Assembly: GCF_000178955.2 (NCBI RefSeq)
Contig: NC_016631.1
Span: forward strand, 2,542,001-2,606,000
DNA from: Granulicella mallensis MP5ACTX8
GTDB lineage: Bacteria > Acidobacteriota > Terriglobia > Terriglobales > Acidobacteriaceae
Reading direction: 5' to 3'
Length of the DNA stretch: 64,000 nt
Every line of letters starts with the position of its first letter. The stretch's first letter is position 1. This document shows positions 1 to 64,000 of the stretch, in pieces. Below the pieces are notes generated by a model, which saw nothing but the letters and a program-made list of their open reading frames with translations, made no database searches and was not told the DNA's origin. The translations under genes were made by a program, and so were the position numbers.

Positions 1-1
1 G

Positions 2-583
2 CAGGATGAGTACCCGGTCTTTCACATCACCTGCATCACGCATCGCAAGGACCCGATCTATGCGGCGACGGTGGTGGGCAAGCCTCCGATGGAGGACGCG
101 TGGATGGGCAAGGCCGTAGAGCGCATCTTCCTGCCGCTGATGAAGCTGACGCTGCCGGAGATCGTCGATGTGAACCTGCCGGCGGAGGGGGTGTTCCACA
201 ACCTGATGATCGTGAGTATCCGCAAGAGCTATGCGGGACAGGCGCGCAAGGTGATGAACGGCATCTGGGCGATGGGGCAGGCGATGTTCACCAAGTGCGT
301 GATCGTCGTCGACGAAGACTGCGATGTGCAGGACGTAGCCGAGGTGACTCTGCGGGTGACGAACAACATCGATCCGGAGCGTGACATCCAGTTCACGCTG
401 GGACCGGTGGACTCGCTGGACCACGCGTCGCGGCTGCCGAACTTCGGCAGCAAGATGGGGATCGACGCGACGCGGAAGTGGGCTGCGGAAGGGTTTACGC
501 GTCCCTGGCCGCAGATGCTGACGATGCCGGCAGAGGTGAAGTCGAAGGTGGATCGCATCTGCAAGGGGCTGGGGATTGAGTAA
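2..583 (+). CDS. ubiD: UbiD family decarboxylase, C-terminal part (5' truncated by window edge)
   Basis: The reading frame is open from base 2, so the gene begins before the window; only about the last 193 residues are visible. They carry the UbiD signature YPVFHIT...HRKDPIY..TVVGKPPMED followed by ERIFLPL and the C-terminal stretch with DPERDIQFTLGPVDSLDHAS. The family removes a carboxylate from aromatic or alpha,beta-unsaturated acids using prenylated FMN made by UbiX. In bacteria of this kind the usual job is a quinone-biosynthesis step (4-hydroxybenzoate or menaquinone-precursor decarboxylation), but the substrate cannot be told from this fragment. The stop is TAA at 581-583, followed 24 bases later by the next gene on the same strand. 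Confidence 0.9.
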   Translation, partial: QDEYPVFHITCITHRKDPIYAATVVGKPPMEDAWMGKAVERIFLPLMKLTLPEIVDVNLPAEGVFHNLMIVSIRKSYAGQARKVMNGIWAMGQAMFTKCVIVVDEDCDVQDVAEVTLRVTNNIDPERDIQFTLGPVDSLDHASRLPNFGSKMGIDATRKWAAEGFTRPWPQMLTMPAEVKSKVDRICKGLGIE

Positions 584-607
584 AGAATTCAAGAAACCGG
601 GGATTGA

Positions 608-1345
608 ATGCGAATTCGCGTATGCGGAGTGGTTCTTGGTTGTTTAGTCTTTGCAGGGAGCATATCCGCTCAACAAACAGGCGCATTCAGCAGGAAGAAC
701 ACGTGGACTGTTTTCGCGGAGTACTCCAATACCTCAAGCCATATCGTTGCGGGCGCGGCGCGGCAGAGAAAACTTGCCGATCTGGGCTTTGCGTATACGC
801 GGCGTGTTGTGCGATTTTGGGGAACCGACCTGAGCTATCAAGCTGAACTGCGTCCGGTGATGTTTGAAAGCGATCCTTTACAGATCAACAGGTACCAGTT
901 CACCCCTTCGGGAATCAGTTTGCCATCTCCGGCCTCTGAGATTCAGACCGCTACGGTGGTATCTCCATGCCAACCTGGTTCTGGGAAGAGTATTTTCCCA
1001 GGCGGGACAGAGACCTATAACACTACTTGCGGCCGGCAATGGACCTTTGGAGAGGGCTTTTCTCCGGTGGGCTTTAAATACTCGATGAGGACGCGGCACA
1101 AAATACAGCCGTTTCTCATCGGAACGCTCGGGTACATGTATACGAGCCGACCGGTGCCTGTTTCCGATGCGGAGTCCTTCAACTTCCTCATCGATGTGGG
1201 GGCGGGTGTAGAGGTTTTTCGTTCGAAGACGAAGTCGATTGCGGTGGAATGTCGTGTGCATCACTTTTCCAATTGGGACACGGCTCAAGACAATCCTGGA
1301 ACGGATAACGTGATGTACAAAGTGTCTTACAGCTTCGGAAAATAG
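608..1345 (+). CDS. PagL-like lipid A 3-O-deacylase / acyloxyacyl hydrolase family outer-membrane protein
   Basis: A 245-residue protein with an N-terminal signal peptide (hydrophobic residues about 4-18, cleavage near AQQ). Near the C-terminus it has HHFSNWDTAQDNPGTD, which matches the PagL active-site pattern His-x-Ser-Asn followed by Asn-Pro-Gly, and it ends in an aromatic-rich strand (MYKVSYSFGK) as beta-barrels do. PagL enzymes sit in the outer membrane and remove the 3-O-linked acyl chain from lipid A. The middle of the protein (roughly residues 85-140) is longer and more Cys/Pro-rich than in the short proteobacterial PagL, so substrate range is uncertain. It lies 24 bases after ubiD but looks functionally separate. 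Confidence 0.75.
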   Translation: MRIRVCGVVLGCLVFAGSISAQQTGAFSRKNTWTVFAEYSNTSSHIVAGAARQRKLADLGFAYTRRVVRFWGTDLSYQAELRPVMFESDPLQINRYQFTPSGISLPSPASEIQTATVVSPCQPGSGKSIFPGGTETYNTTCGRQWTFGEGFSPVGFKYSMRTRHKIQPFLIGTLGYMYTSRPVPVSDAESFNFLIDVGAGVEVFRSKTKSIAVECRVHHFSNWDTAQDNPGTDNVMYKVSYSFGK

Positions 1346-1404
1346 TGTGGACGGTATACTTTCCAAGGCACTAGTACGCTGATTTTGATTGTAGGAGACA
1401 GGGT

Positions 1405-2268
1405 TTGTCGAAGGCAGAGATTGGAATTATCGGTGGCAGCGGTTTGTATGGCATGGCAGGACTTACGGAAGTACGCGAAGAACGTGTCGAGACACCGTTC
1501 GGAGACCCCAGCGACCCATTTGTCCTTGGTAAGCTCGAAGGCCGCAACGTTGCCTTTCTGGCACGGCATGGCAAGGGCCATCGCATTCTGCCAAGTGAGC
1601 TGAACTTCAAGGCCAACATCTACGCGATGAAGAAGCTGGGTGTGACGAGCATCCTGAGCGTGAGCGCGGTAGGCAGCCTGAAAGAAGAGCACAAGCCTAC
1701 GGACTTTGTGATTCCCGATCAGTTCATCGACCGTACGTTCGACCGCACGGCGACGTTCTTTGGCAATGGGGTTGTAGGCCATGTGGGCTTTGGCGACCCG
1801 ATATGCCCGATCGTGAGCGATGTGTTCGTGAAGGCTTGCGAAGAGGTAGGCGTCGTCGGCAAGAAGGGCGGCACGTATGTGTGCATGGAAGGGCCGCAGT
1901 TCTCGACACGCGCGGAGTCTAACCTGTATCGCTCGTGGGGTGCGGATATCATCGGCATGACCAACCTGCAGGAGGCGAAGCTCGCCCGCGAGGCTGAGAT
2001 TAGCTATGCGACTCTGGCGATGGTGACGGACTACGATTGCTGGCGCGAAGGCCACGACGATGTGACCATCGAGCAGGTGATTGCAGTGATGCATCAGAAC
2101 TCCGGCAACGGGCAGAAGGTCGTGAAGGCTGCCGTGCGATTGATGCCCTCGGATCTGAGCGCAAGTCCCGCACAGACGGCAGCGAAGTTCGCGATCATGA
2201 CCGATAAGGCGGTTATTCCGGCGGAGACGAAGGCGAAGCTGGATGTGCTGTTTGGGAAGTATTGGTAG
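1405..2268 (+). CDS. mtnP: S-methyl-5'-thioadenosine phosphorylase
   Basis: Cleaves methylthioadenosine with phosphate to adenine and methylthioribose-1-phosphate in methionine salvage and polyamine by-product recycling. The 287-residue protein shows the family marks GGSGLYG near the N-terminus (phosphate site), RHGKGHRILPSE, and CMEGPQFSTRAES with GMTNLQEAKLAREAEI for nucleoside binding, then VTDYDCW. The start is TTG at 1405, chosen because an AGGAGA ribosome-binding site sits at 1393-1398 and the protein begins directly with the beta-strand leading into GGSG. A small GC stem (2267-2279) follows the stop, then 90 bases to the PfkB kinase gene on the same strand. Confidence 0.93.
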   Translation: MSKAEIGIIGGSGLYGMAGLTEVREERVETPFGDPSDPFVLGKLEGRNVAFLARHGKGHRILPSELNFKANIYAMKKLGVTSILSVSAVGSLKEEHKPTDFVIPDQFIDRTFDRTATFFGNGVVGHVGFGDPICPIVSDVFVKACEEVGVVGKKGGTYVCMEGPQFSTRAESNLYRSWGADIIGMTNLQEAKLAREAEISYATLAMVTDYDCWREGHDDVTIEQVIAVMHQNSGNGQKVVKAAVRLMPSDLSASPAQTAAKFAIMTDKAVIPAETKAKLDVLFGKYW

Positions 2269-2368
2269 CCCTGCGGGCTTTGGGAATTTGAACAGCTAAG
2301 AGCCATGAGGGATTGAGCGAAGAGGGATACTTTTCGCTGGGATTGCATGGTGATTTGAGGGAGAAGAT

Positions 2369-3295
2369 TTGGCGATTCTAGTTGTAGGTTCGGTGGCGTT
2401 CGATTCTCTGGAGACGCCCAGCGGCAAGCGCGAGCGGGTACTGGGCGGTGCGGCGACGCACTTTGCCTTGGCGGCAAGTTTCTTTACCGATGTGCGTGTC
2501 GTCGGCGTGGTGGGGGAAGACTTTCTTCCTGCGCACGAGGCGGTGTTGACGTCCAAGGGCGTGGATACGACGGGCATCGAGCGCGCTCCAGGTTTGAGCT
2601 TTCACTGGACGGGCAGTTATGTGAAGGACCTGAATGCAGCGGATACGCTGGCGACGGACCTGAATGTATTTGCGGAGTTCTCGCCGAAGATTCCGACGAG
2701 CTACGAGGATTCGGACTATCTCTTTCTCGCGAACATCGATCCTGTGCTGCAGGCACAGGTGCGGTCGCAGATGCCCCGTGTGAAGATGGTGGCGGGCGAC
2801 ACGATGAACTACTGGATCGGAGCCCATCGCGAGAATCTGTTGAAGGTGCTGCGCGAGCTGGATGTCCTGCTGATCAATGATGGCGAAGCTCGGATGCTGA
2901 GCGGAGAGTCGAATGGGCTGCGTGCGGCCGAGAAGATCATGGAGCTGGGGCCGAAGTCGTTGATCGTAAAGCATGGAGAGTATGGCGCAACCGCCTACTT
3001 CAGCGCTCGGAGCTTTGGTGATGGCGTAGCGCGGCGGCCCTTCCGTTCGCCGACGATGCCGCTGGGCGAGGTGATGGATCCGACCGGCGCAGGCGACTCG
3101 TTTGCGGGCGGGTTCTACGGTTATATCGCTTCGCAGAAGACGTTGACGCCGGAGGTATTTCGCACGGCGATGTTCTATGGCAGCGTCATGGGTTCATTCG
3201 CCGTGGAGCAGTTCGGTACGGAGCGTCTGCAGAAGACGACAAAAGCTGAGATCGAAGAGCGCTTCGCGCACTTGAAGGAGATATCTCACCTGTGA
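2369..3295 (+). CDS. PfkB-family carbohydrate/nucleoside kinase
   Basis: A 308-residue ribokinase-fold kinase. The N-terminus (VVGSVAFDSLETP) and the C-terminal signature DPTGAGDSFAGGF, with the catalytic Asp in GAGD, are both intact, so it should transfer phosphate from ATP to a sugar or nucleoside hydroxyl. The middle contains VAGDTMNYWI and LLINDGEARML, typical of the PfkB group. The start is TTG with GGGAGAAG just upstream. Because it follows mtnP, a role on a ribose- or adenosine-type product of methionine salvage is possible, but the true substrate cannot be read from sequence. Its stop overlaps the GTG start of the next gene by four bases (GTGA), indicating translational coupling. Confidence 0.85.
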   Translation: MAILVVGSVAFDSLETPSGKRERVLGGAATHFALAASFFTDVRVVGVVGEDFLPAHEAVLTSKGVDTTGIERAPGLSFHWTGSYVKDLNAADTLATDLNVFAEFSPKIPTSYEDSDYLFLANIDPVLQAQVRSQMPRVKMVAGDTMNYWIGAHRENLLKVLRELDVLLINDGEARMLSGESNGLRAAEKIMELGPKSLIVKHGEYGATAYFSARSFGDGVARRPFRSPTMPLGEVMDPTGAGDSFAGGFYGYIASQKTLTPEVFRTAMFYGSVMGSFAVEQFGTERLQKTTKAEIEERFAHLKEISHL

Positions 3296-5013
3296 AGAGA
3301 GCCCGTCGAGAGCCGTTTGCAAGGAAGATAGAGCGGCGGCGATTTTGGCTGGAACAGGCGCCCGGATATAACCCCGAGGCGGTGCAGCCGGTCGTTCGCG
3401 GGGAGACGTATGCCCTGTTTACGACGGGAATCATCTTGGGTTTCTTCGCGCTGATGGTTTGCTATGCGAAGGGCTATCTGCTGCTCTATGGCGATGCTGT
3501 CGCGCACCTGGGAATTGCGCGGCGGATCGTAGACGCGCGCTATCCGGGCCTGGCGCAGTTGGGCGGTGTTTGGCTGCCGTTGCCGCATCTGCTGATGCTG
3601 CCGTTCATCGGCAAGATGTCGATGTGGCAGAGCGGCATGGCTGCGGTGCCGATGTCGGTCCTGAGCTATGCGGCCAGCGTTGCGGGCATGTGGCGGCTGG
3701 GCCGCCGGATGCTGCGTCCGCGCTGGGCGCTGGTGGCAACGGCGTTCTACGCCCTCAATCCGAACCTGCTGTACCTTGCTACGACCGCGATGACCGAGAC
3801 GGTGTTTCTTGGGCTGCTGGTGTGGACCGTCGTGGTAACGATGGAGGGTATCGCGGCTTTGCGTGCGGGGCAGGTGGGGGTGGCTCGCATCCGCATGGTG
3901 GTGGCAGGACTGCTGATCCTGGGGCAGGTGTTTACACGCTACGATGGCTGGATCGTTGGCTCAGCCGTATGGTGCTGGTTTGCGGTTGCGGTCTGGCGCA
4001 GCGAGGAATCGCTTCGGCAGCGTGTGATGCCGGTGTTCCTGGTCTTTACTGCAATGTGCGTTGCGGGGCCGCTGGCCTGGTTCTGGTACAACCATCACTT
4101 CGAGCATGACTGGCTAGACTTCCTGCGTGGGCCGTACTCGGCGAAACAGATTGAACGCAGGACCGCGCCTCCGGGGCAGCACTATCGCGGCTGGCATAAC
4201 GTCGGCTGGGCAGCGCTGTTTTATACGCGCACGGCACAGATCGATGCTGCGGCATGGGAGACGGGATTTGGGCTGATGCTGGCCGCGATCTATGGTCTCT
4301 GGCTGACTTGGAAGAGGCGTGCGACTGCGGAAGCCCGGAGCTTGGCGGAGTCCGTTGCTCTGCTGCTGTGGGTGCCGCTGCCGTTTTATATTTACTCGGT
4401 TGCCTACGGTTCGGTGCCGATCTTCATTCCTCAGCTCTGGCCGCACTCCTATTACAACGCTCGCTATGGCATGGAGATGTTGCCCGCGCTGAGCCTTTAT
4501 GCGGTGCTGGCGGCGGAGAGGCTGGATGTGTGGCTGCACACGAAGACCGAAGGAAAGCTGAAAACCAGTGCACAGCTCTGGCAGCCTGTGGCGTTGCTGC
4601 TTTGTGCGGTTAATTGCGCCGTGATGGTCTATCGCATCCCCCCGGTGCTCAAAGAGGGCATTGTGAATGCGACGACACGTGTCCCGTTTGAAAAGCAACT
4701 GGCGATCGTGATCGAAGAGCTGCCTCCGGATGTCCCCATCATGATGTCGACCTCGGCGCATATCGGCGTCGTTCAGGTTGCTGGACGGACACTGCGCAGC
4801 ATGGTCAGCGAGAACGACAACGACTCCTGGCAGGCGGCGCTGGCCGATCCGGCGGGGAAGGCTGACTACATCTTCGCGATGGAGGGTGATCCGGTGGAAG
4901 CGGCGGTGAAAGCGCATCCGCAGGGATTGACCGAGCTTGAGGTGATCTGCACGACAGGCCAGCCCTGCACGAAGGTGTATCACTCGACTGTATGGAGCGC
5001 GGGCGCGAAGTAG
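3292..5013 (+). CDS. Polytopic membrane glycosyltransferase-like protein (GT39/ArnT-type architecture)
   Basis: A 573-residue protein with many hydrophobic helices from residue 40 onward. An early extracytoplasmic loop contains YGDAVAHLGIARRIVDARYPG, resembling the acidic first loop (metal/lipid-phosphate site) of GT-C fold mannosyl/arabinosyl transferases. The region TRYDGWIVG and the YNARYGMEMLPALSLYA stretch near residues 395-410 are also typical of this membrane family. The C-terminal ~100 residues form a soluble domain. It probably transfers a sugar from a polyprenyl-phosphate donor on the periplasmic side; the acceptor is unknown. The GTG start overlaps the kinase stop by four bases, so it is in the mtnP-pfkB transcription unit. 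Confidence 0.65.
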   Translation: MKRARREPFARKIERRRFWLEQAPGYNPEAVQPVVRGETYALFTTGIILGFFALMVCYAKGYLLLYGDAVAHLGIARRIVDARYPGLAQLGGVWLPLPHLLMLPFIGKMSMWQSGMAAVPMSVLSYAASVAGMWRLGRRMLRPRWALVATAFYALNPNLLYLATTAMTETVFLGLLVWTVVVTMEGIAALRAGQVGVARIRMVVAGLLILGQVFTRYDGWIVGSAVWCWFAVAVWRSEESLRQRVMPVFLVFTAMCVAGPLAWFWYNHHFEHDWLDFLRGPYSAKQIERRTAPPGQHYRGWHNVGWAALFYTRTAQIDAAAWETGFGLMLAAIYGLWLTWKRRATAEARSLAESVALLLWVPLPFYIYSVAYGSVPIFIPQLWPHSYYNARYGMEMLPALSLYAVLAAERLDVWLHTKTEGKLKTSAQLWQPVALLLCAVNCAVMVYRIPPVLKEGIVNATTRVPFEKQLAIVIEELPPDVPIMMSTSAHIGVVQVAGRTLRSMVSENDNDSWQAALADPAGKADYIFAMEGDPVEAAVKAHPQGLTELEVICTTGQPCTKVYHSTVWSAGAK

Positions 5014-5082
5014 TTCAACCATCAACGGGACGACTCACACAGGGTACGTCCATCGACGCCGTCAGAGTAGTATCCTGACCCG

Positions 5083-5859
5083 ATGGTAGATCCGAGCCAC
5101 ATCCATTTCTCGACGTTCGAGCAGATGATCCTTTCGGGGGCCGCGACCAAGCGACTGCTGATGGCATGCGCGATGGGCGGCATTGTGGGCATCGAGCGGG
5201 AGTGGCGGCACAAGGACTCAGGCCTGCGCACGAACCTGTTGATCTGCATGGGGTCGGCACTGTTCACGATCATGAGCGTGGTGCTGGCAGGGGATTCCAC
5301 GGCGAACCATGGGCAGGTGGCCGCCAATATCGTGCAGGGCGTTGGGTTCCTGGGCGCGGGTCTGATTCTGCACACGAAGAATCGTGTGCTCGGATTGACG
5401 AGTGCCGCGACGGTGTTCGTGGTGGCTGCGATCGGCATGACCTGCGGGGCCGGGCTGTACATCGAGGCCCTGATCGCTACAGTGTTGGTGCTGATCTCGC
5501 TGCAGGCTGTGGGTGCGGTGGAGAGCAAGTTGGGATGGAAGCGCTATCCGATGATCTATGAGGTACGCGCGGATGTAGGGTCCGCTTTGCCTCGGGCGAT
5601 TGTAGGGGAGGATAAAGCCGAGGCACTGGCAGAGGATGTTGCGTCCGCCTTGCATCGGATGCAGCGTGCGATCTTGAAGGTGCTGGACTCGGCAGGACAG
5701 CGATTGTCGGTGCTGGAGCGCGATAACGTGGCCGGCATAGAGCGGGTTGCCTTTACGGTCGTGGCGACTCGCCGCACGCACGATCGTCTGCTGAAAGAAT
5801 TGCGAGCGAGTGATGCGACCGACCAGGTGGCAGTGTTTCGAGATACGGAGGAAGAGTGA
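5083..5859 (+). CDS. MgtC/SapB family membrane protein
   Basis: A 258-residue protein with the MgtC N-terminal membrane domain: the first helix holds GGIVGIEREWRHKDSGLRTNLLICMGSALFTI, the family's most conserved block (glycine pair, Glu-Arg, then L-R-T). Further helices include NIVQGVGFLGAGLI and LTSAATVFVVAAIGM. The C-terminal ~85 residues form a soluble cytoplasmic extension. MgtC proteins help bacteria grow at low magnesium and modulate the F-ATPase or phosphate transport in some hosts; in a soil bacterium the role is not established. The stop codon overlaps the GTG start of dapF by four bases. Confidence 0.88.
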   Translation: MVDPSHIHFSTFEQMILSGAATKRLLMACAMGGIVGIEREWRHKDSGLRTNLLICMGSALFTIMSVVLAGDSTANHGQVAANIVQGVGFLGAGLILHTKNRVLGLTSAATVFVVAAIGMTCGAGLYIEALIATVLVLISLQAVGAVESKLGWKRYPMIYEVRADVGSALPRAIVGEDKAEALAEDVASALHRMQRAILKVLDSAGQRLSVLERDNVAGIERVAFTVVATRRTHDRLLKELRASDATDQVAVFRDTEEE

Positions 5860-6671
5860 GCGGGATTGGGTTTGTGAAGGCGCATGCGTGCGGTAATGAT
5901 TTTCTGGTGATCGAAGAACGAGAGGCCAAAGGAAAGCATGCATCGATGGCGCAGAAGCTCTGTGCTCGCAATACAGGTATCGGGGCGGACGGCATTGAAT
6001 TTCTCGACCGTCGAGCAGATGGTTCGTTCTTCCTGCGATTGTTCAATGCGGATGGCAGCGAAGCCGAGTTGAGTGGCAATGGTACGCGCTGTGTTGCGGC
6101 ATGGCTGGCGGCGAGCGAGGGGCGGCAGGAGGTCGCTCTGGGCACTCACGGAGGGATAAGGACCTGCCGTCTGATTGAACGCAAGGGCGCGGAGTGGTGG
6201 ATTGAAAGTGCGATGGGTGTGCCTCGCGTGATGCCGAGGGCTATTGAAATTGCAGGCGTCAATGGTGTCATCGAAGGCGCCATGGTGAATGTTGGGAATC
6301 CGCACTATGTCATCTTTCCAGATAGCGAAGACTTTAGCAGCCATGGCATGAGCTGGCAGGAACTGGGCGCAAAGATCAGCGTCGATCCTCTGTTCAAGTT
6401 TGGAACGAATGTCGAGTTCGTTCGTGTATTGGCACAGGACCAGATTGAGTTTCGTATCTATGAGCGCGGCTGCGGACCCACAACTTCGTCAGGAACGGGG
6501 ACCTGCGCATCGTCGTCCGCGGCGATGACTCTACGTGCTGTTGCTCGTGAATTAGCGGCTGTGGCGCAGGGTGGGACGCAACGGGTGGTCTGGCGGGACA
6601 GTACGAGCGAGATGATGCTTACGGGGCCGGCGGAGATCATCTGCAAGGGCGAAGTGGAGTTTGGCGGGTGA
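5856..6671 (+). CDS. dapF: Diaminopimelate epimerase
   Basis: Converts LL-diaminopimelate to meso-diaminopimelate for peptidoglycan and lysine synthesis in the cytoplasm. The 271-residue protein carries family blocks KAHACGNDFLVIE, NADGSEAELSGNGTRC (first catalytic Cys within an NGTRC motif), GNPHYVIF, and ERGCGPTTSSGTGTCASS (second catalytic Cys in ERGCG, GTGTCA phosphate-like loop). The second motif has PTTSS where many homologues have ETLAC, so the usual third cysteine is absent, but the catalytic pair is intact. GTG start, four-base overlap with the MgtC gene. The two downstream genes also act on DAP-containing peptides, giving a coherent cell-wall cluster. Confidence 0.95.
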   Translation: MSGIGFVKAHACGNDFLVIEEREAKGKHASMAQKLCARNTGIGADGIEFLDRRADGSFFLRLFNADGSEAELSGNGTRCVAAWLAASEGRQEVALGTHGGIRTCRLIERKGAEWWIESAMGVPRVMPRAIEIAGVNGVIEGAMVNVGNPHYVIFPDSEDFSSHGMSWQELGAKISVDPLFKFGTNVEFVRVLAQDQIEFRIYERGCGPTTSSGTGTCASSSAAMTLRAVARELAAVAQGGTQRVVWRDSTSEMMLTGPAEIICKGEVEFGG

Positions 6672-6726
6672 GAGAGATTTTGGTGCTTTCAGTTTCGAGA
6701 GTCGAGTTCCGAGCGGCGAGTTTCCT

Positions 6727-7620
6727 ATGCTGTTGAGACAGGGAAGTCGTGTTGCCGTGGTTTCGCCTGCGTCGGCGGCGAAGGCGGAGCTTGTGGAGAG
6801 TGGCGTTGAGCGGCTCCGCGGGTTTGGCTATGAGCCGGTGGTGATGCCCCACGCTCTGGCGCGCGGGCCGCTGTACTATGCGGGAACTGCAGAGCAGCGC
6901 GTGGCTGATCTGCATGCGGCTTTTGCGGATGCCTCGATTGAGGGAGTTCTCTGTACGCGTGGTGGCTGGGGATCGGCGGAGCTTTTGCCTCTGCTGGATC
7001 GTGAACTGATTTGCGCGAATCCCAAGGTGTTTGTGGGATACAGCGACCATACGTCTTTGCATACGTGGTTCTGGAATGAGTGCGGCATGCGCACGTTCTA
7101 TGCTCCGATGGTTGCGGCGGACTGGTCGAAGGACGACGGTGTGGACGAGCGCACATGGCGTGCCGCGATCGAAGGCCATGGCGCGTGGAACGTGGGTGCA
7201 GAGGATGGATTGCGTGTTCTGCGTAACGGCAGTGCTGAAGGGCGGTTACTGGGGGGATGCCTGGCGATCCTCGAAGCAGGGTTGGGAACGCCGTGGTCGT
7301 TGAAGCTCGAAGAACCTACCGTGTTGTTCGTGGAAGATATCGGGACCAAGCCGTACCAATGGGACCGGATGCTGCAGCACCTGAAGTTTGCGGGCATGAT
7401 GAAGAATGTGCGGGGCGTCGTGCTGGGCGATATGAGCGCGAACGTTCAGCCGAACGAGATGGAGTTGCTGGAGGCTGCGTGCGTCCATGCCCTGCGTGAT
7501 TTTGAGGGCCCCATTACGATCGGCCTGCAAAGCGGCCACGTGTCGACGCGGAACCGTTCTGTTCCGCTAGGAGCCTGGGTCGCGATGAAGGAAGCTGAGA
7601 TGAAGGAAGTGGCGGGCTGA
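6727..7620 (+). CDS. ldcA: LD-carboxypeptidase (peptidase family S66)
   Basis: Cleaves the terminal D-alanine from the L,D (meso-DAP-D-Ala) bond of tetrapeptides during murein recycling. The S66 catalytic elements are visible: the nucleophile in TRGGWGSAELL, the Glu in LFVEDIGTKPYQWDRML, and the His in LQSGHVSTRNRSVPLG. The open frame reaches back to 6661, but MLLRQGSRVAVVSPAS at 6727 begins exactly where S66 proteins begin, so that ATG is preferred (297 residues). It ends two bases before mpl, so tripeptide trimming and tripeptide re-ligation to UDP-MurNAc are encoded in tandem. Confidence 0.9.
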   Translation: MLLRQGSRVAVVSPASAAKAELVESGVERLRGFGYEPVVMPHALARGPLYYAGTAEQRVADLHAAFADASIEGVLCTRGGWGSAELLPLLDRELICANPKVFVGYSDHTSLHTWFWNECGMRTFYAPMVAADWSKDDGVDERTWRAAIEGHGAWNVGAEDGLRVLRNGSAEGRLLGGCLAILEAGLGTPWSLKLEEPTVLFVEDIGTKPYQWDRMLQHLKFAGMMKNVRGVVLGDMSANVQPNEMELLEAACVHALRDFEGPITIGLQSGHVSTRNRSVPLGAWVAMKEAEMKEVAG

Positions 7621-7622
7621 CG

Positions 7623-9101
7623 ATGGCAAAGCATGTGCATTTGATTGGGGTGTGTGGAACGGCGATGGCATCGCTGGCAGGGATGCTGCGGGCGCAGGGA
7701 CATCGTGTCACGGGTTCGGATATGGCGGCGTATCCGCCGATGAGCGATCAACTGCGGGCGATGGGGATTCCCATCATGGAGCCCTACAGCGAGAAGAATC
7801 TCGATCCGAGGCCGGACCTGGTGGTGGTCGGCAATGCGATCTCGCGCGGCAATCCGGAGCTGGAGCGCGTGCTGGATGAGCGGATTCCCATGACGTCGAT
7901 GGCTGCCTTGATTCACGATGAGTTTCTGCAGGATCGCGAGTCCCTGGTCGTCTGCGGAACGCACGGCAAGACGACCACGACGAGCATGCTGGCGTGGATC
8001 TATGAGACGGCAGGGATTAGGGAACAGGGATTAGGGATTAGGGAAGATGGCACTGCAAGATGGACACCTTCGTTTTTGATCGGAGGTGTGGCGGAGAACT
8101 TTGGCACGAGCTTCAGGGTTCAAGAAGGCACGCGACCCTTCATCCTTGAAGGCGATGAGTATGACACGGCGTTCTTCGACAAGGGGCCGAAGTTTTTGCA
8201 CTACTTTCCCGATGCCGCCATCCTGACGCATGTGGAGTTCGATCATGCGGACATCTATACGGACTTGAATGCGGTCAAGACGGCCTTCAAACGCATGGTG
8301 AACCTCATCCCTCGGCGCGGGCGGCTGCTGGCTTTCGATGGCAGCGAAAACGTGACCGAGTGTGCGGCGAAGGCCTTCTGCGCAGTGGAACGCTATGGCT
8401 TCAAGGAAGATTCGTATTGGCAGGCTGTCGATATGAAGCACGAGGGCGTCGTCACTACCTGGACGCTGCTGCGAGGTGGAGTAGAGTTTGCGAAGCTGCG
8501 GCTGCCGATGGCCGGCGAACATAACGCATTGAACGCCACGGCTGCAGCTGCGCTGGCCGCAGGGCAGGGGATTCCTGTGGAGGCAATCGTCGAAGCGCTG
8601 GCTACCTTTAAGAGTGTGAAGCGGCGGCTCGAGGTGCGGGCCGAGGTGGCTGGTGTGACGGTGATTGACGACTTTGCGCATCATCCGACTGCCATTCGCG
8701 AAACCTTGCGGGCGCTGAAGAGCGCCTATGCCGGGCGGCGATTGTGGGCTGTGCTCGAACCGCGTTCCAATACGCTACGTCGCAACGTCTTCGAGCGTGA
8801 GCTGGTTGAGAGTCTCTCTCTGGCGGATGAAGTGGTGCTGGCGGGAGTCTTCAAGAGCGATGCGATTCCGGTGTTGGAGCGACTGGAGCCGGAGCATGTT
8901 GTTGACGCGTTGAACGCGAGACAGGTTCCTGCAGTGCTGTGTGCCGATGCCGATGCGATTGTGGCGGAGATTACGCCGCGAGTGCGCGCCGGAGATGTGG
9001 TGGCGATTCTGTCGAACGGTGGTTTTGGCGGGATTTATACCAAGTTGCCTCAGGCGCTGGAGAAGCTGCCGAAGGCTGTCGTAGCGGGGACGCTGCTCTA
9101 G
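7623..9101 (+). CDS. mpl: UDP-N-acetylmuramate:L-alanyl-gamma-D-glutamyl-meso-diaminopimelate ligase, with in-frame repeat insertion
   Basis: Ligates recycled murein tripeptide to UDP-MurNAc, short-circuiting MurC/D/E. The Mur-ligase order is clear: N-terminal domain HLIGVCGTAMASLAGML, ATP P-loop CGTHGKTTTTSMLAWI, the Mpl block LEGDEYDTAFFDKGPKFLHY, HVEFDHADIY, GEHNALNATAAAALA and the C-terminal IDDFAHHPTAI. At 492 residues it is longer than E. coli Mpl (about 457). Part of the excess is the peptide GIREQGLGIRE right after the P-loop helix, encoded by 8012-8044, which is nearly identical to one arm of the palindrome after purH. The stop shares CTAG with the convergent LRR gene. Confidence 0.93.
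   Translation: MAKHVHLIGVCGTAMASLAGMLRAQGHRVTGSDMAAYPPMSDQLRAMGIPIMEPYSEKNLDPRPDLVVVGNAISRGNPELERVLDERIPMTSMAALIHDEFLQDRESLVVCGTHGKTTTTSMLAWIYETAGIREQGLGIREDGTARWTPSFLIGGVAENFGTSFRVQEGTRPFILEGDEYDTAFFDKGPKFLHYFPDAAILTHVEFDHADIYTDLNAVKTAFKRMVNLIPRRGRLLAFDGSENVTECAAKAFCAVERYGFKEDSYWQAVDMKHEGVVTTWTLLRGGVEFAKLRLPMAGEHNALNATAAAALAAGQGIPVEAIVEALATFKSVKRRLEVRAEVAGVTVIDDFAHHPTAIRETLRALKSAYAGRRLWAVLEPRSNTLRRNVFERELVESLSLADEVVLAGVFKSDAIPVLERLEPEHVVDALNARQVPAVLCADADAIVAEITPRVRAGDVVAILSNGGFGGIYTKLPQALEKLPKAVVAGTLL
8012..8044 (+). repeat. Dispersed AGGGATTAGGG repeat arm inserted in mpl
   Basis: A 33-base run built from AGGGATTAGGG units. Its first 30 bases match, with one substitution (A for C in the spacer), the left arm of the palindrome at 21745-21780. 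The length is eleven codons, so mpl stays in frame; the encoded peptide lies between the ATP-binding helix and the SFLIGG strand, a loop position in Mur ligases. The absence of the second palindrome arm may be how the element became tolerable in a coding region. Confidence 0.75.
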
Positions 9102-9757
9102 TAGTAAACGGCGCAGCCTCGCGCTTCCAGTGTGGCGATCCACTCTGGAAACACGAAGTCGTTGACCCAGCGGAGATCGAGTTTCTCCAGTCGCGGCAGT
9201 TCAGCGATCGAGGCGGGCAGATGCTCAATCGGGTTTCCACGGAGATCGAGTTGGCGGAGTTCGCGTAGCGCCGAGATTGCGTCAGGCAGCCTGGTCAGCT
9301 TGTTGTTCCTGAGGTGAAGCTCGCGCAGTTGGGAGAGCTGCCCAAACGACTCAGGCAGTGAGGCAATGGCATTGTCTGTGACCCGGAGTTCGATGAGGCT
9401 TGCCATGCTGCTGATGCATTCAGGGAACGTCCCGAAGGCGTTGTTGCTGATGTTCAAGTAGCGCAGCCGCGTCAGCCCTGCGAATGCAGCTGGCAGCGAG
9501 GCGAGACGATTGTCGTGCAGGTAAAGAAAGTCGGCCAGGTGAGGCAGCTGCCCGAGGGATGCGGGAACCTGTGTGAGCTGGTTGTGACCCAGATCAATCA
9601 TGCGGAGCTCTTGGAGCTGTCCGATCTGCTCAGGGATCGAAGAGAGGTCGTTGTCGGCGAGGATCAGGGCTTCAAGTTCGCGTTGCTCCCAGACGTACTC
9701 GGGCACGGATCCGAGGTGCTTCTTCCAGAGGTTCAGCGTCTTCGCGATATCTCTCAA
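9098..9757 (-). CDS. Cytoplasmic leucine-rich repeat protein
   Basis: A 219-residue protein with no signal peptide or membrane segment, made of about seven 23-residue leucine-rich repeats with the consensus L.xLxLxxNxLxxLPxxhxxLxxLxx (examples: MIDLGHNQLTQVP, ELHLRNNKLTRLP, QLDLRGNPIEHLP), preceded by a short helical cap (residues 1-22). It resembles the LRR domains that bacteria use as protein-binding scaffolds; no enzymatic domain is attached. It is convergent with mpl and the two stops overlap in CTAG. Partner and function cannot be inferred. Confidence 0.8.
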   Translation of the reverse strand: MRDIAKTLNLWKKHLGSVPEYVWEQRELEALILADNDLSSIPEQIGQLQELRMIDLGHNQLTQVPASLGQLPHLADFLYLHDNRLASLPAAFAGLTRLRYLNISNNAFGTFPECISSMASLIELRVTDNAIASLPESFGQLSQLRELHLRNNKLTRLPDAISALRELRQLDLRGNPIEHLPASIAELPRLEKLDLRWVNDFVFPEWIATLEARGCAVYY

Positions 9758-9855
9758 GGATTCATCCTAATTGCTCTTTTATGACCGATGAGAGGGGACA
9801 AGCATAAGAGAGAAGTTGAATCGGTCCACTGGAGAGCACGATATCCTAAAGGAAC

Positions 9856-10560
9856 ATGTTTGCTGCTCTTCGGATGTTGTTTGTGTTCGTAACTTTAGGC
9901 GTGCCGGCCGCGCTGGTGGGGATTCCGTGGTCAGCCCTGCGGGGTAACTTCCGCGCCATGTACCGGTGGGGAATGGGAACGGCCCGTTTGGGCATACGCG
10001 CAGCGGGAATTCGTGTGCGTATCGAGGGACTGGAAAATATCCCGCAAGGCCGCTCCTGCATCTTCATGAGCAATCATGTATCGAACCTCGACGCGCCGGT
10101 ATTGCTGCCCTCTATTCCGGGCATGGCCAGTGTGTTTCTGAAGAAGGAACTGATGCGCATCCCCCTGTTGGGAACGGCGATGCGCATGGGAAAGTATGTT
10201 CCGGTGTCGCGTGGGCACTCTCGTGAAGAGGCCCGCAAGAGCGTAGAAGCTGCAGCAGACGCGTTGCGTTCAGGCATGCACATCTTCGTGTTTCCTGAGG
10301 GGACGCGATCGCCGGATGGAAAGCTGTTGCCCTTCAAAAAAGGCGCGTTTTTTCTGGCGGCGGAGACCGGGGCACCCATGGTTCCGATCGTGATTCGTGG
10401 AACCGAACGCATGATGAGCAAAGGCAGCTTGAAGGTTATCCCCGGCGAGGTAGTTGTGCGATTTCTTCCGGTGATGGAGCCTGAGGACTTCGCCACACGC
10501 GAAGAGTTGATGGCTGCTGTGCGCGGGGAGATGGAACGGGTGCTGGCGCAGGGGATCTGA
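9856..10560 (+). CDS. plsC: 1-acyl-sn-glycerol-3-phosphate acyltransferase
   Basis: Transfers an acyl chain to lysophosphatidate to make phosphatidate at the inner membrane. The 234-residue protein begins with a membrane segment (FAALRMLFVFVTLGVPAALVG) and has all acyltransferase motifs in order: SNHVSNLDAP (NHx4D, catalytic His/Asp), the GKYVPVSRG region, VFPEGTRSPDG (FPEGTR substrate motif) and APMVPIVIRG. The ATG is preceded by AAAGGA. The gene stands alone between the minus-strand LRR and SPOR genes. Confidence 0.92.
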   Translation: MFAALRMLFVFVTLGVPAALVGIPWSALRGNFRAMYRWGMGTARLGIRAAGIRVRIEGLENIPQGRSCIFMSNHVSNLDAPVLLPSIPGMASVFLKKELMRIPLLGTAMRMGKYVPVSRGHSREEARKSVEAAADALRSGMHIFVFPEGTRSPDGKLLPFKKGAFFLAAETGAPMVPIVIRGTERMMSKGSLKVIPGEVVVRFLPVMEPEDFATREELMAAVRGEMERVLAQGI

Positions 10561-10597
10561 TTCAGCTTCGAGCAACGGGGAGTTGAGCGGCGAGGGG

Positions 10598-11296
10598 TTA
10601 CTTGACGATGGCGTTGTAGCCGTCGGCGAGCAGACGTTGGCGCATGGCGTCTGCATCCTTGTGATTGCTGAAGGGGCCTACCTGAATGTGGATCAGCTTA
10701 TCCTGGGGCTCGCTATGGGCTGCGACTGTATATCCCTTACGCTGCAGCGCTCCGACCAGCAGACTGGCGTCCTCCTGATGGGAGACGGCGGCTACCTGCA
10801 CAACGAAGGAGCCTACTGGCGTTGTCGAGGGAGTCGGTGGAGGCGTTGGATGGCTGCTGGAAGCTGACTCGGATACAGGAGCCGGCTTTTTGGTGGGGAC
10901 GGGTGCCTCGGTCGCAGTTGTCGTAGCCGGGACATGCACGGGCGCGGAGGGCCGTGGGCTGGGTGCTTCCGGCGCATCCTCTGTGTCGTCTGATTCGTTT
11001 GTTGCGGCTACCGGTTTAATCGCAGGAGCGTTCGTGTGGCCTGCTGGAGAGCCTGCTGCGGGTTTGAAGGTATTGAATGTGGTCGAGGAAGCATCGGAGG
11101 TATCCGATGTGTCGGACGCGGCGGCGACAGGCGGAGCCGATTTATGGCCCATGTTGTAGCCGAAGGCGAAGAACAGCGCGCACAACAGAGCAAGACCGAA
11201 AAAAATACCGAGAACTGAACCTGTACCCAGGGTCAGTTCCCGATGGTTTTGCCGGCCCTGAAGATCGTCATCGTCGTCGTCAAGAAGGTGACTCAT
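10598..11296 (-). CDS. SPOR-domain inner-membrane protein
   Basis: A 232-residue protein with an acidic cytoplasmic N-terminus containing six consecutive aspartates, one membrane span (about residues 26-48, LGTGSVLGIFFGLALLCALFFAFGY), a long Ala/Pro/Thr/Ser-rich periplasmic linker (55-155) and a C-terminal SPOR domain (about 157-232, SFVVQVAAVSHQEDA...LIHIQVGPFSNHKDADAMRQRL). SPOR domains bind peptidoglycan glycan strands lacking stem peptides and so localise to the division septum. The protein is likely to act in cell division or septal wall turnover, in line with neighbouring cell-wall genes. Confidence 0.88.
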   Translation of the reverse strand: MSHLLDDDDDDLQGRQNHRELTLGTGSVLGIFFGLALLCALFFAFGYNMGHKSAPPVAAASDTSDTSDASSTTFNTFKPAAGSPAGHTNAPAIKPVAATNESDDTEDAPEAPSPRPSAPVHVPATTTATEAPVPTKKPAPVSESASSSHPTPPPTPSTTPVGSFVVQVAAVSHQEDASLLVGALQRKGYTVAAHSEPQDKLIHIQVGPFSNHKDADAMRQRLLADGYNAIVK

Positions 11297-11319
11297 GGAA
11301 GTATGAAGACTCCGGAAGA

Positions 11320-11994
11320 TCAGAAGCGCATATAAAAGCCGACAGTGGGCTCGGATGTGATGGTGTGCTGCTTGATCGTGTAATAGTTCTGGCCGAAGTC
11401 GGGAGCCAGATAGAAGAGTTGGCGGAAGGAAGCGCGCAGGCCGAAGTGGCTGGAGAAGTACTCCTGCTGGATGCCCGCCGAATAGTAGTAGGTGGCACGA
11501 GCCTGCGAGGGCAAGCTTTCACCGCCGTGCCGGGTCGGTTTGAACTCTGTCGTACCCAGACCCGCAGAGACAAAGGGTTGAAAGCCGAAGATGTGGTGTG
11601 CGGGGGTGACGATGTACCCGAGGGTGTACTCGTTAGCGCCCGTTTGAACGGCGATCGGGGGCTGTGGATACGAGAAGTTCTCGGTATAGCGGGCATAACC
11701 GAAGTTGAATTCGAAGCCGACGAGAGGTTTCGCGATATAGCGAATGTTGACCAGAGCGCCGACGGTGTTGGAGGGCTGCTGCGTGAGGAAGCAGGGCTGC
11801 CCGGGGGCGCAGTCCGGAGCATCGGGACGAAGAACCGGCCCGGAGACGGTCTTGCTGAAGATGCCAGCGCCACTGATGCCGAGGTCGAGGCGGGAGAGCT
11901 GACGGTCGAGCACCGACACCTGCTGAGCGCCGGCGCTGCCGAACGTGGATGCCAATACGGCTGCGGCGAGGAAGAGCGAAACTTTGCGAATCAA
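11320..11994 (-). CDS. Outer-membrane beta-barrel protein
   Basis: A 224-residue protein with a signal peptide (LIRKVSLFLAAAVLASTFGSAGA, cleavage near AQQ) and amphipathic strands ending in GFYMRF, a C-terminal Phe typical of BAM substrates. Two cysteines lie in a loop (DCAPGQPC). The start is taken as TTG at 11994 because it gives the signal peptide at the very N-terminus and overlaps the upstream stop as TTGA, a coupling signal; the frame is open further upstream but would replace the signal with an unrelated sequence. Members of this small-porin-like group are common in Acidobacteria; no substrate is known. Confidence 0.7.
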   Translation of the reverse strand: MIRKVSLFLAAAVLASTFGSAGAQQVSVLDRQLSRLDLGISGAGIFSKTVSGPVLRPDAPDCAPGQPCFLTQQPSNTVGALVNIRYIAKPLVGFEFNFGYARYTENFSYPQPPIAVQTGANEYTLGYIVTPAHHIFGFQPFVSAGLGTTEFKPTRHGGESLPSQARATYYYSAGIQQEYFSSHFGLRASFRQLFYLAPDFGQNYYTIKQHTITSEPTVGFYMRF

Positions 11995-12491
11995 GACTTG
12001 AGGGCTCCGGGGCGCGAAGTGCGCGCTCGTTCTAAGTCTAAACCCTTGTTGGCTCGGGCGCGGCGGGCTAGACGGGTGAGTAGTGAGGTTCCTGCTCCCA
12101 GGATGAGACCGCAGCCCGTGGCAACGGCGACATGGACGTGAGGTCTGACTGCTCCGGCGGTGAGGTGCAGGAAGCCAAAGATCAGGGCAGCGGTTGCTGA
12201 AACTGCAAGCAGCAGAGGCGTTTGACGCAGCAGGTCGAGCAACAGCAGGCCCATGGCAATAGCGATAAGGACGACTCCGGAGACGTTTATCGGCGAATGG
12301 AGGAGTGCTGCAATTGCCAATAGCGTAATCAGGAGACCTACCGCGCCAGGGAAGATCGTTCCAGGCCGGTTGAGTTCGAGATAGATCAGCAGCAGTCCAA
12401 GAGTGAAGCAAAGGATGGCTGTATCCGGAGAGAGTGGAAGCCGGGGAGCGATTGCCATGGCTGTGCTGGCGAAATACAAGGGGATCTCCAC
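11991..12491 (-). CDS. NfeD-like integral membrane protein
   Basis: A 166-residue protein with four to five hydrophobic helices. The block LGLLLIYLELNRPGTIFPGAVGLLITLLAIAAL resembles the membrane segment of NfeD/ClpP-class proteins (which have IxxELxxPGxxxPGxxGxxxLxLA). The usual C-terminal OB-fold is missing; instead there is a short basic tail (residues 140-166). NfeD proteins partner with flotillins or membrane serine proteases, but neither is seen nearby. The stop codon overlaps the start of the outer-membrane protein gene. An internal ATG at codon 12 is a possible alternative start. Confidence 0.55.
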   Translation of the reverse strand: MEIPLYFASTAMAIAPRLPLSPDTAILCFTLGLLLIYLELNRPGTIFPGAVGLLITLLAIAALLHSPINVSGVVLIAIAMGLLLLDLLRQTPLLLAVSATAALIFGFLHLTAGAVRPHVHVAVATGCGLILGAGTSLLTRLARRARANKGLDLERARTSRPGALKS

Positions 12492-12541
12492 TTCGCTACG
12501 CTCAGGTCAAATATAAGAAATTCAGTCAGAGCCCTATCCGT

Positions 12542-14164
12542 TTACGGGATACTTTGACCACGCTGCTGAAGATTCTGGCGCAAGGCCTGCGCGGCGGTGT
12601 TGGAGGGCTCAAGGCTCAGCGCTCGCGATACGTCGTCGGCGCAGCCAGCCAGAAGATTGTCTGCGAGATCGAGTCGCGCGAGGACGAGATACGCGGTGGC
12701 GCTTGGCTGAATCTTGAGAGATTTGCGAGCCTCATCGCGAGCTTCTGCGGCATTGCCGCTAGCTTCTCGGACCTGGGCGAGGCCGACGTGGGCAGCGGCG
12801 CTGTTGGGGTCGGCTGTGAGAGCGGATTGAAACTCGCCTTCCGCTTCCGGCAGCAGGCCCTGGGCCAGATAATCGCGGCCTAGCTGGGTGTACTCGGTCG
12901 CCTGCTGGGCTGGAGGAAGCATGGCCATGCGTGCCGCGCGCATCTGGTCAAGCTGGAAGGCGGCCTGGCGGAGACCGGCCTCCGAGTAGTTACGGCGGAT
13001 GCGCTCGACCGGGCTGAAGGAGTTGGTAGCGCTGTCGGTGAGCTTCGTTCCGGCAGGAACGAGGCTGAGGTGAGCCCGCAGCGATCCGGCTTCGTTGTCG
13101 TTCGGCTTGAGCTTCAGGGCGGCGTCGGCTTCTTTGAGCGCGCCGGCGGTGTCTCCACGGCGAAAGAGGGCGATGGCGAGGTTGTAGTGGTAGTCCTCGT
13201 CGGAGGGGTCGGCTGTCGAGGCCCTCTGGAAGAATGCCGCACCGTCTTTGCCCTGACGGCTAAGCGCTACGGCCTGATCATTGACTACTTCCGGCAAAGG
13301 AAGCCTTGTGGCCACGAAGGCGAAGGCCTGTTCAGCGGCTGCATAGTTGGCGGAGTTGAAGTGGGCCAGTCCGAGATAGAAGTTGGCTTCCAGCGCAAGA
13401 CGGTCGCTGTGCGGCACCTTCGCCAGGGTCGTTGCGGCGGCAGGGAAGTTGCGTACCGTGTACTGTTCTTTGCCGAGCGCCAAGAGAGCCGCCGCGTAAT
13501 CGGGCACGATGGCCACCGCTGCCTGCAGTCGCTTGATGCGCTCATCGGCTGCGGGAGCGTTGGTGCCGCGAATGTAGTTCTCGAAGGCGGAGAGTGGGAC
13601 GGCGCCGGGCGCGGCAATGAAGGTGCCTTCGGCCACATTGAAGTGAGGATCGATGTTCCGCGCGACCTTCCATGCGATGGCGTTTTCGGCGTCGAAGAGC
13701 CGATTGAGCGGGGCGCCGTCTTCGATAGGCGCGGTAAGGCTGAGCGCATCGACGGAGAGGACTCGGGCCTGAATGGTGATCTGGTCGTTCGCTATGTTGT
13801 AGCTGCCGACGATGACATAGTTCGCGTCAAGCTGTTGTGCGATTTTGATCGTGGTGGCGCGGGAGGGCTTGAAGCCAGCCGGCAGCCCGAGGTGATCGAA
13901 GGCGAAGAGCCGGTCATCGTGAGAGATGGTGAGGAAGCCGGCGGAGGTAAGGCGCTTGCTCAGGGTGTCCGGGAAGGAATCGCCGACCCAGTTGAGGGAG
14001 GGATTGCCGGAGCGGTTGTCGAAGGGAAGGACAAGAACCACGCGGCCGCCGGCCTGCTGGGACTGTGCTAACGCCGGAGCGGCGAGGGAGGCGAAGATCG
14101 CCGTGAGAGCGAGGATCGCCGTGAGAGCGAGGATCAGGGCGAAGGGCTTCGACAAGGACCGCAT
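12542..14164 (-). CDS. Periplasmic TolB/FlgO-like N-domain plus TPR protein
   Basis: A 540-residue exported protein. A signal peptide (residues about 10-33, ending ALAQSQ) is followed by a domain reading VVLVLPFDNRSGNPSLNWVGDSFPDTLSKRL, which matches the TolB/FlgO-type N-terminal fold that oligomerises in the periplasm or outer membrane, continuing to about residue 180. The remainder (about 190-535) is TPR repeats, for example YAAALLALGKEQYTVRNF, DYHYNLAIALFRRGDTAGALKEADAALKLKPN and AAAHVGLAQVREASGNAAEARDEARKSL. Probably a scaffolding protein of the envelope. It starts eight bases after the Uma2 stop, on the same strand. Confidence 0.75.
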   Translation of the reverse strand: MRSLSKPFALILALTAILALTAIFASLAAPALAQSQQAGGRVVLVLPFDNRSGNPSLNWVGDSFPDTLSKRLTSAGFLTISHDDRLFAFDHLGLPAGFKPSRATTIKIAQQLDANYVIVGSYNIANDQITIQARVLSVDALSLTAPIEDGAPLNRLFDAENAIAWKVARNIDPHFNVAEGTFIAAPGAVPLSAFENYIRGTNAPAADERIKRLQAAVAIVPDYAAALLALGKEQYTVRNFPAAATTLAKVPHSDRLALEANFYLGLAHFNSANYAAAEQAFAFVATRLPLPEVVNDQAVALSRQGKDGAAFFQRASTADPSDEDYHYNLAIALFRRGDTAGALKEADAALKLKPNDNEAGSLRAHLSLVPAGTKLTDSATNSFSPVERIRRNYSEAGLRQAAFQLDQMRAARMAMLPPAQQATEYTQLGRDYLAQGLLPEAEGEFQSALTADPNSAAAHVGLAQVREASGNAAEARDEARKSLKIQPSATAYLVLARLDLADNLLAGCADDVSRALSLEPSNTAAQALRQNLQQRGQSIP

Positions 14165-14172
14165 TAGGTCGA

Positions 14173-14718
14173 TTATAGGCGGTCGGCGGCGACAAATTTC
14201 TTGTCGAGTTTCGCAAACGCTTCCGTGAGGTCGACGTGGATAGGGGTCCCGGAGACAGTGAGGTTCGTGAAATCGGCTTCGTGCAGGCCTGTGGCATCGA
14301 AGGTATAGGCGATGCGACGGAGCGGATCGATAAGCCAGATGTTTTCTACGCCCATCGAGAGGTAGTCGGCGAGTACTTCCTTTGCACGTGAGATACGGTC
14401 TTCAGGCGAGAGAATTTCAATGCAAACGAGGGGCGGAGTGGCTGTGACCTGTTCGCGAGGTGCATCGCTGCGCAGTATGGCTACGTCACAAACCCGAACA
14501 CGGTCTGATGTAACACGGATGCGTTGTTCTACAACGGGATCCGTACCCCAAGACTCCTCATTGAGGGTGAAAACAAAGTAAAAGAAGCCTTGAATTTTTC
14601 CGTGCTCGTATTCGCCCAAGTGGCGCTCCTCGATCTCGCCATCAACGAAATCGGCGTCAGGGTGATAGCTGGTGCGGAGGTACTCGTCGATGGAGAGCAG
14701 TGCGGGTGTGGTCGCCAT
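14173..14718 (-). CDS. Uma2 family (DUF820) PD-(D/E)XK nuclease-like protein
   Basis: A 181-residue protein with the Uma2 hallmarks: N-terminal SIDEYLRTSYHPDADFVDGEIEER, then VRVCDVAILRSD (catalytic Asp in VxDV), and CIEILSPEDRISRAKEVLADYLSMGVENIWLIDP (Glu-x-Leu-SPED followed by the Lys-bearing helix). The fold is that of restriction-endonuclease-like enzymes, but the cellular role of this very abundant family is unknown. There is no partner toxin, antitoxin or methylase beside it. It begins 45 bases downstream of murA on the same strand. Confidence 0.82.
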   Translation of the reverse strand: MATTPALLSIDEYLRTSYHPDADFVDGEIEERHLGEYEHGKIQGFFYFVFTLNEESWGTDPVVEQRIRVTSDRVRVCDVAILRSDAPREQVTATPPLVCIEILSPEDRISRAKEVLADYLSMGVENIWLIDPLRRIAYTFDATGLHEADFTNLTVSGTPIHVDLTEAFAKLDKKFVAADRL

Positions 14719-14762
14719 AGGACACCTCTAGAGAAATTATGCGCCGGGGATGGGGCCTTCGG

Positions 14763-16043
14763 CTACTTTTTGCCGAAGACCTCACCCATGCGTCGAATCT
14801 GTGCGCCGACGCCGCGGAGCTTTTCTTCCATGCGCTCGTAGCCGCGATCCATGTGGTATACGCGGTCGAGAATGCTCTCTCCGTCGGCCACCAGCGCAGC
14901 CAGGACGAGAGCCGCCGAGGCGCGGAGGTCCGAGCACATGACGGCAGCCGATTGGAGTTGAGCCCCGCCGCGAATGGTGGCGGTGCGTCCGCTGACCGAG
15001 ATGTTCGCGCCCATGCGGTTCAGTTCGCCGACGTGCATGAAGCGATTCTCGAAGATGTTCTCGGTAACGACCGAGGTGCCTTCTGCCTGGGTCAGCAGCG
15101 CCATGAACTGCGCCTGCATGTCGGTGGGGAAGCCGGGGTACTCTTCGGTAGAGATATCGACGGCCTGGAGCTTGCCACCGGAGTGGACGCGCACGTTTTC
15201 CTTGCCGATTTCGAGCTTGACGCCACACTGCTCCAGCTTTCCGAGGAGTGCGCCCAGGTGTTCCGGGTTGCAGCAATCGACGTTGAGGTCGCCGCCGGTG
15301 ATGGCTCCGGCGATGAGGAAGGTTCCGGCCTCAATGCGGTCGGGGTTGATGCGGTGGCGAGCGCCGTGAAGCTTGGCAACGCCCTTGATACGGATCACTG
15401 AAGTGCCTGCGCCCTCGATCTGTGCGCCCATGGCATTGAGCAGCGCGGCGAGGTCGGTGACTTCGGGTTCGCGGGCGCAGTTCTCAAAGAGCGATTCGCC
15501 CTCGGCAAGCGTGGCGGCCATCAGAAGGTCTTCCGTGCCGGTGACGGTGATCTTGTCGAAGACGATGTGCGTGCCTTTCAATCTGTCGGCACGAGCTTCG
15601 AGATAGCCATGCTCCTGCGTGATCGTCGCACCCATGGCTTCGAGGCCCTTGATGTGCAGATCGATCGGGCGTCCGCCAATGGCACAGCCGCCAGGCATTG
15701 CGACGCGGGCCATGCCGGTGCGAGCGATGAGCGGACCAAGCACAAGGGAACTCGCGCGCATGGTCTTGACGATCTCGTATTTGGCGACGGGGTCGGAGAG
15801 TACGGCGCACTGGATGGACGTACGGTGCTGTGCTCGGCCATAGCCCAGCTCGACCTGCGCTCCCATGCTCTCGAGCAGCTTGCGCTCGGTCTCAATGTCG
15901 TGGACCTGCGGGATGTTCTCAAGGATGACCTCATCCTCGGTGAGGATGGCGGCTGCCATGCAGGGAAGCGCGGAGTTCTTCGCGCCGGAGATTTTGATGG
16001 TGCCGAGCAGCGGGTTGCCGCCACGGATAACGAACTTGTCCAT
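14763..16043 (-). CDS. murA: UDP-N-acetylglucosamine 1-carboxyvinyltransferase
   Basis: Catalyses the first committed step of peptidoglycan synthesis, transferring enolpyruvate from PEP to UDP-GlcNAc. The 426-residue protein starts MDKFVIRGGNPLLGTIKISGAKNSALP (Lys of KNS at the active site), and carries the PEP-binding MPGGCAIGGRPIDLHIKGLEAMGA with the catalytic Cys present, so it should be fosfomycin-sensitive (an Asp here would give resistance). TEEYPGFPTDMQAQF and DRVYHMDRGYERMEEKLRGVGA complete the family pattern. Full length. Confidence 0.97.
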   Translation of the reverse strand: MDKFVIRGGNPLLGTIKISGAKNSALPCMAAAILTEDEVILENIPQVHDIETERKLLESMGAQVELGYGRAQHRTSIQCAVLSDPVAKYEIVKTMRASSLVLGPLIARTGMARVAMPGGCAIGGRPIDLHIKGLEAMGATITQEHGYLEARADRLKGTHIVFDKITVTGTEDLLMAATLAEGESLFENCAREPEVTDLAALLNAMGAQIEGAGTSVIRIKGVAKLHGARHRINPDRIEAGTFLIAGAITGGDLNVDCCNPEHLGALLGKLEQCGVKLEIGKENVRVHSGGKLQAVDISTEEYPGFPTDMQAQFMALLTQAEGTSVVTENIFENRFMHVGELNRMGANISVSGRTATIRGGAQLQSAAVMCSDLRASAALVLAALVADGESILDRVYHMDRGYERMEEKLRGVGAQIRRMGEVFGKK

Positions 16044-16121
16044 CTGTACAGTCTACGAAAGGGTGATGAGGAAACGGGTGCCGAAGTTGGTGCAGGGGCA
16101 AAAGAGGCCTGGTTGACTGGC

Positions 16122-18218
16122 TTATTTGTCTAACGCGAAGGCGATCAGGGTATCGTCGCGTTTTTCGTTGAGTCCGGCATGTCCCCCGGCGGCGACGACC
16201 AGAAACTGTTTGCCATCCAGGGTATAGGTCATCGGAGTGGCTTGAGCGGGGGCCGGGAGCGAGGTGCTCCATAACTCTTTTCCACTGGAAGAGTCGAAGG
16301 CGCGGAGTTTGGCGTCTCGTGTGGCTGCCGCGAAGACGACTCCTCCGGCAGTGACGATGGGGCCACCCAGCGTCAGGGATCCGGTAGGTTGACCTGTGGT
16401 GTCGATTCCCAGGGGCGACTGCCAGGCGATGTGACCAGTATTGAGGTTTAGCGCCGTTACGGCTCCCCAGGGCGGCGCCGTGCAGGGATTGCCATCGTGG
16501 TCGATGAGCGGCTGGCGTTTCAGCAGGTAGGGAGAGCCGCGTTGCGGAGAGATCTCCGCGCCAAAGTGCGGGATGCCGTACTTCATCGGGAAGAGGCAGA
16601 CCCATCCGGCGATGGAGGCTACAGCCATGCCTGCGAGTAAGCCACGAAGTCCGGGATTCCAGCGTTTACGGCGCAGGCAAAAGAGAAGAAGCGTGCCTCC
16701 GGCCAAATACAGCCAGATGGGCCAGTCGCGAAGGATCGGTTCAATCTCGCGTTGCCATAGAGCAGCGGGAGACCGGCGGTCGACGAGTTGGATCGTAAAG
16801 GGAACACGGTTGTTATTAACGTAGAGAATGCCCGTGGCAGGATCGAAGGCAAGCGAACCCCAGTTCACTCCTCCGAGGCTACCTGGATAGAGCAGGGTTC
16901 CAGTGAGACTGGGCGGAGTATAGATGCCGCTGTAGCGCAGGGCTGCGAGCTGAGTCCGGCAAAACTGGGTGTTGGCCTCGCTGCGTTGCCAGCCTGTGTT
17001 GTTTTGCTCTGGAGGGGCAAGAGGCGCGAGCGGTGGAAGGCTGGAGAAGGGTTGCGTTGGAGAGGTGATCTCACTGGGCACGTCGCTCTGTGGGACTGCA
17101 CGCTCTTCGACAGGATAGAGCGGCTGTCCTGTGCGTCGATCGAGGACGAAGACTTGACCTGCCTTGGTGGTGATGGCAATCGCCGGCGTTGTGTTGTGGA
17201 AGGTGAAGAGAAGCGGCTCTGCGGCTACGTCGTAGTCCCAGAGATTGTGATGGACGGTCTGGAAGGCCCAGACCTTTCGACCGGTGCGGGCATCGAGGGC
17301 GATCACGGAGTCGGCATCACGGTTGTCGCCTGGGCGCAGGCCACCGTAGAAGTCGGGCGAGGCGCTGCCGGTGGGTACAAAGATGAGGCCGAGCGCTGGG
17401 TCGGCGGAGATGACGCTCCAGGCATTGCCGGCGCCGGTGCGTGGGTGCTGTGCCGCAGCCCAGGGCAGTGGCTCCCAGCTCCAGAGCAGGCGGCCGGTGC
17501 GCACATCGTAGCCGCGAACGACGCCGGATTCGACATCGACCTGCTGGTTATCGGCGACAGTCGAGCCTACGACGACGACATCGCCGAGGACGGTTGGGGG
17601 CGAGGTCAGACCATAGCCTCCGATGCCGGTGTAATGAACGCCCTCGCGAAGATTGACATCTCCGGAATGCCCAAAGTCCGTGCAGGGCTTGCCGGTAGCG
17701 GCATCGAGTGCCAGCAGGCGCGCATCGATGGTGCCTAAGAATACTCGGGTGGAGCAGGGAGCCGTGGACCGGGTGGAATCAGGAGAGGTTGGCCAGAGAG
17801 CCACGCCGCGCGAGGTGACGATCATCTCTTCGTGCTCCGGTTTAACGCGTGGGTCATATTGCCAGAGAAGTTTGCCGGTGGTGGCCTCTACAGAGAAGAT
17901 GACGTCGAAGGGAGAGGTGAAGTAGAGCGCATGGCCACGGAGAAGGGGGGTGGTCTCAAACGAGGCGTCGTTCAGACCTGTGCGCTGGGCGTCGAGCGCG
18001 TGGGTATGGAATGTCCAGACAGGATGAAGGTGTGCGAGATTATCGCGGGTGATCTGCGTGGAGCTGGAATAGCGCGTGCCGCCTGCGTCTCCTCCGTAGG
18101 TGGGCCAGCCTTCGCCTGCGGGAGTTTGTTGCGCGCAGAGAGTAGACGTCCCGAACAAGATTGCCAGTGAAAGAAACCAGAGTTGGGAGGTGGCTGAGGA
18201 ACTCGTGCAGCGAGACAT
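16122..18218 (-). CDS. PQQ-dependent dehydrogenase (quinoprotein glucose-dehydrogenase-like) with internal membrane hairpin
   Basis: A 698-residue secreted quinoprotein: signal peptide (residues 1-30, ending CAQQ), start of the eight-bladed propeller (EGWPTYGGDAGGTRYSSSTQI), repeated tryptophan-docking motifs (ATGKLLWQYDP, RTGRKVWAFQTVHHNLWDYD), and the PPSLTGTLLYPGSLGGVNWG and CTAPPWGAVTALNLNTG blocks of the glucose-dehydrogenase branch. It should oxidise a sugar or alcohol in the periplasm and pass electrons to the quinone pool. Unusually, two hydrophobic helices (about residues 508-565) interrupt the propeller between blades instead of sitting at the N-terminus. No PQQ synthesis genes are in the window. 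Confidence 0.82.
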   Translation of the reverse strand: MSRCTSSSATSQLWFLSLAILFGTSTLCAQQTPAGEGWPTYGGDAGGTRYSSSTQITRDNLAHLHPVWTFHTHALDAQRTGLNDASFETTPLLRGHALYFTSPFDVIFSVEATTGKLLWQYDPRVKPEHEEMIVTSRGVALWPTSPDSTRSTAPCSTRVFLGTIDARLLALDAATGKPCTDFGHSGDVNLREGVHYTGIGGYGLTSPPTVLGDVVVVGSTVADNQQVDVESGVVRGYDVRTGRLLWSWEPLPWAAAQHPRTGAGNAWSVISADPALGLIFVPTGSASPDFYGGLRPGDNRDADSVIALDARTGRKVWAFQTVHHNLWDYDVAAEPLLFTFHNTTPAIAITTKAGQVFVLDRRTGQPLYPVEERAVPQSDVPSEITSPTQPFSSLPPLAPLAPPEQNNTGWQRSEANTQFCRTQLAALRYSGIYTPPSLTGTLLYPGSLGGVNWGSLAFDPATGILYVNNNRVPFTIQLVDRRSPAALWQREIEPILRDWPIWLYLAGGTLLLFCLRRKRWNPGLRGLLAGMAVASIAGWVCLFPMKYGIPHFGAEISPQRGSPYLLKRQPLIDHDGNPCTAPPWGAVTALNLNTGHIAWQSPLGIDTTGQPTGSLTLGGPIVTAGGVVFAAATRDAKLRAFDSSSGKELWSTSLPAPAQATPMTYTLDGKQFLVVAAGGHAGLNEKRDDTLIAFALDK

Positions 18219-18246
18219 GGTTCGAGTGTAAGGGAGCGCAAAAAAG

Positions 18247-18272
18247 CCTCCGCGAGACTGCTCGTGGAGGCT
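18247..18272 (-). terminator. Rho-independent terminator of the Spy-like gene
   Basis: An 11-base-pair stem (GCCTCCGCGAG against CTCGTGGAGGC, one G-T pair) around the loop ACTG, followed on the minus strand by a run of six T (complement of 18241-18246). It lies 19 bases past the stop of the minus-strand Spy-like gene and insulates the PQQ dehydrogenase gene. Confidence 0.8.
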
Positions 18273-18290
18273 TCTATTTGAAGGAGTGAG

Positions 18291-18725
18291 TTATGCGGTT
18301 GGCGGCGTGGAGGGCTGCTGTTCCTGGCCGTGGCCCCTGTGTCCGTGGTGCATGGATTTCAACTGCTGGAGCTGATCGGGGGTAAGGACGGTGGCGAGCT
18401 GCTGTTCGGCGGCCTCGTGGATCGCCTTCATCTGTTGGTGCATGTCCTGCGGGGCGAGGGTGGTGTCGGCGTGGAGGGCGGTGAGCTTCTGGTCGCGATC
18501 TGCCAGGATGGGCTCGACCTTGGCTTGCTGGTCTGCCGTGAGGTTGAGCTGCTTGGCAAGCCTCTTCGTCTCGTGTTGTGGATTCGGCGCGTGATGGTGG
18601 TGGTGTGCCGGGGCAGCGGCGGGCTGCTGCGCGTCGGGCGCCGGAACTGTCTGGGGCTGCTGCGCGAAGGCGACTGAGCCGGCGAGTACGAGTGCGAGTG
18701 CTGCTGGGAGAAGTGTGCGTTTCAT
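18291..18725 (-). CDS. Small Spy/CpxP-like periplasmic protein
   Basis: A 144-residue protein with a clear signal peptide (MKRTLLPAALALVLAGSVAFAQ). The mature part has a His-rich segment (AHHHHHAPNPQ, about 39-51) that could bind metal, then the LTxxQ-type helical repeats of the Spy/CpxP group: LNLTADQQAKVEPILADRD and TVLTPDQLQQLKSM, followed by a second His-rich tail. The family includes periplasmic chaperones and metal-stress proteins. The gene has its own terminator and no same-strand partner, so a stress-induced monocistronic unit is likely; this is inference. Confidence 0.75.
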   Translation of the reverse strand: MKRTLLPAALALVLAGSVAFAQQPQTVPAPDAQQPAAAPAHHHHHAPNPQHETKRLAKQLNLTADQQAKVEPILADRDQKLTALHADTTLAPQDMHQQMKAIHEAAEQQLATVLTPDQLQQLKSMHHGHRGHGQEQQPSTPPTA

Positions 18726-18844
18726 CGAAAGCTCCTTGGCGCGGCGCTGTGGATGAAACGCCGCTTGCTGTTGGAATAAACACGGCTTGAGGGGAATGTT
18801 GCGTCGGCTGTTAGAGCTTCGGATGGGGTGATTTTGCCTTTGTC

Positions 18845-19030
18845 TTTCTGGTTGTCATTCCGAGCGCAGCGAGGAACCTGCTGTCTCCCGCTCTTTGTTC
18901 GTACAACCAGAAAACATATGAGCTGAATAAGAAAGGGGTGGGTTTGTGGCGACGGGTAATGTTTGTGTTGACACTGGCGAAAAACGGGAGACAGCAGGTT
19001 CCTCGCTGCGCTCGGAATGACAACCAGAAA
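18845..19030. repeat. Perfect 46-bp inverted repeat element in the Spy-murQ gap
   Basis: Arms at 18845-18890 and 18985-19030 are exact reverse complements over 46 bases; the arm core reads TCATTCCGAGCGCAGCGAGG. The 94-base centre holds no convincing gene. The arms translate to peptides of the HSERSEEPA type, which appear widely as spurious ORFs in acidobacterial and soil metagenome sequence, so the arm is probably one unit of a dispersed repeat family. Here two copies face each other and could form a long hairpin between the convergent ends of the flanking minus-strand genes. Confidence 0.85.
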
Positions 19031-19086
19031 AACAACGGCGACAACAAGAAAACAAAGACAATGCCAGACGACGCGCGCTTCGACGC

Positions 19087-20046
19087 TTAGAGCTCGAGCC
19101 TGGAATCGTCGATCGCGAGACGAACATTGCCATCGGACTTTTGCAAGCGGCGCACTGCTTCCATCTTGTCGACGTTGGCCTTGAGCATAACGACGGCGAT
19201 AGGAATCGACTTGCCCGCGGATTTGATCGTGCGGATCGCGGTTTCGCGGTCGATATCGCAGAGCTTCATCAGGACGCGGATACCGCGTTCGACGAGCTTT
19301 GCGTTCTTCATGTGAACGTTCACCATCAGGTTGTCGTACACATAGCCGAGCCGGGTCATGGCGCCGGTGGTGATCATGTTCAGGATCATCTTCTGCGCGC
19401 TGGAGGCCTTCATGCGGGTGGAGCCGGAGACGATCTCAGGACCGACTTCGGCGCAGATGGTGACGTCAGCAACCTGCGAGAGGTCGGAGTCGGGATTGCA
19501 GGTGATGGCTGCGGTCTTGGCTCCGCGTGAGCGGGCGTATTCCGTGGCGCCGATGACGTAAGGGGTGCGTCCGGAGGCTGAGACGCCGATGACGATGTCC
19601 TTGCGCGTGGGGCGGCGGCGGGCGATATCGCGCTGGCCCAGCTCGGGCGAGTCTTCGTTGACGTCCGAAGCGCTGGCGAGGGCCTTGGGGCCGCCGGCCA
19701 TGATGTATTGCACCTGTGAGGGCGCCGTGGAGAACGTCGGGGGACACTCGGAGGCGTCCAGTGCGGCGATGCGTCCGGAAGAGCCGGCACCGACGTAGAT
19801 CAGCCGTCCGCCATCGCGCAGCGAGCGCGCGACAGTGTCAATCACCATTGCGATCTCGGGCAGGGCTTTTTTTACGGCTGCGGCGACCTTGGTGTCATCG
19901 TGGTTGATGATGCGCGCAATATCGATAGCGGATTTCGTATCGAGACCGGTTGACGCGTCATTCGGCTTCTCCGTGGTAAGAGTTTGGAGGTCGGCGGGCA
20001 TGCGTTGCTGCATTGGCTTCTCGATCAGGGACGGCGAAGACGACAT
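19087..20046 (-). CDS. murQ: N-acetylmuramic acid 6-phosphate etherase
   Basis: Removes the lactyl ether from MurNAc-6-phosphate to give GlcNAc-6-phosphate in cell-wall recycling. The protein carries the SIS fold with GAGSSGRIAALDASECPPTFS (phosphate-binding serines and the acidic catalytic region), GQRDIARRRPTRKDIVIGVSASGRTPYVIGA and GPEIVSGSTRMKASSAQKMILNMITTGAMTRLG, all diagnostic. The frame extends to 20082, but the ATG at 20046 (MSSSPSLIEK, 319 residues) gives the normal family length; an even later Met is possible. It complements ldcA and mpl, so both sugar and peptide arms of murein recycling are encoded within 13 kb. Confidence 0.95.
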   Translation of the reverse strand: MSSSPSLIEKPMQQRMPADLQTLTTEKPNDASTGLDTKSAIDIARIINHDDTKVAAAVKKALPEIAMVIDTVARSLRDGGRLIYVGAGSSGRIAALDASECPPTFSTAPSQVQYIMAGGPKALASASDVNEDSPELGQRDIARRRPTRKDIVIGVSASGRTPYVIGATEYARSRGAKTAAITCNPDSDLSQVADVTICAEVGPEIVSGSTRMKASSAQKMILNMITTGAMTRLGYVYDNLMVNVHMKNAKLVERGIRVLMKLCDIDRETAIRTIKSAGKSIPIAVVMLKANVDKMEAVRRLQKSDGNVRLAIDDSRLEL

Positions 20047-20163
20047 AGTGTGAGTAGCGTTGGATTTACGGTTCTGAAGCATTCTAAATCAAAGCGTGCA
20101 TGTCTGGCTTGCAGGGGATTAGATGCACTCCATCGCAACACACAGATTAGAATGGTGGACGAC

Positions 20164-21741
20164 ATGAGCGATCAGAAAGTTGTACGGCGTGCCCTGCTGT
20201 CTGTAACCGACAAAACGGGCTTGGTAGAGTTTGCGAAGACGCTGGCTGGATTTGGCGTTGAATTGGTTTCGACAGGCGGCACGTCTAAGGCGTTGCGCGA
20301 TGCGGGCCTCACTGTCCTCGATGTGGCCGAGTTGACCGGTTTTCCGGAGATGCTCGATGGCCGCGTGAAGACGCTGCACCCGGTGGTGCATGGGGGCATC
20401 CTGCATCGCCGCGGCGACCCGGCGCATGTGCGCGCGGTGGAAGAGCATGGCATTGGGGCGATCGATATGGTCGTCGTCAACTTGTATGCGTTCGAGAAGA
20501 CGGCTTCGCGCGAGGGCGTCAAATTCGAAGAGATTATCGAGAACATCGACATTGGCGGCCCCTCCATGCTGCGCTCCGCGGCCAAGAACTTTGAGGATGT
20601 CGCGGTCGTCACGAGCGTGCAGGATTACGCCTCGTTGACGGAGGAGCTCAAGGCCAACGAAGGCAAGTTGAGCTATAAGACTCGCTGGCAGTTGGCGCGG
20701 AAGGCCTTTGCGACGACAGCCGCTTACGATGCGGCGATTGCCACGACCCTGGAGGCGATGCCGGACACCCCGGGCGAATCGGCAAAGACCACGGAACTGC
20801 CGGCAACCCTGCGCGTCATCGCTCCTCGCAAGGCTTCGTTGCGCTACGGAGAGAATCCCCACCAGTCTGCGGCGCTGTATGTGGATGGCTCGGGCCTGGG
20901 CATTGCCGATGCGGAGCAGTTGCAGGGCAAGGAGCTCAGTTACAACAACCTTGTCGACCTCGACGCCTGCTGGGCGCTGGTGAGCGAGTTTGATGCCTGC
21001 GCGGTGGCGATCATCAAGCATACAAACCCCTGTGGTGTGGGGCAGGGAACGACCGTAGAGGAAGCTTATCTTCGCGCCCTGGCTGCCGATCCCGTGTCGG
21101 CCTTCGGTGGAGTGATCGGTATTAACCGCACCGTAGACGGCGCAGCGGCGGCAGAGATTGCCAAGCTGTTCGTCGAGGCTGTGGTTGCGCCGGAGTTTAC
21201 TCCCGAGGCGCTGGCTGCGCTCGGGACGAAGAAGAATCTGCGTGTGCTGCGTATCCAGCCGGCGAGGCCATCGCGGATGATCAAACAGATCTCGGGCGGT
21301 TACCTGGTGCAGGACGAAGACAGTGCGATGGTGCAGCCGGATCAACTGACGGTCGCGACCACGCGCAAGCCGACGGAGGAGGAGCTCAAGGCTCTGCTCT
21401 TTTCGTGGCGCGTGTGCAAGCACGTCAAGTCGAACGCCATCGTCTATGCACGACTCGATGGAGGCTTTGGGCAGACGGTAGGCGTGGGCGCAGGGCAGAT
21501 GAGCCGCGTCGATGCCGCGAGGTTTGGCGCCATGAAGGCGGCCCTGCCGCTGCAGGGAACTGTCGCCGCTTCGGACGCCTTTTTCCCCTTCCCGGACGGC
21601 CTGGAGTTGATTGCGGAATCAGGCGCTACGGCGGTGATTCAGCCGGGTGGCTCGGTACGCGACCCTGAGGTGATTGCTGCCGCAGACCGGTTAGGGCTGG
21701 CGATGGTCCTCACGGGGATGCGCCACTTCCGTCACGGCTGA
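20164..21741 (+). CDS. purH: Bifunctional AICAR formyltransferase / IMP cyclohydrolase
   Basis: Catalyses the last two steps of de novo IMP synthesis. The N-terminal MGS-like cyclohydrolase domain (about 1-200) starts [43 protein letters not shown] and has [18 protein letters not shown]; the C-terminal transformylase domain has [25 protein letters not shown] (catalytic Lys-His), [11 protein letters not shown] and the closing [34 protein letters not shown]. The frame is open much further upstream, but ATG at 20164 gives the standard 525 residues; ATG at 20152 is an alternative. Confidence 0.96.
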
Positions 21742-21744
21742 GAA

Positions 21745-21826
21745 AAGCCAGGGATTAGGGCACAGGGATTAGGGATTAGCTTCAGGCATTGCTAATCCCT
21801 AATCCCTGTGCCCTAATCCCTAGCTT
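21745..21826. repeat. Palindromic AGGGATTAGGG element after purH
   Basis: Two 36-base arms (21745-21780 and 21791-21826) are reverse complements with one mismatch, around a ten-base loop. Each arm is built from AGGGATTAGGG units. It starts three bases after the purH stop and could act as a transcript-stabilising or terminating hairpin. A single arm of the same sequence is found inside mpl (8012-8044), showing it is a mobile or dispersed element in this genome. Confidence 0.88.
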
Positions 21827-21892
21827 TCAGCATCCAAACCCTGTACAGTGCCGTCTAAGGAATTAGAACGAGCGTTTTCAGGATCTCTGCCC

Positions 21893-23983
21893 ATGAGCCC
21901 AGCTTTTCGTACTTCACTTTTGCCTCTCTGCTTTACCGTTGCCTTTGTCTCGTTCGCTGCCACCGGCAGTATGCTCGCGCAGAATGCGACTGCGAACGCG
22001 GTTGCCCCCACTTCGACCGATCGTTCTTCCGCGTACTATCACTACGGCCTGGCCAAGATCTACGAAGATGAGGCCTCCGGCAATGGCCGCCAGGACCTCG
22101 CGACGCAGGCGATCGAACAGTACAAGCTCGCTCTCGATGCTGATCCCGGCTCGCGTATGCTGCAGGACGGCCTCTCCAACCTCTATTTCAAGCTGGGACG
22201 GATTCGTGAAGCCGTTACGGCTGCGCAGGACCAGGTAGCCAAGCACCCGGATGACGCCGATGCCCATATGTTGCTGGGACGGGTCTACCTCCGTTCGCTT
22301 GGCGACGGCCAGAGTCCGCAGTCCAGCGATATGTTGCAGATGGCGATCAAGGAGTACGAGAAGATCGCAGAGCTTAAGCCCAACGACCTTGAGACGCATC
22401 TGCTCCTGGGCCAGCTCTATGGCCTGAATCACGATTCGGCCAAGGCCGAGGCGCAGTTCAAGGCAGCACAGCAGATCGACGGATCTTCCGAAGAGGTCGT
22501 GTTGAGCATGGCCCGGCTCTATTCGGAGCAGGGTGATCTGCAGCGCGCCGCGAAGGTGATCGCCGATGTGTCGGAAGATGACCGGAGCGCCCGCATGGAT
22601 TTTGCGCTGGCCGGCATTTACGACCAGCTGAAGCAGCCAAAGCAGGCCGTTGCGGCATATCGGGCCACACTCGACCAGGACCCCGACAATACGGATGCGA
22701 AGCGCGGATTGGCCAACGCCCTGATCGCCAACGGCGAGACCGATGCCGCGGCAAAGATCTTTGCGGAGATCATCAGCTCCGATCCGCAGGATGCGCAGTC
22801 TCTGATTCGGGAGGCCGACATCCAGCGCCAGCAGGGACACTACGAACAGGCTCTGGCGACGCTGAAGAAGGCCGGAGCTTTGGTCTCCAACAACCTCGAG
22901 CTCAACTACAACGAGGCGCTGGTCTACGATGCGCTCGGACGTTACGACGAGGCCATCAAGACCCTGAAAGATATGCTCGCTTCGACCGAACAGGCCGACG
23001 GCAAGTATGACGACCAGGCCCGGGGCAACCGTGCGTTATTCCTGGAGCGGCTTGCGATCGTCTACCGCGAATCGAATAAGACGCAGGAGGCCGTAGAGGC
23101 CTATAAGCAGATCCAAGCGCTGGGCGGCGATTTCCAGGCGCGTGGCGCCGATGGTCTTGTTCAGGCCTATCGAGACGGCCATCAATGGCCTGAGGCCCTG
23201 CGCGCTGCGGCCGACGCGGCCAAGGCGATGCCGACGAACCGTGATATTCAACTGACCTATGCCAGCCAGCTGGGAGATGCTGGCAAGCTGGATGAGGCGA
23301 TCAAGCTGGCCAATGCCCAGTTGAGCGGCAAGACCCCTGGCACGCCGGAAGACCGGATCGTTTATTTCACGATTGCCGATATCTATTCACGGGCGAAGCG
23401 CTGGAAGGAAACATCGGCAGCTCTCGACAAGGTGGAAGCCCTTTCTGCGAAGCCTGAAGATAAAGTCTTCCTCTATTCGTACAAGGCCACGATTGCGGAC
23501 AAGCAGAAGATGTTCGATGAGGCGGAGTCTGAGTACCGCAAGGGGCTGGCGATCGATCCGCAGAGTGCGGCTATCCAGAACGACTACGGATTCATGCTGG
23601 CGGACCGCGGCATTCGGCTGGATGAAGCCGTCACCATGCTGAAAAAGGCTGTAGCCTACGATCCTCAGAACGGCGCTTTTCTGGATTCGCTGGCGTGGGC
23701 TTACTACAAGCAGGGGCAGTATGCGCTTGCCGAAGACTACGCGCAGAAGGCCGTTGCGCGAGCCGGCAACGATCCAACGGTGCTTGACCATCTAGGCGAG
23801 ATCTACGCCAAGACCGGTAAGCTGCCGCAGGCGGTGGTCCAGTGGCAGAAGTCTCTGGCGCAATACGCTACCTCGCTTGCGCCTGAGGCCGATCCATCCG
23901 ATGTCGAAAAGGTGCAGCATAAGCTGGAAGGCGCTCGCGTCAAGCTGGCCCATGCGAACATCACTCCGGAAAATAGCCACTAG
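21893..23983 (+). CDS. Large exported TPR-repeat protein
   Basis: A 696-residue protein with a signal peptide (SPAFRTSLLPLCFTVAFVSFAATGSMLAQN) and roughly sixteen tetratricopeptide repeats covering nearly the whole mature chain, for example YYHYGLAKIYEDEASGNGRQDLATQAIEQYKLALDADPG, EALVYDALGRYDEAIKTLKDM and DSLAWAYYKQGQYALAEDYAQKAVARAGND. TPR arrays bind peptides or other proteins; being exported, it may assist envelope assembly or secretion. ATG at 21893 is preferred over one at 21848 because it places the signal sequence at the N-terminus. No same-operon neighbour defines the partner. Confidence 0.8.
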   Translation: MSPAFRTSLLPLCFTVAFVSFAATGSMLAQNATANAVAPTSTDRSSAYYHYGLAKIYEDEASGNGRQDLATQAIEQYKLALDADPGSRMLQDGLSNLYFKLGRIREAVTAAQDQVAKHPDDADAHMLLGRVYLRSLGDGQSPQSSDMLQMAIKEYEKIAELKPNDLETHLLLGQLYGLNHDSAKAEAQFKAAQQIDGSSEEVVLSMARLYSEQGDLQRAAKVIADVSEDDRSARMDFALAGIYDQLKQPKQAVAAYRATLDQDPDNTDAKRGLANALIANGETDAAAKIFAEIISSDPQDAQSLIREADIQRQQGHYEQALATLKKAGALVSNNLELNYNEALVYDALGRYDEAIKTLKDMLASTEQADGKYDDQARGNRALFLERLAIVYRESNKTQEAVEAYKQIQALGGDFQARGADGLVQAYRDGHQWPEALRAAADAAKAMPTNRDIQLTYASQLGDAGKLDEAIKLANAQLSGKTPGTPEDRIVYFTIADIYSRAKRWKETSAALDKVEALSAKPEDKVFLYSYKATIADKQKMFDEAESEYRKGLAIDPQSAAIQNDYGFMLADRGIRLDEAVTMLKKAVAYDPQNGAFLDSLAWAYYKQGQYALAEDYAQKAVARAGNDPTVLDHLGEIYAKTGKLPQAVVQWQKSLAQYATSLAPEADPSDVEKVQHKLEGARVKLAHANITPENSH

Positions 23984-24008
23984 GGATTTCCGGCTAAACT
24001 AATAAGGA

Positions 24009-25178
24009 ATGATGTTAAACCTGCAAGCTTGTGGCGTCTTCGGCGAGATCGAAGAGCAGTTATCGTCGCGCGCCTTTCCAGCCCCTCCCAGCGATGGCCG
24101 CAAGCCGTTCGAGAGGGACCGTGACCGTATCGTGCAGGCGCGCGCGTTTCGTCGCCTGGCAGGGAAGACGCAAGTCTTTACCAGCCGAGCCTCCGACCAC
24201 TTTCGCAGCCGGCTGACCCATACCATTGAAGTGGCCCAGGTAGCCCGGCAGGTAGCTGCGGCCCTGGGGCTCAACGTTGACCTGGCGGAGACGCTGGCTC
24301 TGGTTCATGACATTGGGCATCCGCCCTTTGGGCATGCTGGCGAGCGTGCCCTGGACGAGTGCCTCAAGCGGCATGGACTTCGTTTCGACCACAATCTCCA
24401 TGCGCTGCGGATCGTCGAGCGGTTCGAGCAGCGTTATGCGGGGCATCGCGGCCTGAATCTTACGTTGGGAGCGCGTGAGGGCATCATCAAGCACTCGCGT
24501 GACTACAGCGAAGGCGAGCACCCGGAGCTGGCGGAGTATTTCCTAAGCCAGCGGCCACCGCTGGAGGCCCAGATCATCGACCTCGCGGACGAGATCGCTT
24601 ACCTGACCGCCGATCTTGACGATGGGGTGGAGTCCGGCCTGCTCGAGGTGCGGCATATTCGCGACCACGTCGGAATCCTGCGCAAGAGCTATGCCGCGGT
24701 CCAGCAGGCACACGCCGGAGCGCAGGAGAAATACATCTTCCACGACGCTCTGCAGGCCATGCAGAAGACGCTGGTGCTGGATCTCATTCGTACGACGCGG
24801 GAGAATGTGGCGGCCATTGGGGCACAGTCGTTGGCGGATATTCGCAACTCCGACCATCGCCTGGCGGTCTTTTCTCCGCAGGCGGAGGCCGAGCGCCTGG
24901 AAGAGAAGCGCTATCTCTACGACACGCTGTACACCTGTCCGGAGCTGGAGCTCGAGCACTCGAAGGCCGCAGAGGTTGTGACGGAGCTGTTCGATTTCTG
25001 GGTGAACGAGCCGGAAGAGCTGCCTGAGGCGTATTACGCAGAGGTCGAAAGCGAAGGCCTGGCTCGGGTTGTGGCCGATTACATCGCGGGCATGACCGAT
25101 AACTTCATCCTGCTGCGGTATGCGGATGTGCGTCGTAAAGTCCGCACCAGTCTTGCTCTCTGGCCTAAACGACACTAG
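24009..25178 (+). CDS. dgt: Deoxyguanosinetriphosphate triphosphohydrolase-like HD protein
   Basis: Hydrolyses dNTPs to deoxynucleosides and tripolyphosphate, helping balance dNTP pools. The 389-residue protein begins with FERDRDRIVQARAFRRLAGKTQVF (family RDRxRIxxSxAFRRL block), then SRLTHTIEVAQVARQVAAALGLNVDLAETLALVHDIGHPPFGHAGERAL, which supplies the HD-domain metal ligands (first His in THT, then the HD pair in VHDIGHPPFGH). DLADEIAYLTADLDDG near residue 200 is also diagnostic. Full length. Confidence 0.94.
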   Translation: MMLNLQACGVFGEIEEQLSSRAFPAPPSDGRKPFERDRDRIVQARAFRRLAGKTQVFTSRASDHFRSRLTHTIEVAQVARQVAAALGLNVDLAETLALVHDIGHPPFGHAGERALDECLKRHGLRFDHNLHALRIVERFEQRYAGHRGLNLTLGAREGIIKHSRDYSEGEHPELAEYFLSQRPPLEAQIIDLADEIAYLTADLDDGVESGLLEVRHIRDHVGILRKSYAAVQQAHAGAQEKYIFHDALQAMQKTLVLDLIRTTRENVAAIGAQSLADIRNSDHRLAVFSPQAEAERLEEKRYLYDTLYTCPELELEHSKAAEVVTELFDFWVNEPEELPEAYYAEVESEGLARVVADYIAGMTDNFILLRYADVRRKVRTSLALWPKRH

Positions 25179-25272
25179 TGTTGGCCTCAGGACTCACAGG
25201 GGAGACTTGCCTTTGTCTCCAGGTGTTGTTAGCCTTAAGGAATTGAGCAAAGCGAAGCCTCGCGTTGCATGC

Positions 25273-25347
25273 GTCCCCGTCGTCCAGTGGTTAGGACATC
25301 GCCCTTTCACGGCGGTAACACGGGTTCGAATCCCGTCGGGGACGCCA
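25273..25347 (+). tRNA. tRNA-Glu (anticodon TTC)
   Basis: The sequence folds as a tRNA: acceptor stem GTCCCCG with CGGGGAC, D-arm containing AGTGGTTAGGAC, anticodon stem TCGCC/GGCGG with loop CTTTCAC (anticodon TTC), TpsiC arm GGGTTCGAATCCC, discriminator G and encoded CCA. It is the probable attachment site for the integrase gene that starts its 3' end 123 bases downstream. Confidence 0.97.
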
Positions 25348-25469
25348 AATACTCTCAACAACTTACGGGACTTTCGCCTTATATTCGAAGGTGCAAAAAG
25401 CCACATTTTGGTGTCCTTTTTGCACCCTCAAACGTGGCTCGCTCCAGCTACGCAGTCCAGATGATCTCG

Positions 25470-26615
25470 TCATCCCCCTTCGGAATATTCAGGTGAAGTG
25501 AAGAGTGAAAGCACCGCTGCTTGAGCAGCGCGCTTGGCCGGGCCGACCGCTTGCGTATAAACATCGAGGGTAGTTCGCAGGGAGGAGTGCCGCATTAACT
25601 CCTGCATGACTTTGAATTCAACTCCGAGACTTCTGAGCAGAGTAGCGTAGGTACGTCGAAAGGTGTGCCATCCGATTTGCTTATGGATGCCCAGCTTTTG
25701 GGCCGCTGGCTGAATGTACTTTCGTAGAATCACCGGTCCCCAATAGGGCTTTCGGCCATTGTGCAATCGGCTTGCGAATACCCAATCGTCCTGAGTCTTG
25801 AAATTGCAATTGGGCCTCCAGGCTAACAAGGCCGCTGCGAGTCGGTGATGCAGCGGAACTGGTCTCTGAGACGACTCTGTTTTGCAGGCGCCTACGACTC
25901 CACAAACCATTGATCGAATCACGTTCAGTTCTCCATGTTCGAAATCAACGTCACGCCATTTGAGGCCAAAGATTTCACCTTGTCTCAACCCTGTTGAGGC
26001 GGCCAACAGGACCAGCGTGCGTTCGCGCAGGGGAAGGCTCTCAACCAAAAGCTTGATTTCAGAGCCTGTCAACACATCCGGCGTATGCAGCCGTTTCGCT
26101 CCTTGACGAACGAACCGGATCGGATTGTGATCGAACAATTCGTGCCGGCAAGCGTGATTAAAGAGAATCGAAAGAATACTTCGCAGCTTGGAGCGTGAGC
26201 CGCGAGCGAGATTGAGACTACGCAGCCATGCTTCCACATCCGTGGCCTTAATCTCGTCCAACTTGCGAGAACCCCATTGCGGTCGAATCCATCGACGAAT
26301 GTAGCCGCGATATGTTTTTATGGTTGCAACGCTTCTCAGGCTGATGCTGGACCGAAATTCCCATTGTTCAAAATGCTCACATAACTGATCGACTGTAATC
26401 GCGCCAACATGATCATGAGGGGATCGCGAGTTTACCTCGTAAATCAATGGCAACGTAGCATGGCGTACGGCGGCCTCGTCGGCGTATTGGTCGATAGTTC
26501 CGATAACCTGTCTGTGATAAACACGTCGACCATTCAGATCCTTGTCTGACCAGCGGAATTGCCAGACACCCGGACCATTCTTACGAGTCATTTGAATAAC
26601 GCTACCTCTTTGCAT
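25470..26615 (-). CDS. int: Tyrosine site-specific recombinase (phage/island integrase)
   Basis: A 381-residue integrase. The start at 26615 has a strong AAGGAGGTG ribosome-binding site three bases upstream, better than the ATG at 26642. N-terminal arm-binding part (RKNGPGVWQFRWSDKDLNGR), SAM-like core-binding domain (DQLCEHFEQWEFRSS...), then the catalytic domain with Arg in ASTGLRQGEIFGLKW, HTFRRTYATLL (His-x-x-Arg), RHSSLRTTLDVYTQA (second His and nucleophile Tyr). All catalytic residues are intact, so it may be active. It points toward tRNA-Glu, the classic arrangement of an island integrated at a tRNA 3' end. Confidence 0.92.
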   Translation of the reverse strand: MQRGSVIQMTRKNGPGVWQFRWSDKDLNGRRVYHRQVIGTIDQYADEAAVRHATLPLIYEVNSRSPHDHVGAITVDQLCEHFEQWEFRSSISLRSVATIKTYRGYIRRWIRPQWGSRKLDEIKATDVEAWLRSLNLARGSRSKLRSILSILFNHACRHELFDHNPIRFVRQGAKRLHTPDVLTGSEIKLLVESLPLRERTLVLLAASTGLRQGEIFGLKWRDVDFEHGELNVIRSMVCGVVGACKTESSQRPVPLHHRLAAALLAWRPNCNFKTQDDWVFASRLHNGRKPYWGPVILRKYIQPAAQKLGIHKQIGWHTFRRTYATLLRSLGVEFKVMQELMRHSSLRTTLDVYTQAVGPAKRAAQAAVLSLFTSPEYSEGG

Positions 26616-26756
26616 ATTCACCTCCTTACTGGAAACGTGCATTGTTGCGCGATTCTAGGGTCCCAGCACCTATTTTTAGATAGCTAGAACACTTCTTTTT
26701 GTCGTAACTGACCGACGCGACACTAGCGGGCAGCAGGGCGCGCAAGACCACAAGGT

Positions 26757-27000
26757 ATGCAGATGCGCGCGGTGCAGGTCAGTAGCAGAGAACCGAAAGC
26801 TGTCGATGGAACCTTCGCAATCATGGTTGGAGGCAAAGAATCTGTACTCAAGGAAGCGGAGCCGATACTGCTAGCTATGGGCTCTATCGTCACGCTCACA
26901 GGACCTATTGGCGCTGGCAAACTGGCCAAAATCAGATCATTGTGGCCTGCAATATCGTCGACATGGGGGAAGCGTTGGGCTGCCCCAAGCGGATAGGGCA
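26757..27000 (+). pseudogene. Remnant of 2-hydroxy-3-oxopropionate reductase / 3-hydroxyisobutyrate dehydrogenase
   Basis: Reads EPKAVDGTFAIMVGGKES...GPIGAGKLAK, which matches the end of the NAD-binding domain of the beta-hydroxyacid dehydrogenase family (GGxxxAxxGTLxxMVGG, then GxxGAGxxxKLxNQ). After about 26928 the similarity continues in another frame as NQIIVACNIVDMGEAL, so at least one indel is present, and both the Rossmann N-terminus and the C-terminal domain are missing. Tartronate semialdehyde reductase is a natural partner of the glycerate kinase at 30630-31940. A 61-base copy of the same region lies at 49006-49066. Confidence 0.72.
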
Positions 27001-27330
27001 TAACAAGCTCTCTTCTCCGACCTTGCGAAGCTGGATGCGTGCTCTGCTTCAAGCGGCCAGTAGGCAAAGGTGGACGCACCTGTTGCCTACACCATCGCCA
27101 CCAAACCGAAGCTGGTACAAATCAGCACAGCGTACACGACGCCGCAGGAGGGAAGTGCCATTGTGCCGCATGGCAAGTACTTCGCCATCGCGCCAGAGAA
27201 GCCAAAGGACAAGGGACAGGCGCAACAGCCTCAGTACAAGACCTGCCAATTCACGACGGAGACCATCACCCCGCCGTTCCGGTGCGGCTGATGAAGCGCG
27301 ATCTGTTGTTTGTGGCGGAGTGTGACAGCG

Positions 27331-27570
27331 ATGCTGAACGAAAACCATCTCACCGCCCTCGCCCGTTAACATGGCATCAAGCCCGCGAAAGAGAACGATA
27401 TCTTGTTGCACCATTACGTTTTCACCCTTTACGCACTCGATGTGCCTCATCGCGAAGTGAGTGGCGACTCCACTGGCGCTAACGTTCGAGCGGCACTTGA
27501 CTGCCACATCATCGCAAGAGACACGCTAACCGGGACCTACTCGTTGAATCCGCGTTTACAGAAAAGCTGA
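27331..27570 (+). pseudogene. Remnant of a YbhB/YbcL (PEBP) family protein
   Basis: The frame reads HHYVFTLYALDVP...ANVRAALDCHIIARDTLTGTYS, the conserved C-terminal third of bacterial phosphatidylethanolamine-binding-protein homologues (HxYxFxLYALD, then GHVLAxxxLxGTY). An in-frame TAA at 27367-27369 and lack of the N-terminal ligand-binding motifs show it is not functional. Confidence 0.65.
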
Positions 27571-27801
27571 GGCCTGAATATCATGGAAGAGACCTTTGCC
27601 TTCCATTCTCCAGTAGTGATACTCCATTGAATCCTTCGCGGAGAACATCCATGCAAAGGCCAGCGCGCCCATGAGCGATGCCCCGATGGGGTTTGCCGTC
27701 GGATCATGAACCTGTACCCGAACAGCCGATGCGCGCCTTCGATCGTCAGCGAAAATATGTCTGCCATCTCCAGCAACGACTGAGGCCAGCCCGTCGATGC
27801 T

Positions 27802-29187
27802 CTATCGAGTGGCTGCGAGTTGTTTGAGCTTGGTTTGAAGCTGCATGAGATCTTCTTGCGACAGATAGCGACCGTCGCTGACGACGGCCTCAATCTTGCG
27901 CGTATTGGCGATGTCCACCAGAGGGTTCGCATCCAGCAGAACGAGGTCGGCAATCCGTCCGGGCTGGACCGTTCCAAACTCATCGAGCCGGTTGAGGAAC
28001 TTGGCTGGATTGAGCGTAGCCGTCTGCAGCGCCTGGAGCGGAGTAAAGCCGGCCGCGACGAACCGCTGTAGCTCCAGATGCAGGCTGATGCCAGGAATTA
28101 CATCCACGCCCGCGGGAGTGTCCGTGCCCGCCAGAAACGGAACGTGGGCAGCATGGAGTTTGCGAACGATCTCCAATTCGTGGAGCACGAACTCTTTGCG
28201 CACCGGCAGCGGATCCACGTCGAGGGTCTTCATGATTCCTTTTTGCGCTGCGGGCCAATGCTTTTCCACCCACGAGCGAGGAGCATATGCCAAATCAGGG
28301 TCTTGGCTGTAGTCGATCGCGTCGACCAGCCATTGCCCCCGCTCCCAGAAGAGAGTCGGGCACTGCCAGACCTGCTTTTGCGCAAGAAGTTGAATGATGT
28401 TGTCTTCCAGTTTGGGGTCGTAGCTAGCGAGGAACATGCCTACCGTCTTCTTACCGGTAAGGTACTTGGTCTCATCCGGAGAACTAGCCTCAAAGATGCC
28501 GATCAGATGCTCGAAGGTGTGTTGGCCGGCGGCGATAGCTTCCGAGGCGCGGATCGCATCTGGAACGTGGCCTTCATAGATGATGCCAACCTTCCTGGCT
28601 TCGTCGGCGATGGCGAAGTATGCTTCACGGGGAACGCCGGACTGGACCTTGATGAAGTCCACGCCACGGCTGTGCAGCATATCGACCGCCTGTCGTCCAT
28701 CTGCAGGAGTGGTGATGGCAATGGCTGCCCGATAATGCGATGTTGGGCCATCCAGCATGGGGCCGGAGACGACCATGCGGGGGCCGAGCAGGTGGTGTGC
28801 GGCGATCTCGTCGCGGGCGTGAAGCACAGGATCGAGTGCGCTGCCCATGTCGCGGATGCCGGTGATGCCGTTGGCCAGGAACAGTGGCAGCACGATATCC
28901 GTTCCATCGGCAGCGGTGCTGTCGAAGTAGACGTGCGTGTGCATATCCCACAGACCGGGGATGAGATATGCGCCATGCGCGTCGATGACCTGTGCAGCCT
29001 TGGGGGTGAGCCGGCTGCTGTGCGCCACGCGGGTGATGCGATTGCCATCAATGACGACGGTTGTGTCGGATTGGATGGTGCCGCTTACCGTGTCGATGAC
29101 GTTGGCGTGGGTAATGGCAAGGGTCTGTGCCTGAGCGGCAAGTGCCCACAGTGGCAGAGAGAAGAGAAGTTTTTGTAGGGGCTGCAC
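27802..29187 (-). CDS. Secreted amidohydrolase-family metal-dependent hydrolase
   Basis: A 461-residue protein with a signal peptide (MQPLQKLLFSLPLWALAAQA). The amidohydrolase fold is clear: AHGAYLIPGLWDMHTHVYFD (HxH metal ligands), DFIKVQSG (position of the carboxylated-Lys ligand), YEGHVPDAI and HTFEHLIGIF (His ligands) and LAGTDTPAGVDV (metal-binding Asp). It resembles imidazolonepropionase-like/prolidase-like hydrolases that cleave cyclic amides or Xaa-Pro dipeptides in the periplasm; substrate is unknown. It is the last gene of the minus-strand unit glycerate kinase - MFS - amidohydrolase. The frame stays open for 82 codons past its TAG. Confidence 0.82.
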   Translation of the reverse strand: MQPLQKLLFSLPLWALAAQAQTLAITHANVIDTVSGTIQSDTTVVIDGNRITRVAHSSRLTPKAAQVIDAHGAYLIPGLWDMHTHVYFDSTAADGTDIVLPLFLANGITGIRDMGSALDPVLHARDEIAAHHLLGPRMVVSGPMLDGPTSHYRAAIAITTPADGRQAVDMLHSRGVDFIKVQSGVPREAYFAIADEARKVGIIYEGHVPDAIRASEAIAAGQHTFEHLIGIFEASSPDETKYLTGKKTVGMFLASYDPKLEDNIIQLLAQKQVWQCPTLFWERGQWLVDAIDYSQDPDLAYAPRSWVEKHWPAAQKGIMKTLDVDPLPVRKEFVLHELEIVRKLHAAHVPFLAGTDTPAGVDVIPGISLHLELQRFVAAGFTPLQALQTATLNPAKFLNRLDEFGTVQPGRIADLVLLDANPLVDIANTRKIEAVVSDGRYLSQEDLMQLQTKLKQLAATR

Positions 29188-29278
29188 GCATCCATAGTAA
29201 TGGGAGGCAATGGCATCCGGCCTGGATCAGAGGTCGTTTGCCAAAAGAAGGCAGGCAACGGCTATGCAAAAACTCGTC

Positions 29279-30625
29279 TCAGTCTTCCTTCGATGTCTCT
29301 TGAAGTTGCTCCAAGGATGAATCGCGCCTAAACACACACGTAAACATCCCGACCATCATTCCCGCTGCAGTCACCGTTAGTGCCAAGGAAAAGTGATGTG
29401 TCTTTGCCACGAAAAGCCCTATCAGATATGGACCAAGCAGTCCTCCTATGTTGCCGATAGCATTGATCGTCGCAATAACTACTGCGCGTTCGCTTCCACT
29501 CCCGGAACGCACTGAGCCCCAGAAGATAGGCATACCTGCGAGGACACCTGAGGCTGCCATCGCAAGTCCCGCCTCAGCCAAGAAGGTCGTTCTAGTGGCT
29601 GCAAGCGCAAACCCTACGCCAGCGAGCGCGAATGCTGCCGCCAAATGATATTGAGGTCTTGAGCTGCGGTTCGCATACAGACTCCACACGATAAGGGCTG
29701 TGCCACCAACCGCGAAGATCAGCGATGTCGTCCAGCCGATCTCGCGAAACGAAAGCTCAAAGTTTTGCAATATTCGCGGAATCCAGAAGCTCAACGTATA
29801 CAGACCTGACATGAGCAGGAAGTAGGTTGCAGATGGCAGCGCGGCGAGGCGGAGAGTTTGAGTCAACAGCCCGCCCGACCTTTTTCCGGTGTCTTGTCCT
29901 TGATTATCTTCACGATAGATTGCACTTAGTAAGGCGACCTTCTCGCGAGGTGCAAGCCAAAGTACATCCTCAGGCCCCGAAGCCAAAAGACGCGGGACTG
30001 CCAGTCCGAGTAGTACTGCCGGCAACCCTTCCAGAAGGAATAGCCATTGCCAACCGCGCAGACCATAAAGCCCTGCTAATTCCATCAAGCGGGTAGAGAT
30101 GGGAGCACCGATGATCGAAGCGAGTGGAATGGAGACTGTGAAGAACCCCATAACGCTTGTGCGGCGTGATCGTGGCAACCACATGGAGATGTAGAGGATG
30201 ATTCCAGGAAAGAATCCGGCTTCTGCCGCGCCGATGAGGAAACGGGCAATCGTGTATGACGTTGCACTGTGAACGAATGCCTGCATCGACGAAACGACGC
30301 CCCAAACAACCATGATTGCGCCGATCCAACGGCCTGCACCTAAGCGCGCCAACGTCAGGTTGCTGGGTACGGAGAACAATAGATAGCCCGCGAAGAAAAC
30401 CCCTGCAGCTAAGCCATAGGCGCTATCGCTAATCCCGAGATCGCGGTTCATTGTGAGCGAAGCGAAACCTACATTCACGCGGTCCAGGAATGCGATCACG
30501 TACAGGAGGACCAAGATGGGTATCACGCGCCAACCTATACGACGAAAGATAGGCTCAAGTGATCGTCCCGATGTAGCGTCCACATTCACAGTCATATCTG
30601 AGTCCAGAGAAGTCCGGCTGCGCAT
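29279..30625 (-). CDS. MFS transporter, anion:cation symporter (ACS) type
   Basis: A 448-residue protein with twelve hydrophobic segments. The first-helix sequence ILVLLYVIAFLDRVNVGFASLTMNRDLGISDSAYGLAAGVFFAGYLLFSVPSN is highly characteristic of the ACS family, which imports organic acids such as tartrate, galactarate, glucarate and phthalate. The stop of the glycerate kinase gene is only four bases upstream, so it is co-transcribed. Together they suggest uptake of a dicarboxylic or aldaric acid that is catabolised via glycerate. A second ATG at 30595 (MTVNVD) is an alternative start. Confidence 0.88.
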   Translation of the reverse strand: MRSRTSLDSDMTVNVDATSGRSLEPIFRRIGWRVIPILVLLYVIAFLDRVNVGFASLTMNRDLGISDSAYGLAAGVFFAGYLLFSVPSNLTLARLGAGRWIGAIMVVWGVVSSMQAFVHSATSYTIARFLIGAAEAGFFPGIILYISMWLPRSRRTSVMGFFTVSIPLASIIGAPISTRLMELAGLYGLRGWQWLFLLEGLPAVLLGLAVPRLLASGPEDVLWLAPREKVALLSAIYREDNQGQDTGKRSGGLLTQTLRLAALPSATYFLLMSGLYTLSFWIPRILQNFELSFREIGWTTSLIFAVGGTALIVWSLYANRSSRPQYHLAAAFALAGVGFALAATRTTFLAEAGLAMAASGVLAGMPIFWGSVRSGSGSERAVVIATINAIGNIGGLLGPYLIGLFVAKTHHFSLALTVTAAGMMVGMFTCVFRRDSSLEQLQETSKED

Positions 30626-30629
30626 CCCG

Positions 30630-31940
30630 CTAAGCCTCGACGATTAAGACGCGAATATCGCGAAGGTTATTCCCGCTGGGTCCGGTGACAATCGAGGCCC
30701 CGATCGTATCCAGCAATGGAAAGCTATCGAAATGCAGGAGATGGTTCTCTGGGTCGAGGCCAAGCTCCTGCGCCTCCATCCAGGTCTGTCCATCGATAAT
30801 TGCTCCGGCAGCTGGACTATTGCCATCGAGTCCGTCGCTGCCTGCACTGAGCACTGTAACATTCCGGCGCTGTTGGTGTAGGAGGCGAGCGCACATGAGC
30901 GCGAATTGCTGATTTCGACCTCCGATGCCCACCTGCTCGGGTAAGCGGACAGAGATCTCGCCGCCAGATATCAGACAGTGTCGGCCGCCGCTTTCTTCAA
31001 GGTCAGAGATGCGCTTTAGTAGATACCTCGCGGCTTCTTCTACGAACCAATCATCACAAGTCATATCGATGGTTACGTGAAATCCATCGGCCGCCGCGAT
31101 CTCGCTCGCTTGCTCAAGAAGGGCGTCCTCAGAAAGAAGGCACAGTACCTCCGAACGAGAAAAGCACGAATCCTCTGGCTTCACGGTGTCCGGAAGTTGA
31201 GGATCGTTGAAGAAGGACATGATATTTGGAGGCAAACGGCTAACGAGTCCTTCTCCAGTCAGAATCTGCCGGCATTCCTCGACAGTGGACGTGTCTGGCA
31301 ACGTCGGTCCCGACGCGACAACGTCCAGCAGATTTCGTGGCACATCCGAGACGATCAAGGTCACTTGTGTCGCGCGTCCCGCAGCTCTTGCCATGCGTCC
31401 GCCCTTTACCGCAGAGAAGTGTTTGCGTACGCAGTTCATCTCTGTGATTGGTAGCCCCGAGTGAAGGAGGGTCTGATAGAACGCAGACGTCTCCTTCACC
31501 GAAATCGATGACTGCAGAGGCAATTCACACATTGCAGATGCCCCTCCACTGATTAAAAAGAACACCAACGTGTGCTCCGTGGCGCTTGCAAGCAGTGCGA
31601 GGACCGCTTCGGCGGCCTCGCGTGACTCCAACGTTGGTAGTGGGTGTCCGCCAGTCATATATCTCAGCCTTGTGTCTTTTGTCTCTACGGCCTCCCCCGA
31701 TACGACGAGACCACGGACCGGCAGCCCTTCTAGGATTTGCGCGGTGGCGTATGCCATTTCCGCCGATGCTTTACCAAGCGCGACTATCAAAACGGAGTCG
31801 AAGTCTTGTAGAGAGAACGTTCTGCCCGCGACTAAGAGCTCGTTCTCAAAGCGGGTGACATTTGTCCGTATGGCCGCGCCGACGTCAATCGATTGCATTG
31901 TCCGTTGAAACAGCGCCCGTGCATATTGCCGAAGATTCAT
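30630..31940 (-). CDS. Glycerate 2-kinase (MOFRL family)
   Basis: Phosphorylates D-glycerate to 2-phosphoglycerate. The 436-residue protein has the DUF4147 and MOFRL domains in order: LIVALGKASAEMA, TGGHPLPTLES, FLISGGASAMCELP, NCVRKHFSAVKGGRMA, LIVSDVPRNLLDVVASGPTLPD, ISGGEISVRL...GGRNQQFAL, SAGSDGLDGNSPAAGA and TGPSGNNLRDIRVLIV. It leads the minus-strand catabolic unit. The matching tartronate semialdehyde reductase exists only as a remnant at 26757-27000, so the pathway may be partly lost here or supplied elsewhere. Confidence 0.92.
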   Translation of the reverse strand: MNLRQYARALFQRTMQSIDVGAAIRTNVTRFENELLVAGRTFSLQDFDSVLIVALGKASAEMAYATAQILEGLPVRGLVVSGEAVETKDTRLRYMTGGHPLPTLESREAAEAVLALLASATEHTLVFFLISGGASAMCELPLQSSISVKETSAFYQTLLHSGLPITEMNCVRKHFSAVKGGRMARAAGRATQVTLIVSDVPRNLLDVVASGPTLPDTSTVEECRQILTGEGLVSRLPPNIMSFFNDPQLPDTVKPEDSCFSRSEVLCLLSEDALLEQASEIAAADGFHVTIDMTCDDWFVEEAARYLLKRISDLEESGGRHCLISGGEISVRLPEQVGIGGRNQQFALMCARLLHQQRRNVTVLSAGSDGLDGNSPAAGAIIDGQTWMEAQELGLDPENHLLHFDSFPLLDTIGASIVTGPSGNNLRDIRVLIVEA

Positions 31941-32668
31941 AGTTCTCCGAGTTTAGGTTTTGCTGAGTTGTAATGCTGTGTTTTTTACAGTCACGGTGCA
32001 GGGATTTTACAGTGATGCCCCCCGCGCCCATAGGCGTAGGCAATGAGGAGGCCAGGATGAGAGCTCGAGTTTCGCCTCTTACCCAACGATTCAACTCGCG
32101 ACCTTCGCGACGCTTTCATCGGACCTACTTAGGCGTGACGATACAGAGAATATCGGGCTGTCGAGATCCGCACTAAGGTTTGCAGGTGCTTCGCCGTCCG
32201 GAACCCGAGAGCCAGATGCTGGTGGCCAATCCGGTACTGGAAGGTGTGAGCCGTCCCAACCAGAGTGCTGGTGCTCGATTTCGGACCCCAACTCGTCCCT
32301 CAGTCATCTTGTTACGGTTACATTCACGTTCTATATATAGATGCAAAATTGAGAAAATGAACTACTTAGCAAAATTCTTGAATGGAATTTAGGAGAAGCG
32401 GTAATCGGAAGATGATGCCACCGGGGACTACAAGCGTAATCTCGGTTCCGGAACTCGCAGAGCTGACGAGCGTAAGAGTAGCGCCGATCCGAACAGCTCG
32501 TTCTCGCATCCCTTGTAGCCCGAAGTGTCCTTCTTTGCCCAGTTCTGCTACAAGGCTGCCTTCTCGGGCAAGGGAATAGCTGCTGCGTCGACACTTTTTC
32601 CCTGTTTCAATGGCTCCAGATGAAACCGATCGATATGACCCGTTCCTGAAATAGTTTCTGCCTTCCCG
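31941..32668. other. 728-bp gene-poor interval between glycerate kinase and sigma-54 activator
   Basis: Visibly more AT-rich than the core genome. The first ~170 bases upstream of the glycerate kinase ATG should hold the catabolic operon promoter. The only interpretable coding trace is the histidine-kinase remnant at 32366-32566. No transposase or terminal repeats seen. Confidence 0.6.
32366..32566 (-). pseudogene. C-terminal remnant of a LytS/NarX-type sensor histidine kinase
   Basis: On the minus strand the frame reads GKEGHFGLQGMRERAVRIGATLTLVSSASSGTEITLVVPGG, which is the end of the HATPase domain of HisKA_3-type kinases (GHFGLxGMRERAxxxGGxLxxxSxxGxGTxxxxxxP). The N-box, G1 box and the dimerisation domain are gone; the upstream frame loses similarity. 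It sits directly downstream, same strand, of the sigma-54 activator. Confidence 0.7.
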
Positions 32669-33697
32669 TTAGGATGAGGATACTGAAGCAGGGCAAGAGA
32701 TGGCCTCGTTGGAACGAGAAACTCCGAGTTTGCGCATCTTCGCGATAAGGGTCGTACGCTTGAGACCGAGTTTTGTTGCCGCCCCCATAGGACCGCCGAT
32801 TACCCAATCCGTCTCCTTGACAGCTTGCAAAATATGATCGAATTCCATCTGGGCGAGGGTTTTGGGTGCAGACGAAATGCATTCTCCTGGCCGATCCAGG
32901 CCCTCAAGAGGTGCTCGAAGCACCAAACCAGGCGAAAGAATGACGGCTCGTTCTATGAAGTTCTGCAGTTCGCGCACATTCCCCGGCCAGTCATGCTCCA
33001 CCAGAGCTGACATCGTTTCTTCTGGAATTGTCTCTACTCGTCGCCCCATGCGACGAACATAGTTGCCAACAAATGCTCTAACCAGCATTGGAATATCTTC
33101 ACGGCGATCTCTCAATGGAGGAACGAAAATTGGGAAGACACTTAGTCGGAAAAAGAGATCGCTACGAAATTGCTTTTCCTTGACCATTTGCTTCAGATTG
33201 CGATGGGTCGCGGCCACGATGCGCACGTCCACCTTTTGAGTCAGGTTACTGCCTAGTCGTTCGAACTCCTGTTCCTGCAGGACCCGCAACAGCTTCGCCT
33301 GGAGTTCAAGAGGGATGTCGCCAATCTCATCTAGAAAGAGTGTGCCTCCGTTTGAGAGCTCGAAACGACCAAGCTTCCTGACAACCGCACCCGTGAAGGC
33401 TCCCTTTTCATAGCCAAACAGCTCACTCTCCAGGAGACCCAGAGGAATTGCGGCACAGTTGAACCTCACGTAATTTTGGTCGCTGCGTGGGCTGAGATTG
33501 TGAATTGCACGGGCGATCAATTCCTTCCCCGTCCCTGTTTCCCCCTCGATCAGGACTGTGGAGTCGGTCGAAGCTACCGTGACGACTTGATCCAAGGTCC
33601 GGCGCAGAGGAAGGCTGTTGCCTATGATGCCTTCAAAGCTGTCGCACATAACGTCGCTGTGTTGCGGAACTCGTTCTTCTGTGGTCGTCATATTCAT
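32669..33697 (-). CDS. Sigma-54-dependent transcriptional activator without sensory domain
   Basis: A 342-residue enhancer-binding protein. Residues 20-260 form the AAA+ domain: Walker A GETGTGKE (52-59), [12 protein letters not shown] with the GAFTGA sigma-54 contact loop (99-104), Walker [12 protein letters not shown], arginine-finger region and [11 protein letters not shown]. Residues about 295-330 form a Fis-type helix-turn-helix ([19 protein letters not shown]). The N-terminus has only ~20 residues before the AAA+ core, with no receiver, GAF or PAS domain, so it may be constitutively active or controlled by a separate partner. ATG at 33697 fits better than the far-upstream alternative. 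Confidence 0.9.
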
Positions 33698-33904
33698 CTC
33701 ACATTTACGGTCTGACTGCCTCCAGTTTCTCCGGCGAGAGGTGCCGCGTAAATGCAACAGCGATCAATTGCCAGTCAAACCGCACTCTAAATCTCACATT
33801 CTGCGGGGCAGGAGTTCGTTTCCGGTAAACTGGGTTACGTCCAGACACAATTTGAGCATTACTGGCGGATCAATAGAACATTGGTGGCTGACTTTCAAAA
33901 TTCT

Positions 33905-36229
33905 ATGAAACCCGATCAGCCAGTTCGTGCGCAGTTCGGAGCGTTTGAGCTCAACCTGAAGACTGGTGAGTTGCGTGTTCCTGAGCCGGGCCGGGAAGAC
34001 CGAAAAATCCTTTTGCAGGAGCAGCCGTTTCAGGTGCTCCGGCTGCTGATCGATCACCGCGGCGAGATCGTGACTCGCGAAGAAATCAGAAGAACGCTCT
34101 GGCCAAACGATACGAACGTCGACTTTGACCACAGTATTAACGTGGCCGTCGCAAGCATTCGTCGCGCACTCAGCGATTCCGCGTCGCAACCTCGATACAT
34201 CGAAACGGTCGCGCGACGAGGCTATCGGCTCGTTCTTCCGGTAGAGTTGGTGGAATCTTCCAGTCATGAGCGCACTGCCGAGGGCGTGGAGCAGGAGTCG
34301 GCTCAGAGTTTGTCGCGAGCGATCCCCCCTTGGAAGTGGATCATATCCGCAACGCTACTGCTTGTCGCAATTTCCGGGGGCGGATTCTATTGGCGGGGGC
34401 TTCACAGACCGAAGCTTTCGGCGGAAGACACCATCGTAGTGGCCGACATAAGCAACCAGACCAGCGATCCCATATTCGACGACGCTTTGAATACTGCTCT
34501 GCTTGTCGAATTGCAGCAGACTCCGTTTCTGAATGTTCTCGGAGCAGATAAGGTGCGCGGAAATCTAAAGCTGCTGAACCATCCGATGGACGCAAAGATA
34601 ACGCCGGAGATTGCGCTCCAAATTTGCAATCGAACCAATAGCAGGGCCGTCGTTGCAAGTTCCATTGCGGATGTTGGCAATCATTTCCGCATCGAGCTGA
34701 GAGGAATCGATTGCAAGTCTGGAAAGACGTTCGCTCGTTCTTCGCAAGATGTTGGGAAGCGGAGTGAGGTTGTACATGCTTTAGGTGTAGTTGGGAGCCA
34801 CTTGCGTAGCAGGATGGGTGAGCCAAAGACCTCGATACTGAAGTTTGATAAGCCACTTGAAAAAGCGACCAGTCAATCGGTGGAGGCGTTGCAGCTTCTG
34901 ACTAAAGGATATAGACAGCACTTTTCGTACGATCTGTATTCGGCAATCACATTTTATCAGCGCGCGATCGATATTGATCCGTCCTTCGCATTGGCATACG
35001 CGGCACTCGCAGCCAGGTATTCCAATCAGGACGACGTTGAAGCCGCAAGAGCAGCGGTGGAAAAGGCATACGCGTTGCGAAACAACCTCACTGAACAGAA
35101 CCGCTTCCAGGTTGAGTCCCTGTATTTCGATATCGGCACTTGGGAATTGGAAAAGGCTCAGCAAGTCCACATGGAATGGGCGCAAACATTTCCAGAGGAT
35201 CCGAGAGCCCACGTCAACTTTGCGAGTAGCCTGCGATATTTAGGACAATATGAAAGATCTTCCACAGAAGCGCGGGACGCAGTCCGCCTGCTGCCGTCCG
35301 GCTCAACCTATTGGGCTCTAATGACTGCCGCCATTTTGTCTGGCCAACTGGACGGTGCCAAGGGCATATTTGAAGAGGCACAGGCACGTGGGTTCGACAC
35401 AGATCAGTTGCATCTATTGCGTCACTTATTGGGGTTTCTACAGCATGATGAATCTGCCATGAAAGAACAACTTGTGTGGTCTCACGGCAAAAAGGATGTC
35501 GAGTTTGAAATGCTCTGGAGGGAGTCCGGCGCGCAGATGTATTATGGCCAATTCCGAGAGGCTCATCGCTTGTTTGAGCACATTACAAGTTTGACGCCAG
35601 GGAGCGGACCCTCCTATGAATTCAGGGAACCCACTGCATTACAGGAGATTGAAGTTGGCAACTTTGCGGAAGGTCACCGCCTGATAGCGAATGCTGTCCG
35701 TAAAGACCGTAGTCGGAACGAGCGGTTAAGTCTAGCTCTGATATTCGCCCGAGACGGGAACTTGCAAGAAGCTCGCCAACTGGCCGAAGCCATCAATCAT
35801 GAGTTTCCGTTGGATACCCTGACCCAAAACTATTGTCTTCCCACAATCTGGGCGGCAATAAAATTGCACGAGAATGACCCGGCTGGCGCTATCGAGACTT
35901 TGCGTCCCGCACTTCATTACGACTTCGCTTACCCGAATGCCTTCAATGGTGTCTATCCTGCTTATATTCGAGGAATCGCCTATCTCCAAACCGGTGATGG
36001 CCGCTCGGCTGCCGTCGAGTTCCAGAAGGTCGCCGATCATCCAGCTATTGTGGGAAGGTCTGTCGTCGGAGCGTTAGCACATTTACAGCTCGGACGTGCA
36101 CAAGCGATGATGGGTGACAAAGTCGGGGCACGCAAGTCTTATCAGGATTTTCTGGCGCTCTGGAAAGACGCCGATTCCGACATTCCCATTTACAAACAGG
36201 CCAAAGCCGAATATGCCCGTCTGCAGTAG
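33905..36229 (+). CDS. Winged-helix DNA-binding / membrane / TPR receptor-type regulator
   Basis: A 774-residue CadC-like protein. Residues about 1-100 are an OmpR-type winged helix (RAQFGAFELNLKTGELR...LQEQPFQVLRLLIDHRGEIVTREEIRRTLWPNDTNVDFDHSINVAVASIRRALSDSASQPRYIETVARRGYRL, spread over the segment). One membrane helix follows (WKWIISATLLLVAISGGGFYW, about 140-160), then a TolB-like region and TPR repeats to the C-terminus. This architecture is expanded in Acidobacteria and senses something outside while binding DNA inside. A TTG at 33881 is an alternative start. It is divergent to the sigma-54 activator. Confidence 0.85.
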   Translation: MKPDQPVRAQFGAFELNLKTGELRVPEPGREDRKILLQEQPFQVLRLLIDHRGEIVTREEIRRTLWPNDTNVDFDHSINVAVASIRRALSDSASQPRYIETVARRGYRLVLPVELVESSSHERTAEGVEQESAQSLSRAIPPWKWIISATLLLVAISGGGFYWRGLHRPKLSAEDTIVVADISNQTSDPIFDDALNTALLVELQQTPFLNVLGADKVRGNLKLLNHPMDAKITPEIALQICNRTNSRAVVASSIADVGNHFRIELRGIDCKSGKTFARSSQDVGKRSEVVHALGVVGSHLRSRMGEPKTSILKFDKPLEKATSQSVEALQLLTKGYRQHFSYDLYSAITFYQRAIDIDPSFALAYAALAARYSNQDDVEAARAAVEKAYALRNNLTEQNRFQVESLYFDIGTWELEKAQQVHMEWAQTFPEDPRAHVNFASSLRYLGQYERSSTEARDAVRLLPSGSTYWALMTAAILSGQLDGAKGIFEEAQARGFDTDQLHLLRHLLGFLQHDESAMKEQLVWSHGKKDVEFEMLWRESGAQMYYGQFREAHRLFEHITSLTPGSGPSYEFREPTALQEIEVGNFAEGHRLIANAVRKDRSRNERLSLALIFARDGNLQEARQLAEAINHEFPLDTLTQNYCLPTIWAAIKLHENDPAGAIETLRPALHYDFAYPNAFNGVYPAYIRGIAYLQTGDGRSAAVEFQKVADHPAIVGRSVVGALAHLQLGRAQAMMGDKVGARKSYQDFLALWKDADSDIPIYKQAKAEYARLQ

Positions 36230-36328
36230 CGATTAAAGGCAGCAGACCGTTTCCGCCAGGTATTCCGAATCGCTTCTCCGGGATCACTTTCCTCTTGTGT
36301 GGCGCACGCCGCCTCGCAGGGGAGAAGT

Positions 36329-36676
36329 CTATTGGCCTCTCTGAGCTCTTCCGCATGATGCTTTCCCCAGTCCTCCAGAAGCGACAAGATCGGCATGAGG
36401 CTTTATACCCAACGGAGTCAGCACATAATCTATGCGCTGCGGCTCGTTGGGAAAGGTCGCGCGCGCGATGAGGCCGTGCTCTTCCAGCACACGAAGCTGT
36501 TCGGTGAGAACCTTCTGCGATATGCCAACGATCTGATTTTCTAATTCGCAGATTCGTTTCGGACCCTCGAGTAGCACATAGATGATGACCGCCTTCCAGC
36601 GGCCGGAGATAACGCCTAGCGTTCGTTCGAGCGGTAAGCCCGGAAGGTTTTTCGTGATTCTCATCTTGCACACCAA
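36329..36676 (-). CDS. HxlR-family transcriptional regulator with late frameshift
   Basis: A winged-helix regulator of redox or electrophile-responsive type: LERTLGVISGRWKAVIIYVLLEGPKRICELENQIVGISQKVLTEQLRVLEEHGLIARATFPNEPQRIDYVLTPLGIK is a textbook HxlR domain split here across residues 14-91. After LTPLGIK the frame departs from the family, while the next frame continues LMPILSLLEDWGKHHAEELREANRL, exactly the expected dimerisation helix. A one-base indel near 36405 therefore truncates the C-terminus. The single Cys near the N-terminus (MVCKM) may be a redox sensor. It is divergent to the SDR-led gene cluster. Confidence 0.85.
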   Translation of the reverse strand: MVCKMRITKNLPGLPLERTLGVISGRWKAVIIYVLLEGPKRICELENQIVGISQKVLTEQLRVLEEHGLIARATFPNEPQRIDYVLTPLGIKPHADLVASGGLGKASCGRAQRGQ

Positions 36677-36864
36677 ATTGTGTGCAGATTGAAAACCCTG
36701 TTGGATCTAGTCTGCCTCTTAGGTGGCACCACGCATGGAAGCACTCATGCCTGGATTGCTCTACACAGTTGCCTATCGATGCCTCTGTTTTGGTCGCGTC
36801 ATTATTTCGACAACTGACATCCGAACTGGTATTCCGATGACACCTTAAGGACAACGGAATGCCC

Positions 36865-36880
36865 TAAATCAAATGATTTA
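36865..36880. promoter_or_regulatory. Candidate operator palindrome in the HxlR-SDR divergent promoter
   Basis: TAAATCAAATGATTTA is a perfect 7-2-7 inverted repeat, 70 bases before the ATG of the first SDR gene and about 190 bases before the HxlR start. HxlR regulators bind short AT-rich palindromes between themselves and a divergent target, so this is the best operator candidate in the gap; no binding data are implied. Confidence 0.45.
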
Positions 36881-36949
36881 TACGCTTCGTCGATTGGTTA
36901 CACAAATGCTTGTTGCATGCGTGAGAACAAAAGCAAAAAGGAGAGCGAA

Positions 36950-37690
36950 ATGACAACAACCTCAACAAAGAGTGCCTTGGTTACTGGAGCTTCTGGCGGC
37001 ATTGGACGTGCAGTTGCAAAGAGGCTCGCACAGGATGGGTTTGATATCGCCGTGCACTACGCCGGAAATCCAGACAAAGCAAATGCCATCGCGGCAGAAA
37101 TTAAAAATGCGGGTGTCAACACGATCACGCTTCAAGCAGACATTGCAAATGCGGCGGATGTAGAACGGCTCTTTAAAGAAACACTTGCGGCTTTCGGCAG
37201 GCTTGACGTTGTCGTCAACTCCGCCGGAATTATGCCGATGCTGCCGATTTCTGGCGGCGACATCGAAAGCTTCGACAAGGTGGTTGCAACGAATTTGCGC
37301 GGCAGCTTCCTCATCATGGGCGAGGCCGCGAAACATCTCACAGCGGGCGGGCGCATTATCGCTTTCTCAAGCAGTGTAATTGCAAAATCATTTCCAAATT
37401 ACGGCCCTTACATTGCAACGAAGGCTGGAGTTGAAGGCCTCGTGCGTGTGCTTGCGAATGAACTTCACGGCCGGAACATCACAGTGAACGCGGTGGCCCC
37501 TGGTCCGGTTGCAACTCCATTATTCCTAAAGGGCAAAACCGACGCGCAGATCGCTGAATTCGGCAAACTTGCTCCGCTCGAACGCCTGGGCCAACCAGAA
37601 GACATCGCTAACGTTGTGTCCTTCCTCGCTGGTCCCGATGGTGGTTGGGTAAACGGGCAGGTACTACGTGCCAATGGCGGTTTCGCCTAA
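36950..37690 (+). CDS. SDR family oxidoreductase (first gene of the redox cluster)
   Basis: A 246-residue classical short-chain dehydrogenase: TGASGGIGRAVAKRL cofactor loop, NSAGIMPM (NNAG-type), and YIATK catalytic Tyr-Lys, then APGPVATPLFLKGKTDAQIAEF. The second beta-strand ends HYAGNPDKA; lack of an acidic residue there is compatible with NADP(H). ATG at 36950 has an AAGGAGAG ribosome-binding site; the open frame extends a little further up. It is the gene directly divergent to the HxlR regulator and so its likeliest target. Substrate unknown. Confidence 0.88.
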   Translation: MTTTSTKSALVTGASGGIGRAVAKRLAQDGFDIAVHYAGNPDKANAIAAEIKNAGVNTITLQADIANAADVERLFKETLAAFGRLDVVVNSAGIMPMLPISGGDIESFDKVVATNLRGSFLIMGEAAKHLTAGGRIIAFSSSVIAKSFPNYGPYIATKAGVEGLVRVLANELHGRNITVNAVAPGPVATPLFLKGKTDAQIAEFGKLAPLERLGQPEDIANVVSFLAGPDGGWVNGQVLRANGGFA

Positions 37691-37777
37691 ACGCTTAAGG
37701 CGTTTATGTGTCTTGGTTCTCGGGAACCGATTCCTAGTTCTTATACCTGCAAGGTGAATAAAGACGGAGGAAAGTTT

Positions 37778-38689
37778 ATGAAAAAGATCATCGTCATCAC
37801 GGGTGCATCGAGCGGATTTGGGGCACTAGCGGCCCGTGCACTGGCAAACGCCGGCCACACAGTTTACGCAAGCATGCGCGAAACCTCAGGCAGGAATGCT
37901 CCCCAGGTCAAGGACGCGGAAAAGTACGCAGCCGACCACAAAGTGGACCTCCGTACTATCGAACTGGACGTCTCGTCTGAGACATCGTGCAATGCCGCGA
38001 TCCAGCAAATCATCTCCCAGAATGGGCGACTGGATGTTGTTGTTCATAACGCTGGTCATATGGTCTTTGGTCCGGCCGAAGCTTTCACGCCAGAGCAACT
38101 TGCGGAGCTATACGACGTCAACGTGCTCAGCACTCAACGCGTCAATCGGGCAGCCTTACCCGAACTTCGCAAGCAGCGGAATGGTCTTGTGGTCTGGGTA
38201 TCGAGCAGCAGCGCAGCGGGAGGTACCCCTCCCTATCTTGCTCCTTATTTCGCTGCCAAGGCCGGCATGGATGCCCTGGCCGTGGTCTACTCGCGTGAGT
38301 TAGCGCGCTGGGGCATCGAGACATCTATCATCGTTCCCGGCGCCTTTACCGGCGGAACGAATCACTTCGCACACGCCGGACATCCTGCGGACGCAGCACG
38401 TGCTGCGGAATATGACTCCGGTCCCGATGCTGGCTTAGGAGATCAGGCACTCAAAGGCTTTGCCTCCATCGTGCCCCCGGATGCAGATGCCTCCGCTGTC
38501 GCGACAGCGATCGTAAAGGTCGTCGATGCTCCCTTCGGCAAGCGGCCGTTCCGGGTACACGTTGATCCGACGCAGGACGGTGCGGAAGTCGTCAACGCAG
38601 TCTCTGATCGAGTGCGCGCCGAACTTCTCCGTCGCATCGGTCTTGGCGACCTGCTGGAACCTCGGTCGTATGGCGAGAAATCACACTAA
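37778..38689 (+). CDS. SDR family oxidoreductase
   Basis: A 303-residue SDR with TGASSGFGALAARAL, VHNAGHMVFG and YFAAK (catalytic Tyr-Lys), followed by VPGAFTGGTNHF. It has about fifty extra C-terminal residues typical of the group that includes NADP-dependent ketoreductases of the YASMRET type (position after strand two reads YASMRE, where Arg favours NADPH). GGAGG at 37766-37770 supports the ATG at 37778. Third codon position is GC-rich, similar to neighbours. Substrate unknown. Confidence 0.87.
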   Translation: MKKIIVITGASSGFGALAARALANAGHTVYASMRETSGRNAPQVKDAEKYAADHKVDLRTIELDVSSETSCNAAIQQIISQNGRLDVVVHNAGHMVFGPAEAFTPEQLAELYDVNVLSTQRVNRAALPELRKQRNGLVVWVSSSSAAGGTPPYLAPYFAAKAGMDALAVVYSRELARWGIETSIIVPGAFTGGTNHFAHAGHPADAARAAEYDSGPDAGLGDQALKGFASIVPPDADASAVATAIVKVVDAPFGKRPFRVHVDPTQDGAEVVNAVSDRVRAELLRRIGLGDLLEPRSYGEKSH

Positions 38690-38723
38690 CCCTATTGTCC
38701 GGTCTTCGAGGGAAAGAGCATCC

Positions 38724-39851
38724 ATGTCTGCTCCCACCAATATCGTTTCCAGTGGATCGGTGAAGACGCTTTTTTCGCCGATCCGCGTCGGACCGTTGAC
38801 GCTCTCACATCGTGTAGTGATGGCACCTCTCACGCGGCTGCGTTCGCAAATTCCTGGGGACGTTCCTGTCGACCTGATGGCCGAGTATTACGGGCAGCGT
38901 GCATCAGAAGGCGGTCTCATCGTCTCGGAGGGTGCCACAGTGTCTATCGGTGGCCGTGGCTATCTTGGTGCACCTGGCATCTATTCCGAGGAACAGATCG
39001 CCGGTTGGCGAAGGGTCACGGAGGCAGTCCACGCAAAGGGTGGGTATATCTTTCTGCAACTCTGGCATGTGGGGCGCGTGTCCCATGTCGACATGACCAA
39101 CTGCGAGATGCCTGTCGCACCTTCGGTTGTTCCATTCGAGGGGATTGTCGTCACCCGCAATGGTTTCGTGCCGCCTTCCCCTCACCGAGCGCTCGAAATT
39201 GAAGAGATTCCCAAGCTGATCGGTGAGTTTCGCAAAGCAGCATGGAACGCCAAAGCCGCAGGTTTCGACGGTGTTGAGATTCATGGCGCCAACGGCTACA
39301 TACTCGACCAGTTTCTTCAAGATGGTACGAATAAGCGCACGGACTCTTATGGGGGGCCAATCCAGAATCGCGCCCGCCTCTTGTTTGAAGTTCTGGATGT
39401 AACCGCAGCTGTATGGGGAGAGGACCGTGTCGGTGTACGGCTCTCGCCCAACTCCACATACAACGCGATGTTTGATAGCGACCCTGAAGCGACATTTGGT
39501 TATGTGGCCGATCGGCTTAACCGCTACGCCCTTGCCTATCTCCACGTCATTGAACCTCGCGTCAAGGGTATTGAAACAGTAGGCGAAGGCCAACCTCCCG
39601 TAGCGTCCGCTCTGCTACGAAAAATTTATAAAGGGAACATTCTCGCCGCAGGTGGTTTTGATCCCGCAAGCGCCGAAGCCATCATCGAGAGAAATGACGC
39701 CGATATGGTCGCCTTTGGCCGTTATTTCATCTCCAACCCGGACTTACCAAAACGTATTCAACTTGGGCTGCCGCTTAACGACTACGATCGCGAAACGTTT
39801 TACAACAATGATGCACGAGGCTATACCGACTATCCGTTCTATGACGAGTAA
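38724..39851 (+). CDS. Old-yellow-enzyme alkene reductase (NemA/OYE-like)
   Basis: A 375-residue FMN TIM barrel that reduces activated C=C bonds (enones, maleimides, nitro compounds) with NAD(P)H. Family blocks: LFSPIRVGPLTLSHRVVMAPLTRLRS, EGATVSIGGRGYLGAPGIYS, LQLWHVGRVSH, FDGVEIHGANGYILDQFLQDGTNKRTDSYGG (His-x-x-Asn substrate-binding pair in HGAN), VGVRLSP, and GGFDPASAEAII...FGRYFISNPDLP (FMN phosphate site). The start at 38724 is set by the M-S-A-P N-terminus 34 bases after the upstream SDR. OYEs are typically electrophile-inducible, which agrees with an HxlR-type regulator. Confidence 0.93.
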   Translation: MSAPTNIVSSGSVKTLFSPIRVGPLTLSHRVVMAPLTRLRSQIPGDVPVDLMAEYYGQRASEGGLIVSEGATVSIGGRGYLGAPGIYSEEQIAGWRRVTEAVHAKGGYIFLQLWHVGRVSHVDMTNCEMPVAPSVVPFEGIVVTRNGFVPPSPHRALEIEEIPKLIGEFRKAAWNAKAAGFDGVEIHGANGYILDQFLQDGTNKRTDSYGGPIQNRARLLFEVLDVTAAVWGEDRVGVRLSPNSTYNAMFDSDPEATFGYVADRLNRYALAYLHVIEPRVKGIETVGEGQPPVASALLRKIYKGNILAAGGFDPASAEAIIERNDADMVAFGRYFISNPDLPKRIQLGLPLNDYDRETFYNNDARGYTDYPFYDE

Positions 39852-39898
39852 TTCATCGACTTCAACGCTACTGAACTGGCACACGCGAGGAGAAGAAC

Positions 39899-41074
39899 AT
39901 GGCAAAGGTATTGTGCGTTCTCTATGATGACCCCACTTCTGGTTACCCACCTCTGTATGCCAGGAACGCTATTCCCAAGATCGAAAGGTATCCGGACGGA
40001 CAGACCGTTCCTAATCCGAAGCATATTGATTTTGTTCCCGGAGAGCTTTTAGGTTGCGTCTCAGGAGAGTTGGGTCTACGAAGCTATCTCGAAGATCTTG
40101 GGCATACCTTCATCGTTACTTCCGATAAGGAAGGCCCAAATTCTGTGTTTGAAAAAGAGCTGCCCGATGCCGATATCGTGATCTCGCAGCCCTTCTGGCC
40201 GGCCTATCTCACTGCCGAAAGAATCGCAAAGGCGAAGAAGCTGAAGCTGGCGCTGACCGCCGGGATCGGTTCGGATCATGTTGACCTCAACGCTGCGATC
40301 AAAGCCGGCATCACTGTCGCTGAAGAGACCTTCTCCAATGGCATTTGTGTTGCCGAACATGCGGTCATGATGATCCTGGCGCTGGTCCGAAACTATCTTC
40401 CATCGCACAAGATTGCCGAGGAAGGTGGCTGGAATATCGCGGACTGCGTCTCACGCTCCTATGACCTCGAGGGAATGCACGTTGGGACGGTTGCCGCAGG
40501 CAGAATCGGACTTGCCGTCCTGCGTCGCCTCAAGCCCTTCGACGTCAAGCTCCACTACACTGCCCGGCATCGCAGTCCCAGGGCGATTGAAGACGAGTTG
40601 GGCCTGACGTACCACGCAACGGCCGAAGAGATGGCCGAGGTCTGCGATGTGATCAGCATCCATGCCCCGCTTTATCCTGCGACGGAGCATCTCTTCAACG
40701 CGAAAGTCCTGAATAAGATGAGGCACGGCTCTTATCTCGTGAATACTGCGCGTGCCGAGATCTGCGATCGGGACGACATCGTCCGCGCACTCGAAAGCGG
40801 TCAACTCGCGGGCTATGCGGGAGATGTCTGGTTCCCGCAACCTGCGCCGGCCAATCATCCCTGGAGGAACATGCCACATAACGGAATGACACCGCATATG
40901 TCAGGCTCATCGTTATCGGGACAAGCGCGTTACGCCGCAGGGACACGAGAGATTCTGGAGTGCTGGTTTGAGAACCGCCCGATCCGCGACGAATATCTGA
41001 TTGTGTCGAATGGAAAACTCGCGGGAACCGGAGCCAAGTCTTATGGTGTCGGCGAGGCACCAAAAGGCAAGTAG
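39899..41074 (+). CDS. fdh: NAD(P)-dependent formate dehydrogenase, predicted NADP-preferring
   Basis: Oxidises formate to CO2 with hydride transfer to a nicotinamide cofactor in the cytoplasm; metal-free D-2-hydroxyacid-dehydrogenase fold. The 391-residue protein aligns end to end with the Pseudomonas sp. 101 enzyme: SQPFWPAYLT, ALTAGIGSDHVDL, formate-binding Asn147 (FSNGIC), GTVAAGRIGLAVLRRL, NTARAEICDRD (catalytic Arg), GDVWFPQPAP (Gln) and GMTPHMSG (His). Where NAD-specific enzymes have Asp-Arg (YTDRHRLP), this one has Ala222-Arg223 (YTARHRSP). Losing that acidic residue while keeping the Arg is what distinguishes NADP-using FDHs, so it probably makes NADPH. Confidence 0.95.
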   Translation: MAKVLCVLYDDPTSGYPPLYARNAIPKIERYPDGQTVPNPKHIDFVPGELLGCVSGELGLRSYLEDLGHTFIVTSDKEGPNSVFEKELPDADIVISQPFWPAYLTAERIAKAKKLKLALTAGIGSDHVDLNAAIKAGITVAEETFSNGICVAEHAVMMILALVRNYLPSHKIAEEGGWNIADCVSRSYDLEGMHVGTVAAGRIGLAVLRRLKPFDVKLHYTARHRSPRAIEDELGLTYHATAEEMAEVCDVISIHAPLYPATEHLFNAKVLNKMRHGSYLVNTARAEICDRDDIVRALESGQLAGYAGDVWFPQPAPANHPWRNMPHNGMTPHMSGSSLSGQARYAAGTREILECWFENRPIRDEYLIVSNGKLAGTGAKSYGVGEAPKGK

Positions 41075-41167
41075 CGGAGCCATTGAGCCCATGCCAGAGT
41101 TGCGGCTTGTAGCTAAGAGCCAATTGACTATTGTTGACTTTTCAATCCCAGAAATGGAGGCACGACC

Positions 41168-41644
41168 ATGAGTACAAAACAAATGCCAAACCCCGCACCA
41201 CCCTTTACACGCGAGACCGCCATTCTGAAAGTACGTCTCGGAGAGGACGGATGGAACACCAGAGATCCTGAGAAGGTCTGTCTGGCATACACCGTTGATA
41301 GCCACTGGCGTAACCGAGCGGAGTTTGTCACGGGCCGGGAAGAGATCAAACATTTCCTGACACGAAAATGGCAGCGTGAGCTGGATTATCGGCTTATCAA
41401 GGAGTTGTGGGCTTTTAGCGACACTCGCATCGCGGTTCGCTTCGCTTATGAGTGGCACGATGATTCCGGCAACTGGTTTCGGTCTTACGGGAACGAGAAC
41501 TGGGAGTTCGACGAGAAGGGCATCATGCATCATCGCTACGCATGCATCAATGATCTCCCGATCAAAGAGTCTGAACGAAAGTATCACTGGCCTCTGGGAC
41601 GCCGTCCGGACGATCATCCCGGATTGACTGAGCTTGGTCTATAG
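41168..41644 (+). CDS. DUF1348 / SnoaL-like (NTF2 fold) protein
   Basis: A 158-residue cytoplasmic protein of the DUF1348 family: [92 protein letters not shown] and a conserved tail ending [12 protein letters not shown]. The fold is a cone-shaped alpha+beta barrel that in relatives binds or isomerises small hydrophobic molecules. No reaction is established. It sits within the redox cluster, 93 bases after the formate dehydrogenase. Confidence 0.88.
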
Positions 41645-41659
41645 ACGACTGCGGTCTCG

Positions 41660-41694
41660 CCTGAACTACGTTGTCGGCGACAACGTAGTTCAGG
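41660..41694. repeat. Perfect 17-bp-arm hairpin after the DUF1348 gene
   Basis: Arms 41660-41676 and 41678-41694 are exact reverse complements (CCTGAACTACGTTGTCG and its complement) about a single G. It lies 15 bases after the DUF1348 stop and 67 bases before the next ATG. There is no following T-run, so it could be a 3'-end stabiliser, a processing site or a regulator-binding palindrome rather than a simple terminator. Confidence 0.7.
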
Positions 41695-41761
41695 TATAGC
41701 CATTGCGCCGCGCTTTTTAGCGCAGTCTGCTCGTCCATCAGGGTATCTAAGAGGGGGCAAC

Positions 41762-42391
41762 ATGAGTGGTATCGAATCATTACTGAAACCTGAAGAGTGT
41801 GCTTTGCTTCTCGTCGATTTCCAGGCGGGGCTAGCCTTTGGCGTGGAGTCGATCTCGCGCCAGGCCATCGTCGATAACGCGGTGGCCCTTGCGCGGACGG
41901 CTGTAGTCTTTGAGATCCCCATTGTCGTATCGACTTCGGCTTCAAAGGTCTACAGTGGCCCTCTTCTGCCACCGCTGCAAGCGGTTCTGCCCGACGTCAA
42001 GTCAATCGAACGGCGGAACATGAATGTATGGGAGGATGAGACGGCTCACTCGGCAATCGTGGCGACCAATCGCAGGCGGTTGATTGTGGCTGGGTTGCTT
42101 ACCGAAGCGTGTGTCTCGTTTCCTGTGCTGTCTGCTCTCAAAGAAGGTTATGAAGTCTTCGTTGTCGGTGACGCTTGCGGAGGGCTGACGCAGACCGGGC
42201 ATGCACTCGCCCTGCAACGAATGGAACAGGCTGGAGCGCAACTCACAAGCTGGATTCAGGTACTGCTGGAACTCCAGCGTGATTGGACGAGGCACGAAAC
42301 CTATGAAGGTGCCCGAGCGATTGTAGAAGCAAACGGTGGTGGATACGGTATCGGGTTGGCCTACGCGCACACCATGATTCATCCGGTCTGA
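41762..42391 (+). CDS. Isochorismatase-like cysteine hydrolase (YcaC type)
   Basis: A 209-residue member of the isochorismatase-like superfamily: ECALLLVDFQAGLAF (catalytic Asp), VVSTSASKVYSGPLLP, SIERRNMNVWEDE (family-specific block) and VAGLLTEACVSFPVLSALKEGYEVFVVGDACGG with the nucleophile Cys. The PxxxRRxMNxWED pattern is that of the YcaC subgroup, hydrolases of unknown amide or ester substrate. It is within the redox cluster, preceded by GAGGGGG near the ATG. Confidence 0.87.
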   Translation: MSGIESLLKPEECALLLVDFQAGLAFGVESISRQAIVDNAVALARTAVVFEIPIVVSTSASKVYSGPLLPPLQAVLPDVKSIERRNMNVWEDETAHSAIVATNRRRLIVAGLLTEACVSFPVLSALKEGYEVFVVGDACGGLTQTGHALALQRMEQAGAQLTSWIQVLLELQRDWTRHETYEGARAIVEANGGGYGIGLAYAHTMIHPV

Positions 42392-42489
42392 GCCGCTTCC
42401 GGTTCTGCGCTGTTGCCATCCAGCGATTGTCTTTATGCCTCTGAGCAGCTCTGCTCCCTCTGTGTTTTGGGAGCGAAAGGAAAGATCAC

Positions 42490-43242
42490 ATGGAATCCTT
42501 ACAGAAACATGTCGTCATCATTACTGGCGGAAGCTCCGGAATCGGACGGGCTGCGGCTCTGTCTTTCGCTGCGATGGGAGCTAGAGTCCTTATCACTGGC
42601 AGACGGGCAGCAAGTCTGGATGAGACAGCGAAGGACCAGCCGAATATAGAGACTCTGGTCGCCGACACGGCAGAGCCGAAAGACGCGGCGCGGACGATAG
42701 CCCGGGCCATCGAGCTCTGGGGGCGCATTGATGTTCTAGTCAACAATGCAGGAGCGGGGGCGATCATGCCGCTGGCAGACGTTACGGCCGAACGAATCCT
42801 CGACATCTTTGCGGTCAACGTTCTAGGTCCATCATTGCTTGCAAAGGAAGCGCTTCCTTACCTGAAAGAGAGGAAGGGTTCAATTATCAATATTTCGAGC
42901 ACGTATGGCTCAAAACCAGGCGCGGCACTCTCACACTATGGTGCGAGCAAGGCCGCACTCGAATACCTGACTCGTAGTTGGGCTTTGGAGTTGGCGCCCT
43001 TCGGAGTTCGCGTGAATGCAATAGCTGTCGGCCCAACAGAGACAGGAGCGCTGGAGGGCATGATGGGGCTTTCAAGACAACAAGCCGAGGCCGTTAAGCA
43101 GCAGGAGCGAGAGCATATACCGCTAGGGCGGCGGGGTCTTCCCCGCGATGTCTCCCGCTGGATCGTTTCATTTGCCGACCCAACTTCCGACTGGATCACC
43201 GGTCAGGTCTTAGGCGTCGACGGTGGACTCAACCTGATTTAG
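42490..43242 (+). CDS. SDR family oxidoreductase
   Basis: A 250-residue classical SDR: TGGSSGIGRAAALSF, second-strand ITGRRAASLDE (Arg-Arg suggests NADPH), NNAGAGAIMPL, NISSTYGS and YGASK catalytic Tyr-Lys, ending VDGGLNLI. The motif ITGR with arginine after strand two is the usual NADP marker. No substrate can be deduced. It belongs to the same-strand redox cluster, 98 bases after the YcaC-like gene, with GAAAGGAAAG just before the ATG. Confidence 0.88.
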   Translation: MESLQKHVVIITGGSSGIGRAAALSFAAMGARVLITGRRAASLDETAKDQPNIETLVADTAEPKDAARTIARAIELWGRIDVLVNNAGAGAIMPLADVTAERILDIFAVNVLGPSLLAKEALPYLKERKGSIINISSTYGSKPGAALSHYGASKAALEYLTRSWALELAPFGVRVNAIAVGPTETGALEGMMGLSRQQAEAVKQQEREHIPLGRRGLPRDVSRWIVSFADPTSDWITGQVLGVDGGLNLI

Positions 43243-43316
43243 CGGTCGCGGACGATCACCCTCCCCATCATTCTTCATATGTATTGATTCAGCACGCCCC
43301 TCGAGGAATAACAGCG

Positions 43317-45038
43317 ATGGTCACATCGTTCGAACTCGCACAGATACCGCTCTTCGAGCTTTTGTCGCCAGTACAAAGAGAGAAGATCTCCAGGACGGCT
43401 GCAGATCTTCGGGTACGAGCTGGAGAGTGGCTGGCTCAAGAAGGTGACATTCCATCATTCTTTGTGGTGCTTGAAGGTAGCGTCGAGTTCCTCAAAAAAA
43501 TTGGTGGAGTAACAGAGCCGATGATTGTGTATGAGGCCGAAGAGTTTTTTGGAGAAGTTCCTCTTCTGCTCGGCGCCAGGGTACTGGTTGGACTTCGTGC
43601 GCGCGTGGATTCTCGAATACTAAGAATTGATAGGTCACAGTTTCTCGAACTGATCACCGAGTCGAGGTGTTGGAGCGATCGGATTCTGGGAGCCATGGCT
43701 ACACGAGTACGCAGTGTTCAGGAGACAATTCGTCGAACACGAACAGAGAGGGTTGTCCTTATCGGAGATGAGATGCACGCACAGTGCCGTGGCATCCTGA
43801 CTTTTCTTTCGCGTTGCGGTATTCCATATTGTTGGATTGATCGAACGTTCGATATAGATCGTCTTCCTGAGAATCTACTTATACCGACCGAAGGGTTGGT
43901 AGCAATTGTGGACGGGCAAAAGATATTGCCTGAGCCGACAGAAAGCGAAATGGCCGAAGCGCTTGGCATTCAGACGACACCATATGCTACCGCCTATGAT
44001 GTCGTCATTATCGGAGCCGGCCCTGCGGGCTTGGCCGCGGCAGTCTGCGGCTCTTCAGAAGGTCTCAAAGTTCTGATCGTAGAGCAAGCCACGCCTGGGG
44101 GACAGGCGGGAACTTCTTCAAGAATCGAGAACTATTTGGGGTTCCCGGGCGGGATTTCTGGAGACGAGCTCAGTGATCGAGCACTCTGTCAGGCGCGTCG
44201 CTTCGGCGCGGAGATTGTGATTACCAGAAGGGCCGAGCGAATCGACGTAACTGGTGAGGAAAAGACCGTCACACTGAATGAAGGCCTGAAGGTTCGTTCG
44301 CGTTCAGTTGTGCTGGCAACGGGCGTCGATTGGCGCTTACTCGAGGCAGATGGAATTGAAAAGATGATCGGCCACGGAGTCGTTTACGGAGCATCCAGGA
44401 CCGAAGCAATGGCCGTGATCGGAAAGCACATATTCATTGTCGGTGGGGGGAATTCAGCGGGGCAAGCCGCAATTTATTTCTCGGGCTATGCAGCCGGCAT
44501 TACGATGATCGTCCGCGGGAACGGTCTCGCTCAGAGCATGTCGCAATATCTCGTCGCAGAGATCGAGAAAAAGACGAATATCCGCGTGGAGGCGCATACG
44601 GAGGTTACGTCGGTAAATGGCGTCTTCAACCTTGAAGCTATCACTACAGCGGATCGCAAAACGGGAGATATCAAGACCCGGAAGATAGATGCTCTATTCG
44701 TCATGATTGGCGCAAAGACAGACACTGCATGGCTACCTGTTGAAATGCTCCGCGATGAGCACGGTTACGTTTGTACCGGAGGAGACGCCCATGGTAGCTG
44801 GCCACTTTTGCGCTCTCCGTATCCGCTAGAAACGACCGTGCCAGGAATCTTTTGTGCCGGTGATGTTCGCCACGGCTCAATCAAACGAGTCGCCTCAGGA
44901 GTTGGCGAAGGAAGCACAGCCATCACATTTGTTCATCAATATCTGGCTCTCTCGAATCAGCTTTCCAGCCTGGAACTCTTGTGCCATCAGGAGCGAAGAG
45001 AGCCTCGGGACGGTGTGGCTCGTCAAGCTGCGCTTTGA
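43317..45038 (+). CDS. Cyclic-nucleotide-binding domain fused to thioredoxin-reductase-like flavoprotein (no redox cysteines)
   Basis: A 573-residue fusion. Residues about 1-125 are a CRP-type cNMP-binding jelly roll (IPLFELLSPVQREKI...LAQEGDIPSFFVVLEGSVEFLKK...FFGEVPLLLGARVLVGLRA). Residues about 225-555 are a two-dinucleotide-binding-domain flavoprotein: VIIGAGPAGLAAAV, PGGQAGTSSRIENYLGFPGGISG, LATG, IVGGGNSAGQAAIYF and FCAGDVRHGS. Where thioredoxin reductase has its CxxC disulfide this protein reads VVYGASRTEAMA, so it cannot work as a standard TrxR and may be an NAD(P)H oxidase or reductase gated by a nucleotide. ATG at 43317 is preceded by GAGGAATA. Confidence 0.85.
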   Translation: MVTSFELAQIPLFELLSPVQREKISRTAADLRVRAGEWLAQEGDIPSFFVVLEGSVEFLKKIGGVTEPMIVYEAEEFFGEVPLLLGARVLVGLRARVDSRILRIDRSQFLELITESRCWSDRILGAMATRVRSVQETIRRTRTERVVLIGDEMHAQCRGILTFLSRCGIPYCWIDRTFDIDRLPENLLIPTEGLVAIVDGQKILPEPTESEMAEALGIQTTPYATAYDVVIIGAGPAGLAAAVCGSSEGLKVLIVEQATPGGQAGTSSRIENYLGFPGGISGDELSDRALCQARRFGAEIVITRRAERIDVTGEEKTVTLNEGLKVRSRSVVLATGVDWRLLEADGIEKMIGHGVVYGASRTEAMAVIGKHIFIVGGGNSAGQAAIYFSGYAAGITMIVRGNGLAQSMSQYLVAEIEKKTNIRVEAHTEVTSVNGVFNLEAITTADRKTGDIKTRKIDALFVMIGAKTDTAWLPVEMLRDEHGYVCTGGDAHGSWPLLRSPYPLETTVPGIFCAGDVRHGSIKRVASGVGEGSTAITFVHQYLALSNQLSSLELLCHQERREPRDGVARQAAL

Positions 45039-45191
45039 TCTCTGTTCACAAAGGAAGGCTCAAGCTATACAGCACAACAGGTGAAACGTAATTGAATTGA
45101 CGATCGAATACTCAGGTTGTCAATCGATCTTCAGACGGAATAAGCGGCACAGTTCGCCGCATCCCTTCCCAACCAGTACAGGAGTGCATCA

Positions 45192-45995
45192 ATGCAAGTG
45201 ATAAAGAGAGATGGAATTGCTTTAGCTTACGAGGACCTTAACCCAGGGGCGCCACCGATTATCTTTGTGCACGGATGGAGTTGCGATCATGCTGTTTTTG
45301 CGCAGCAGGCAGAGTTCTTCAGCCGATCTCACCGTGTCGTCTCGGTCGATCTTCGTGGCCATGGCAACAGCGACGCGCCGGATCAAGACTATACGATGGC
45401 TTCTTTCGCGGATGACCTTGCGTGGCTGTGTGGTGAACTTGCATTGGTGAGACCGATCGTTGTGGGCCACAGCATGGGTGGAAATGTAGCTCTCGAGTTG
45501 GCGGCCCGTCATCCAGAGGTTCCTGCTTCGATCATTTTGATTGATTCAATCATTTCTTCGTCCCAACCGTTTCGCGATTCACTGCAACCGGTCGTTGAAG
45601 CCCTGGCAGGGCCGGACTACGTTACCGCGTGCCGGCAGGCAATGGCGTCGACATTACTTCCCACAGATGATGAAGAAAAGAAAAGGATACTGATTACATC
45701 CTTGCCGAAGGCCCCGCAACACGTTCTGACATCCACTCTCAAGAACCATCTGTTGGACTATGATTCGACCTCTGTTGCCGCAGGCTGTCATGTGCCGGTT
45801 GCCTATATAGGCGCAGCAATCTTGATGACTGATCTGATTCAACTTCAGAGGCTCACACCACAGCTTGTTACCGCTCAGACTTTGGGATCAGGCCACTTCT
45901 CTCCTCTGTTTGTGCCCGATCAAATCAACACGATGATTCAGACTTTTCAGGACGTCTACTCCCCTAAATCGGAAAACAGTGGAGCGGGATTGTGA
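45192..45995 (+). CDS. Alpha/beta hydrolase
   Basis: A 267-residue single-domain hydrolase: IIFVHGWSCDHAVFAQQ (oxyanion loop), SVDLRGHGNSDAP, IVVGHSMGGNVALELAARHP (nucleophile Ser in GHSMGG) and LGSGHFSPLFVPDQ (catalytic His). The family covers esterases, lactonases, C-C hydrolases and non-heme peroxidases; the tryptophan-rich peroxidase signature is not obvious. Substrate is unknown. It follows the flavoprotein after 153 bases and precedes an SDR gene. Confidence 0.88.
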   Translation: MQVIKRDGIALAYEDLNPGAPPIIFVHGWSCDHAVFAQQAEFFSRSHRVVSVDLRGHGNSDAPDQDYTMASFADDLAWLCGELALVRPIVVGHSMGGNVALELAARHPEVPASIILIDSIISSSQPFRDSLQPVVEALAGPDYVTACRQAMASTLLPTDDEEKKRILITSLPKAPQHVLTSTLKNHLLDYDSTSVAAGCHVPVAYIGAAILMTDLIQLQRLTPQLVTAQTLGSGHFSPLFVPDQINTMIQTFQDVYSPKSENSGAGL

Positions 45996-46083
45996 CAGGA
46001 TGTCTTGCTGGATCATTGATGAGATAGCGAAGTTGGAGAAGACATCGTATTACGGATTCGATCTATCAAAGAGGAGCTGATTT

Positions 46084-46893
46084 ATGGATTTACATCTTCA
46101 CGGGAAACGGGCGCTTGTTACTGGGAGCAGTTCTGGAATTGGTGCCGAGATCGCAAGAATGCTTGCTTCGGAGGGAGCTAAAGTAGTCGTTCATGGGCGC
46201 GACAAAACACGAGCGAGGGCAGTGGCCCAAAGGATTGAGAGCGCTGGAGGTCAAGCATTCGTGGCGCTTGGGGATCTCAATTCGGAAGCCGGGGCTGCAA
46301 CTGTTGTTGAGACAGCTCAACAAGCCTTCGGCGGTGTCGATATCCTGGTAAACAATGTTGGCGGCTCTGCCAGTGTTGCGCATCTTTCATGGTTCGATGC
46401 TCCACTCGAGGAATGGGCAGAAAATTATCAGCATAATGTGCTCGTCGCAGTCCGTCTCGTCAAAGCTCTTGTTCCCGCTATGCGCGAGCGCGGTTGGGGC
46501 AGAGTGATTCAGATTTCGTCGCGGAATGCTATCTCGCCGCATGTACAGTTTGGCGGGTATGGTGCAGCGAAAGCGGGGCTCAATAACTTCACTCTCAGCT
46601 TGTCGAAAGCTCTATCCGGAACGGGAGTGACATCCAATGGAATCATGCCAGGATTGATCGACACGCCTCAGCTAGATTCCTGGTTCCTTCAGATCGCTGA
46701 GAAGCATGCGGGGACGCAAGACCCAAAGGACGGACGGCAATATGTTCTGAAGAATATTGTCCATCAGACGGTTGATCGACTAGGTGAGCCTAAGGACATT
46801 GCGGCGGCAGTTTGTTATCTCGCAAGCCCGCTCAGTGACTTCATGACAGGAACGACGTTCAGAATTGACGGAGGCTCAACGCCGACTGTTTGA
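46084..46893 (+). CDS. SDR family oxidoreductase
   Basis: A 269-residue SDR: LHGKRALVTGSSSGIGAEIARML, second-strand VVVHGRDKTRA (HGRD, compatible with NADP), NNVGGSASVAHLSW, ISSRNAISPHVQFGGYGAAK (catalytic Tyr-Lys), and a closing TGTTFRIDGGSTPTV. It resembles 3-oxoacyl-ACP-reductase-like dehydrogenases annotated for sugar or hydroxy-acid substrates. It precedes an IMPase-like phosphatase and a sugar mutarotase, which hints at a carbohydrate substrate; this is inference. AGAGGAGCTG before the ATG supports the start. Confidence 0.88.
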   Translation: MDLHLHGKRALVTGSSSGIGAEIARMLASEGAKVVVHGRDKTRARAVAQRIESAGGQAFVALGDLNSEAGAATVVETAQQAFGGVDILVNNVGGSASVAHLSWFDAPLEEWAENYQHNVLVAVRLVKALVPAMRERGWGRVIQISSRNAISPHVQFGGYGAAKAGLNNFTLSLSKALSGTGVTSNGIMPGLIDTPQLDSWFLQIAEKHAGTQDPKDGRQYVLKNIVHQTVDRLGEPKDIAAAVCYLASPLSDFMTGTTFRIDGGSTPTV

Positions 46894-46991
46894 TGATGGA
46901 TAGCAATAAGGCGAAAGAGAGACTGTCGACAAGATCGAATTCAGGAAAGAGAAACAGATAGCTTAGCGGTTGCACGTACAAGGAGATCGTT

Positions 46992-47816
46992 TTGAATACC
47001 ACCCATGCAATGCCCATTGCTCCAAGCGAGGCTCTACGGAAACGCTTTGAGATCGCACGCGAGGTGATACTGGAGGCCGGAGCTTTGGCAAACGGTTATT
47101 TTCGCAGGATCGGAACCCTTACGGTCAAGAGCAAAGGTTCGCATGACCTGGTCAGTGAAGCCGACGTGAATACAGAGGACTTGATCCGCAAGAGCTTCGC
47201 CACGCATTTTCCGGAAGACGCGTTCTTCGGCGAAGAAAGTGGCATGACGGACCTCAATCACGCGTCCGGTATCTGGGTCGTTGACCCCATAGACGGGACG
47301 CAACCGTTTCTTTGCGGAATGCCGAACTGGTGCGTCTCGATTGCGTTTGTATTGAACGGAACATTAGAGTTCGGTCTAATTTACAACCCTCCTTGCGAGG
47401 AGTTGTTCGTCGGAGGCAAGAGCTTCCCGGCTACAGTCAACGGTGTCCCTCTTCGGACCAATCCCGGGACCGACTTTTCGGCGGGCTTGGTGAGTATCGG
47501 CTTCTCACCTCGGTCTCCACACGCCTTCCTTTTTGACTCCTTGACAAAGCTCCTCGCGGGCAAAGGCATGTTCTTCCGCAACGGCTCAGGAGCCTTATCG
47601 CTCGTGTACGTCGGTGCTGGCCGTCTTTTGGGGCATGTCGAGCCCCACATGCACTCATGGGACTGCCTGGGTGCAATTGCGATCATCGAAGCGGCCGGGG
47701 GCAAGGTGAACGATTACCTCACTGGCGATGCCTTGCGTAATGGAAATCGGGTCGTTGCCGGCGCACCTAGAGTGTTCGACCAACTCGATACGCTTCTCGA
47801 GCGTGGAGAAGGCTAA
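46992..47816 (+). CDS. Inositol-monophosphatase-family phosphatase
   Basis: A 274-residue Li-sensitive-fold phosphatase with all metal motifs: DLVSEADVNTEDLI, FFGEESG (Glu-Glu), IWVVDPIDGTQPFLCGMPNWCVSIA (DPxDGTxxF, the family's signature), and HSWDCLGAIAIIEAAGGKVNDY (W-D). It could act on inositol phosphate, histidinol phosphate or a related sugar phosphate. TTG start at 46992 is preceded by AAGGAGATCG. Four bases of the family pattern differ (GTQPF for GTxNF), which may shift substrate preference. Confidence 0.88.
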   Translation: MNTTHAMPIAPSEALRKRFEIAREVILEAGALANGYFRRIGTLTVKSKGSHDLVSEADVNTEDLIRKSFATHFPEDAFFGEESGMTDLNHASGIWVVDPIDGTQPFLCGMPNWCVSIAFVLNGTLEFGLIYNPPCEELFVGGKSFPATVNGVPLRTNPGTDFSAGLVSIGFSPRSPHAFLFDSLTKLLAGKGMFFRNGSGALSLVYVGAGRLLGHVEPHMHSWDCLGAIAIIEAAGGKVNDYLTGDALRNGNRVVAGAPRVFDQLDTLLERGEG

Positions 47817-47847
47817 GTGCAGTCCCCAACCGAATCAAGGAGAAATC

Positions 47848-48285
47848 ATGCTTAAAGGAATTGACCCACTTCTATCCCCGGAGCTCCTCAAGGTGCTTAG
47901 TTCAATGGGGCACCGTCACGAGATTGCCATTGTGGACGCAAACTACGCCTGCGATCCGGGCAAGGTGAATGTTATCCGGCTGGACGGCGTCCCTGCGCCC
48001 GCAGCGTTGCGGGCGGTCCTTTCCGTACTGCCGCTTGAACGAAATGACCCTGAAGGTTGCTGGCGAATGATTGCCAAGTCCGACCCCGCCAACGAACAAC
48101 CCATCTTTCTTGAGTTTCAACAGGCAATCGCCGAATTCGAAGACGTGGAGATGAAGCTGGGTACGCTATCTACGGCTGACTTCAAGGACCGTGCACGAGG
48201 CGCCTACGCCGTGCTCGTCACCGGAGAGAGACGTCCCTACGGCAACATTCTCTTGCGCAAAGGCACAGTGAAGCTAACTAAGTAA
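47848..48285 (+). CDS. RbsD/FucU family sugar mutarotase
   Basis: A 145-residue protein: MLKGIDPLLSPELLKVLSSMGHRHEIAIVDANY contains the family's catalytic GHxxxIxxxDxNx block, and it ends GAYAVLVTGERRPYGNILLRKGTV, matching the FucU branch (ERxxYxNxxLxKG). These enzymes interconvert sugar anomers (L-fucose in FucU, D-ribose pyranose/furanose in RbsD). The start at 47848 follows AAGGAGAAATC. It is the last gene of the redox cluster, 31 bases after the IMPase gene. Confidence 0.9.
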   Translation: MLKGIDPLLSPELLKVLSSMGHRHEIAIVDANYACDPGKVNVIRLDGVPAPAALRAVLSVLPLERNDPEGCWRMIAKSDPANEQPIFLEFQQAIAEFEDVEMKLGTLSTADFKDRARGAYAVLVTGERRPYGNILLRKGTVKLTK

Positions 48286-48568
48286 GGAAGCTGCTGGCGT
48301 TCCCTAGGGCAACGGTTACGGAACACGCTTTCATGCTCTTAATAGCTATGAGGAATACGCTCTAGAAGATGTTTCCAATATCTCGACCTAGACCTCTGTG
48401 CTCAAAAAGAAAGGTAGACCTCCTGCCAGGTGCCCAGCGCGAGAGCGAGCTTCACCACAGATATGGATAATTGAACCTGAGTCAGTGCCGTCTTCAGATG
48501 AGCTGGCATGTTGTCTGGACCTTCAGAGTCACAAAGATGTGGCATATAAGTGTTTTATTATGAGGGTT

Positions 48569-48847
48569 TTATGGATTCTTCTGCGACACCCTGCAAGCCT
48601 GTGTAAACGTGTGGAAAACGGACACCGCCGCCGCCTCCTTGAACCCATCCAGGTCGGAAATATCCCCGCGACACACCTTGGCGCCGAGCGCGGACACCGC
48701 CGCTGCGGACGCGTCCGACCTGGCTAAGCAGGTGACCTCGTGGCCAGCGGCGATGAGGTCGGGGATGATGTACGAGCCGATATGGCCGTTCGCGGAAGCC
48801 GTATTTTTCGCCACAGCGGAGCTCTTCGCGCACCATGTACGCATCAT
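48569..48847 (-). pseudogene. Fragment of an NAD-dependent epimerase/SDR (atypical SDR)
   Basis: The frame reads ANGHIGSYIIPDLIAAGHEVTCLARSDASAAAVSALGAKVCRGDISDLDGFKEAAA, which is the first half of the Rossmann domain of atypical SDRs (TGATGHIGxxVxxxLIAAGHEVTGLARSxxxAxxLxxxGAxxxxGDLxDLxxL). The TGA part of the loop is corrupted, and similarity stops abruptly at AAA, so the remaining ~220 residues are missing. A dead fragment. Confidence 0.75.
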
Positions 48848-49005
48848 GGCATGGAGGGAAGGGGCGCGTCACACGCAGCGGACAGCAAATCCGCTTGATG
48901 CTCGGGGACCCCTTGGGGACCCATTTGACTGTTTGTTGCTACACGAAGGATGCGTTCCGATGGCTTCCTGCGCATGTGTTTTGTTGCAATTGCGGTTTAC
49001 CCGGG

Positions 49006-49066
49006 TCAAGGAAGCGGAGCTCTGGGTCTATCGTCACGCTCACAGGACCTATTGGCGCTGGCAAAC
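49006..49066 (+). repeat. Second copy of the hydroxyacid-dehydrogenase remnant (direct repeat)
   Basis: Bases 49006-49020 and 49027-49066 are identical to 26848-26862 and 26883-26922 (15 and 40 bases), with a 14-base deletion between the two blocks relative to the first copy. Both copies are on the plus strand, 22.1 kb apart, flanking the accessory gene cluster. Confidence 0.85.
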
Positions 49067-49621
49067 CCTGGTCAGCGAAGCCCACCAGCGTCTGGCTGGT
49101 CACTTTGCCGTTAGTTGTGGACCTAAAACGACAGGCGACCGCAACCGTTCGCTGAGAAAGCGATGGATAGTTCATGGATCTCACAAACACCGTGGACTGT
49201 TATTTAGTCCCCATGTGCGAATGACCCGGTCCATCAGCGCGTTTCACGCGCCACATTGCATTGTTTTCCGGATTCAAGTCGGACGTTGCACGAATTGGAC
49301 TAGCAGCCATAAGGCCCAGCAGATCAAGCCTAAGATGAAATGCGAGGGCCCGGTGTGCGCGTGACTGAGGTGGAAGGAGGGCTGGCTAGCAGAGAGGGAA
49401 TGTGTTGTAGTCGTGCATTCTTTGTATCGATCTCAGTGAGAATCTCAGGGCAGCAGTATTGATTAGAGGATATTCTTTTCATAGCGCAGTTGCGGAAGAT
49501 CATGGCAACTCGTGGCGTCACGGTCTAATTCAGATTCACGAAAATTACGAAGGCCAGTCCATTGCGCGCTAGCCTTTTGTTGTGCGCGGTGTGGGGGCTT
49601 TCGGACTGTAAGGTCGCTCGC

Positions 49622-49786
49622 TCATAGCGGCTGATTCTTTTGGTGTTGTTCAAACGAGAGGAATCGCCACTGGCAATCAAGACAGCGGTAGGGTTTTACC
49701 AAAGGCAGAAGCCGTTCCAGAAGTTTGCGATGCGCCCGCAATGAGTCAATCGATTTGCAACGAGGGCACTTTCGCAAGGCGGTCAT
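49622..49786 (-). CDS. Small four-cysteine zinc-ribbon protein (54 residues)
   Basis: A short gene encoding MTALRKCPRCKSIDSLRAH...VKPYRCLDCQWRFLSF: two CxxC knuckles 26 residues apart flank a basic RAHRKLLERLLPLV helix, and an aromatic W-R-F follows the second pair. This matches small Acidobacteria-type zinc-ribbon proteins in which a PYRCxDCxxRF segment is the second knuckle. It probably binds one zinc and may contact nucleic acid or protein. No neighbour gives a clue; it stands alone in a gene-poor zone. Confidence 0.55.
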   Translation of the reverse strand: MTALRKCPRCKSIDSLRAHRKLLERLLPLVKPYRCLDCQWRFLSFEQHQKNQPL

Positions 49787-49821
49787 GCTGGAACCTCAAT
49801 ATTAGGTTGTAAAATTGCTGG

Positions 49822-49887
49822 CCATTTGGAGTGGAACACCGTAATCTACCAGTTACCAGGTTGTGCGCTCTATCCATTAGCTGGTGC
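49822..49887 (-). other. Degenerate tRNA-like fragment
   Basis: Read on the minus strand the segment has a D-arm like AGCTAATGGATAGAGCG, a loop CTGGTAA resembling a tRNA-Thr(GGT) anticodon loop, and a T-arm-like GGTGTTCCACTCC, but the anticodon stem does not pair properly and no 3' acceptor strand or CCA is found. Possibly a decayed tRNA or attachment-site relic; could be chance. Confidence 0.25.
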
Positions 49888-50470
49888 AATCTTCGCAAGT
49901 GCCAGTACCTAGTGGTTCTCCACATTTTGTACATGTGGGATCAACCTTTCTCCATAAGAAAGAGATTTCATAAAGCGCTTCATTGGAGGAGTTCCTTGAG
50001 GCACTGAGATGGATAGGACAGTGCCCGCTTGCAGGGGGAGTGTTACTGGAACAGTATTGATATCTGAGTCTCGTGTCCACACTTATTAAGTCCATCGTGT
50101 ATTGTCAATTTACATCTGCGCGTTTTCTTCGTTTGGGCCTCGGACAGGGACGGCGAACGTGCATCGACGACACGGATGCGGGAGTAAGGCCGCATGTGCT
50201 GCACTTGCAAGAGCGTGATTCTTCTCGATGACTGGCCCGGCGGCGAGCGTACGCACACCTTTTGGGGCGTTGAGTTCCCGGATATCAAGAGCTGGCTGAC
50301 GGATGGCCGCAAAAGAAGGTTCGATCATGCTGACACGATCAGGGACCTGATTTCCCGCACTCCTACCCATCGTGATCTAGCCGCCCGAGAGACTTTGGAC
50401 TCTGCCTTCAGACTGGCGAAGACGGTATCAAGCTTGACTGATCGGTGAGCAATACGCAAAGCTGAGCGGG

Positions 50471-53400
50471 TCACGGAATCAGCAAGGGCCGCAAGCCCTG
50501 GCTTTTGATCAAGCCGGTTGGACCGCTCGGAGACTCCAAGGATTGTGGGTGGAAGGCATAACGCAGAAAGAATCCAATTCGATCGTTGTTGTATTCATTC
50601 GCATTGTCCAGGCTGAAGAAGGCACCAAGATGCCAATTTTTGGTAATTAGGTAGGCACCTTCTCCGGTCAGATTGTAGTTCACTCCCACACTGGTATGTT
50701 CCGTGGTGAATGGGTTCTTTGCAGCAACCTGCAGAGAATTATCGATTGGAAAGTAGGGACTGGCACCTTCCTGGAAGGCCTGAATGCCGGCGGCGCCGGC
50801 GATTTGATAATGGAATCTCGTGCCATGGTGGCCATCAAACGTGACTGGAATGTTGCTCAGTAGGTAGGCTTCCGGGCTGAAATAACCTCCATTGCCATAG
50901 GTGAATAATCTTTGATTGTTTGCGTAGTGCATTCCAAAGAAATTCATTCCTACTGTAAGTTTTCCATAGTTTGGGTTCTCCCAAACGGACCAATAAGCTC
51001 CACCGTATCCGTCGATACGACGGTTGTTCTCAACATGATGTCCCGTTATATATTGGCCGCCGATCTCCATATACCAACCCGAGATGCCATCTCCATGGTT
51101 GACCTGTACGGAAGCCGCATTAGTGATTACGCCACCCCAGATATTTCCACTGTAAGACGATGTAGCCGATCCGGGATCGTATAGACCAGCATAGGAGAGC
51201 TGCGAGTCCTGTATCGGTTGACGTTCAAAACTCAGAGTTACGGGACCTGCATTCGGTTGAAGAAGAAAACGTCCCGTTACATTTTCTACGGGGAAGCCAT
51301 GGGGAGTATAGCCCAGAGCGGCGCCAACGCTACGCGTCCGAAGTTGCAGTTCACCGCCAACACCTGAGGCGGTCTGGGCGTTGGAGACGGCGCCGAGGGG
51401 AAGGGTTCCCAATTGGTAGGTCGCCCCCGCATCCGTCGTTCCGCCCTGGAGAAGAGTGGGGTGCACCACTAACGTAAATCGGGCTCCAGGGTTGATCATC
51501 GCGGCCCCTTCGACATCGGCGCTGAAGATCGTAAGCCGGTCGAATCCAGATTGGCCATTGTGGTAATTGACCGAAGAGTCTCCCCCTAGATAGGGACTGG
51601 AGCTGCTTTCGATTGCGTCCAGATGATCCTGTATCTGTTGCCGCGGTGTCAAAGGCTGCGGCACGATATTTGAAGAGCCTGTCAACGGCGGCAGAGCTTC
51701 AGTTTGCGATGGGACGGGGGTGAGCATTGCGTCTAACAGCGTTGAGTCTGCCGTTGGGATGCTCTCTCCTGTGTTGAAAGTCCTGTGCCTTGGAGGCGTA
51801 TTGTCTCGAAGCGTCTCCTGGAGGGGCTGGTCAGACAGGGTGCCATGCGGGATTGCGGGGTAGTGGGCTTCAGCTTCAGACACGGGCAGGTCCGGCGCTA
51901 ATCCAGTTGCTGCTTCACGATGTGTGACTCGGTTGATATGCGGATTTGCTGCACGTGGGCTGTAGTCTGGGGCGTTTGCGACATGTGAATCTTCATTGTT
52001 GTTCGTCCTTGCGGAGTATGAGGTTGCCGTGTGAGACACCGTTGCAGGAGGTGGGATGAGGTCATCATGGTATGTGTCAGTCGCCAGATCCTGATTGACC
52101 GCAGGCTTGTGGGAGCTCTTTCGCCGTGCCGCAGAGGTTTCGCTTGGAGGCAAAGATGCGTAGCCGCCTCGTTCCTCGACTTCGGAGTGCGCGATTAGAT
52201 TGTCGTCCGAATTCGATGTCGAGCGTACTGGCCAAAGAGCTTCTCTGTTGCTACGGCTGGTGTCCGCTATCTCGTCGAATTGATTCTGATTAAGCTTGTC
52301 GTTAGACGAACTCAACATACGGAATAAATCCTGGCTGGCAGAGGATGCGCCCCTGTTGGAACCTGAAGTGACGGTCGATGCTGTGAGCTCGGCTATGCTT
52401 GGCGGTCCCGCTGCCTCCAAGGCTGCGCGATAATATGCTGCCGCTTTCCGAGAATCACCTCGCTTCACCTCGAATTCGGCTGCAAGTTCCAGGATCTTCC
52501 CATTTTTCCCAAAGCGATCAAGCGAAGTCTGTAGCCAGGATAGTGCCTGCTTTTGGTCGCCTGCGGCGAGTGCCGCTCGAACCGCCGCTTCGCAGATAGA
52601 GGCATCTGCTTTGGAGATGTCCTGCCGGTTATAGAGCATGACGGCGCGTTTCGGATCTCCGTCCGCGGCGTAGGCGGCCGCGAGGGAATTGTTGATCGAG
52701 ATATCGGAAGGGAAGGCCCTGAGCGCCGCGGCTAGTACGGCGAGGGCCTCTACATGCTTGCCAACTAAATTTAGTTGGGCTGCGCGTTGAACCGCCCATG
52801 TTGCGTATAGCTGGGTAAGCTGCGCTTGCTGGCTTTCCGTGAGAGCGTCGTTATTGCTCAGATTCTGGATCACGTGGGAGAGGCGCGCGTCCTGGCCCGA
52901 TTGCAGAAATAACCACCCTTCCTGTATCTGAAAGCTGATCGGAGGACTTATTCCCTGGCTGGCATAGATATCATTGGCCTGCTCCATAGCGTCAAACGCT
53001 CGTGCCTTGTTGCCTGCACCGCTGTATATCGATGCCAGGGTCTGCTGATACTCGGCATCATTCTGCAAGGTAGCGCTTAGATCCTCTGGCATCTCTCGGA
53101 TTTGCCCAAGGGCCTCACGGTCGCGAGTCGTGGCGTGAAGTGCCTCGATCCAACCGATCCAGGCCTCCTTCGACCCCGGATGCTCATCTACGATTCGAGC
53201 GTATTCTTCCACGGCATACTGCTTGTCACCGCTCGATAGCTCCATCGAAGCCAGTTGCAACCTTATTGAAAGAGACGGGGCGATTTTGAGGGCCCGGTTG
53301 AGAGCCTCCCTCGCCGCGCTTATCTGATCCTGCGACTGATAGATGCCTGCCAGCATCGACAAAAAGCCAGGGTTATCCTGTTCAGTGGAAGATACGGAAG

Positions 53401-55021
53401 CCGGCATCTGCCGAAACTCTCGGAGTGCCTCCGCATCCCGTCCCGCCAGATGATCCGAGCTTACAAGTCCGCTCCAGGCATCGCCGTTATCGGAGTCTGT
53501 CGTAAGTATTCTTCGATACACCCGCGAGGCCGTGTTATAGCGCTTCGCTGCCAATAAAAGGGAAGCGTACCGTAGTTGGGCCGCGGTTGAGGATTCATTA
53601 TCGCTGTCAGCTTGCGCCAGGGCCAATGCGCGAGTCAGGACGTGATCGGACTGGGACTGCTGGCCTATCGCAGCATAGTCGGCTGCAAGCGATTGGAGAA
53701 ATTCAGGATCATTCTCGAGCTTTGTGCGGAGATTTACGGGAATGCGCTCCGCAGTGCTGATGGCCGCCGAAAATTCGGCAGATTGCGATTGGGCGAGAAA
53801 AAGGCCGCGCCAGGACAACGACGATGAGCTGTCGACCCGAACGGCGCGTTCCAGATAAGGCACCGCGTCCTTGGGGTGGCCGGTTCGAAGAAAAGCTCCT
53901 CCGAGGGCCGACAAGGCATCCGGGTTATCCGGTTTCAACGCCAGAGCGCTACGATAGTTTGCAATTGCGGCTGTTGTGTCGTCCGAATCAAGGGCGCTTT
54001 GTCCTGTCTTCATGAAGCTGAAGAATCTCGAAGTCGACAAGGCCTGCATGAGGCTTGCATCCTGATCTCCCCCAGATCTGGCCTGTTCAAATTGATGCAC
54101 TGCTTCGCTGAAATCCTGTTGGCGCATACTCACGTAACCGAGCCCGGCATTGGCCTGTCCATGAGTTACTTCATGTGCAAGGGACGCGCGAAAATGTTGG
54201 TCGGCCAGCAAGAGGTTTCCGCTGTTCAGCGCGCGATACCCTGCAGCTAGTTCTACTCCAGACATCGGAGGACGCTGCTGGGGAGTAGAGGGTTCTGATG
54301 CAGCCGCCAGGCTGGAACCCTCAGAACGTTCGGCCCACCCCAAGGCTTGTTTGAGCGCATCCCCTGCATCTTGATTATTGGGGTAACGGCGCAGAAGTGA
54401 TATTCCCTCTGTTCGAGTGTTCGCGTCATAGGTGAGGACTCGGCCAAGAGTGACGGAGTACCGCTCATCGGATGGAAATTGCTGTGCCAGTTTGCGCAAA
54501 CCTTCGATGGCATGAACACGATCGGCCGGTAGTGCAGCCTCTGTATCGTAGTACACCAGTGCTACTTCTCCTGCTGGAGGATTCTTACCGTAGAGTTGGC
54601 GATATATTTCCATCGCCTCGCCGTATTTGCCGGACTTTGTAAGGATGGCGGCCTGGTGCAAAAGTTCAAGGTCTGAAGACTGTGTATGAATTGCCAGCAG
54701 ATCTCTAATCGTTGTTTCGTTCGCGCCTGATTTTCGCAGTCGTTGAATATAGATATCGGCGGCCTCCTGATGGCCCTGGCGCATCTCGGCCCCAGCGAGA
54801 TCTCGCAGCGCTTCAATATTGTTGGGATCGGCGGCAAGGACCTGCTTCCATGTAGAGATAGCGAGATCCAAATGACCACTTTGAGCCTGTGAGGTTGCAC
54901 GATTTAGCAGCATCTTGATCGCTGGCGAATCTGCCGCCGCTGCCCGAACAGGGGCACTGACAATTAAGCAGAACACAATCGGTAACAGTCTTTTCAGTAC
55001 AGGAGAACTCATCTTTGCCAT
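50471..55021 (-). CDS. bcsC: Cellulose synthase subunit BcsC (outer-membrane export channel with TPR scaffold)
   Basis: A 1516-residue protein. A signal peptide (VLKRLLPIVFCLIVSAPVRAAAA) leads to about twenty TPR repeats (residues ~35-900) that bridge the periplasm, then a ~230-residue polar linker rich in Ser/His/Asn (900-1130), and a C-terminal BCSC_C beta-barrel (about 1160-1500, e.g. SSSPYLGGDSSVNYHNGQSGFDRLTIF and YGGAYWSVWENPNYGKLTVGMNFFGMHYANNQRLFTYGNGGYFSPEAYLL spread over the barrel). It carries nascent cellulose across the outer membrane. The start overlaps the bcsZ stop by 13 bases. The linker between scaffold and barrel is longer than in the enterobacterial protein. Confidence 0.95.
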   Translation of the reverse strand: MAKMSSPVLKRLLPIVFCLIVSAPVRAAAADSPAIKMLLNRATSQAQSGHLDLAISTWKQVLAADPNNIEALRDLAGAEMRQGHQEAADIYIQRLRKSGANETTIRDLLAIHTQSSDLELLHQAAILTKSGKYGEAMEIYRQLYGKNPPAGEVALVYYDTEAALPADRVHAIEGLRKLAQQFPSDERYSVTLGRVLTYDANTRTEGISLLRRYPNNQDAGDALKQALGWAERSEGSSLAAASEPSTPQQRPPMSGVELAAGYRALNSGNLLLADQHFRASLAHEVTHGQANAGLGYVSMRQQDFSEAVHQFEQARSGGDQDASLMQALSTSRFFSFMKTGQSALDSDDTTAAIANYRSALALKPDNPDALSALGGAFLRTGHPKDAVPYLERAVRVDSSSSLSWRGLFLAQSQSAEFSAAISTAERIPVNLRTKLENDPEFLQSLAADYAAIGQQSQSDHVLTRALALAQADSDNESSTAAQLRYASLLLAAKRYNTASRVYRRILTTDSDNGDAWSGLVSSDHLAGRDAEALREFRQMPASVSSTEQDNPGFLSMLAGIYQSQDQISAAREALNRALKIAPSLSIRLQLASMELSSGDKQYAVEEYARIVDEHPGSKEAWIGWIEALHATTRDREALGQIREMPEDLSATLQNDAEYQQTLASIYSGAGNKARAFDAMEQANDIYASQGISPPISFQIQEGWLFLQSGQDARLSHVIQNLSNNDALTESQQAQLTQLYATWAVQRAAQLNLVGKHVEALAVLAAALRAFPSDISINNSLAAAYAADGDPKRAVMLYNRQDISKADASICEAAVRAALAAGDQKQALSWLQTSLDRFGKNGKILELAAEFEVKRGDSRKAAAYYRAALEAAGPPSIAELTASTVTSGSNRGASSASQDLFRMLSSSNDKLNQNQFDEIADTSRSNREALWPVRSTSNSDDNLIAHSEVEERGGYASLPPSETSAARRKSSHKPAVNQDLATDTYHDDLIPPPATVSHTATSYSARTNNNEDSHVANAPDYSPRAANPHINRVTHREAATGLAPDLPVSEAEAHYPAIPHGTLSDQPLQETLRDNTPPRHRTFNTGESIPTADSTLLDAMLTPVPSQTEALPPLTGSSNIVPQPLTPRQQIQDHLDAIESSSSPYLGGDSSVNYHNGQSGFDRLTIFSADVEGAAMINPGARFTLVVHPTLLQGGTTDAGATYQLGTLPLGAVSNAQTASGVGGELQLRTRSVGAALGYTPHGFPVENVTGRFLLQPNAGPVTLSFERQPIQDSQLSYAGLYDPGSATSSYSGNIWGGVITNAASVQVNHGDGISGWYMEIGGQYITGHHVENNRRIDGYGGAYWSVWENPNYGKLTVGMNFFGMHYANNQRLFTYGNGGYFSPEAYLLSNIPVTFDGHHGTRFHYQIAGAAGIQAFQEGASPYFPIDNSLQVAAKNPFTTEHTSVGVNYNLTGEGAYLITKNWHLGAFFSLDNANEYNNDRIGFFLRYAFHPQSLESPSGPTGLIKSQGLRPLLIP

Positions 55022-56133
55022 GGAACCTCCAACTCGCCATTGCTCTGGATATGGAAGCGATGCTCCGTATAGCCAAGTGCGAACATTGCTAAATTCTGGT
55101 CGTAATACCGGGGAGGTTGCCCATATAAACCTGTGCCTGTTGACAATGCATCCTTCAGGCGTTTCTTCTGCTGTGCGACAGCTTCAGGCGCCCGAGATTC
55201 CTGTAGAAAAGGGATAAGCGCCGCAGAGAAGGAAATTGGGCCATCCCCCCGGACCTCTGGCTTATCTTCGATGACGAACTCCGGAGGCAAAGGGTGTGTC
55301 CTCATGTAGGAGGTCATTCCTGAAAGCGCCTTCAGGAGATCATCACGGCCGTGAGTGTTCGAAGACGTAAGACCGGCCCAGAGGTAGACACGGATGGCAT
55401 CATAACTTCCTGTCGCCTGTTCTGTACTGAGATCAAGGGGAGGTGTAGAGCTCATTGTTCCATCAGGCTCTATCTTTATCCAATCTGGAGCAAAACCTGC
55501 AGCAGTTCCTCCGCGAACAAGAGAGGGCAGAGATGCCGCCATTGCTCCCCATGGGCCTTCAGGCTGTACCGTGGCAGCCGATTGCAAGAGAAACAGTGGC
55601 ATGTAACTGGGATTCATCACGGTCATTCCATCATGCTCAAATCCCGTTTGCGCCGGCAGAAGAATAGGGAAAGAGTGCACATGGGACACTTCTTTTTCTG
55701 CGATTAACTTGAGTAGCCCCATCCCGGTATTTGCATAGACCGGAGACTTCCACAGCCTCCCTGCCTGAATGAGATCGTAGGCTATCCATAGGTCCGAATC
55801 GCTTGCAGAGTTAGTATCTTTTATTCCCCAACTCCCGTCTGTTTTTTTACCCCAACTCCAGGCCGGAAGAGTTGTTTCGATCGTGCCGCCTGCCAGGTTA
55901 TTCACGGTCCAGAGAAATAAATGGTCGAAACGTGCCCGATCATTAGCGACGAGCGCGAAGAACATGGCATAGCTTTGCCCTTCGGAGGTTGTCAGGTCGT
56001 CACGATCTGGATCTACAACGCGGCCATCCTCTTGTATGAAGTGGTTGGCGTAGCTGGTCCATAAAGGCCATGAAGATTGCGGGATCGAACTCAATCCGAG
56101 CGAAAGCAGAGCCGCGATGATCTGGATTGTCAT
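55009..56133 (-). CDS. bcsZ: Periplasmic endo-1,4-beta-glucanase (GH8)
   Basis: A 374-residue GH8 cellulase with a short signal-like N-terminus (IQIIAALLSLGLSSIPQS). LTTSEGQSYAMFFALVANDRARFDHLF contains the catalytic acid Glu51, and SASDSDLWIAYDLIQAGRLW carries the conserved Asp pair of GH8. BcsZ trims or untangles nascent cellulose and is required for normal export in many bacteria. Its ATG overlaps the bcsAB stop (ATGA), and its stop overlaps bcsC, so stoichiometric coupled translation is expected. Confidence 0.95.
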   Translation of the reverse strand: MTIQIIAALLSLGLSSIPQSSWPLWTSYANHFIQEDGRVVDPDRDDLTTSEGQSYAMFFALVANDRARFDHLFLWTVNNLAGGTIETTLPAWSWGKKTDGSWGIKDTNSASDSDLWIAYDLIQAGRLWKSPVYANTGMGLLKLIAEKEVSHVHSFPILLPAQTGFEHDGMTVMNPSYMPLFLLQSAATVQPEGPWGAMAASLPSLVRGGTAAGFAPDWIKIEPDGTMSSTPPLDLSTEQATGSYDAIRVYLWAGLTSSNTHGRDDLLKALSGMTSYMRTHPLPPEFVIEDKPEVRGDGPISFSAALIPFLQESRAPEAVAQQKKRLKDALSTGTGLYGQPPRYYDQNLAMFALGYTEHRFHIQSNGELEVPWQR

Positions 56134-59100
56134 GCAAGATCCCCACGTATCCGCACTTCAGCCCTGTGCTTCAGGCGAGCGTGCAGCCAGGGAGCCCAGA
56201 GCAATCCCATAATGAACGGAAGCAAAACACCTATCCAAGGGTATTGATGCATCCATGCGCGAACTCTTAGAAAAGCCGAAATGTGGCCTATATGGTAGCT
56301 GGATTGACCGACTACAAAGGAATCAAAATGCGTGCCATGCTGCATCGCAACGTTACCGTGAATATCGCCAGAAGAGGCGATATCTAAAAACGCGGGGAAC
56401 AGGTTTTGCATGCTTCTTCCCAGTATTACGACTACAACAGTTCGACGGCTTCGTGATGGAGACTCCATCATTTCGATGAGTGAATCGAATGGGGAACTAA
56501 GGCTAAGGTCGAGTCTCGACTGCTCCTTCGCTCCCGATATATCGCTGAAGGATTCCATATTGAGATGTGAGAGCTTGCCCCAAAGCTGCTGCACCATGGA
56601 AAACATCGTGTCTAGATGTCGGGTAAGTCCCGCGTCCTGCAGGACAATTGGTAGCGTCGCTTCAATCTCGGGATTGGTGGCAATATCGCCACTGCTGCCA
56701 ATAATCAGCAGGTCACGATCCTCATTCAAGTTACTGGTGGTCCCTACCTGAAAGCGCAGTGCAGGATAACCTGTCTGTGCTCCGAAATATGAGAGCAAAT
56801 CGAGCATCGTTGTGATTTCGCGCTCGGAAGGTCTTTCAGGCAAAATAACCGTCGTTTGAGAGAGGTCTGCATATCGTGTAAATGGAAACCCAGCATTTGC
56901 AAAAAGCTCAAGGTTCGGCAATTTAGACCAATGCGGAAGTTGGTGTAAATCCAAATTGGAGGTAGGAAGAATTGTTCCCGTTGCATCCGACGGTGGAATG
57001 GGATGGCAGAAGTCTTTTGTCCTGGAGGGGAAGAGGAACTCGAAGAGAAGCGTATTGGCAAAAGGACGTAGATTAGTAACCGGAACAGGAATATCAATAT
57101 TCCGTGCCGCGGTATTCCCGCCCTTGGAACTGACCGGCAGATAGCTTATCGGGGATCCGTTGAGGATTACTCGGAGGTAAGCCTGTTGAGATGGGGGAAG
57201 GTGTTCGGTGATGTATTGAAGCCTCAGCTTGATTGCCTCCTCATCTCCAAAGAACAGGTCAGGAGGCAATCGAACATACGAAGGAATTGGTTGTGATCCA
57301 TCGCTGCGCAGCACATTCGTTTCGGCATAGCTCCATAGCGAGGATTTGCTTGTCGTCTGCACCCACCGAGGCGCATCATCGATGCTTCGCCCCGAAGGAA
57401 GTGGATGGGGTTCTACCGCCGCACTTTCGCCAGAAAACGCTCCCCCCGCTGCCAATGCTTGAGCTGCGGCCAGCACCTGGCTATCATCGTCACCGCTCAC
57501 GACAAGCAATTTTGTAATGCCGTCTACCGGGTTTACGCGAAGTGCCAGATGCGGTCCGTACACGCGTTCTCCAAGCGATGCAAGCAATGGAGAATTATTA
57601 GGAGCAACAATGATCGTGTTCCCCGGGGCCAGTCGCCCGATCGAGACAGGAAATGTCAGCTTGTGAGAGTTAGCCTGAACACCGAACCACGACGATACTG
57701 TGCCCGCTGCTTGCAGGAGCAGGACCGAAGGAGATGCTCCGAAGGTAACCCTTATGCTCGTGGAAGATATGCTTTGCTCTTTCTCGTAGAAAGGCGCCGG
57801 AAGCGATGTCAAATCATTCGCAAAGGGTAAAAGGGAGCCTGTCAACTCAAACGTCGAAGTTGGTTGTATCTGTGCCCATAGTCGTGCATCACCCGGGTTT
57901 TCACATTGCGCGCTATAGTGTCCACGAAGACGAACGTCAAGAGTATTCCTTGTGGCGAGTAACTCGCTAGGGACTGGAATATCTGCATTGAGAATCGCAA
58001 TATTCCCTCCGGTGGATGGAGCCGGCATTGCAAGATTCGCAAGAGTTGTGTTGTTGAAAGATACGATCAGAAGGCTTTGTTCTGAGAGCATATCCGGCGA
58101 AAAACGATATTGCAGATGCAGCATGCCACTCTGTGCAACTTGCGATTCGCTTAGGACAAGAACCGCGCCCGCTGAACTATCAGCGCCACGAAGCATCATC
58201 CCCTCTTTCAATCCTGCATCTGCTAGTGAGATATTGCTATGAAAGTGAAGAGTGTCAGTTTCGACCGTATGATGTTCCTGTGCCCGTAACAAGGCAGGGA
58301 AGAACATGATTAAACACAGCACGAGGGTTGCGGCAACTCCCGTTGCCTCATCGAGTGGCTTTGACTTTCGGCGGGGTATAAAGCTTGTAATCGAATACCT
58401 AATCCCACGCAGGGATAGGCGGATGATTGTAGCGAGGCTTTTAAGCGGGCGATCGTCAGGATGCTTTTCCGTGATCCACGCATTCGCGTTGGAGTATAAA
58501 ACCAGGGTTAGAAACTCTTCCTGTTCGAGCGAGAGCGGCAGGTATTCGAAGCGAAGATTTGTTCCGTTGCAATAGACAACTCGCGCCGGAAGGGTTACAT
58601 CTTCCCCCGATGGATAGATAACATCGATCAAAGATCCCAGTTTGAAAGGGGCAGCCACGCCGAGTGTAAGGGCCCCTCCGCCTAACGAAAGATCGACAGA
58701 CATACCTGGAGTGATGACCCCAGTTGCAGAGCGAATAGAGAACATCATCTTTCGATTGAGCCGAATACTGCTTCGTTTCTGCTGAGCTTCGACCGCCACC
58801 GCATTGGCCGTACCCAGGATGACACAATTAAAGAGTATCCAGAGGACATTCATGAGCACTGCGCCCTTATGGTCCCTGTTGTGGACGAAAAATCTCCATG
58901 GTGCCATAGCCAGACCGATGTAGTTAAAGAGAAGAAGGAGTCGATAGGGTCGCGCTATTGTTTTGTCAAAATAGCGCTCCTTGACGATTCCTCCCTTGGC
59001 CGTGACATTGAAGGTGCCCAGCTTGGGATTAATCAGGGCGAGGATAGTCGGTCCCAAAATGTAGGGCGCCAACACCGTCTCATAGATCTCATTCCAGAAG

Positions 59101-60497
59101 GAGTGTCGATATTTCCCCTGCAGGCGAGAGTTGGTCATTGTGGAAAGGATGAGATGGGGAAATGCATAAGCGGCGATTGTGATCCACAAGCCGGGGATAT
59201 TGCGCAGCCCAAACAGCATATAGACCAGAGGGGCAGTCAGAAAAATTAGTCGCGGTAGTGCATACAAAAAATGCACCATTGCATTGAAGTAGCACAGGCG
59301 TTGCGCGAGTTTGAGCCCTCTCACGAAGAGGGGATTGTCGATTCTGAATATCTGGACCATTCCCCGTGCCCAACGGATGCGCTGCCCTACGTGCGCTGAG
59401 AGGCTCTCTGTCGCGAGACCGGCAGCTTGAGGGATGTTTATATAGGCGGTATTCCATCCGCGGGTTTGCATTCGTAGTGAAGTGTGGGCATCTTCTGTAA
59501 CCGTCTCTACAGCGATGCCACCAATCTCTTCAAGTGCTGTTCGGCGTAGTACAGCGCAGGACCCACAGAAAAATGTCGCATTCCATAGATCATTGCCATC
59601 CTGCAGCAGGCCGTAGAAAAGTTCTCCCTCATTAGGAACAGTGCCGTAGGTCTTCAGGTTCCTTTCAAATGGATCTGGGGAATAAAAATGATGTGGGGTC
59701 TGCAGCATCCCGAGCTTTCGCTCTTTTACAAACCAACCCACCGTCAACTGTAAAAAGCTGCGTGTCGGCAAATGATCGCAATCGAAGATCGCCACGAGGG
59801 GAGATGTCATCTTCTTGAGGGCGCTGTTGATATTTCCAGCTTTAGCGTGCAAGTTGTCATTGCGAGTGATGTAGCCAATGCCGATCAGCTTGCAGAATTC
59901 ATGAAACTCTTGCCGCCTGCCATCATCGAGCAGGTAAACATGCAGTTTATCGCTTGGGTAATCGATGTTAACGGAGGCCAGGACAGTCGACCGCACAACA
60001 GAAAGTGGTTCGTTGTAGGTTGGAATCAGCAGGTCGACGTCCGGCCACGTCTCAATATCGGACGGCAAGGGAACGGGCGGACGCCGTAACGGATAAATCA
60101 TCTGGAGAAATCCCAGCAACAAGATTGCAAATGCGTACATCTCGGCGGCCAGCAGGAGAAACATGAAGAACAGCTCTGTTGGATGTAAATCGACGCTAGG
60201 ATTCGTTACGGCCAGATAGACCTGCGTGACGCGCCAAACGGCATATCGGCAGGTCGTGAGCATTGAAGCAATAATCAACATCAGCGTCGCAACATAGGCG
60301 CGCGAGAACGTATAGAGCACAAACCCGACGGTTAGCGTCAATGTTCCGACGATCGCCTGTTGCTTCCAGTCAAAACGTAAGGTTACATACTGGTAGGTGA
60401 GTAATCCGAAGATAAGGTATAAGATCGCTCGGCTGGCGCGGCCCCAAATACTATCATTACTTCCAAGAGTGCCCCACAGAAAGCCGAGTCTCTTCAT
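56130..60497 (-). CDS. bcsAB: Fused cellulose synthase BcsA-BcsB (GT2 catalytic, PilZ and periplasmic regulatory subunit in one chain)
   Basis: A 1455-residue fusion. BcsA part (1-~700): N-terminal membrane helices, GT2 motifs DDGRR (191-195), DCD (239-241), TED (334-336) and QRIRW (372-376), further helices, then PilZ with RSSIR (575-579) and DLSLGG (602-607) for c-di-GMP binding. A hydrophobic segment (721-739) leads into the BcsB part (~740-1420), with VETDTLHFHSNISLADAGL and two carbohydrate-binding/flavodoxin-like repeats, closed by a C-terminal membrane helix (YPWIGVLLPFIMGLLWAPWL). UDP-glucose is polymerised and the chain is guided into the periplasm. Fusions of this kind are known as AcsAB in Komagataeibacter. 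Overlaps bcsQ by ATGA. Confidence 0.95.
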   Translation of the reverse strand: MKRLGFLWGTLGSNDSIWGRASRAILYLIFGLLTYQYVTLRFDWKQQAIVGTLTLTVGFVLYTFSRAYVATLMLIIASMLTTCRYAVWRVTQVYLAVTNPSVDLHPTELFFMFLLLAAEMYAFAILLLGFLQMIYPLRRPPVPLPSDIETWPDVDLLIPTYNEPLSVVRSTVLASVNIDYPSDKLHVYLLDDGRRQEFHEFCKLIGIGYITRNDNLHAKAGNINSALKKMTSPLVAIFDCDHLPTRSFLQLTVGWFVKERKLGMLQTPHHFYSPDPFERNLKTYGTVPNEGELFYGLLQDGNDLWNATFFCGSCAVLRRTALEEIGGIAVETVTEDAHTSLRMQTRGWNTAYINIPQAAGLATESLSAHVGQRIRWARGMVQIFRIDNPLFVRGLKLAQRLCYFNAMVHFLYALPRLIFLTAPLVYMLFGLRNIPGLWITIAAYAFPHLILSTMTNSRLQGKYRHSFWNEIYETVLAPYILGPTILALINPKLGTFNVTAKGGIVKERYFDKTIARPYRLLLLFNYIGLAMAPWRFFVHNRDHKGAVLMNVLWILFNCVILGTANAVAVEAQQKRSSIRLNRKMMFSIRSATGVITPGMSVDLSLGGGALTLGVAAPFKLGSLIDVIYPSGEDVTLPARVVYCNGTNLRFEYLPLSLEQEEFLTLVLYSNANAWITEKHPDDRPLKSLATIIRLSLRGIRYSITSFIPRRKSKPLDEATGVAATLVLCLIMFFPALLRAQEHHTVETDTLHFHSNISLADAGLKEGMMLRGADSSAGAVLVLSESQVAQSGMLHLQYRFSPDMLSEQSLLIVSFNNTTLANLAMPAPSTGGNIAILNADIPVPSELLATRNTLDVRLRGHYSAQCENPGDARLWAQIQPTSTFELTGSLLPFANDLTSLPAPFYEKEQSISSTSIRVTFGASPSVLLLQAAGTVSSWFGVQANSHKLTFPVSIGRLAPGNTIIVAPNNSPLLASLGERVYGPHLALRVNPVDGITKLLVVSGDDDSQVLAAAQALAAGGAFSGESAAVEPHPLPSGRSIDDAPRWVQTTSKSSLWSYAETNVLRSDGSQPIPSYVRLPPDLFFGDEEAIKLRLQYITEHLPPSQQAYLRVILNGSPISYLPVSSKGGNTAARNIDIPVPVTNLRPFANTLLFEFLFPSRTKDFCHPIPPSDATGTILPTSNLDLHQLPHWSKLPNLELFANAGFPFTRYADLSQTTVILPERPSEREITTMLDLLSYFGAQTGYPALRFQVGTTSNLNEDRDLLIIGSSGDIATNPEIEATLPIVLQDAGLTRHLDTMFSMVQQLWGKLSHLNMESFSDISGAKEQSRLDLSLSSPFDSLIEMMESPSRSRRTVVVVILGRSMQNLFPAFLDIASSGDIHGNVAMQHGTHFDSFVVGQSSYHIGHISAFLRVRAWMHQYPWIGVLLPFIMGLLWAPWLHARLKHRAEVRIRGDLA

Positions 60498-61396
60498 CGC
60501 TCACTCCAGCGTTGCCCTATCTTTATTCGTGCTGGTTCCGGAAGTTGGATCCAGCGTACGATCTCATCGCAAACGGTTACTGCCTGGGCCTCTGGGGCAT
60601 AGGACGGCAAGACAATGCCATGGACCATAGCCTGTTGAACCTCTGGTTGCCTGTATATGACCGAAGGAAACAGATGCCCTCCTAACGATTGGGCGAGGAG
60701 TCTATGGATCTCTCTTGACGAGGGAGAATCATCCATTTGGTTCAGGACGAACATGACTCGCGCAGGAACGGTATTGAGTCCGTCTAGAAGAAATTTCACT
60801 GCTAACGCCAGGCGCACTGCAGACGCGTCTGGCAAAAGCGGGACCAGAACGATGTCACATCTTTGAAGATGAGCTAACAGCGTCGTGCCTGATAAGCCAC
60901 CCATATCAAAGAGGATGCAATCCAAAGACATAGTCGAGATAAGGCTGGTGAGATCGGGAGCTACAGCATCATCCTGGGTGCAGACTGCAATATGAACGGC
61001 TGACTCTCCGCCTTCCGGAGCGAAGAAAGAGCGCATACCCGGGCGTAGTTCGGTTGCCCCATAGTGAAAGGAAAGGGTTTGCCAGGGAGATGTGTCGATG
61101 AGCAACACCCGCTTTTCACGACGACAAAGCATACTGGCTAAACTAGCCGCGAGGGTACTTTTGCCTGATCCCCCCATTGACGAAAAAAAACCAACCTGAA
61201 TGCGCCCTTCGCGTTCGGGTACAGCCTTTTCAGGTTCTTCCGTGTATGTGGAGACTTGTCCTCGGCGCCGCGTAAATGGTTTGTAGTGAGCTTGATCTAG
61301 TTGAAGGCTGGAAAAGAGTGCTGTCACATCACTACTCGGCTCTACTTGTTCCAGCGAATCGTGAGATTCTGGGCTTGCTTTGTTTCTCTCCGACAT
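60494..61396 (-). CDS. bcsQ: BcsQ-type ParA/MinD ATPase with N-terminal BcsR/BcsP-like motif
   Basis: A 300-residue protein. Residues 23-41 read DVTALFSSLQLDQAHYKPF, close to the DIxxLFxxFGxxxxxYxxx motif of BcsR and BcsP, small partners that in enterobacteria are separate proteins. From residue 66 a MinD-like ATPase follows: GFFSSMGGSGKSTLAASLA (Walker A, with Met where MinD has the signature Lys), LLIDTSPWQTL, ILFDMGGLSG (Walker B) and LVPLLPDASAVRLA. BcsQ helps localise or activate the synthase complex. First gene of the operon; ATGA overlap with bcsAB. Confidence 0.87.
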   Translation of the reverse strand: MSERNKASPESHDSLEQVEPSSDVTALFSSLQLDQAHYKPFTRRRGQVSTYTEEPEKAVPEREGRIQVGFFSSMGGSGKSTLAASLASMLCRREKRVLLIDTSPWQTLSFHYGATELRPGMRSFFAPEGGESAVHIAVCTQDDAVAPDLTSLISTMSLDCILFDMGGLSGTTLLAHLQRCDIVLVPLLPDASAVRLALAVKFLLDGLNTVPARVMFVLNQMDDSPSSREIHRLLAQSLGGHLFPSVIYRQPEVQQAMVHGIVLPSYAPEAQAVTVCDEIVRWIQLPEPARIKIGQRWSER

Positions 61397-61518
61397 AGGA
61401 CGACCTTTACTCGACGTTAAACACCGGTCAGGAAGCTAGATATTCAGCTTAGAGAGAGTGCTTTACGATAACACACTGTAGTATTGGGTGGTCCTGGAAC
61501 ATAGAAAAGGTGTGCGGT
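61397..61518. promoter_or_regulatory. Divergent intergenic region between cellulose operon and MHYT kinase
   Basis: This 122-base gap must contain both promoters. An imperfect 18-base palindrome, AAGCTAGATATTCAGCTT (61433-61450; 14 of 18 positions symmetric), is the most structured element and could be a shared operator. No convincing -35/-10 pair was assigned. Confidence 0.4.
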
Positions 61519-64000
61519 ATGGAGATACACAGTCCTGCTCTAGCTGGTTTCTACGACATGCGCATGGTTGGCTTGTCAATAGTTATTGCCGTCCTTGCTG
61601 CGTACGCAGCTTTAGATCTCGCCGGTCGTATCACCGCAGCTCGTGGGTGGGTTCGGCTGACTTGGTTGTGTGGTGGATCCATTGCGTTTGGCATTGGGAT
61701 CTGGTCCATGCACTTCATCGGCATGGAGGCGTTTCATCTACCGGTACAAGTGAATTACTACCTGCCTACAGTCCTGCTCTCGATGCTTGCAGCGATTTTG
61801 GCTTCATTCGGCGCTCTTGCGGTAGTGAGCAGGGCAACTATGGGGACCTTGCGTGCTTTGGGTGGGGCCGTCTTCATGGGGTGCGGAATCGCAGCCATGC
61901 ACTACATCGGTATGGCTGCGATGCGCCTACCTGCGATGTGTGTTTACTCTTACGGAATCGTTCTGCTATCGGTCGTTCTGGCAATTGCTATCTCATTCAT
62001 TGCTTTACTGTTTGCCTTCAAATTTCGGAAAGACGCTTCAACCTGGAACTGGCGCCGATTCGGAAGCGCGATTTTACTCGGGTTGGCTATTCCAATCATG
62101 CACTATGTCGGAATGGCCGCCGTTAGTTTTCACCTCATGCCAGGAAAAGACTCCAACCTGGTGAATGTAGTTAGAGCGAGTGATCTTAACACCGCCGGAA
62201 TTGTAATTATTACCCTGGCCCTACTCGGCATTGTCATCTTGACCTCTGTACTGGATCGCCGTTATTCCCTGCAGGCTGTACAACTTGAATTAAGCGAACA
62301 GCGTTACCGCATGATCGAAGCCGAAGCTGCGGGACGAGAGAGAGTCAGGGCTGCCGAGGCCAGCAGCCAGGCGAAAAGCGAATTTCTCGCGAATATGAGC
62401 CACGAAATTCGCACTCCCCTTAATGGAATTATCGGAATGACCGATTTGGCTCTTGAGACGGAGCTAACTCAAGAGCAGAGAGATTATCTGGAAACGGTTA
62501 AGCTTTCAGGCGATGCATTGCTCAATGTAATCAATGACATCCTCGATTTTTCAAAGATTGAAGCCGGAAAGATCGAGTTGGAAGAGATTGACTTCAACCT
62601 CTGCAACTGTATTGAGGGGACGCTCAAGACCCTTGCTTTGCGAGCGGATGAAAAAGGTCTCGAACTTTTATGCGACGTCTCTCCGCATATTGCGGAGGTG
62701 GTGTCCGGCGATCCGGGACGGCTGCGGCAAATCCTTCTTAATGTGATCGGAAACGCTATCAAATTTACAAGCAAGGGAGAAATTTCGCTCAAAGTAAAAT
62801 CCGACCTTATCGAAGAGAAAAAATCCATCCTTCATTTCATCATTACCGATACCGGGATAGGTATCGCTCCTGAAAAACTGACGACGATCTTCGATTCGTT
62901 TAATCAAGCGGATACATCGACAACACGTGAATTTGGAGGCACTGGTCTTGGACTCACAATATCCAGATGCCTTGTCGAGATGATGGGGGGCAAGCTCTGG
63001 GTTGAAAGCGAAGTTGGCGTCGGTTCGCAGTTTCACTTCACCATTCCTATGAAATATGTCGATACACCCATCGAAGTCGACCACATTGTTCAGGACAAGG
63101 CTCTGAATGGAGTGAAAGTCTTGATCGTTGACGATAACCGGACGAATCGGCGCATCCTGGAAGGACTTTTGACACGGTGGGGTATGGTTCCGACTGTTGT
63201 TTCTGGTGGTGAAGAGGCGTTAGCTAAGCTGCATGCTGCAGTTCAGTCTGGAGTTCCGTACGATCTGGTTCTAACCGACATGCAAATGCCTAATATGGAT
63301 GGGTTCGGTCTTGTTGAAAATATAAAGCAGAAAGCCGACATTTCGACTGCAACCATCATGATGCTGACCTCAGGTAGTAAGCGTGGTGACACGGCGCGAT
63401 GTGCCGAGTTAGGCATCGCAGCCTACTTGCTGAAGCCGGTGCGTCAAGTCGAGCTGCGGCAGGCGATCTTACGCGTGCTCCAGGCGAAGGAGCAGCACGG
63501 GGAAGAAGGTAATATGGTGACCCAATCCACCTTGCGTGAGGAACTAAGTTCCGCAAAGGTTTTGAACATTCTCCTCGCGGAGGACAATGCCATCAATCAA
63601 AAGCTTGCGAAGCGCCTTTTAGAAAAACGCGGTCATAAGGTTTCGGTGGCGGAGAATGGAAAAGAGGCACTCGCCGCGCTCGAAAAATCTTCGTTTGATT
63701 TGGTCCTGATGGATGTTCAAATGCCGGAGATGGATGGCCTCGAAGCCACGAGGACACTTCGTGAACGAGAGAAGCTCACTGGATTCCATTGCCCTGTTGT
63801 CGCAATGACTGCATTAGCAATGAAAGGCGATCAAGAACGTTGCCTGGAAGCAGGTATGGATGGTTATCTCTCTAAGCCGATCAGTTCTCAGGCACTTGAT
63901 GCGATGCTCGAAGGCTATACGGCCTCAATCGCTCCTCTATCTACGCAATCGGAATCTGAATCTGCTGACACCTCTATCAATACTGAAGAACTGATGGCGA
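61519..64000 (+). CDS. MHYT-domain hybrid sensor histidine kinase with two receiver domains (3' truncated by window edge)
   Basis: About 827 residues are visible and the frame is still open. Residues 15-245 are a seven-helix MHYT sensor with the three hallmark motifs MHFIGM (64-69), MHYIGM (127-132) and MHYVGM (194-199), proposed to bind copper and sense a diatomic gas or redox state. Then HisKA with phospho-acceptor His295 ([18 protein letters not shown]), HATPase ([27 protein letters not shown]), and receivers with Asp587 (LTDMQMP) and Asp732 (MDVQMP). An Hpt domain may follow outside the window. ATG at 61519 has AAAAGG eight bases upstream. It is divergent from the cellulose operon. Confidence 0.93.

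What the first reader, a model, noticed from the sequence alone, without database searches (positions are those of the whole stretch)
36950..48285. Possible formate-powered NADPH redox module under an HxlR regulator
Twelve plus-strand genes follow a divergent HxlR regulator: four SDRs, most with NADP-type second-strand residues, an OYE alkene reductase, a formate dehydrogenase with the NADP-type residue pair, a cNMP-gated TrxR-like flavoprotein, DUF1348, a YcaC-like hydrolase, an alpha/beta hydrolase, an IMPase and a FucU-type mutarotase. FDH could recycle NADPH from formate directly for the reductases. HxlR regulators often sense electrophiles, and OYEs detoxify them. The sequence shows the gene content, direction and spacing (31-153 bp gaps); the joint function is inference. 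I know of no named system with this composition.
Basis: partly seen in the sequence, partly recalled or inferred. Interest (0 to 1): 0.65.

Follow-up and report, generated by a model that had tools for sequence, protein, structure and literature searches.

The report
Granulicella redox gene block with formate dehydrogenase
A run of oxidoreductase genes in the tundra soil bacterium Granulicella mallensis contains a formate dehydrogenase already published as able to use both NAD and NADP; most of the run is shared with one relative and may let formate feed NADPH to its neighbours, but the regulator proposed to control it looks broken and is not shared.

Summary
The gene content is real. The window is Granulicella mallensis MP5ACTX8, and the FDH is identical to the solved enzyme 4XYB, published as having double cofactor specificity. 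A two-cofactor FDH beside four apparently NADP-type SDRs and an ene-reductase is therefore sound.

The 'module under HxlR' is not. Among 200 family genomes, at the thresholds used, FDH has OYE, SDR2 or DUF1348 within 20 kb only here. One other genome, Granulicella sp. L60, shares a block of ten genes (SDR2 to SDR3, ABH to FucU) at 91-98% protein identity and dN/dS 0.03-0.14, including the FDH with its unusual Ala222. There L60 has neither HxlR nor the cNMP-TrxR fusion, and its SDR1 is not co-inherited. The window HxlR carries a frameshift that removes its conserved C-terminus (a sequencing error is not excluded). A 20-mer at its promoter recurs only at the promoter of a paralogue divergent from another OYE. 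L60 has a two-component system there instead, of which the window keeps a 50-codon remnant.

Best reading: a Granulicella accessory redox block under purifying selection, in which a specialised FDH could supply NADPH (or NADH) from formate; regulator unknown. No function was tested.

The parts
32405..32555 (-). 50-codon remnant of the sensor histidine kinase gene that flanks the block in Granulicella sp. L60
   Evidence: 151 bp, 96% nt; HK residues 967-1016, 100% aa
36329..36676 (-). HxlR-type regulator, frameshifted near 36404; the conserved C-terminal part continues in another frame
36667..36691 (.). putative HxlR site: a near-palindrome (36667-36686) overlapping a 20-mer (36672-36691) shared with the HxlR2-OYE2 intergenic region; the paralogue's copy is not palindromic
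   Evidence: 20-mer found at 2 places in the genome at up to 3 mismatches
36950..37690 (+). SDR1; not co-inherited with the block (dS 2.29 to L60)
37778..38689 (+). SDR2; first gene of the conserved block
38724..39851 (+). OYE/N-ethylmaleimide-reductase-like ene-reductase
39899..41074 (+). Formate dehydrogenase, identical to PDB 4xyb; Ala222 where most relatives have Asp
41168..41644 (+). DUF1348; relative solved as 2imj
41660..41694 (.). perfect 17-bp inverted repeat with 1-nt loop; no second copy in the genome at up to 3 mismatches; one change in L60
41762..42391 (+). YcaC-like isochorismatase-fold cysteine hydrolase
42490..43242 (+). SDR3
43284..45038 (+). cNMP-binding + TrxR-like flavoprotein without CxxC; absent from the block in L60
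45192..45995 (+). alpha/beta hydrolase (ABH)
46084..46893 (+). SDR4
46992..47816 (+). inositol-monophosphatase-family phosphatase (IMP)
47848..48285 (+). RbsD/FucU-family mutarotase; last gene, DNA similarity with L60 ends at 48318

Best explanation
A Granulicella accessory redox block of ten co-directional genes (SDR2-OYE-FDH-DUF1348-YcaC-SDR3 and ABH-SDR4-IMP-FucU), under purifying selection between G. mallensis and Granulicella sp. L60. Its FDH is a specialised one without the aspartate that most relatives have at the NAD-selecting position, and is published as using both cofactors; a second FDH elsewhere in the genome keeps the aspartate and lies next to a cyanase gene. Inferred: formate oxidation gives NADPH (and NADH) locally to the ene-reductase and SDRs, which reduce unsaturated or carbonyl compounds. 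HxlR, SDR1 and the cNMP-flavoprotein are not part of the conserved unit, and the HxlR copy is probably impaired, so the block is probably controlled otherwise. Shown by sequence: identity of the FDH, composition, conservation, selection, frameshift. Inferred: joint function, substrates, expression.
For: FDH identical to 4xyb; 'double cofactor specificity' (paper title; review passage). Ala222 in 2 of 60 FDHs; the second G. mallensis FDH has Asp. Ten genes shared with L60 at 91-98% aa, dN/dS 0.028-0.143. SDR1 dS 2.29 against 0.15-0.46 for the other ten. cNMP-TrxR absent: 63-bp gap in L60 and best homologue in that genome 51%. HxlR frameshift. SDR strand-2 ends. The type strain is reported not to use formate or methanol, so a reductant or detoxification role is more likely than growth on formate.
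Against: Two genomes only, both Granulicella. In the other family genomes that hold both genes, FDH-OYE (0 of 3), FDH-DUF1348 (0 of 7) and FDH-SDR2 (0 of 3) are never within 20 kb; no other genome held both FDH and YcaC at the thresholds. Double specificity is not a preference for NADP. No source of formate is recognised in the block. dS differs between genes (0.15-0.46), so the block may be a mosaic. All gaps are positive and an inverted repeat lies between DUF1348 and YcaC, so one transcript is not shown.
Confidence: 0.45

Rival explanations
1. Chance assembly: a variable chromosomal region that collects accessory oxidoreductases of separate functions; the genes are close because they descend from one fragment, not because they work together.
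For: Apart from the kinase remnant and the block itself, the window has no match (E 1e-20) within about 18-20 kb of the block in L60. Of the seven genes surveyed in 200 family genomes (FDH, OYE, DUF1348, SDR2, YcaC, HxlR, FucU), pairs within 20 kb outside G. mallensis are limited to DUF1348-FucU in one genome. The SDR1-SDR2 and IMP-FucU pairs recur separately elsewhere.
Against: The ten shared genes have low dN/dS and keep order and orientation; the FDH carries a rare cofactor-site residue.
Confidence: 0.3
2. HxlR-controlled electrophile response: HxlR senses an electrophile and induces the twelve genes.
For: The closest HxlR paralogue in the same genome is divergent from another OYE and shares about 60 bp of upstream DNA. 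HxlR genes sit beside YcaC-like genes in two other genomes and beside an FDH in Sphingomonas kyeonggiensis. The DNA-binding part of the window HxlR is still open, so a short protein might act.
Against: The window HxlR is frameshifted; HxlR and SDR1 are not conserved with the block; the promoter 20-mer does not recur in the cluster.
Confidence: 0.1
3. Catabolic block in which a hydrolytic step (alpha/beta hydrolase, YcaC-like amidase) releases formate from an N-formyl or similar compound and FDH disposes of it.
For: Hydrolase, cysteine hydrolase and FDH lie in one conserved block; N-formylmaleamate-type pathways combine such enzymes (recalled, no call).
Against: No oxygenase or ring-opening enzyme among the families found in the block; the best NCBIfam matches of both hydrolases are below cut-off (PcaD 75.8 of 255.85 bits; YcaC 163.5 of 310 bits).
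Confidence: 0.1

Closest known systems
Granulicella mallensis formate dehydrogenase (4XYB/4XYE/4XYG; Fogal et al. 2015)
   Same: The window FDH is this very protein, 391 of 391 residues.
   Different: Nothing in the protein. I read no account of its genomic neighbourhood; the paper itself is not held.
Acidobacteriaceae FDH-cyanase (cynS) loci
   Same: Same FDH family, 75-77% identity in the five found; G. mallensis has one too (L066/L139).
   Different: Cyanase beside an FDH with Asp in all five, LysR nearby in three. Widely read only in G. mallensis (L139), where no other gene of the block was found.
HxlR-OYE divergent pair (G. mallensis C1, about 320 kb)
   Same: Paralogous HxlR with the same upstream 20-mer.
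   Different: Full-length HxlR and a different OYE (43%); no other gene of the block within the 16 kb read.
FDH-driven NADPH regeneration in biocatalysis (recalled)
   Same: Same chemistry: formate to CO2 feeding NADPH to an ene-reductase.
   Different: Engineered pairing of unrelated enzymes; here a natural neighbourhood without demonstrated coupling.

Membership tests
Formate dehydrogenase (NF005750/PRK07574) | score above family cut-off | tested here: met
   686.7 bits, cut-off 329
Formate dehydrogenase (NF005750/PRK07574) | aspartate that selects NAD (said to be conserved in the subfamily; that it is position 222 is recalled) | tested here: not met
   Ala222; Asp in 47 of 60 FDHs compared. 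Its absence fits the published double specificity and does not remove membership
HxlR regulator | complete domain including the C-terminal helix used for dimers (helix role recalled) | tested here: not met
   PF01638 positions 1-70 of 91; frameshift against the paralogue. A sequencing error is not excluded
Thioredoxin reductase | redox-active CxxC | tested here: not met
   No CxxC; TIGR01292 202 of 343.45 bits
N-ethylmaleimide reductase (NF007899) | score above family cut-off | tested here: not met
   381.1 of 403 bits; OYE superfamily PF00724 met
YcaC (NF041461) | score above family cut-off | tested here: not met
   163.5 of 310 bits; a cysteine at 117 is present
L-fucose mutarotase FucU (NF011949) | score above family cut-off | tested here: not met
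   80.3 of 141 bits; PF05025 met
Formate-fed NADPH module | FDH and NADPH-type reductases kept together in more than one lineage | tested here: inconclusive
   Kept in G. mallensis and L60 only
Formate-fed NADPH module | reductases consume NADPH made by this FDH | not testable with these tools
   needs enzymology

The most novel reading that the evidence does not exclude
A natural formate-to-NADPH supply built into a detoxification gene block: an FDH without the NAD-selecting aspartate was recruited beside an ene-reductase and SDRs, away from the FDH-cyanase context seen in relatives, so that formate, which the organism is reported not to use, serves as a reductant.
Probability: 0.3. Interest if true: 0.55.

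Novelty: new variant of a known kind. Interest (0 to 1): 0.36.

Why it matters
It gives the biochemically known double-cofactor FDH of G. mallensis a testable natural role, from its conserved neighbours and its contrast with the second FDH of the same genome, which has the aspartate and lies next to a cyanase gene. If true it would be a natural example of formate-driven NADPH supply to ene-reduction, a pairing that I know (recalled) from biocatalysis.

Tried and rejected
HxlR as regulator of the block: rejected as the leading view (frameshift, not conserved, 20-mer not repeated). cNMP-TrxR as a core part: rejected (absent from L60's block). Left boundary at SDR1: rejected, since SDR1 dS is saturated while its neighbours' are not. 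Conserved DUF1348 neighbours: in 30 loci with about 1.5-kb flanks the commonest neighbour family, an SDR, was in 4. Origin of the block FDH: the tree puts it with L60 on a branch of its own (100/100), not in the clade of eight other Acidobacteriaceae FDHs (91/94), but two further family FDHs (G188, G066) also fall elsewhere, the backbone is open and the bootstrap had not settled, so the source is unresolved. Genome-wide divergence from L60 as a baseline: only one further gene of the window aligned well in the stretches compared (83%), too little to say whether the block was recently transferred. Relaxed constraint on HxlR after the frameshift: differences from the paralogue are 64 of 270 columns before and 38 of 119 after (Fisher p = 0.10), and the later ones still favour the third codon position of the old frame (13, 6, 19), so the shift is recent or an assembly error; I withdrew a stronger claim. 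Promoter and terminator scan: promoter-like 2 found against 7.3 in shuffles, terminator-like 12 against 11.5. Structure prediction was not used.

Literature: eight searches. Passages seen in PMC6303947, PMC12588301, PMC7338344, PMC4518329 (two reference-list entries, no use) and PMC3910553, and the FDH section of PMC6303947; others only as search listings. Fogal 2015 was seen only as a reference-list entry (not held). I found no account of this cluster in those searches, which cover open-licence papers only.

Full report
Identity. The window lies in a single-contig genome of 6,237,577 bases, the size published for Granulicella mallensis MP5ACTX8 (passages of PMC3910553). The FDH aligns without a difference over 391 residues to PDB 4xyb/4xye/4xyg. 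[quoted passage not shown]; paper not read), and a review cites it for double specificity. So 'strict NAD specificity' does not refute the finding, but the enzyme itself is already known.

Gene content. All four SDRs have TGxxxGxG and YxxxK and, by my reading, no acidic residue at the end of strand 2, which fits NADP by motif only. The TrxR-like protein has no CxxC, so it is not a thioredoxin reductase in mechanism; binding of a cyclic nucleotide is untested.

Conservation. A genome-collection scan with the FDH gave 57 loci; 50 besides L60's encode an FDH at E 1e-60 and six are distant relatives. Only L001, Granulicella sp. L60, keeps the neighbours: SDR1, SDR2, OYE, FDH, DUF1348, YcaC, SDR3, ABH, SDR4, IMP, FucU. 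None of the other 56 loci shows SDR2, OYE, DUF1348 or YcaC at E 1e-10 and 55% coverage; 36 of the 56 are at least 20.5 kb long, the rest are cut by contig ends. Seven genes were surveyed in 200 genomes of the family, own genome included: FDH is in 8, OYE in 17, DUF1348 in 66, SDR2 in 10, YcaC in 10, FucU in 2 and HxlR in 1, at thresholds from E 1e-33 to 1e-120. Pairs of different genes within 20 kb occur only in G. mallensis, except DUF1348-FucU in G101. Outside G. mallensis both FDH and OYE are held by 3 genomes, FDH and DUF1348 by 7, FDH and SDR2 by 3, FDH and YcaC by none. SDR3, ABH, SDR4, IMP and the cNMP-flavoprotein were not surveyed.

What is conserved. DNA similarity to L60 runs from 36968 to 43258 and from 45178 to 48318. 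Between them the window has the cNMP-flavoprotein; between the two genes L60 has 63 bp, and its best homologue in that genome is 51%. dN/dS for the ten genes from SDR2 on is 0.028-0.143 and dS 0.15-0.46; SDR1 has dS 2.29, so SDR1 was not inherited with them. The gap between YcaC and SDR3 is 96 of 98 identical. The 41660-41694 inverted repeat is kept with one change and has no second copy in the genome at up to 3 mismatches.

Regulator. In L60 the divergent neighbours are a LuxR-type response regulator and a sensor kinase, and the window keeps 50 codons of that kinase at 32405-32554. The simplest reading is that a two-component system flanked the block before the stretch with HxlR arrived. The window HxlR matches its paralogue (78% over residues 2-93) up to about residue 90 and then changes frame; the conserved tail continues in another frame. 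Differences are 64 of 270 columns before that point and 38 of 119 after (p = 0.10), still with third-position excess, so the shift is recent or an assembly error; the genome had 213x Illumina and 18.5x 454 coverage. The paralogue has the full domain and is divergent from a different OYE. The two share about 60 bp upstream, with a 20-mer that occurs nowhere else in the genome at up to 3 mismatches; common descent alone could explain that, and the near-palindrome of the window copy is not found in the other. HxlR genes also lie beside YcaC-like genes in G119 and G160 and beside an FDH in Sphingomonas kyeonggiensis; I did not test these against chance.

Cofactor site. At position 222, of 60 distinct FDHs, 47 have Asp, 5 Gln, 4 Glu, 2 Lys and 2 Ala; the two Ala are the window and L60. 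The second G. mallensis FDH has Asp and lies beside a cyanase and a LysR gene; flags one TAG inside its match, which I did not examine. Cyanase is adjacent in 5 of the 9 family FDH places, all five with Asp, and was not found in the 57 loci. Thus the block FDH differs from these Acidobacteriaceae FDHs in context and at the cofactor site. In the tree it is a separate branch with L60 (100/100); its origin is unresolved.

Mechanism. G. mallensis is reported not to use formate or methanol. A two-cofactor FDH kept with an ene-reductase and SDRs fits local supply of NADPH or NADH from formate for reduction of unsaturated and carbonyl compounds. This is inference. Against it: two genomes only, no recognised formate source in the block, double specificity rather than NADP preference, and possible mosaic history. 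Confidence is 0.45 for the whole statement; I hold the evolutionary part more firmly than the metabolic coupling (about 0.3).

Verdict.

Noticed in passing
G000:C1:1013096-1014259 (L066, L139); L059-L062: FDH is adjacent to cyanase (cynS) in 5 of 9 Acidobacteriaceae FDH places, with a LysR gene at three of the five; a possible FDH-cyanase functional unit.
   Followed up: partly
L190 11738-13370: Full-length HxlR paralogue divergent from a second OYE, sharing about 60 bp of upstream DNA with the window HxlR.
   Followed up: partly
L136, L137, L140, L141, L143-L148: SDR1-like and SDR2-like genes are adjacent at 10 of the 11 SDR2 places outside the window that I fetched with wide flanks, of 13.
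   Followed up: partly
L188 5883-17337: In G101 the IMP-FucU pair (82/78%) follows MarR, SnoaL, SDR and zinc-type oxidoreductase genes, and DUF1348 follows a cyanase gene.
   Followed up: partly
L050 7260-11158: Sphingomonas kyeonggiensis has HxlR upstream of FDH, with a divergent quinone-oxidoreductase-like gene and an alpha/beta hydrolase (the last two names by eye).
   Followed up: no
window 48569-48847: Short NAD(P)-binding (NmrA-like) ORF on the minus strand just past the block, probably a gene remnant.
   Followed up: no
window 50471-61396: Cellulose-synthase-type operon on the minus strand: BcsC C-terminal domain found; a 1455-aa ORF looks like a fused synthase, by eye only.
   Followed up: no
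window 32669-33757: Minus-strand sigma-54 activator (AAA domain plus Fis-type HTH) between the kinase remnant and the TPR regulator, in the stretch that stands where L60 has its two-component genes.
   Followed up: no
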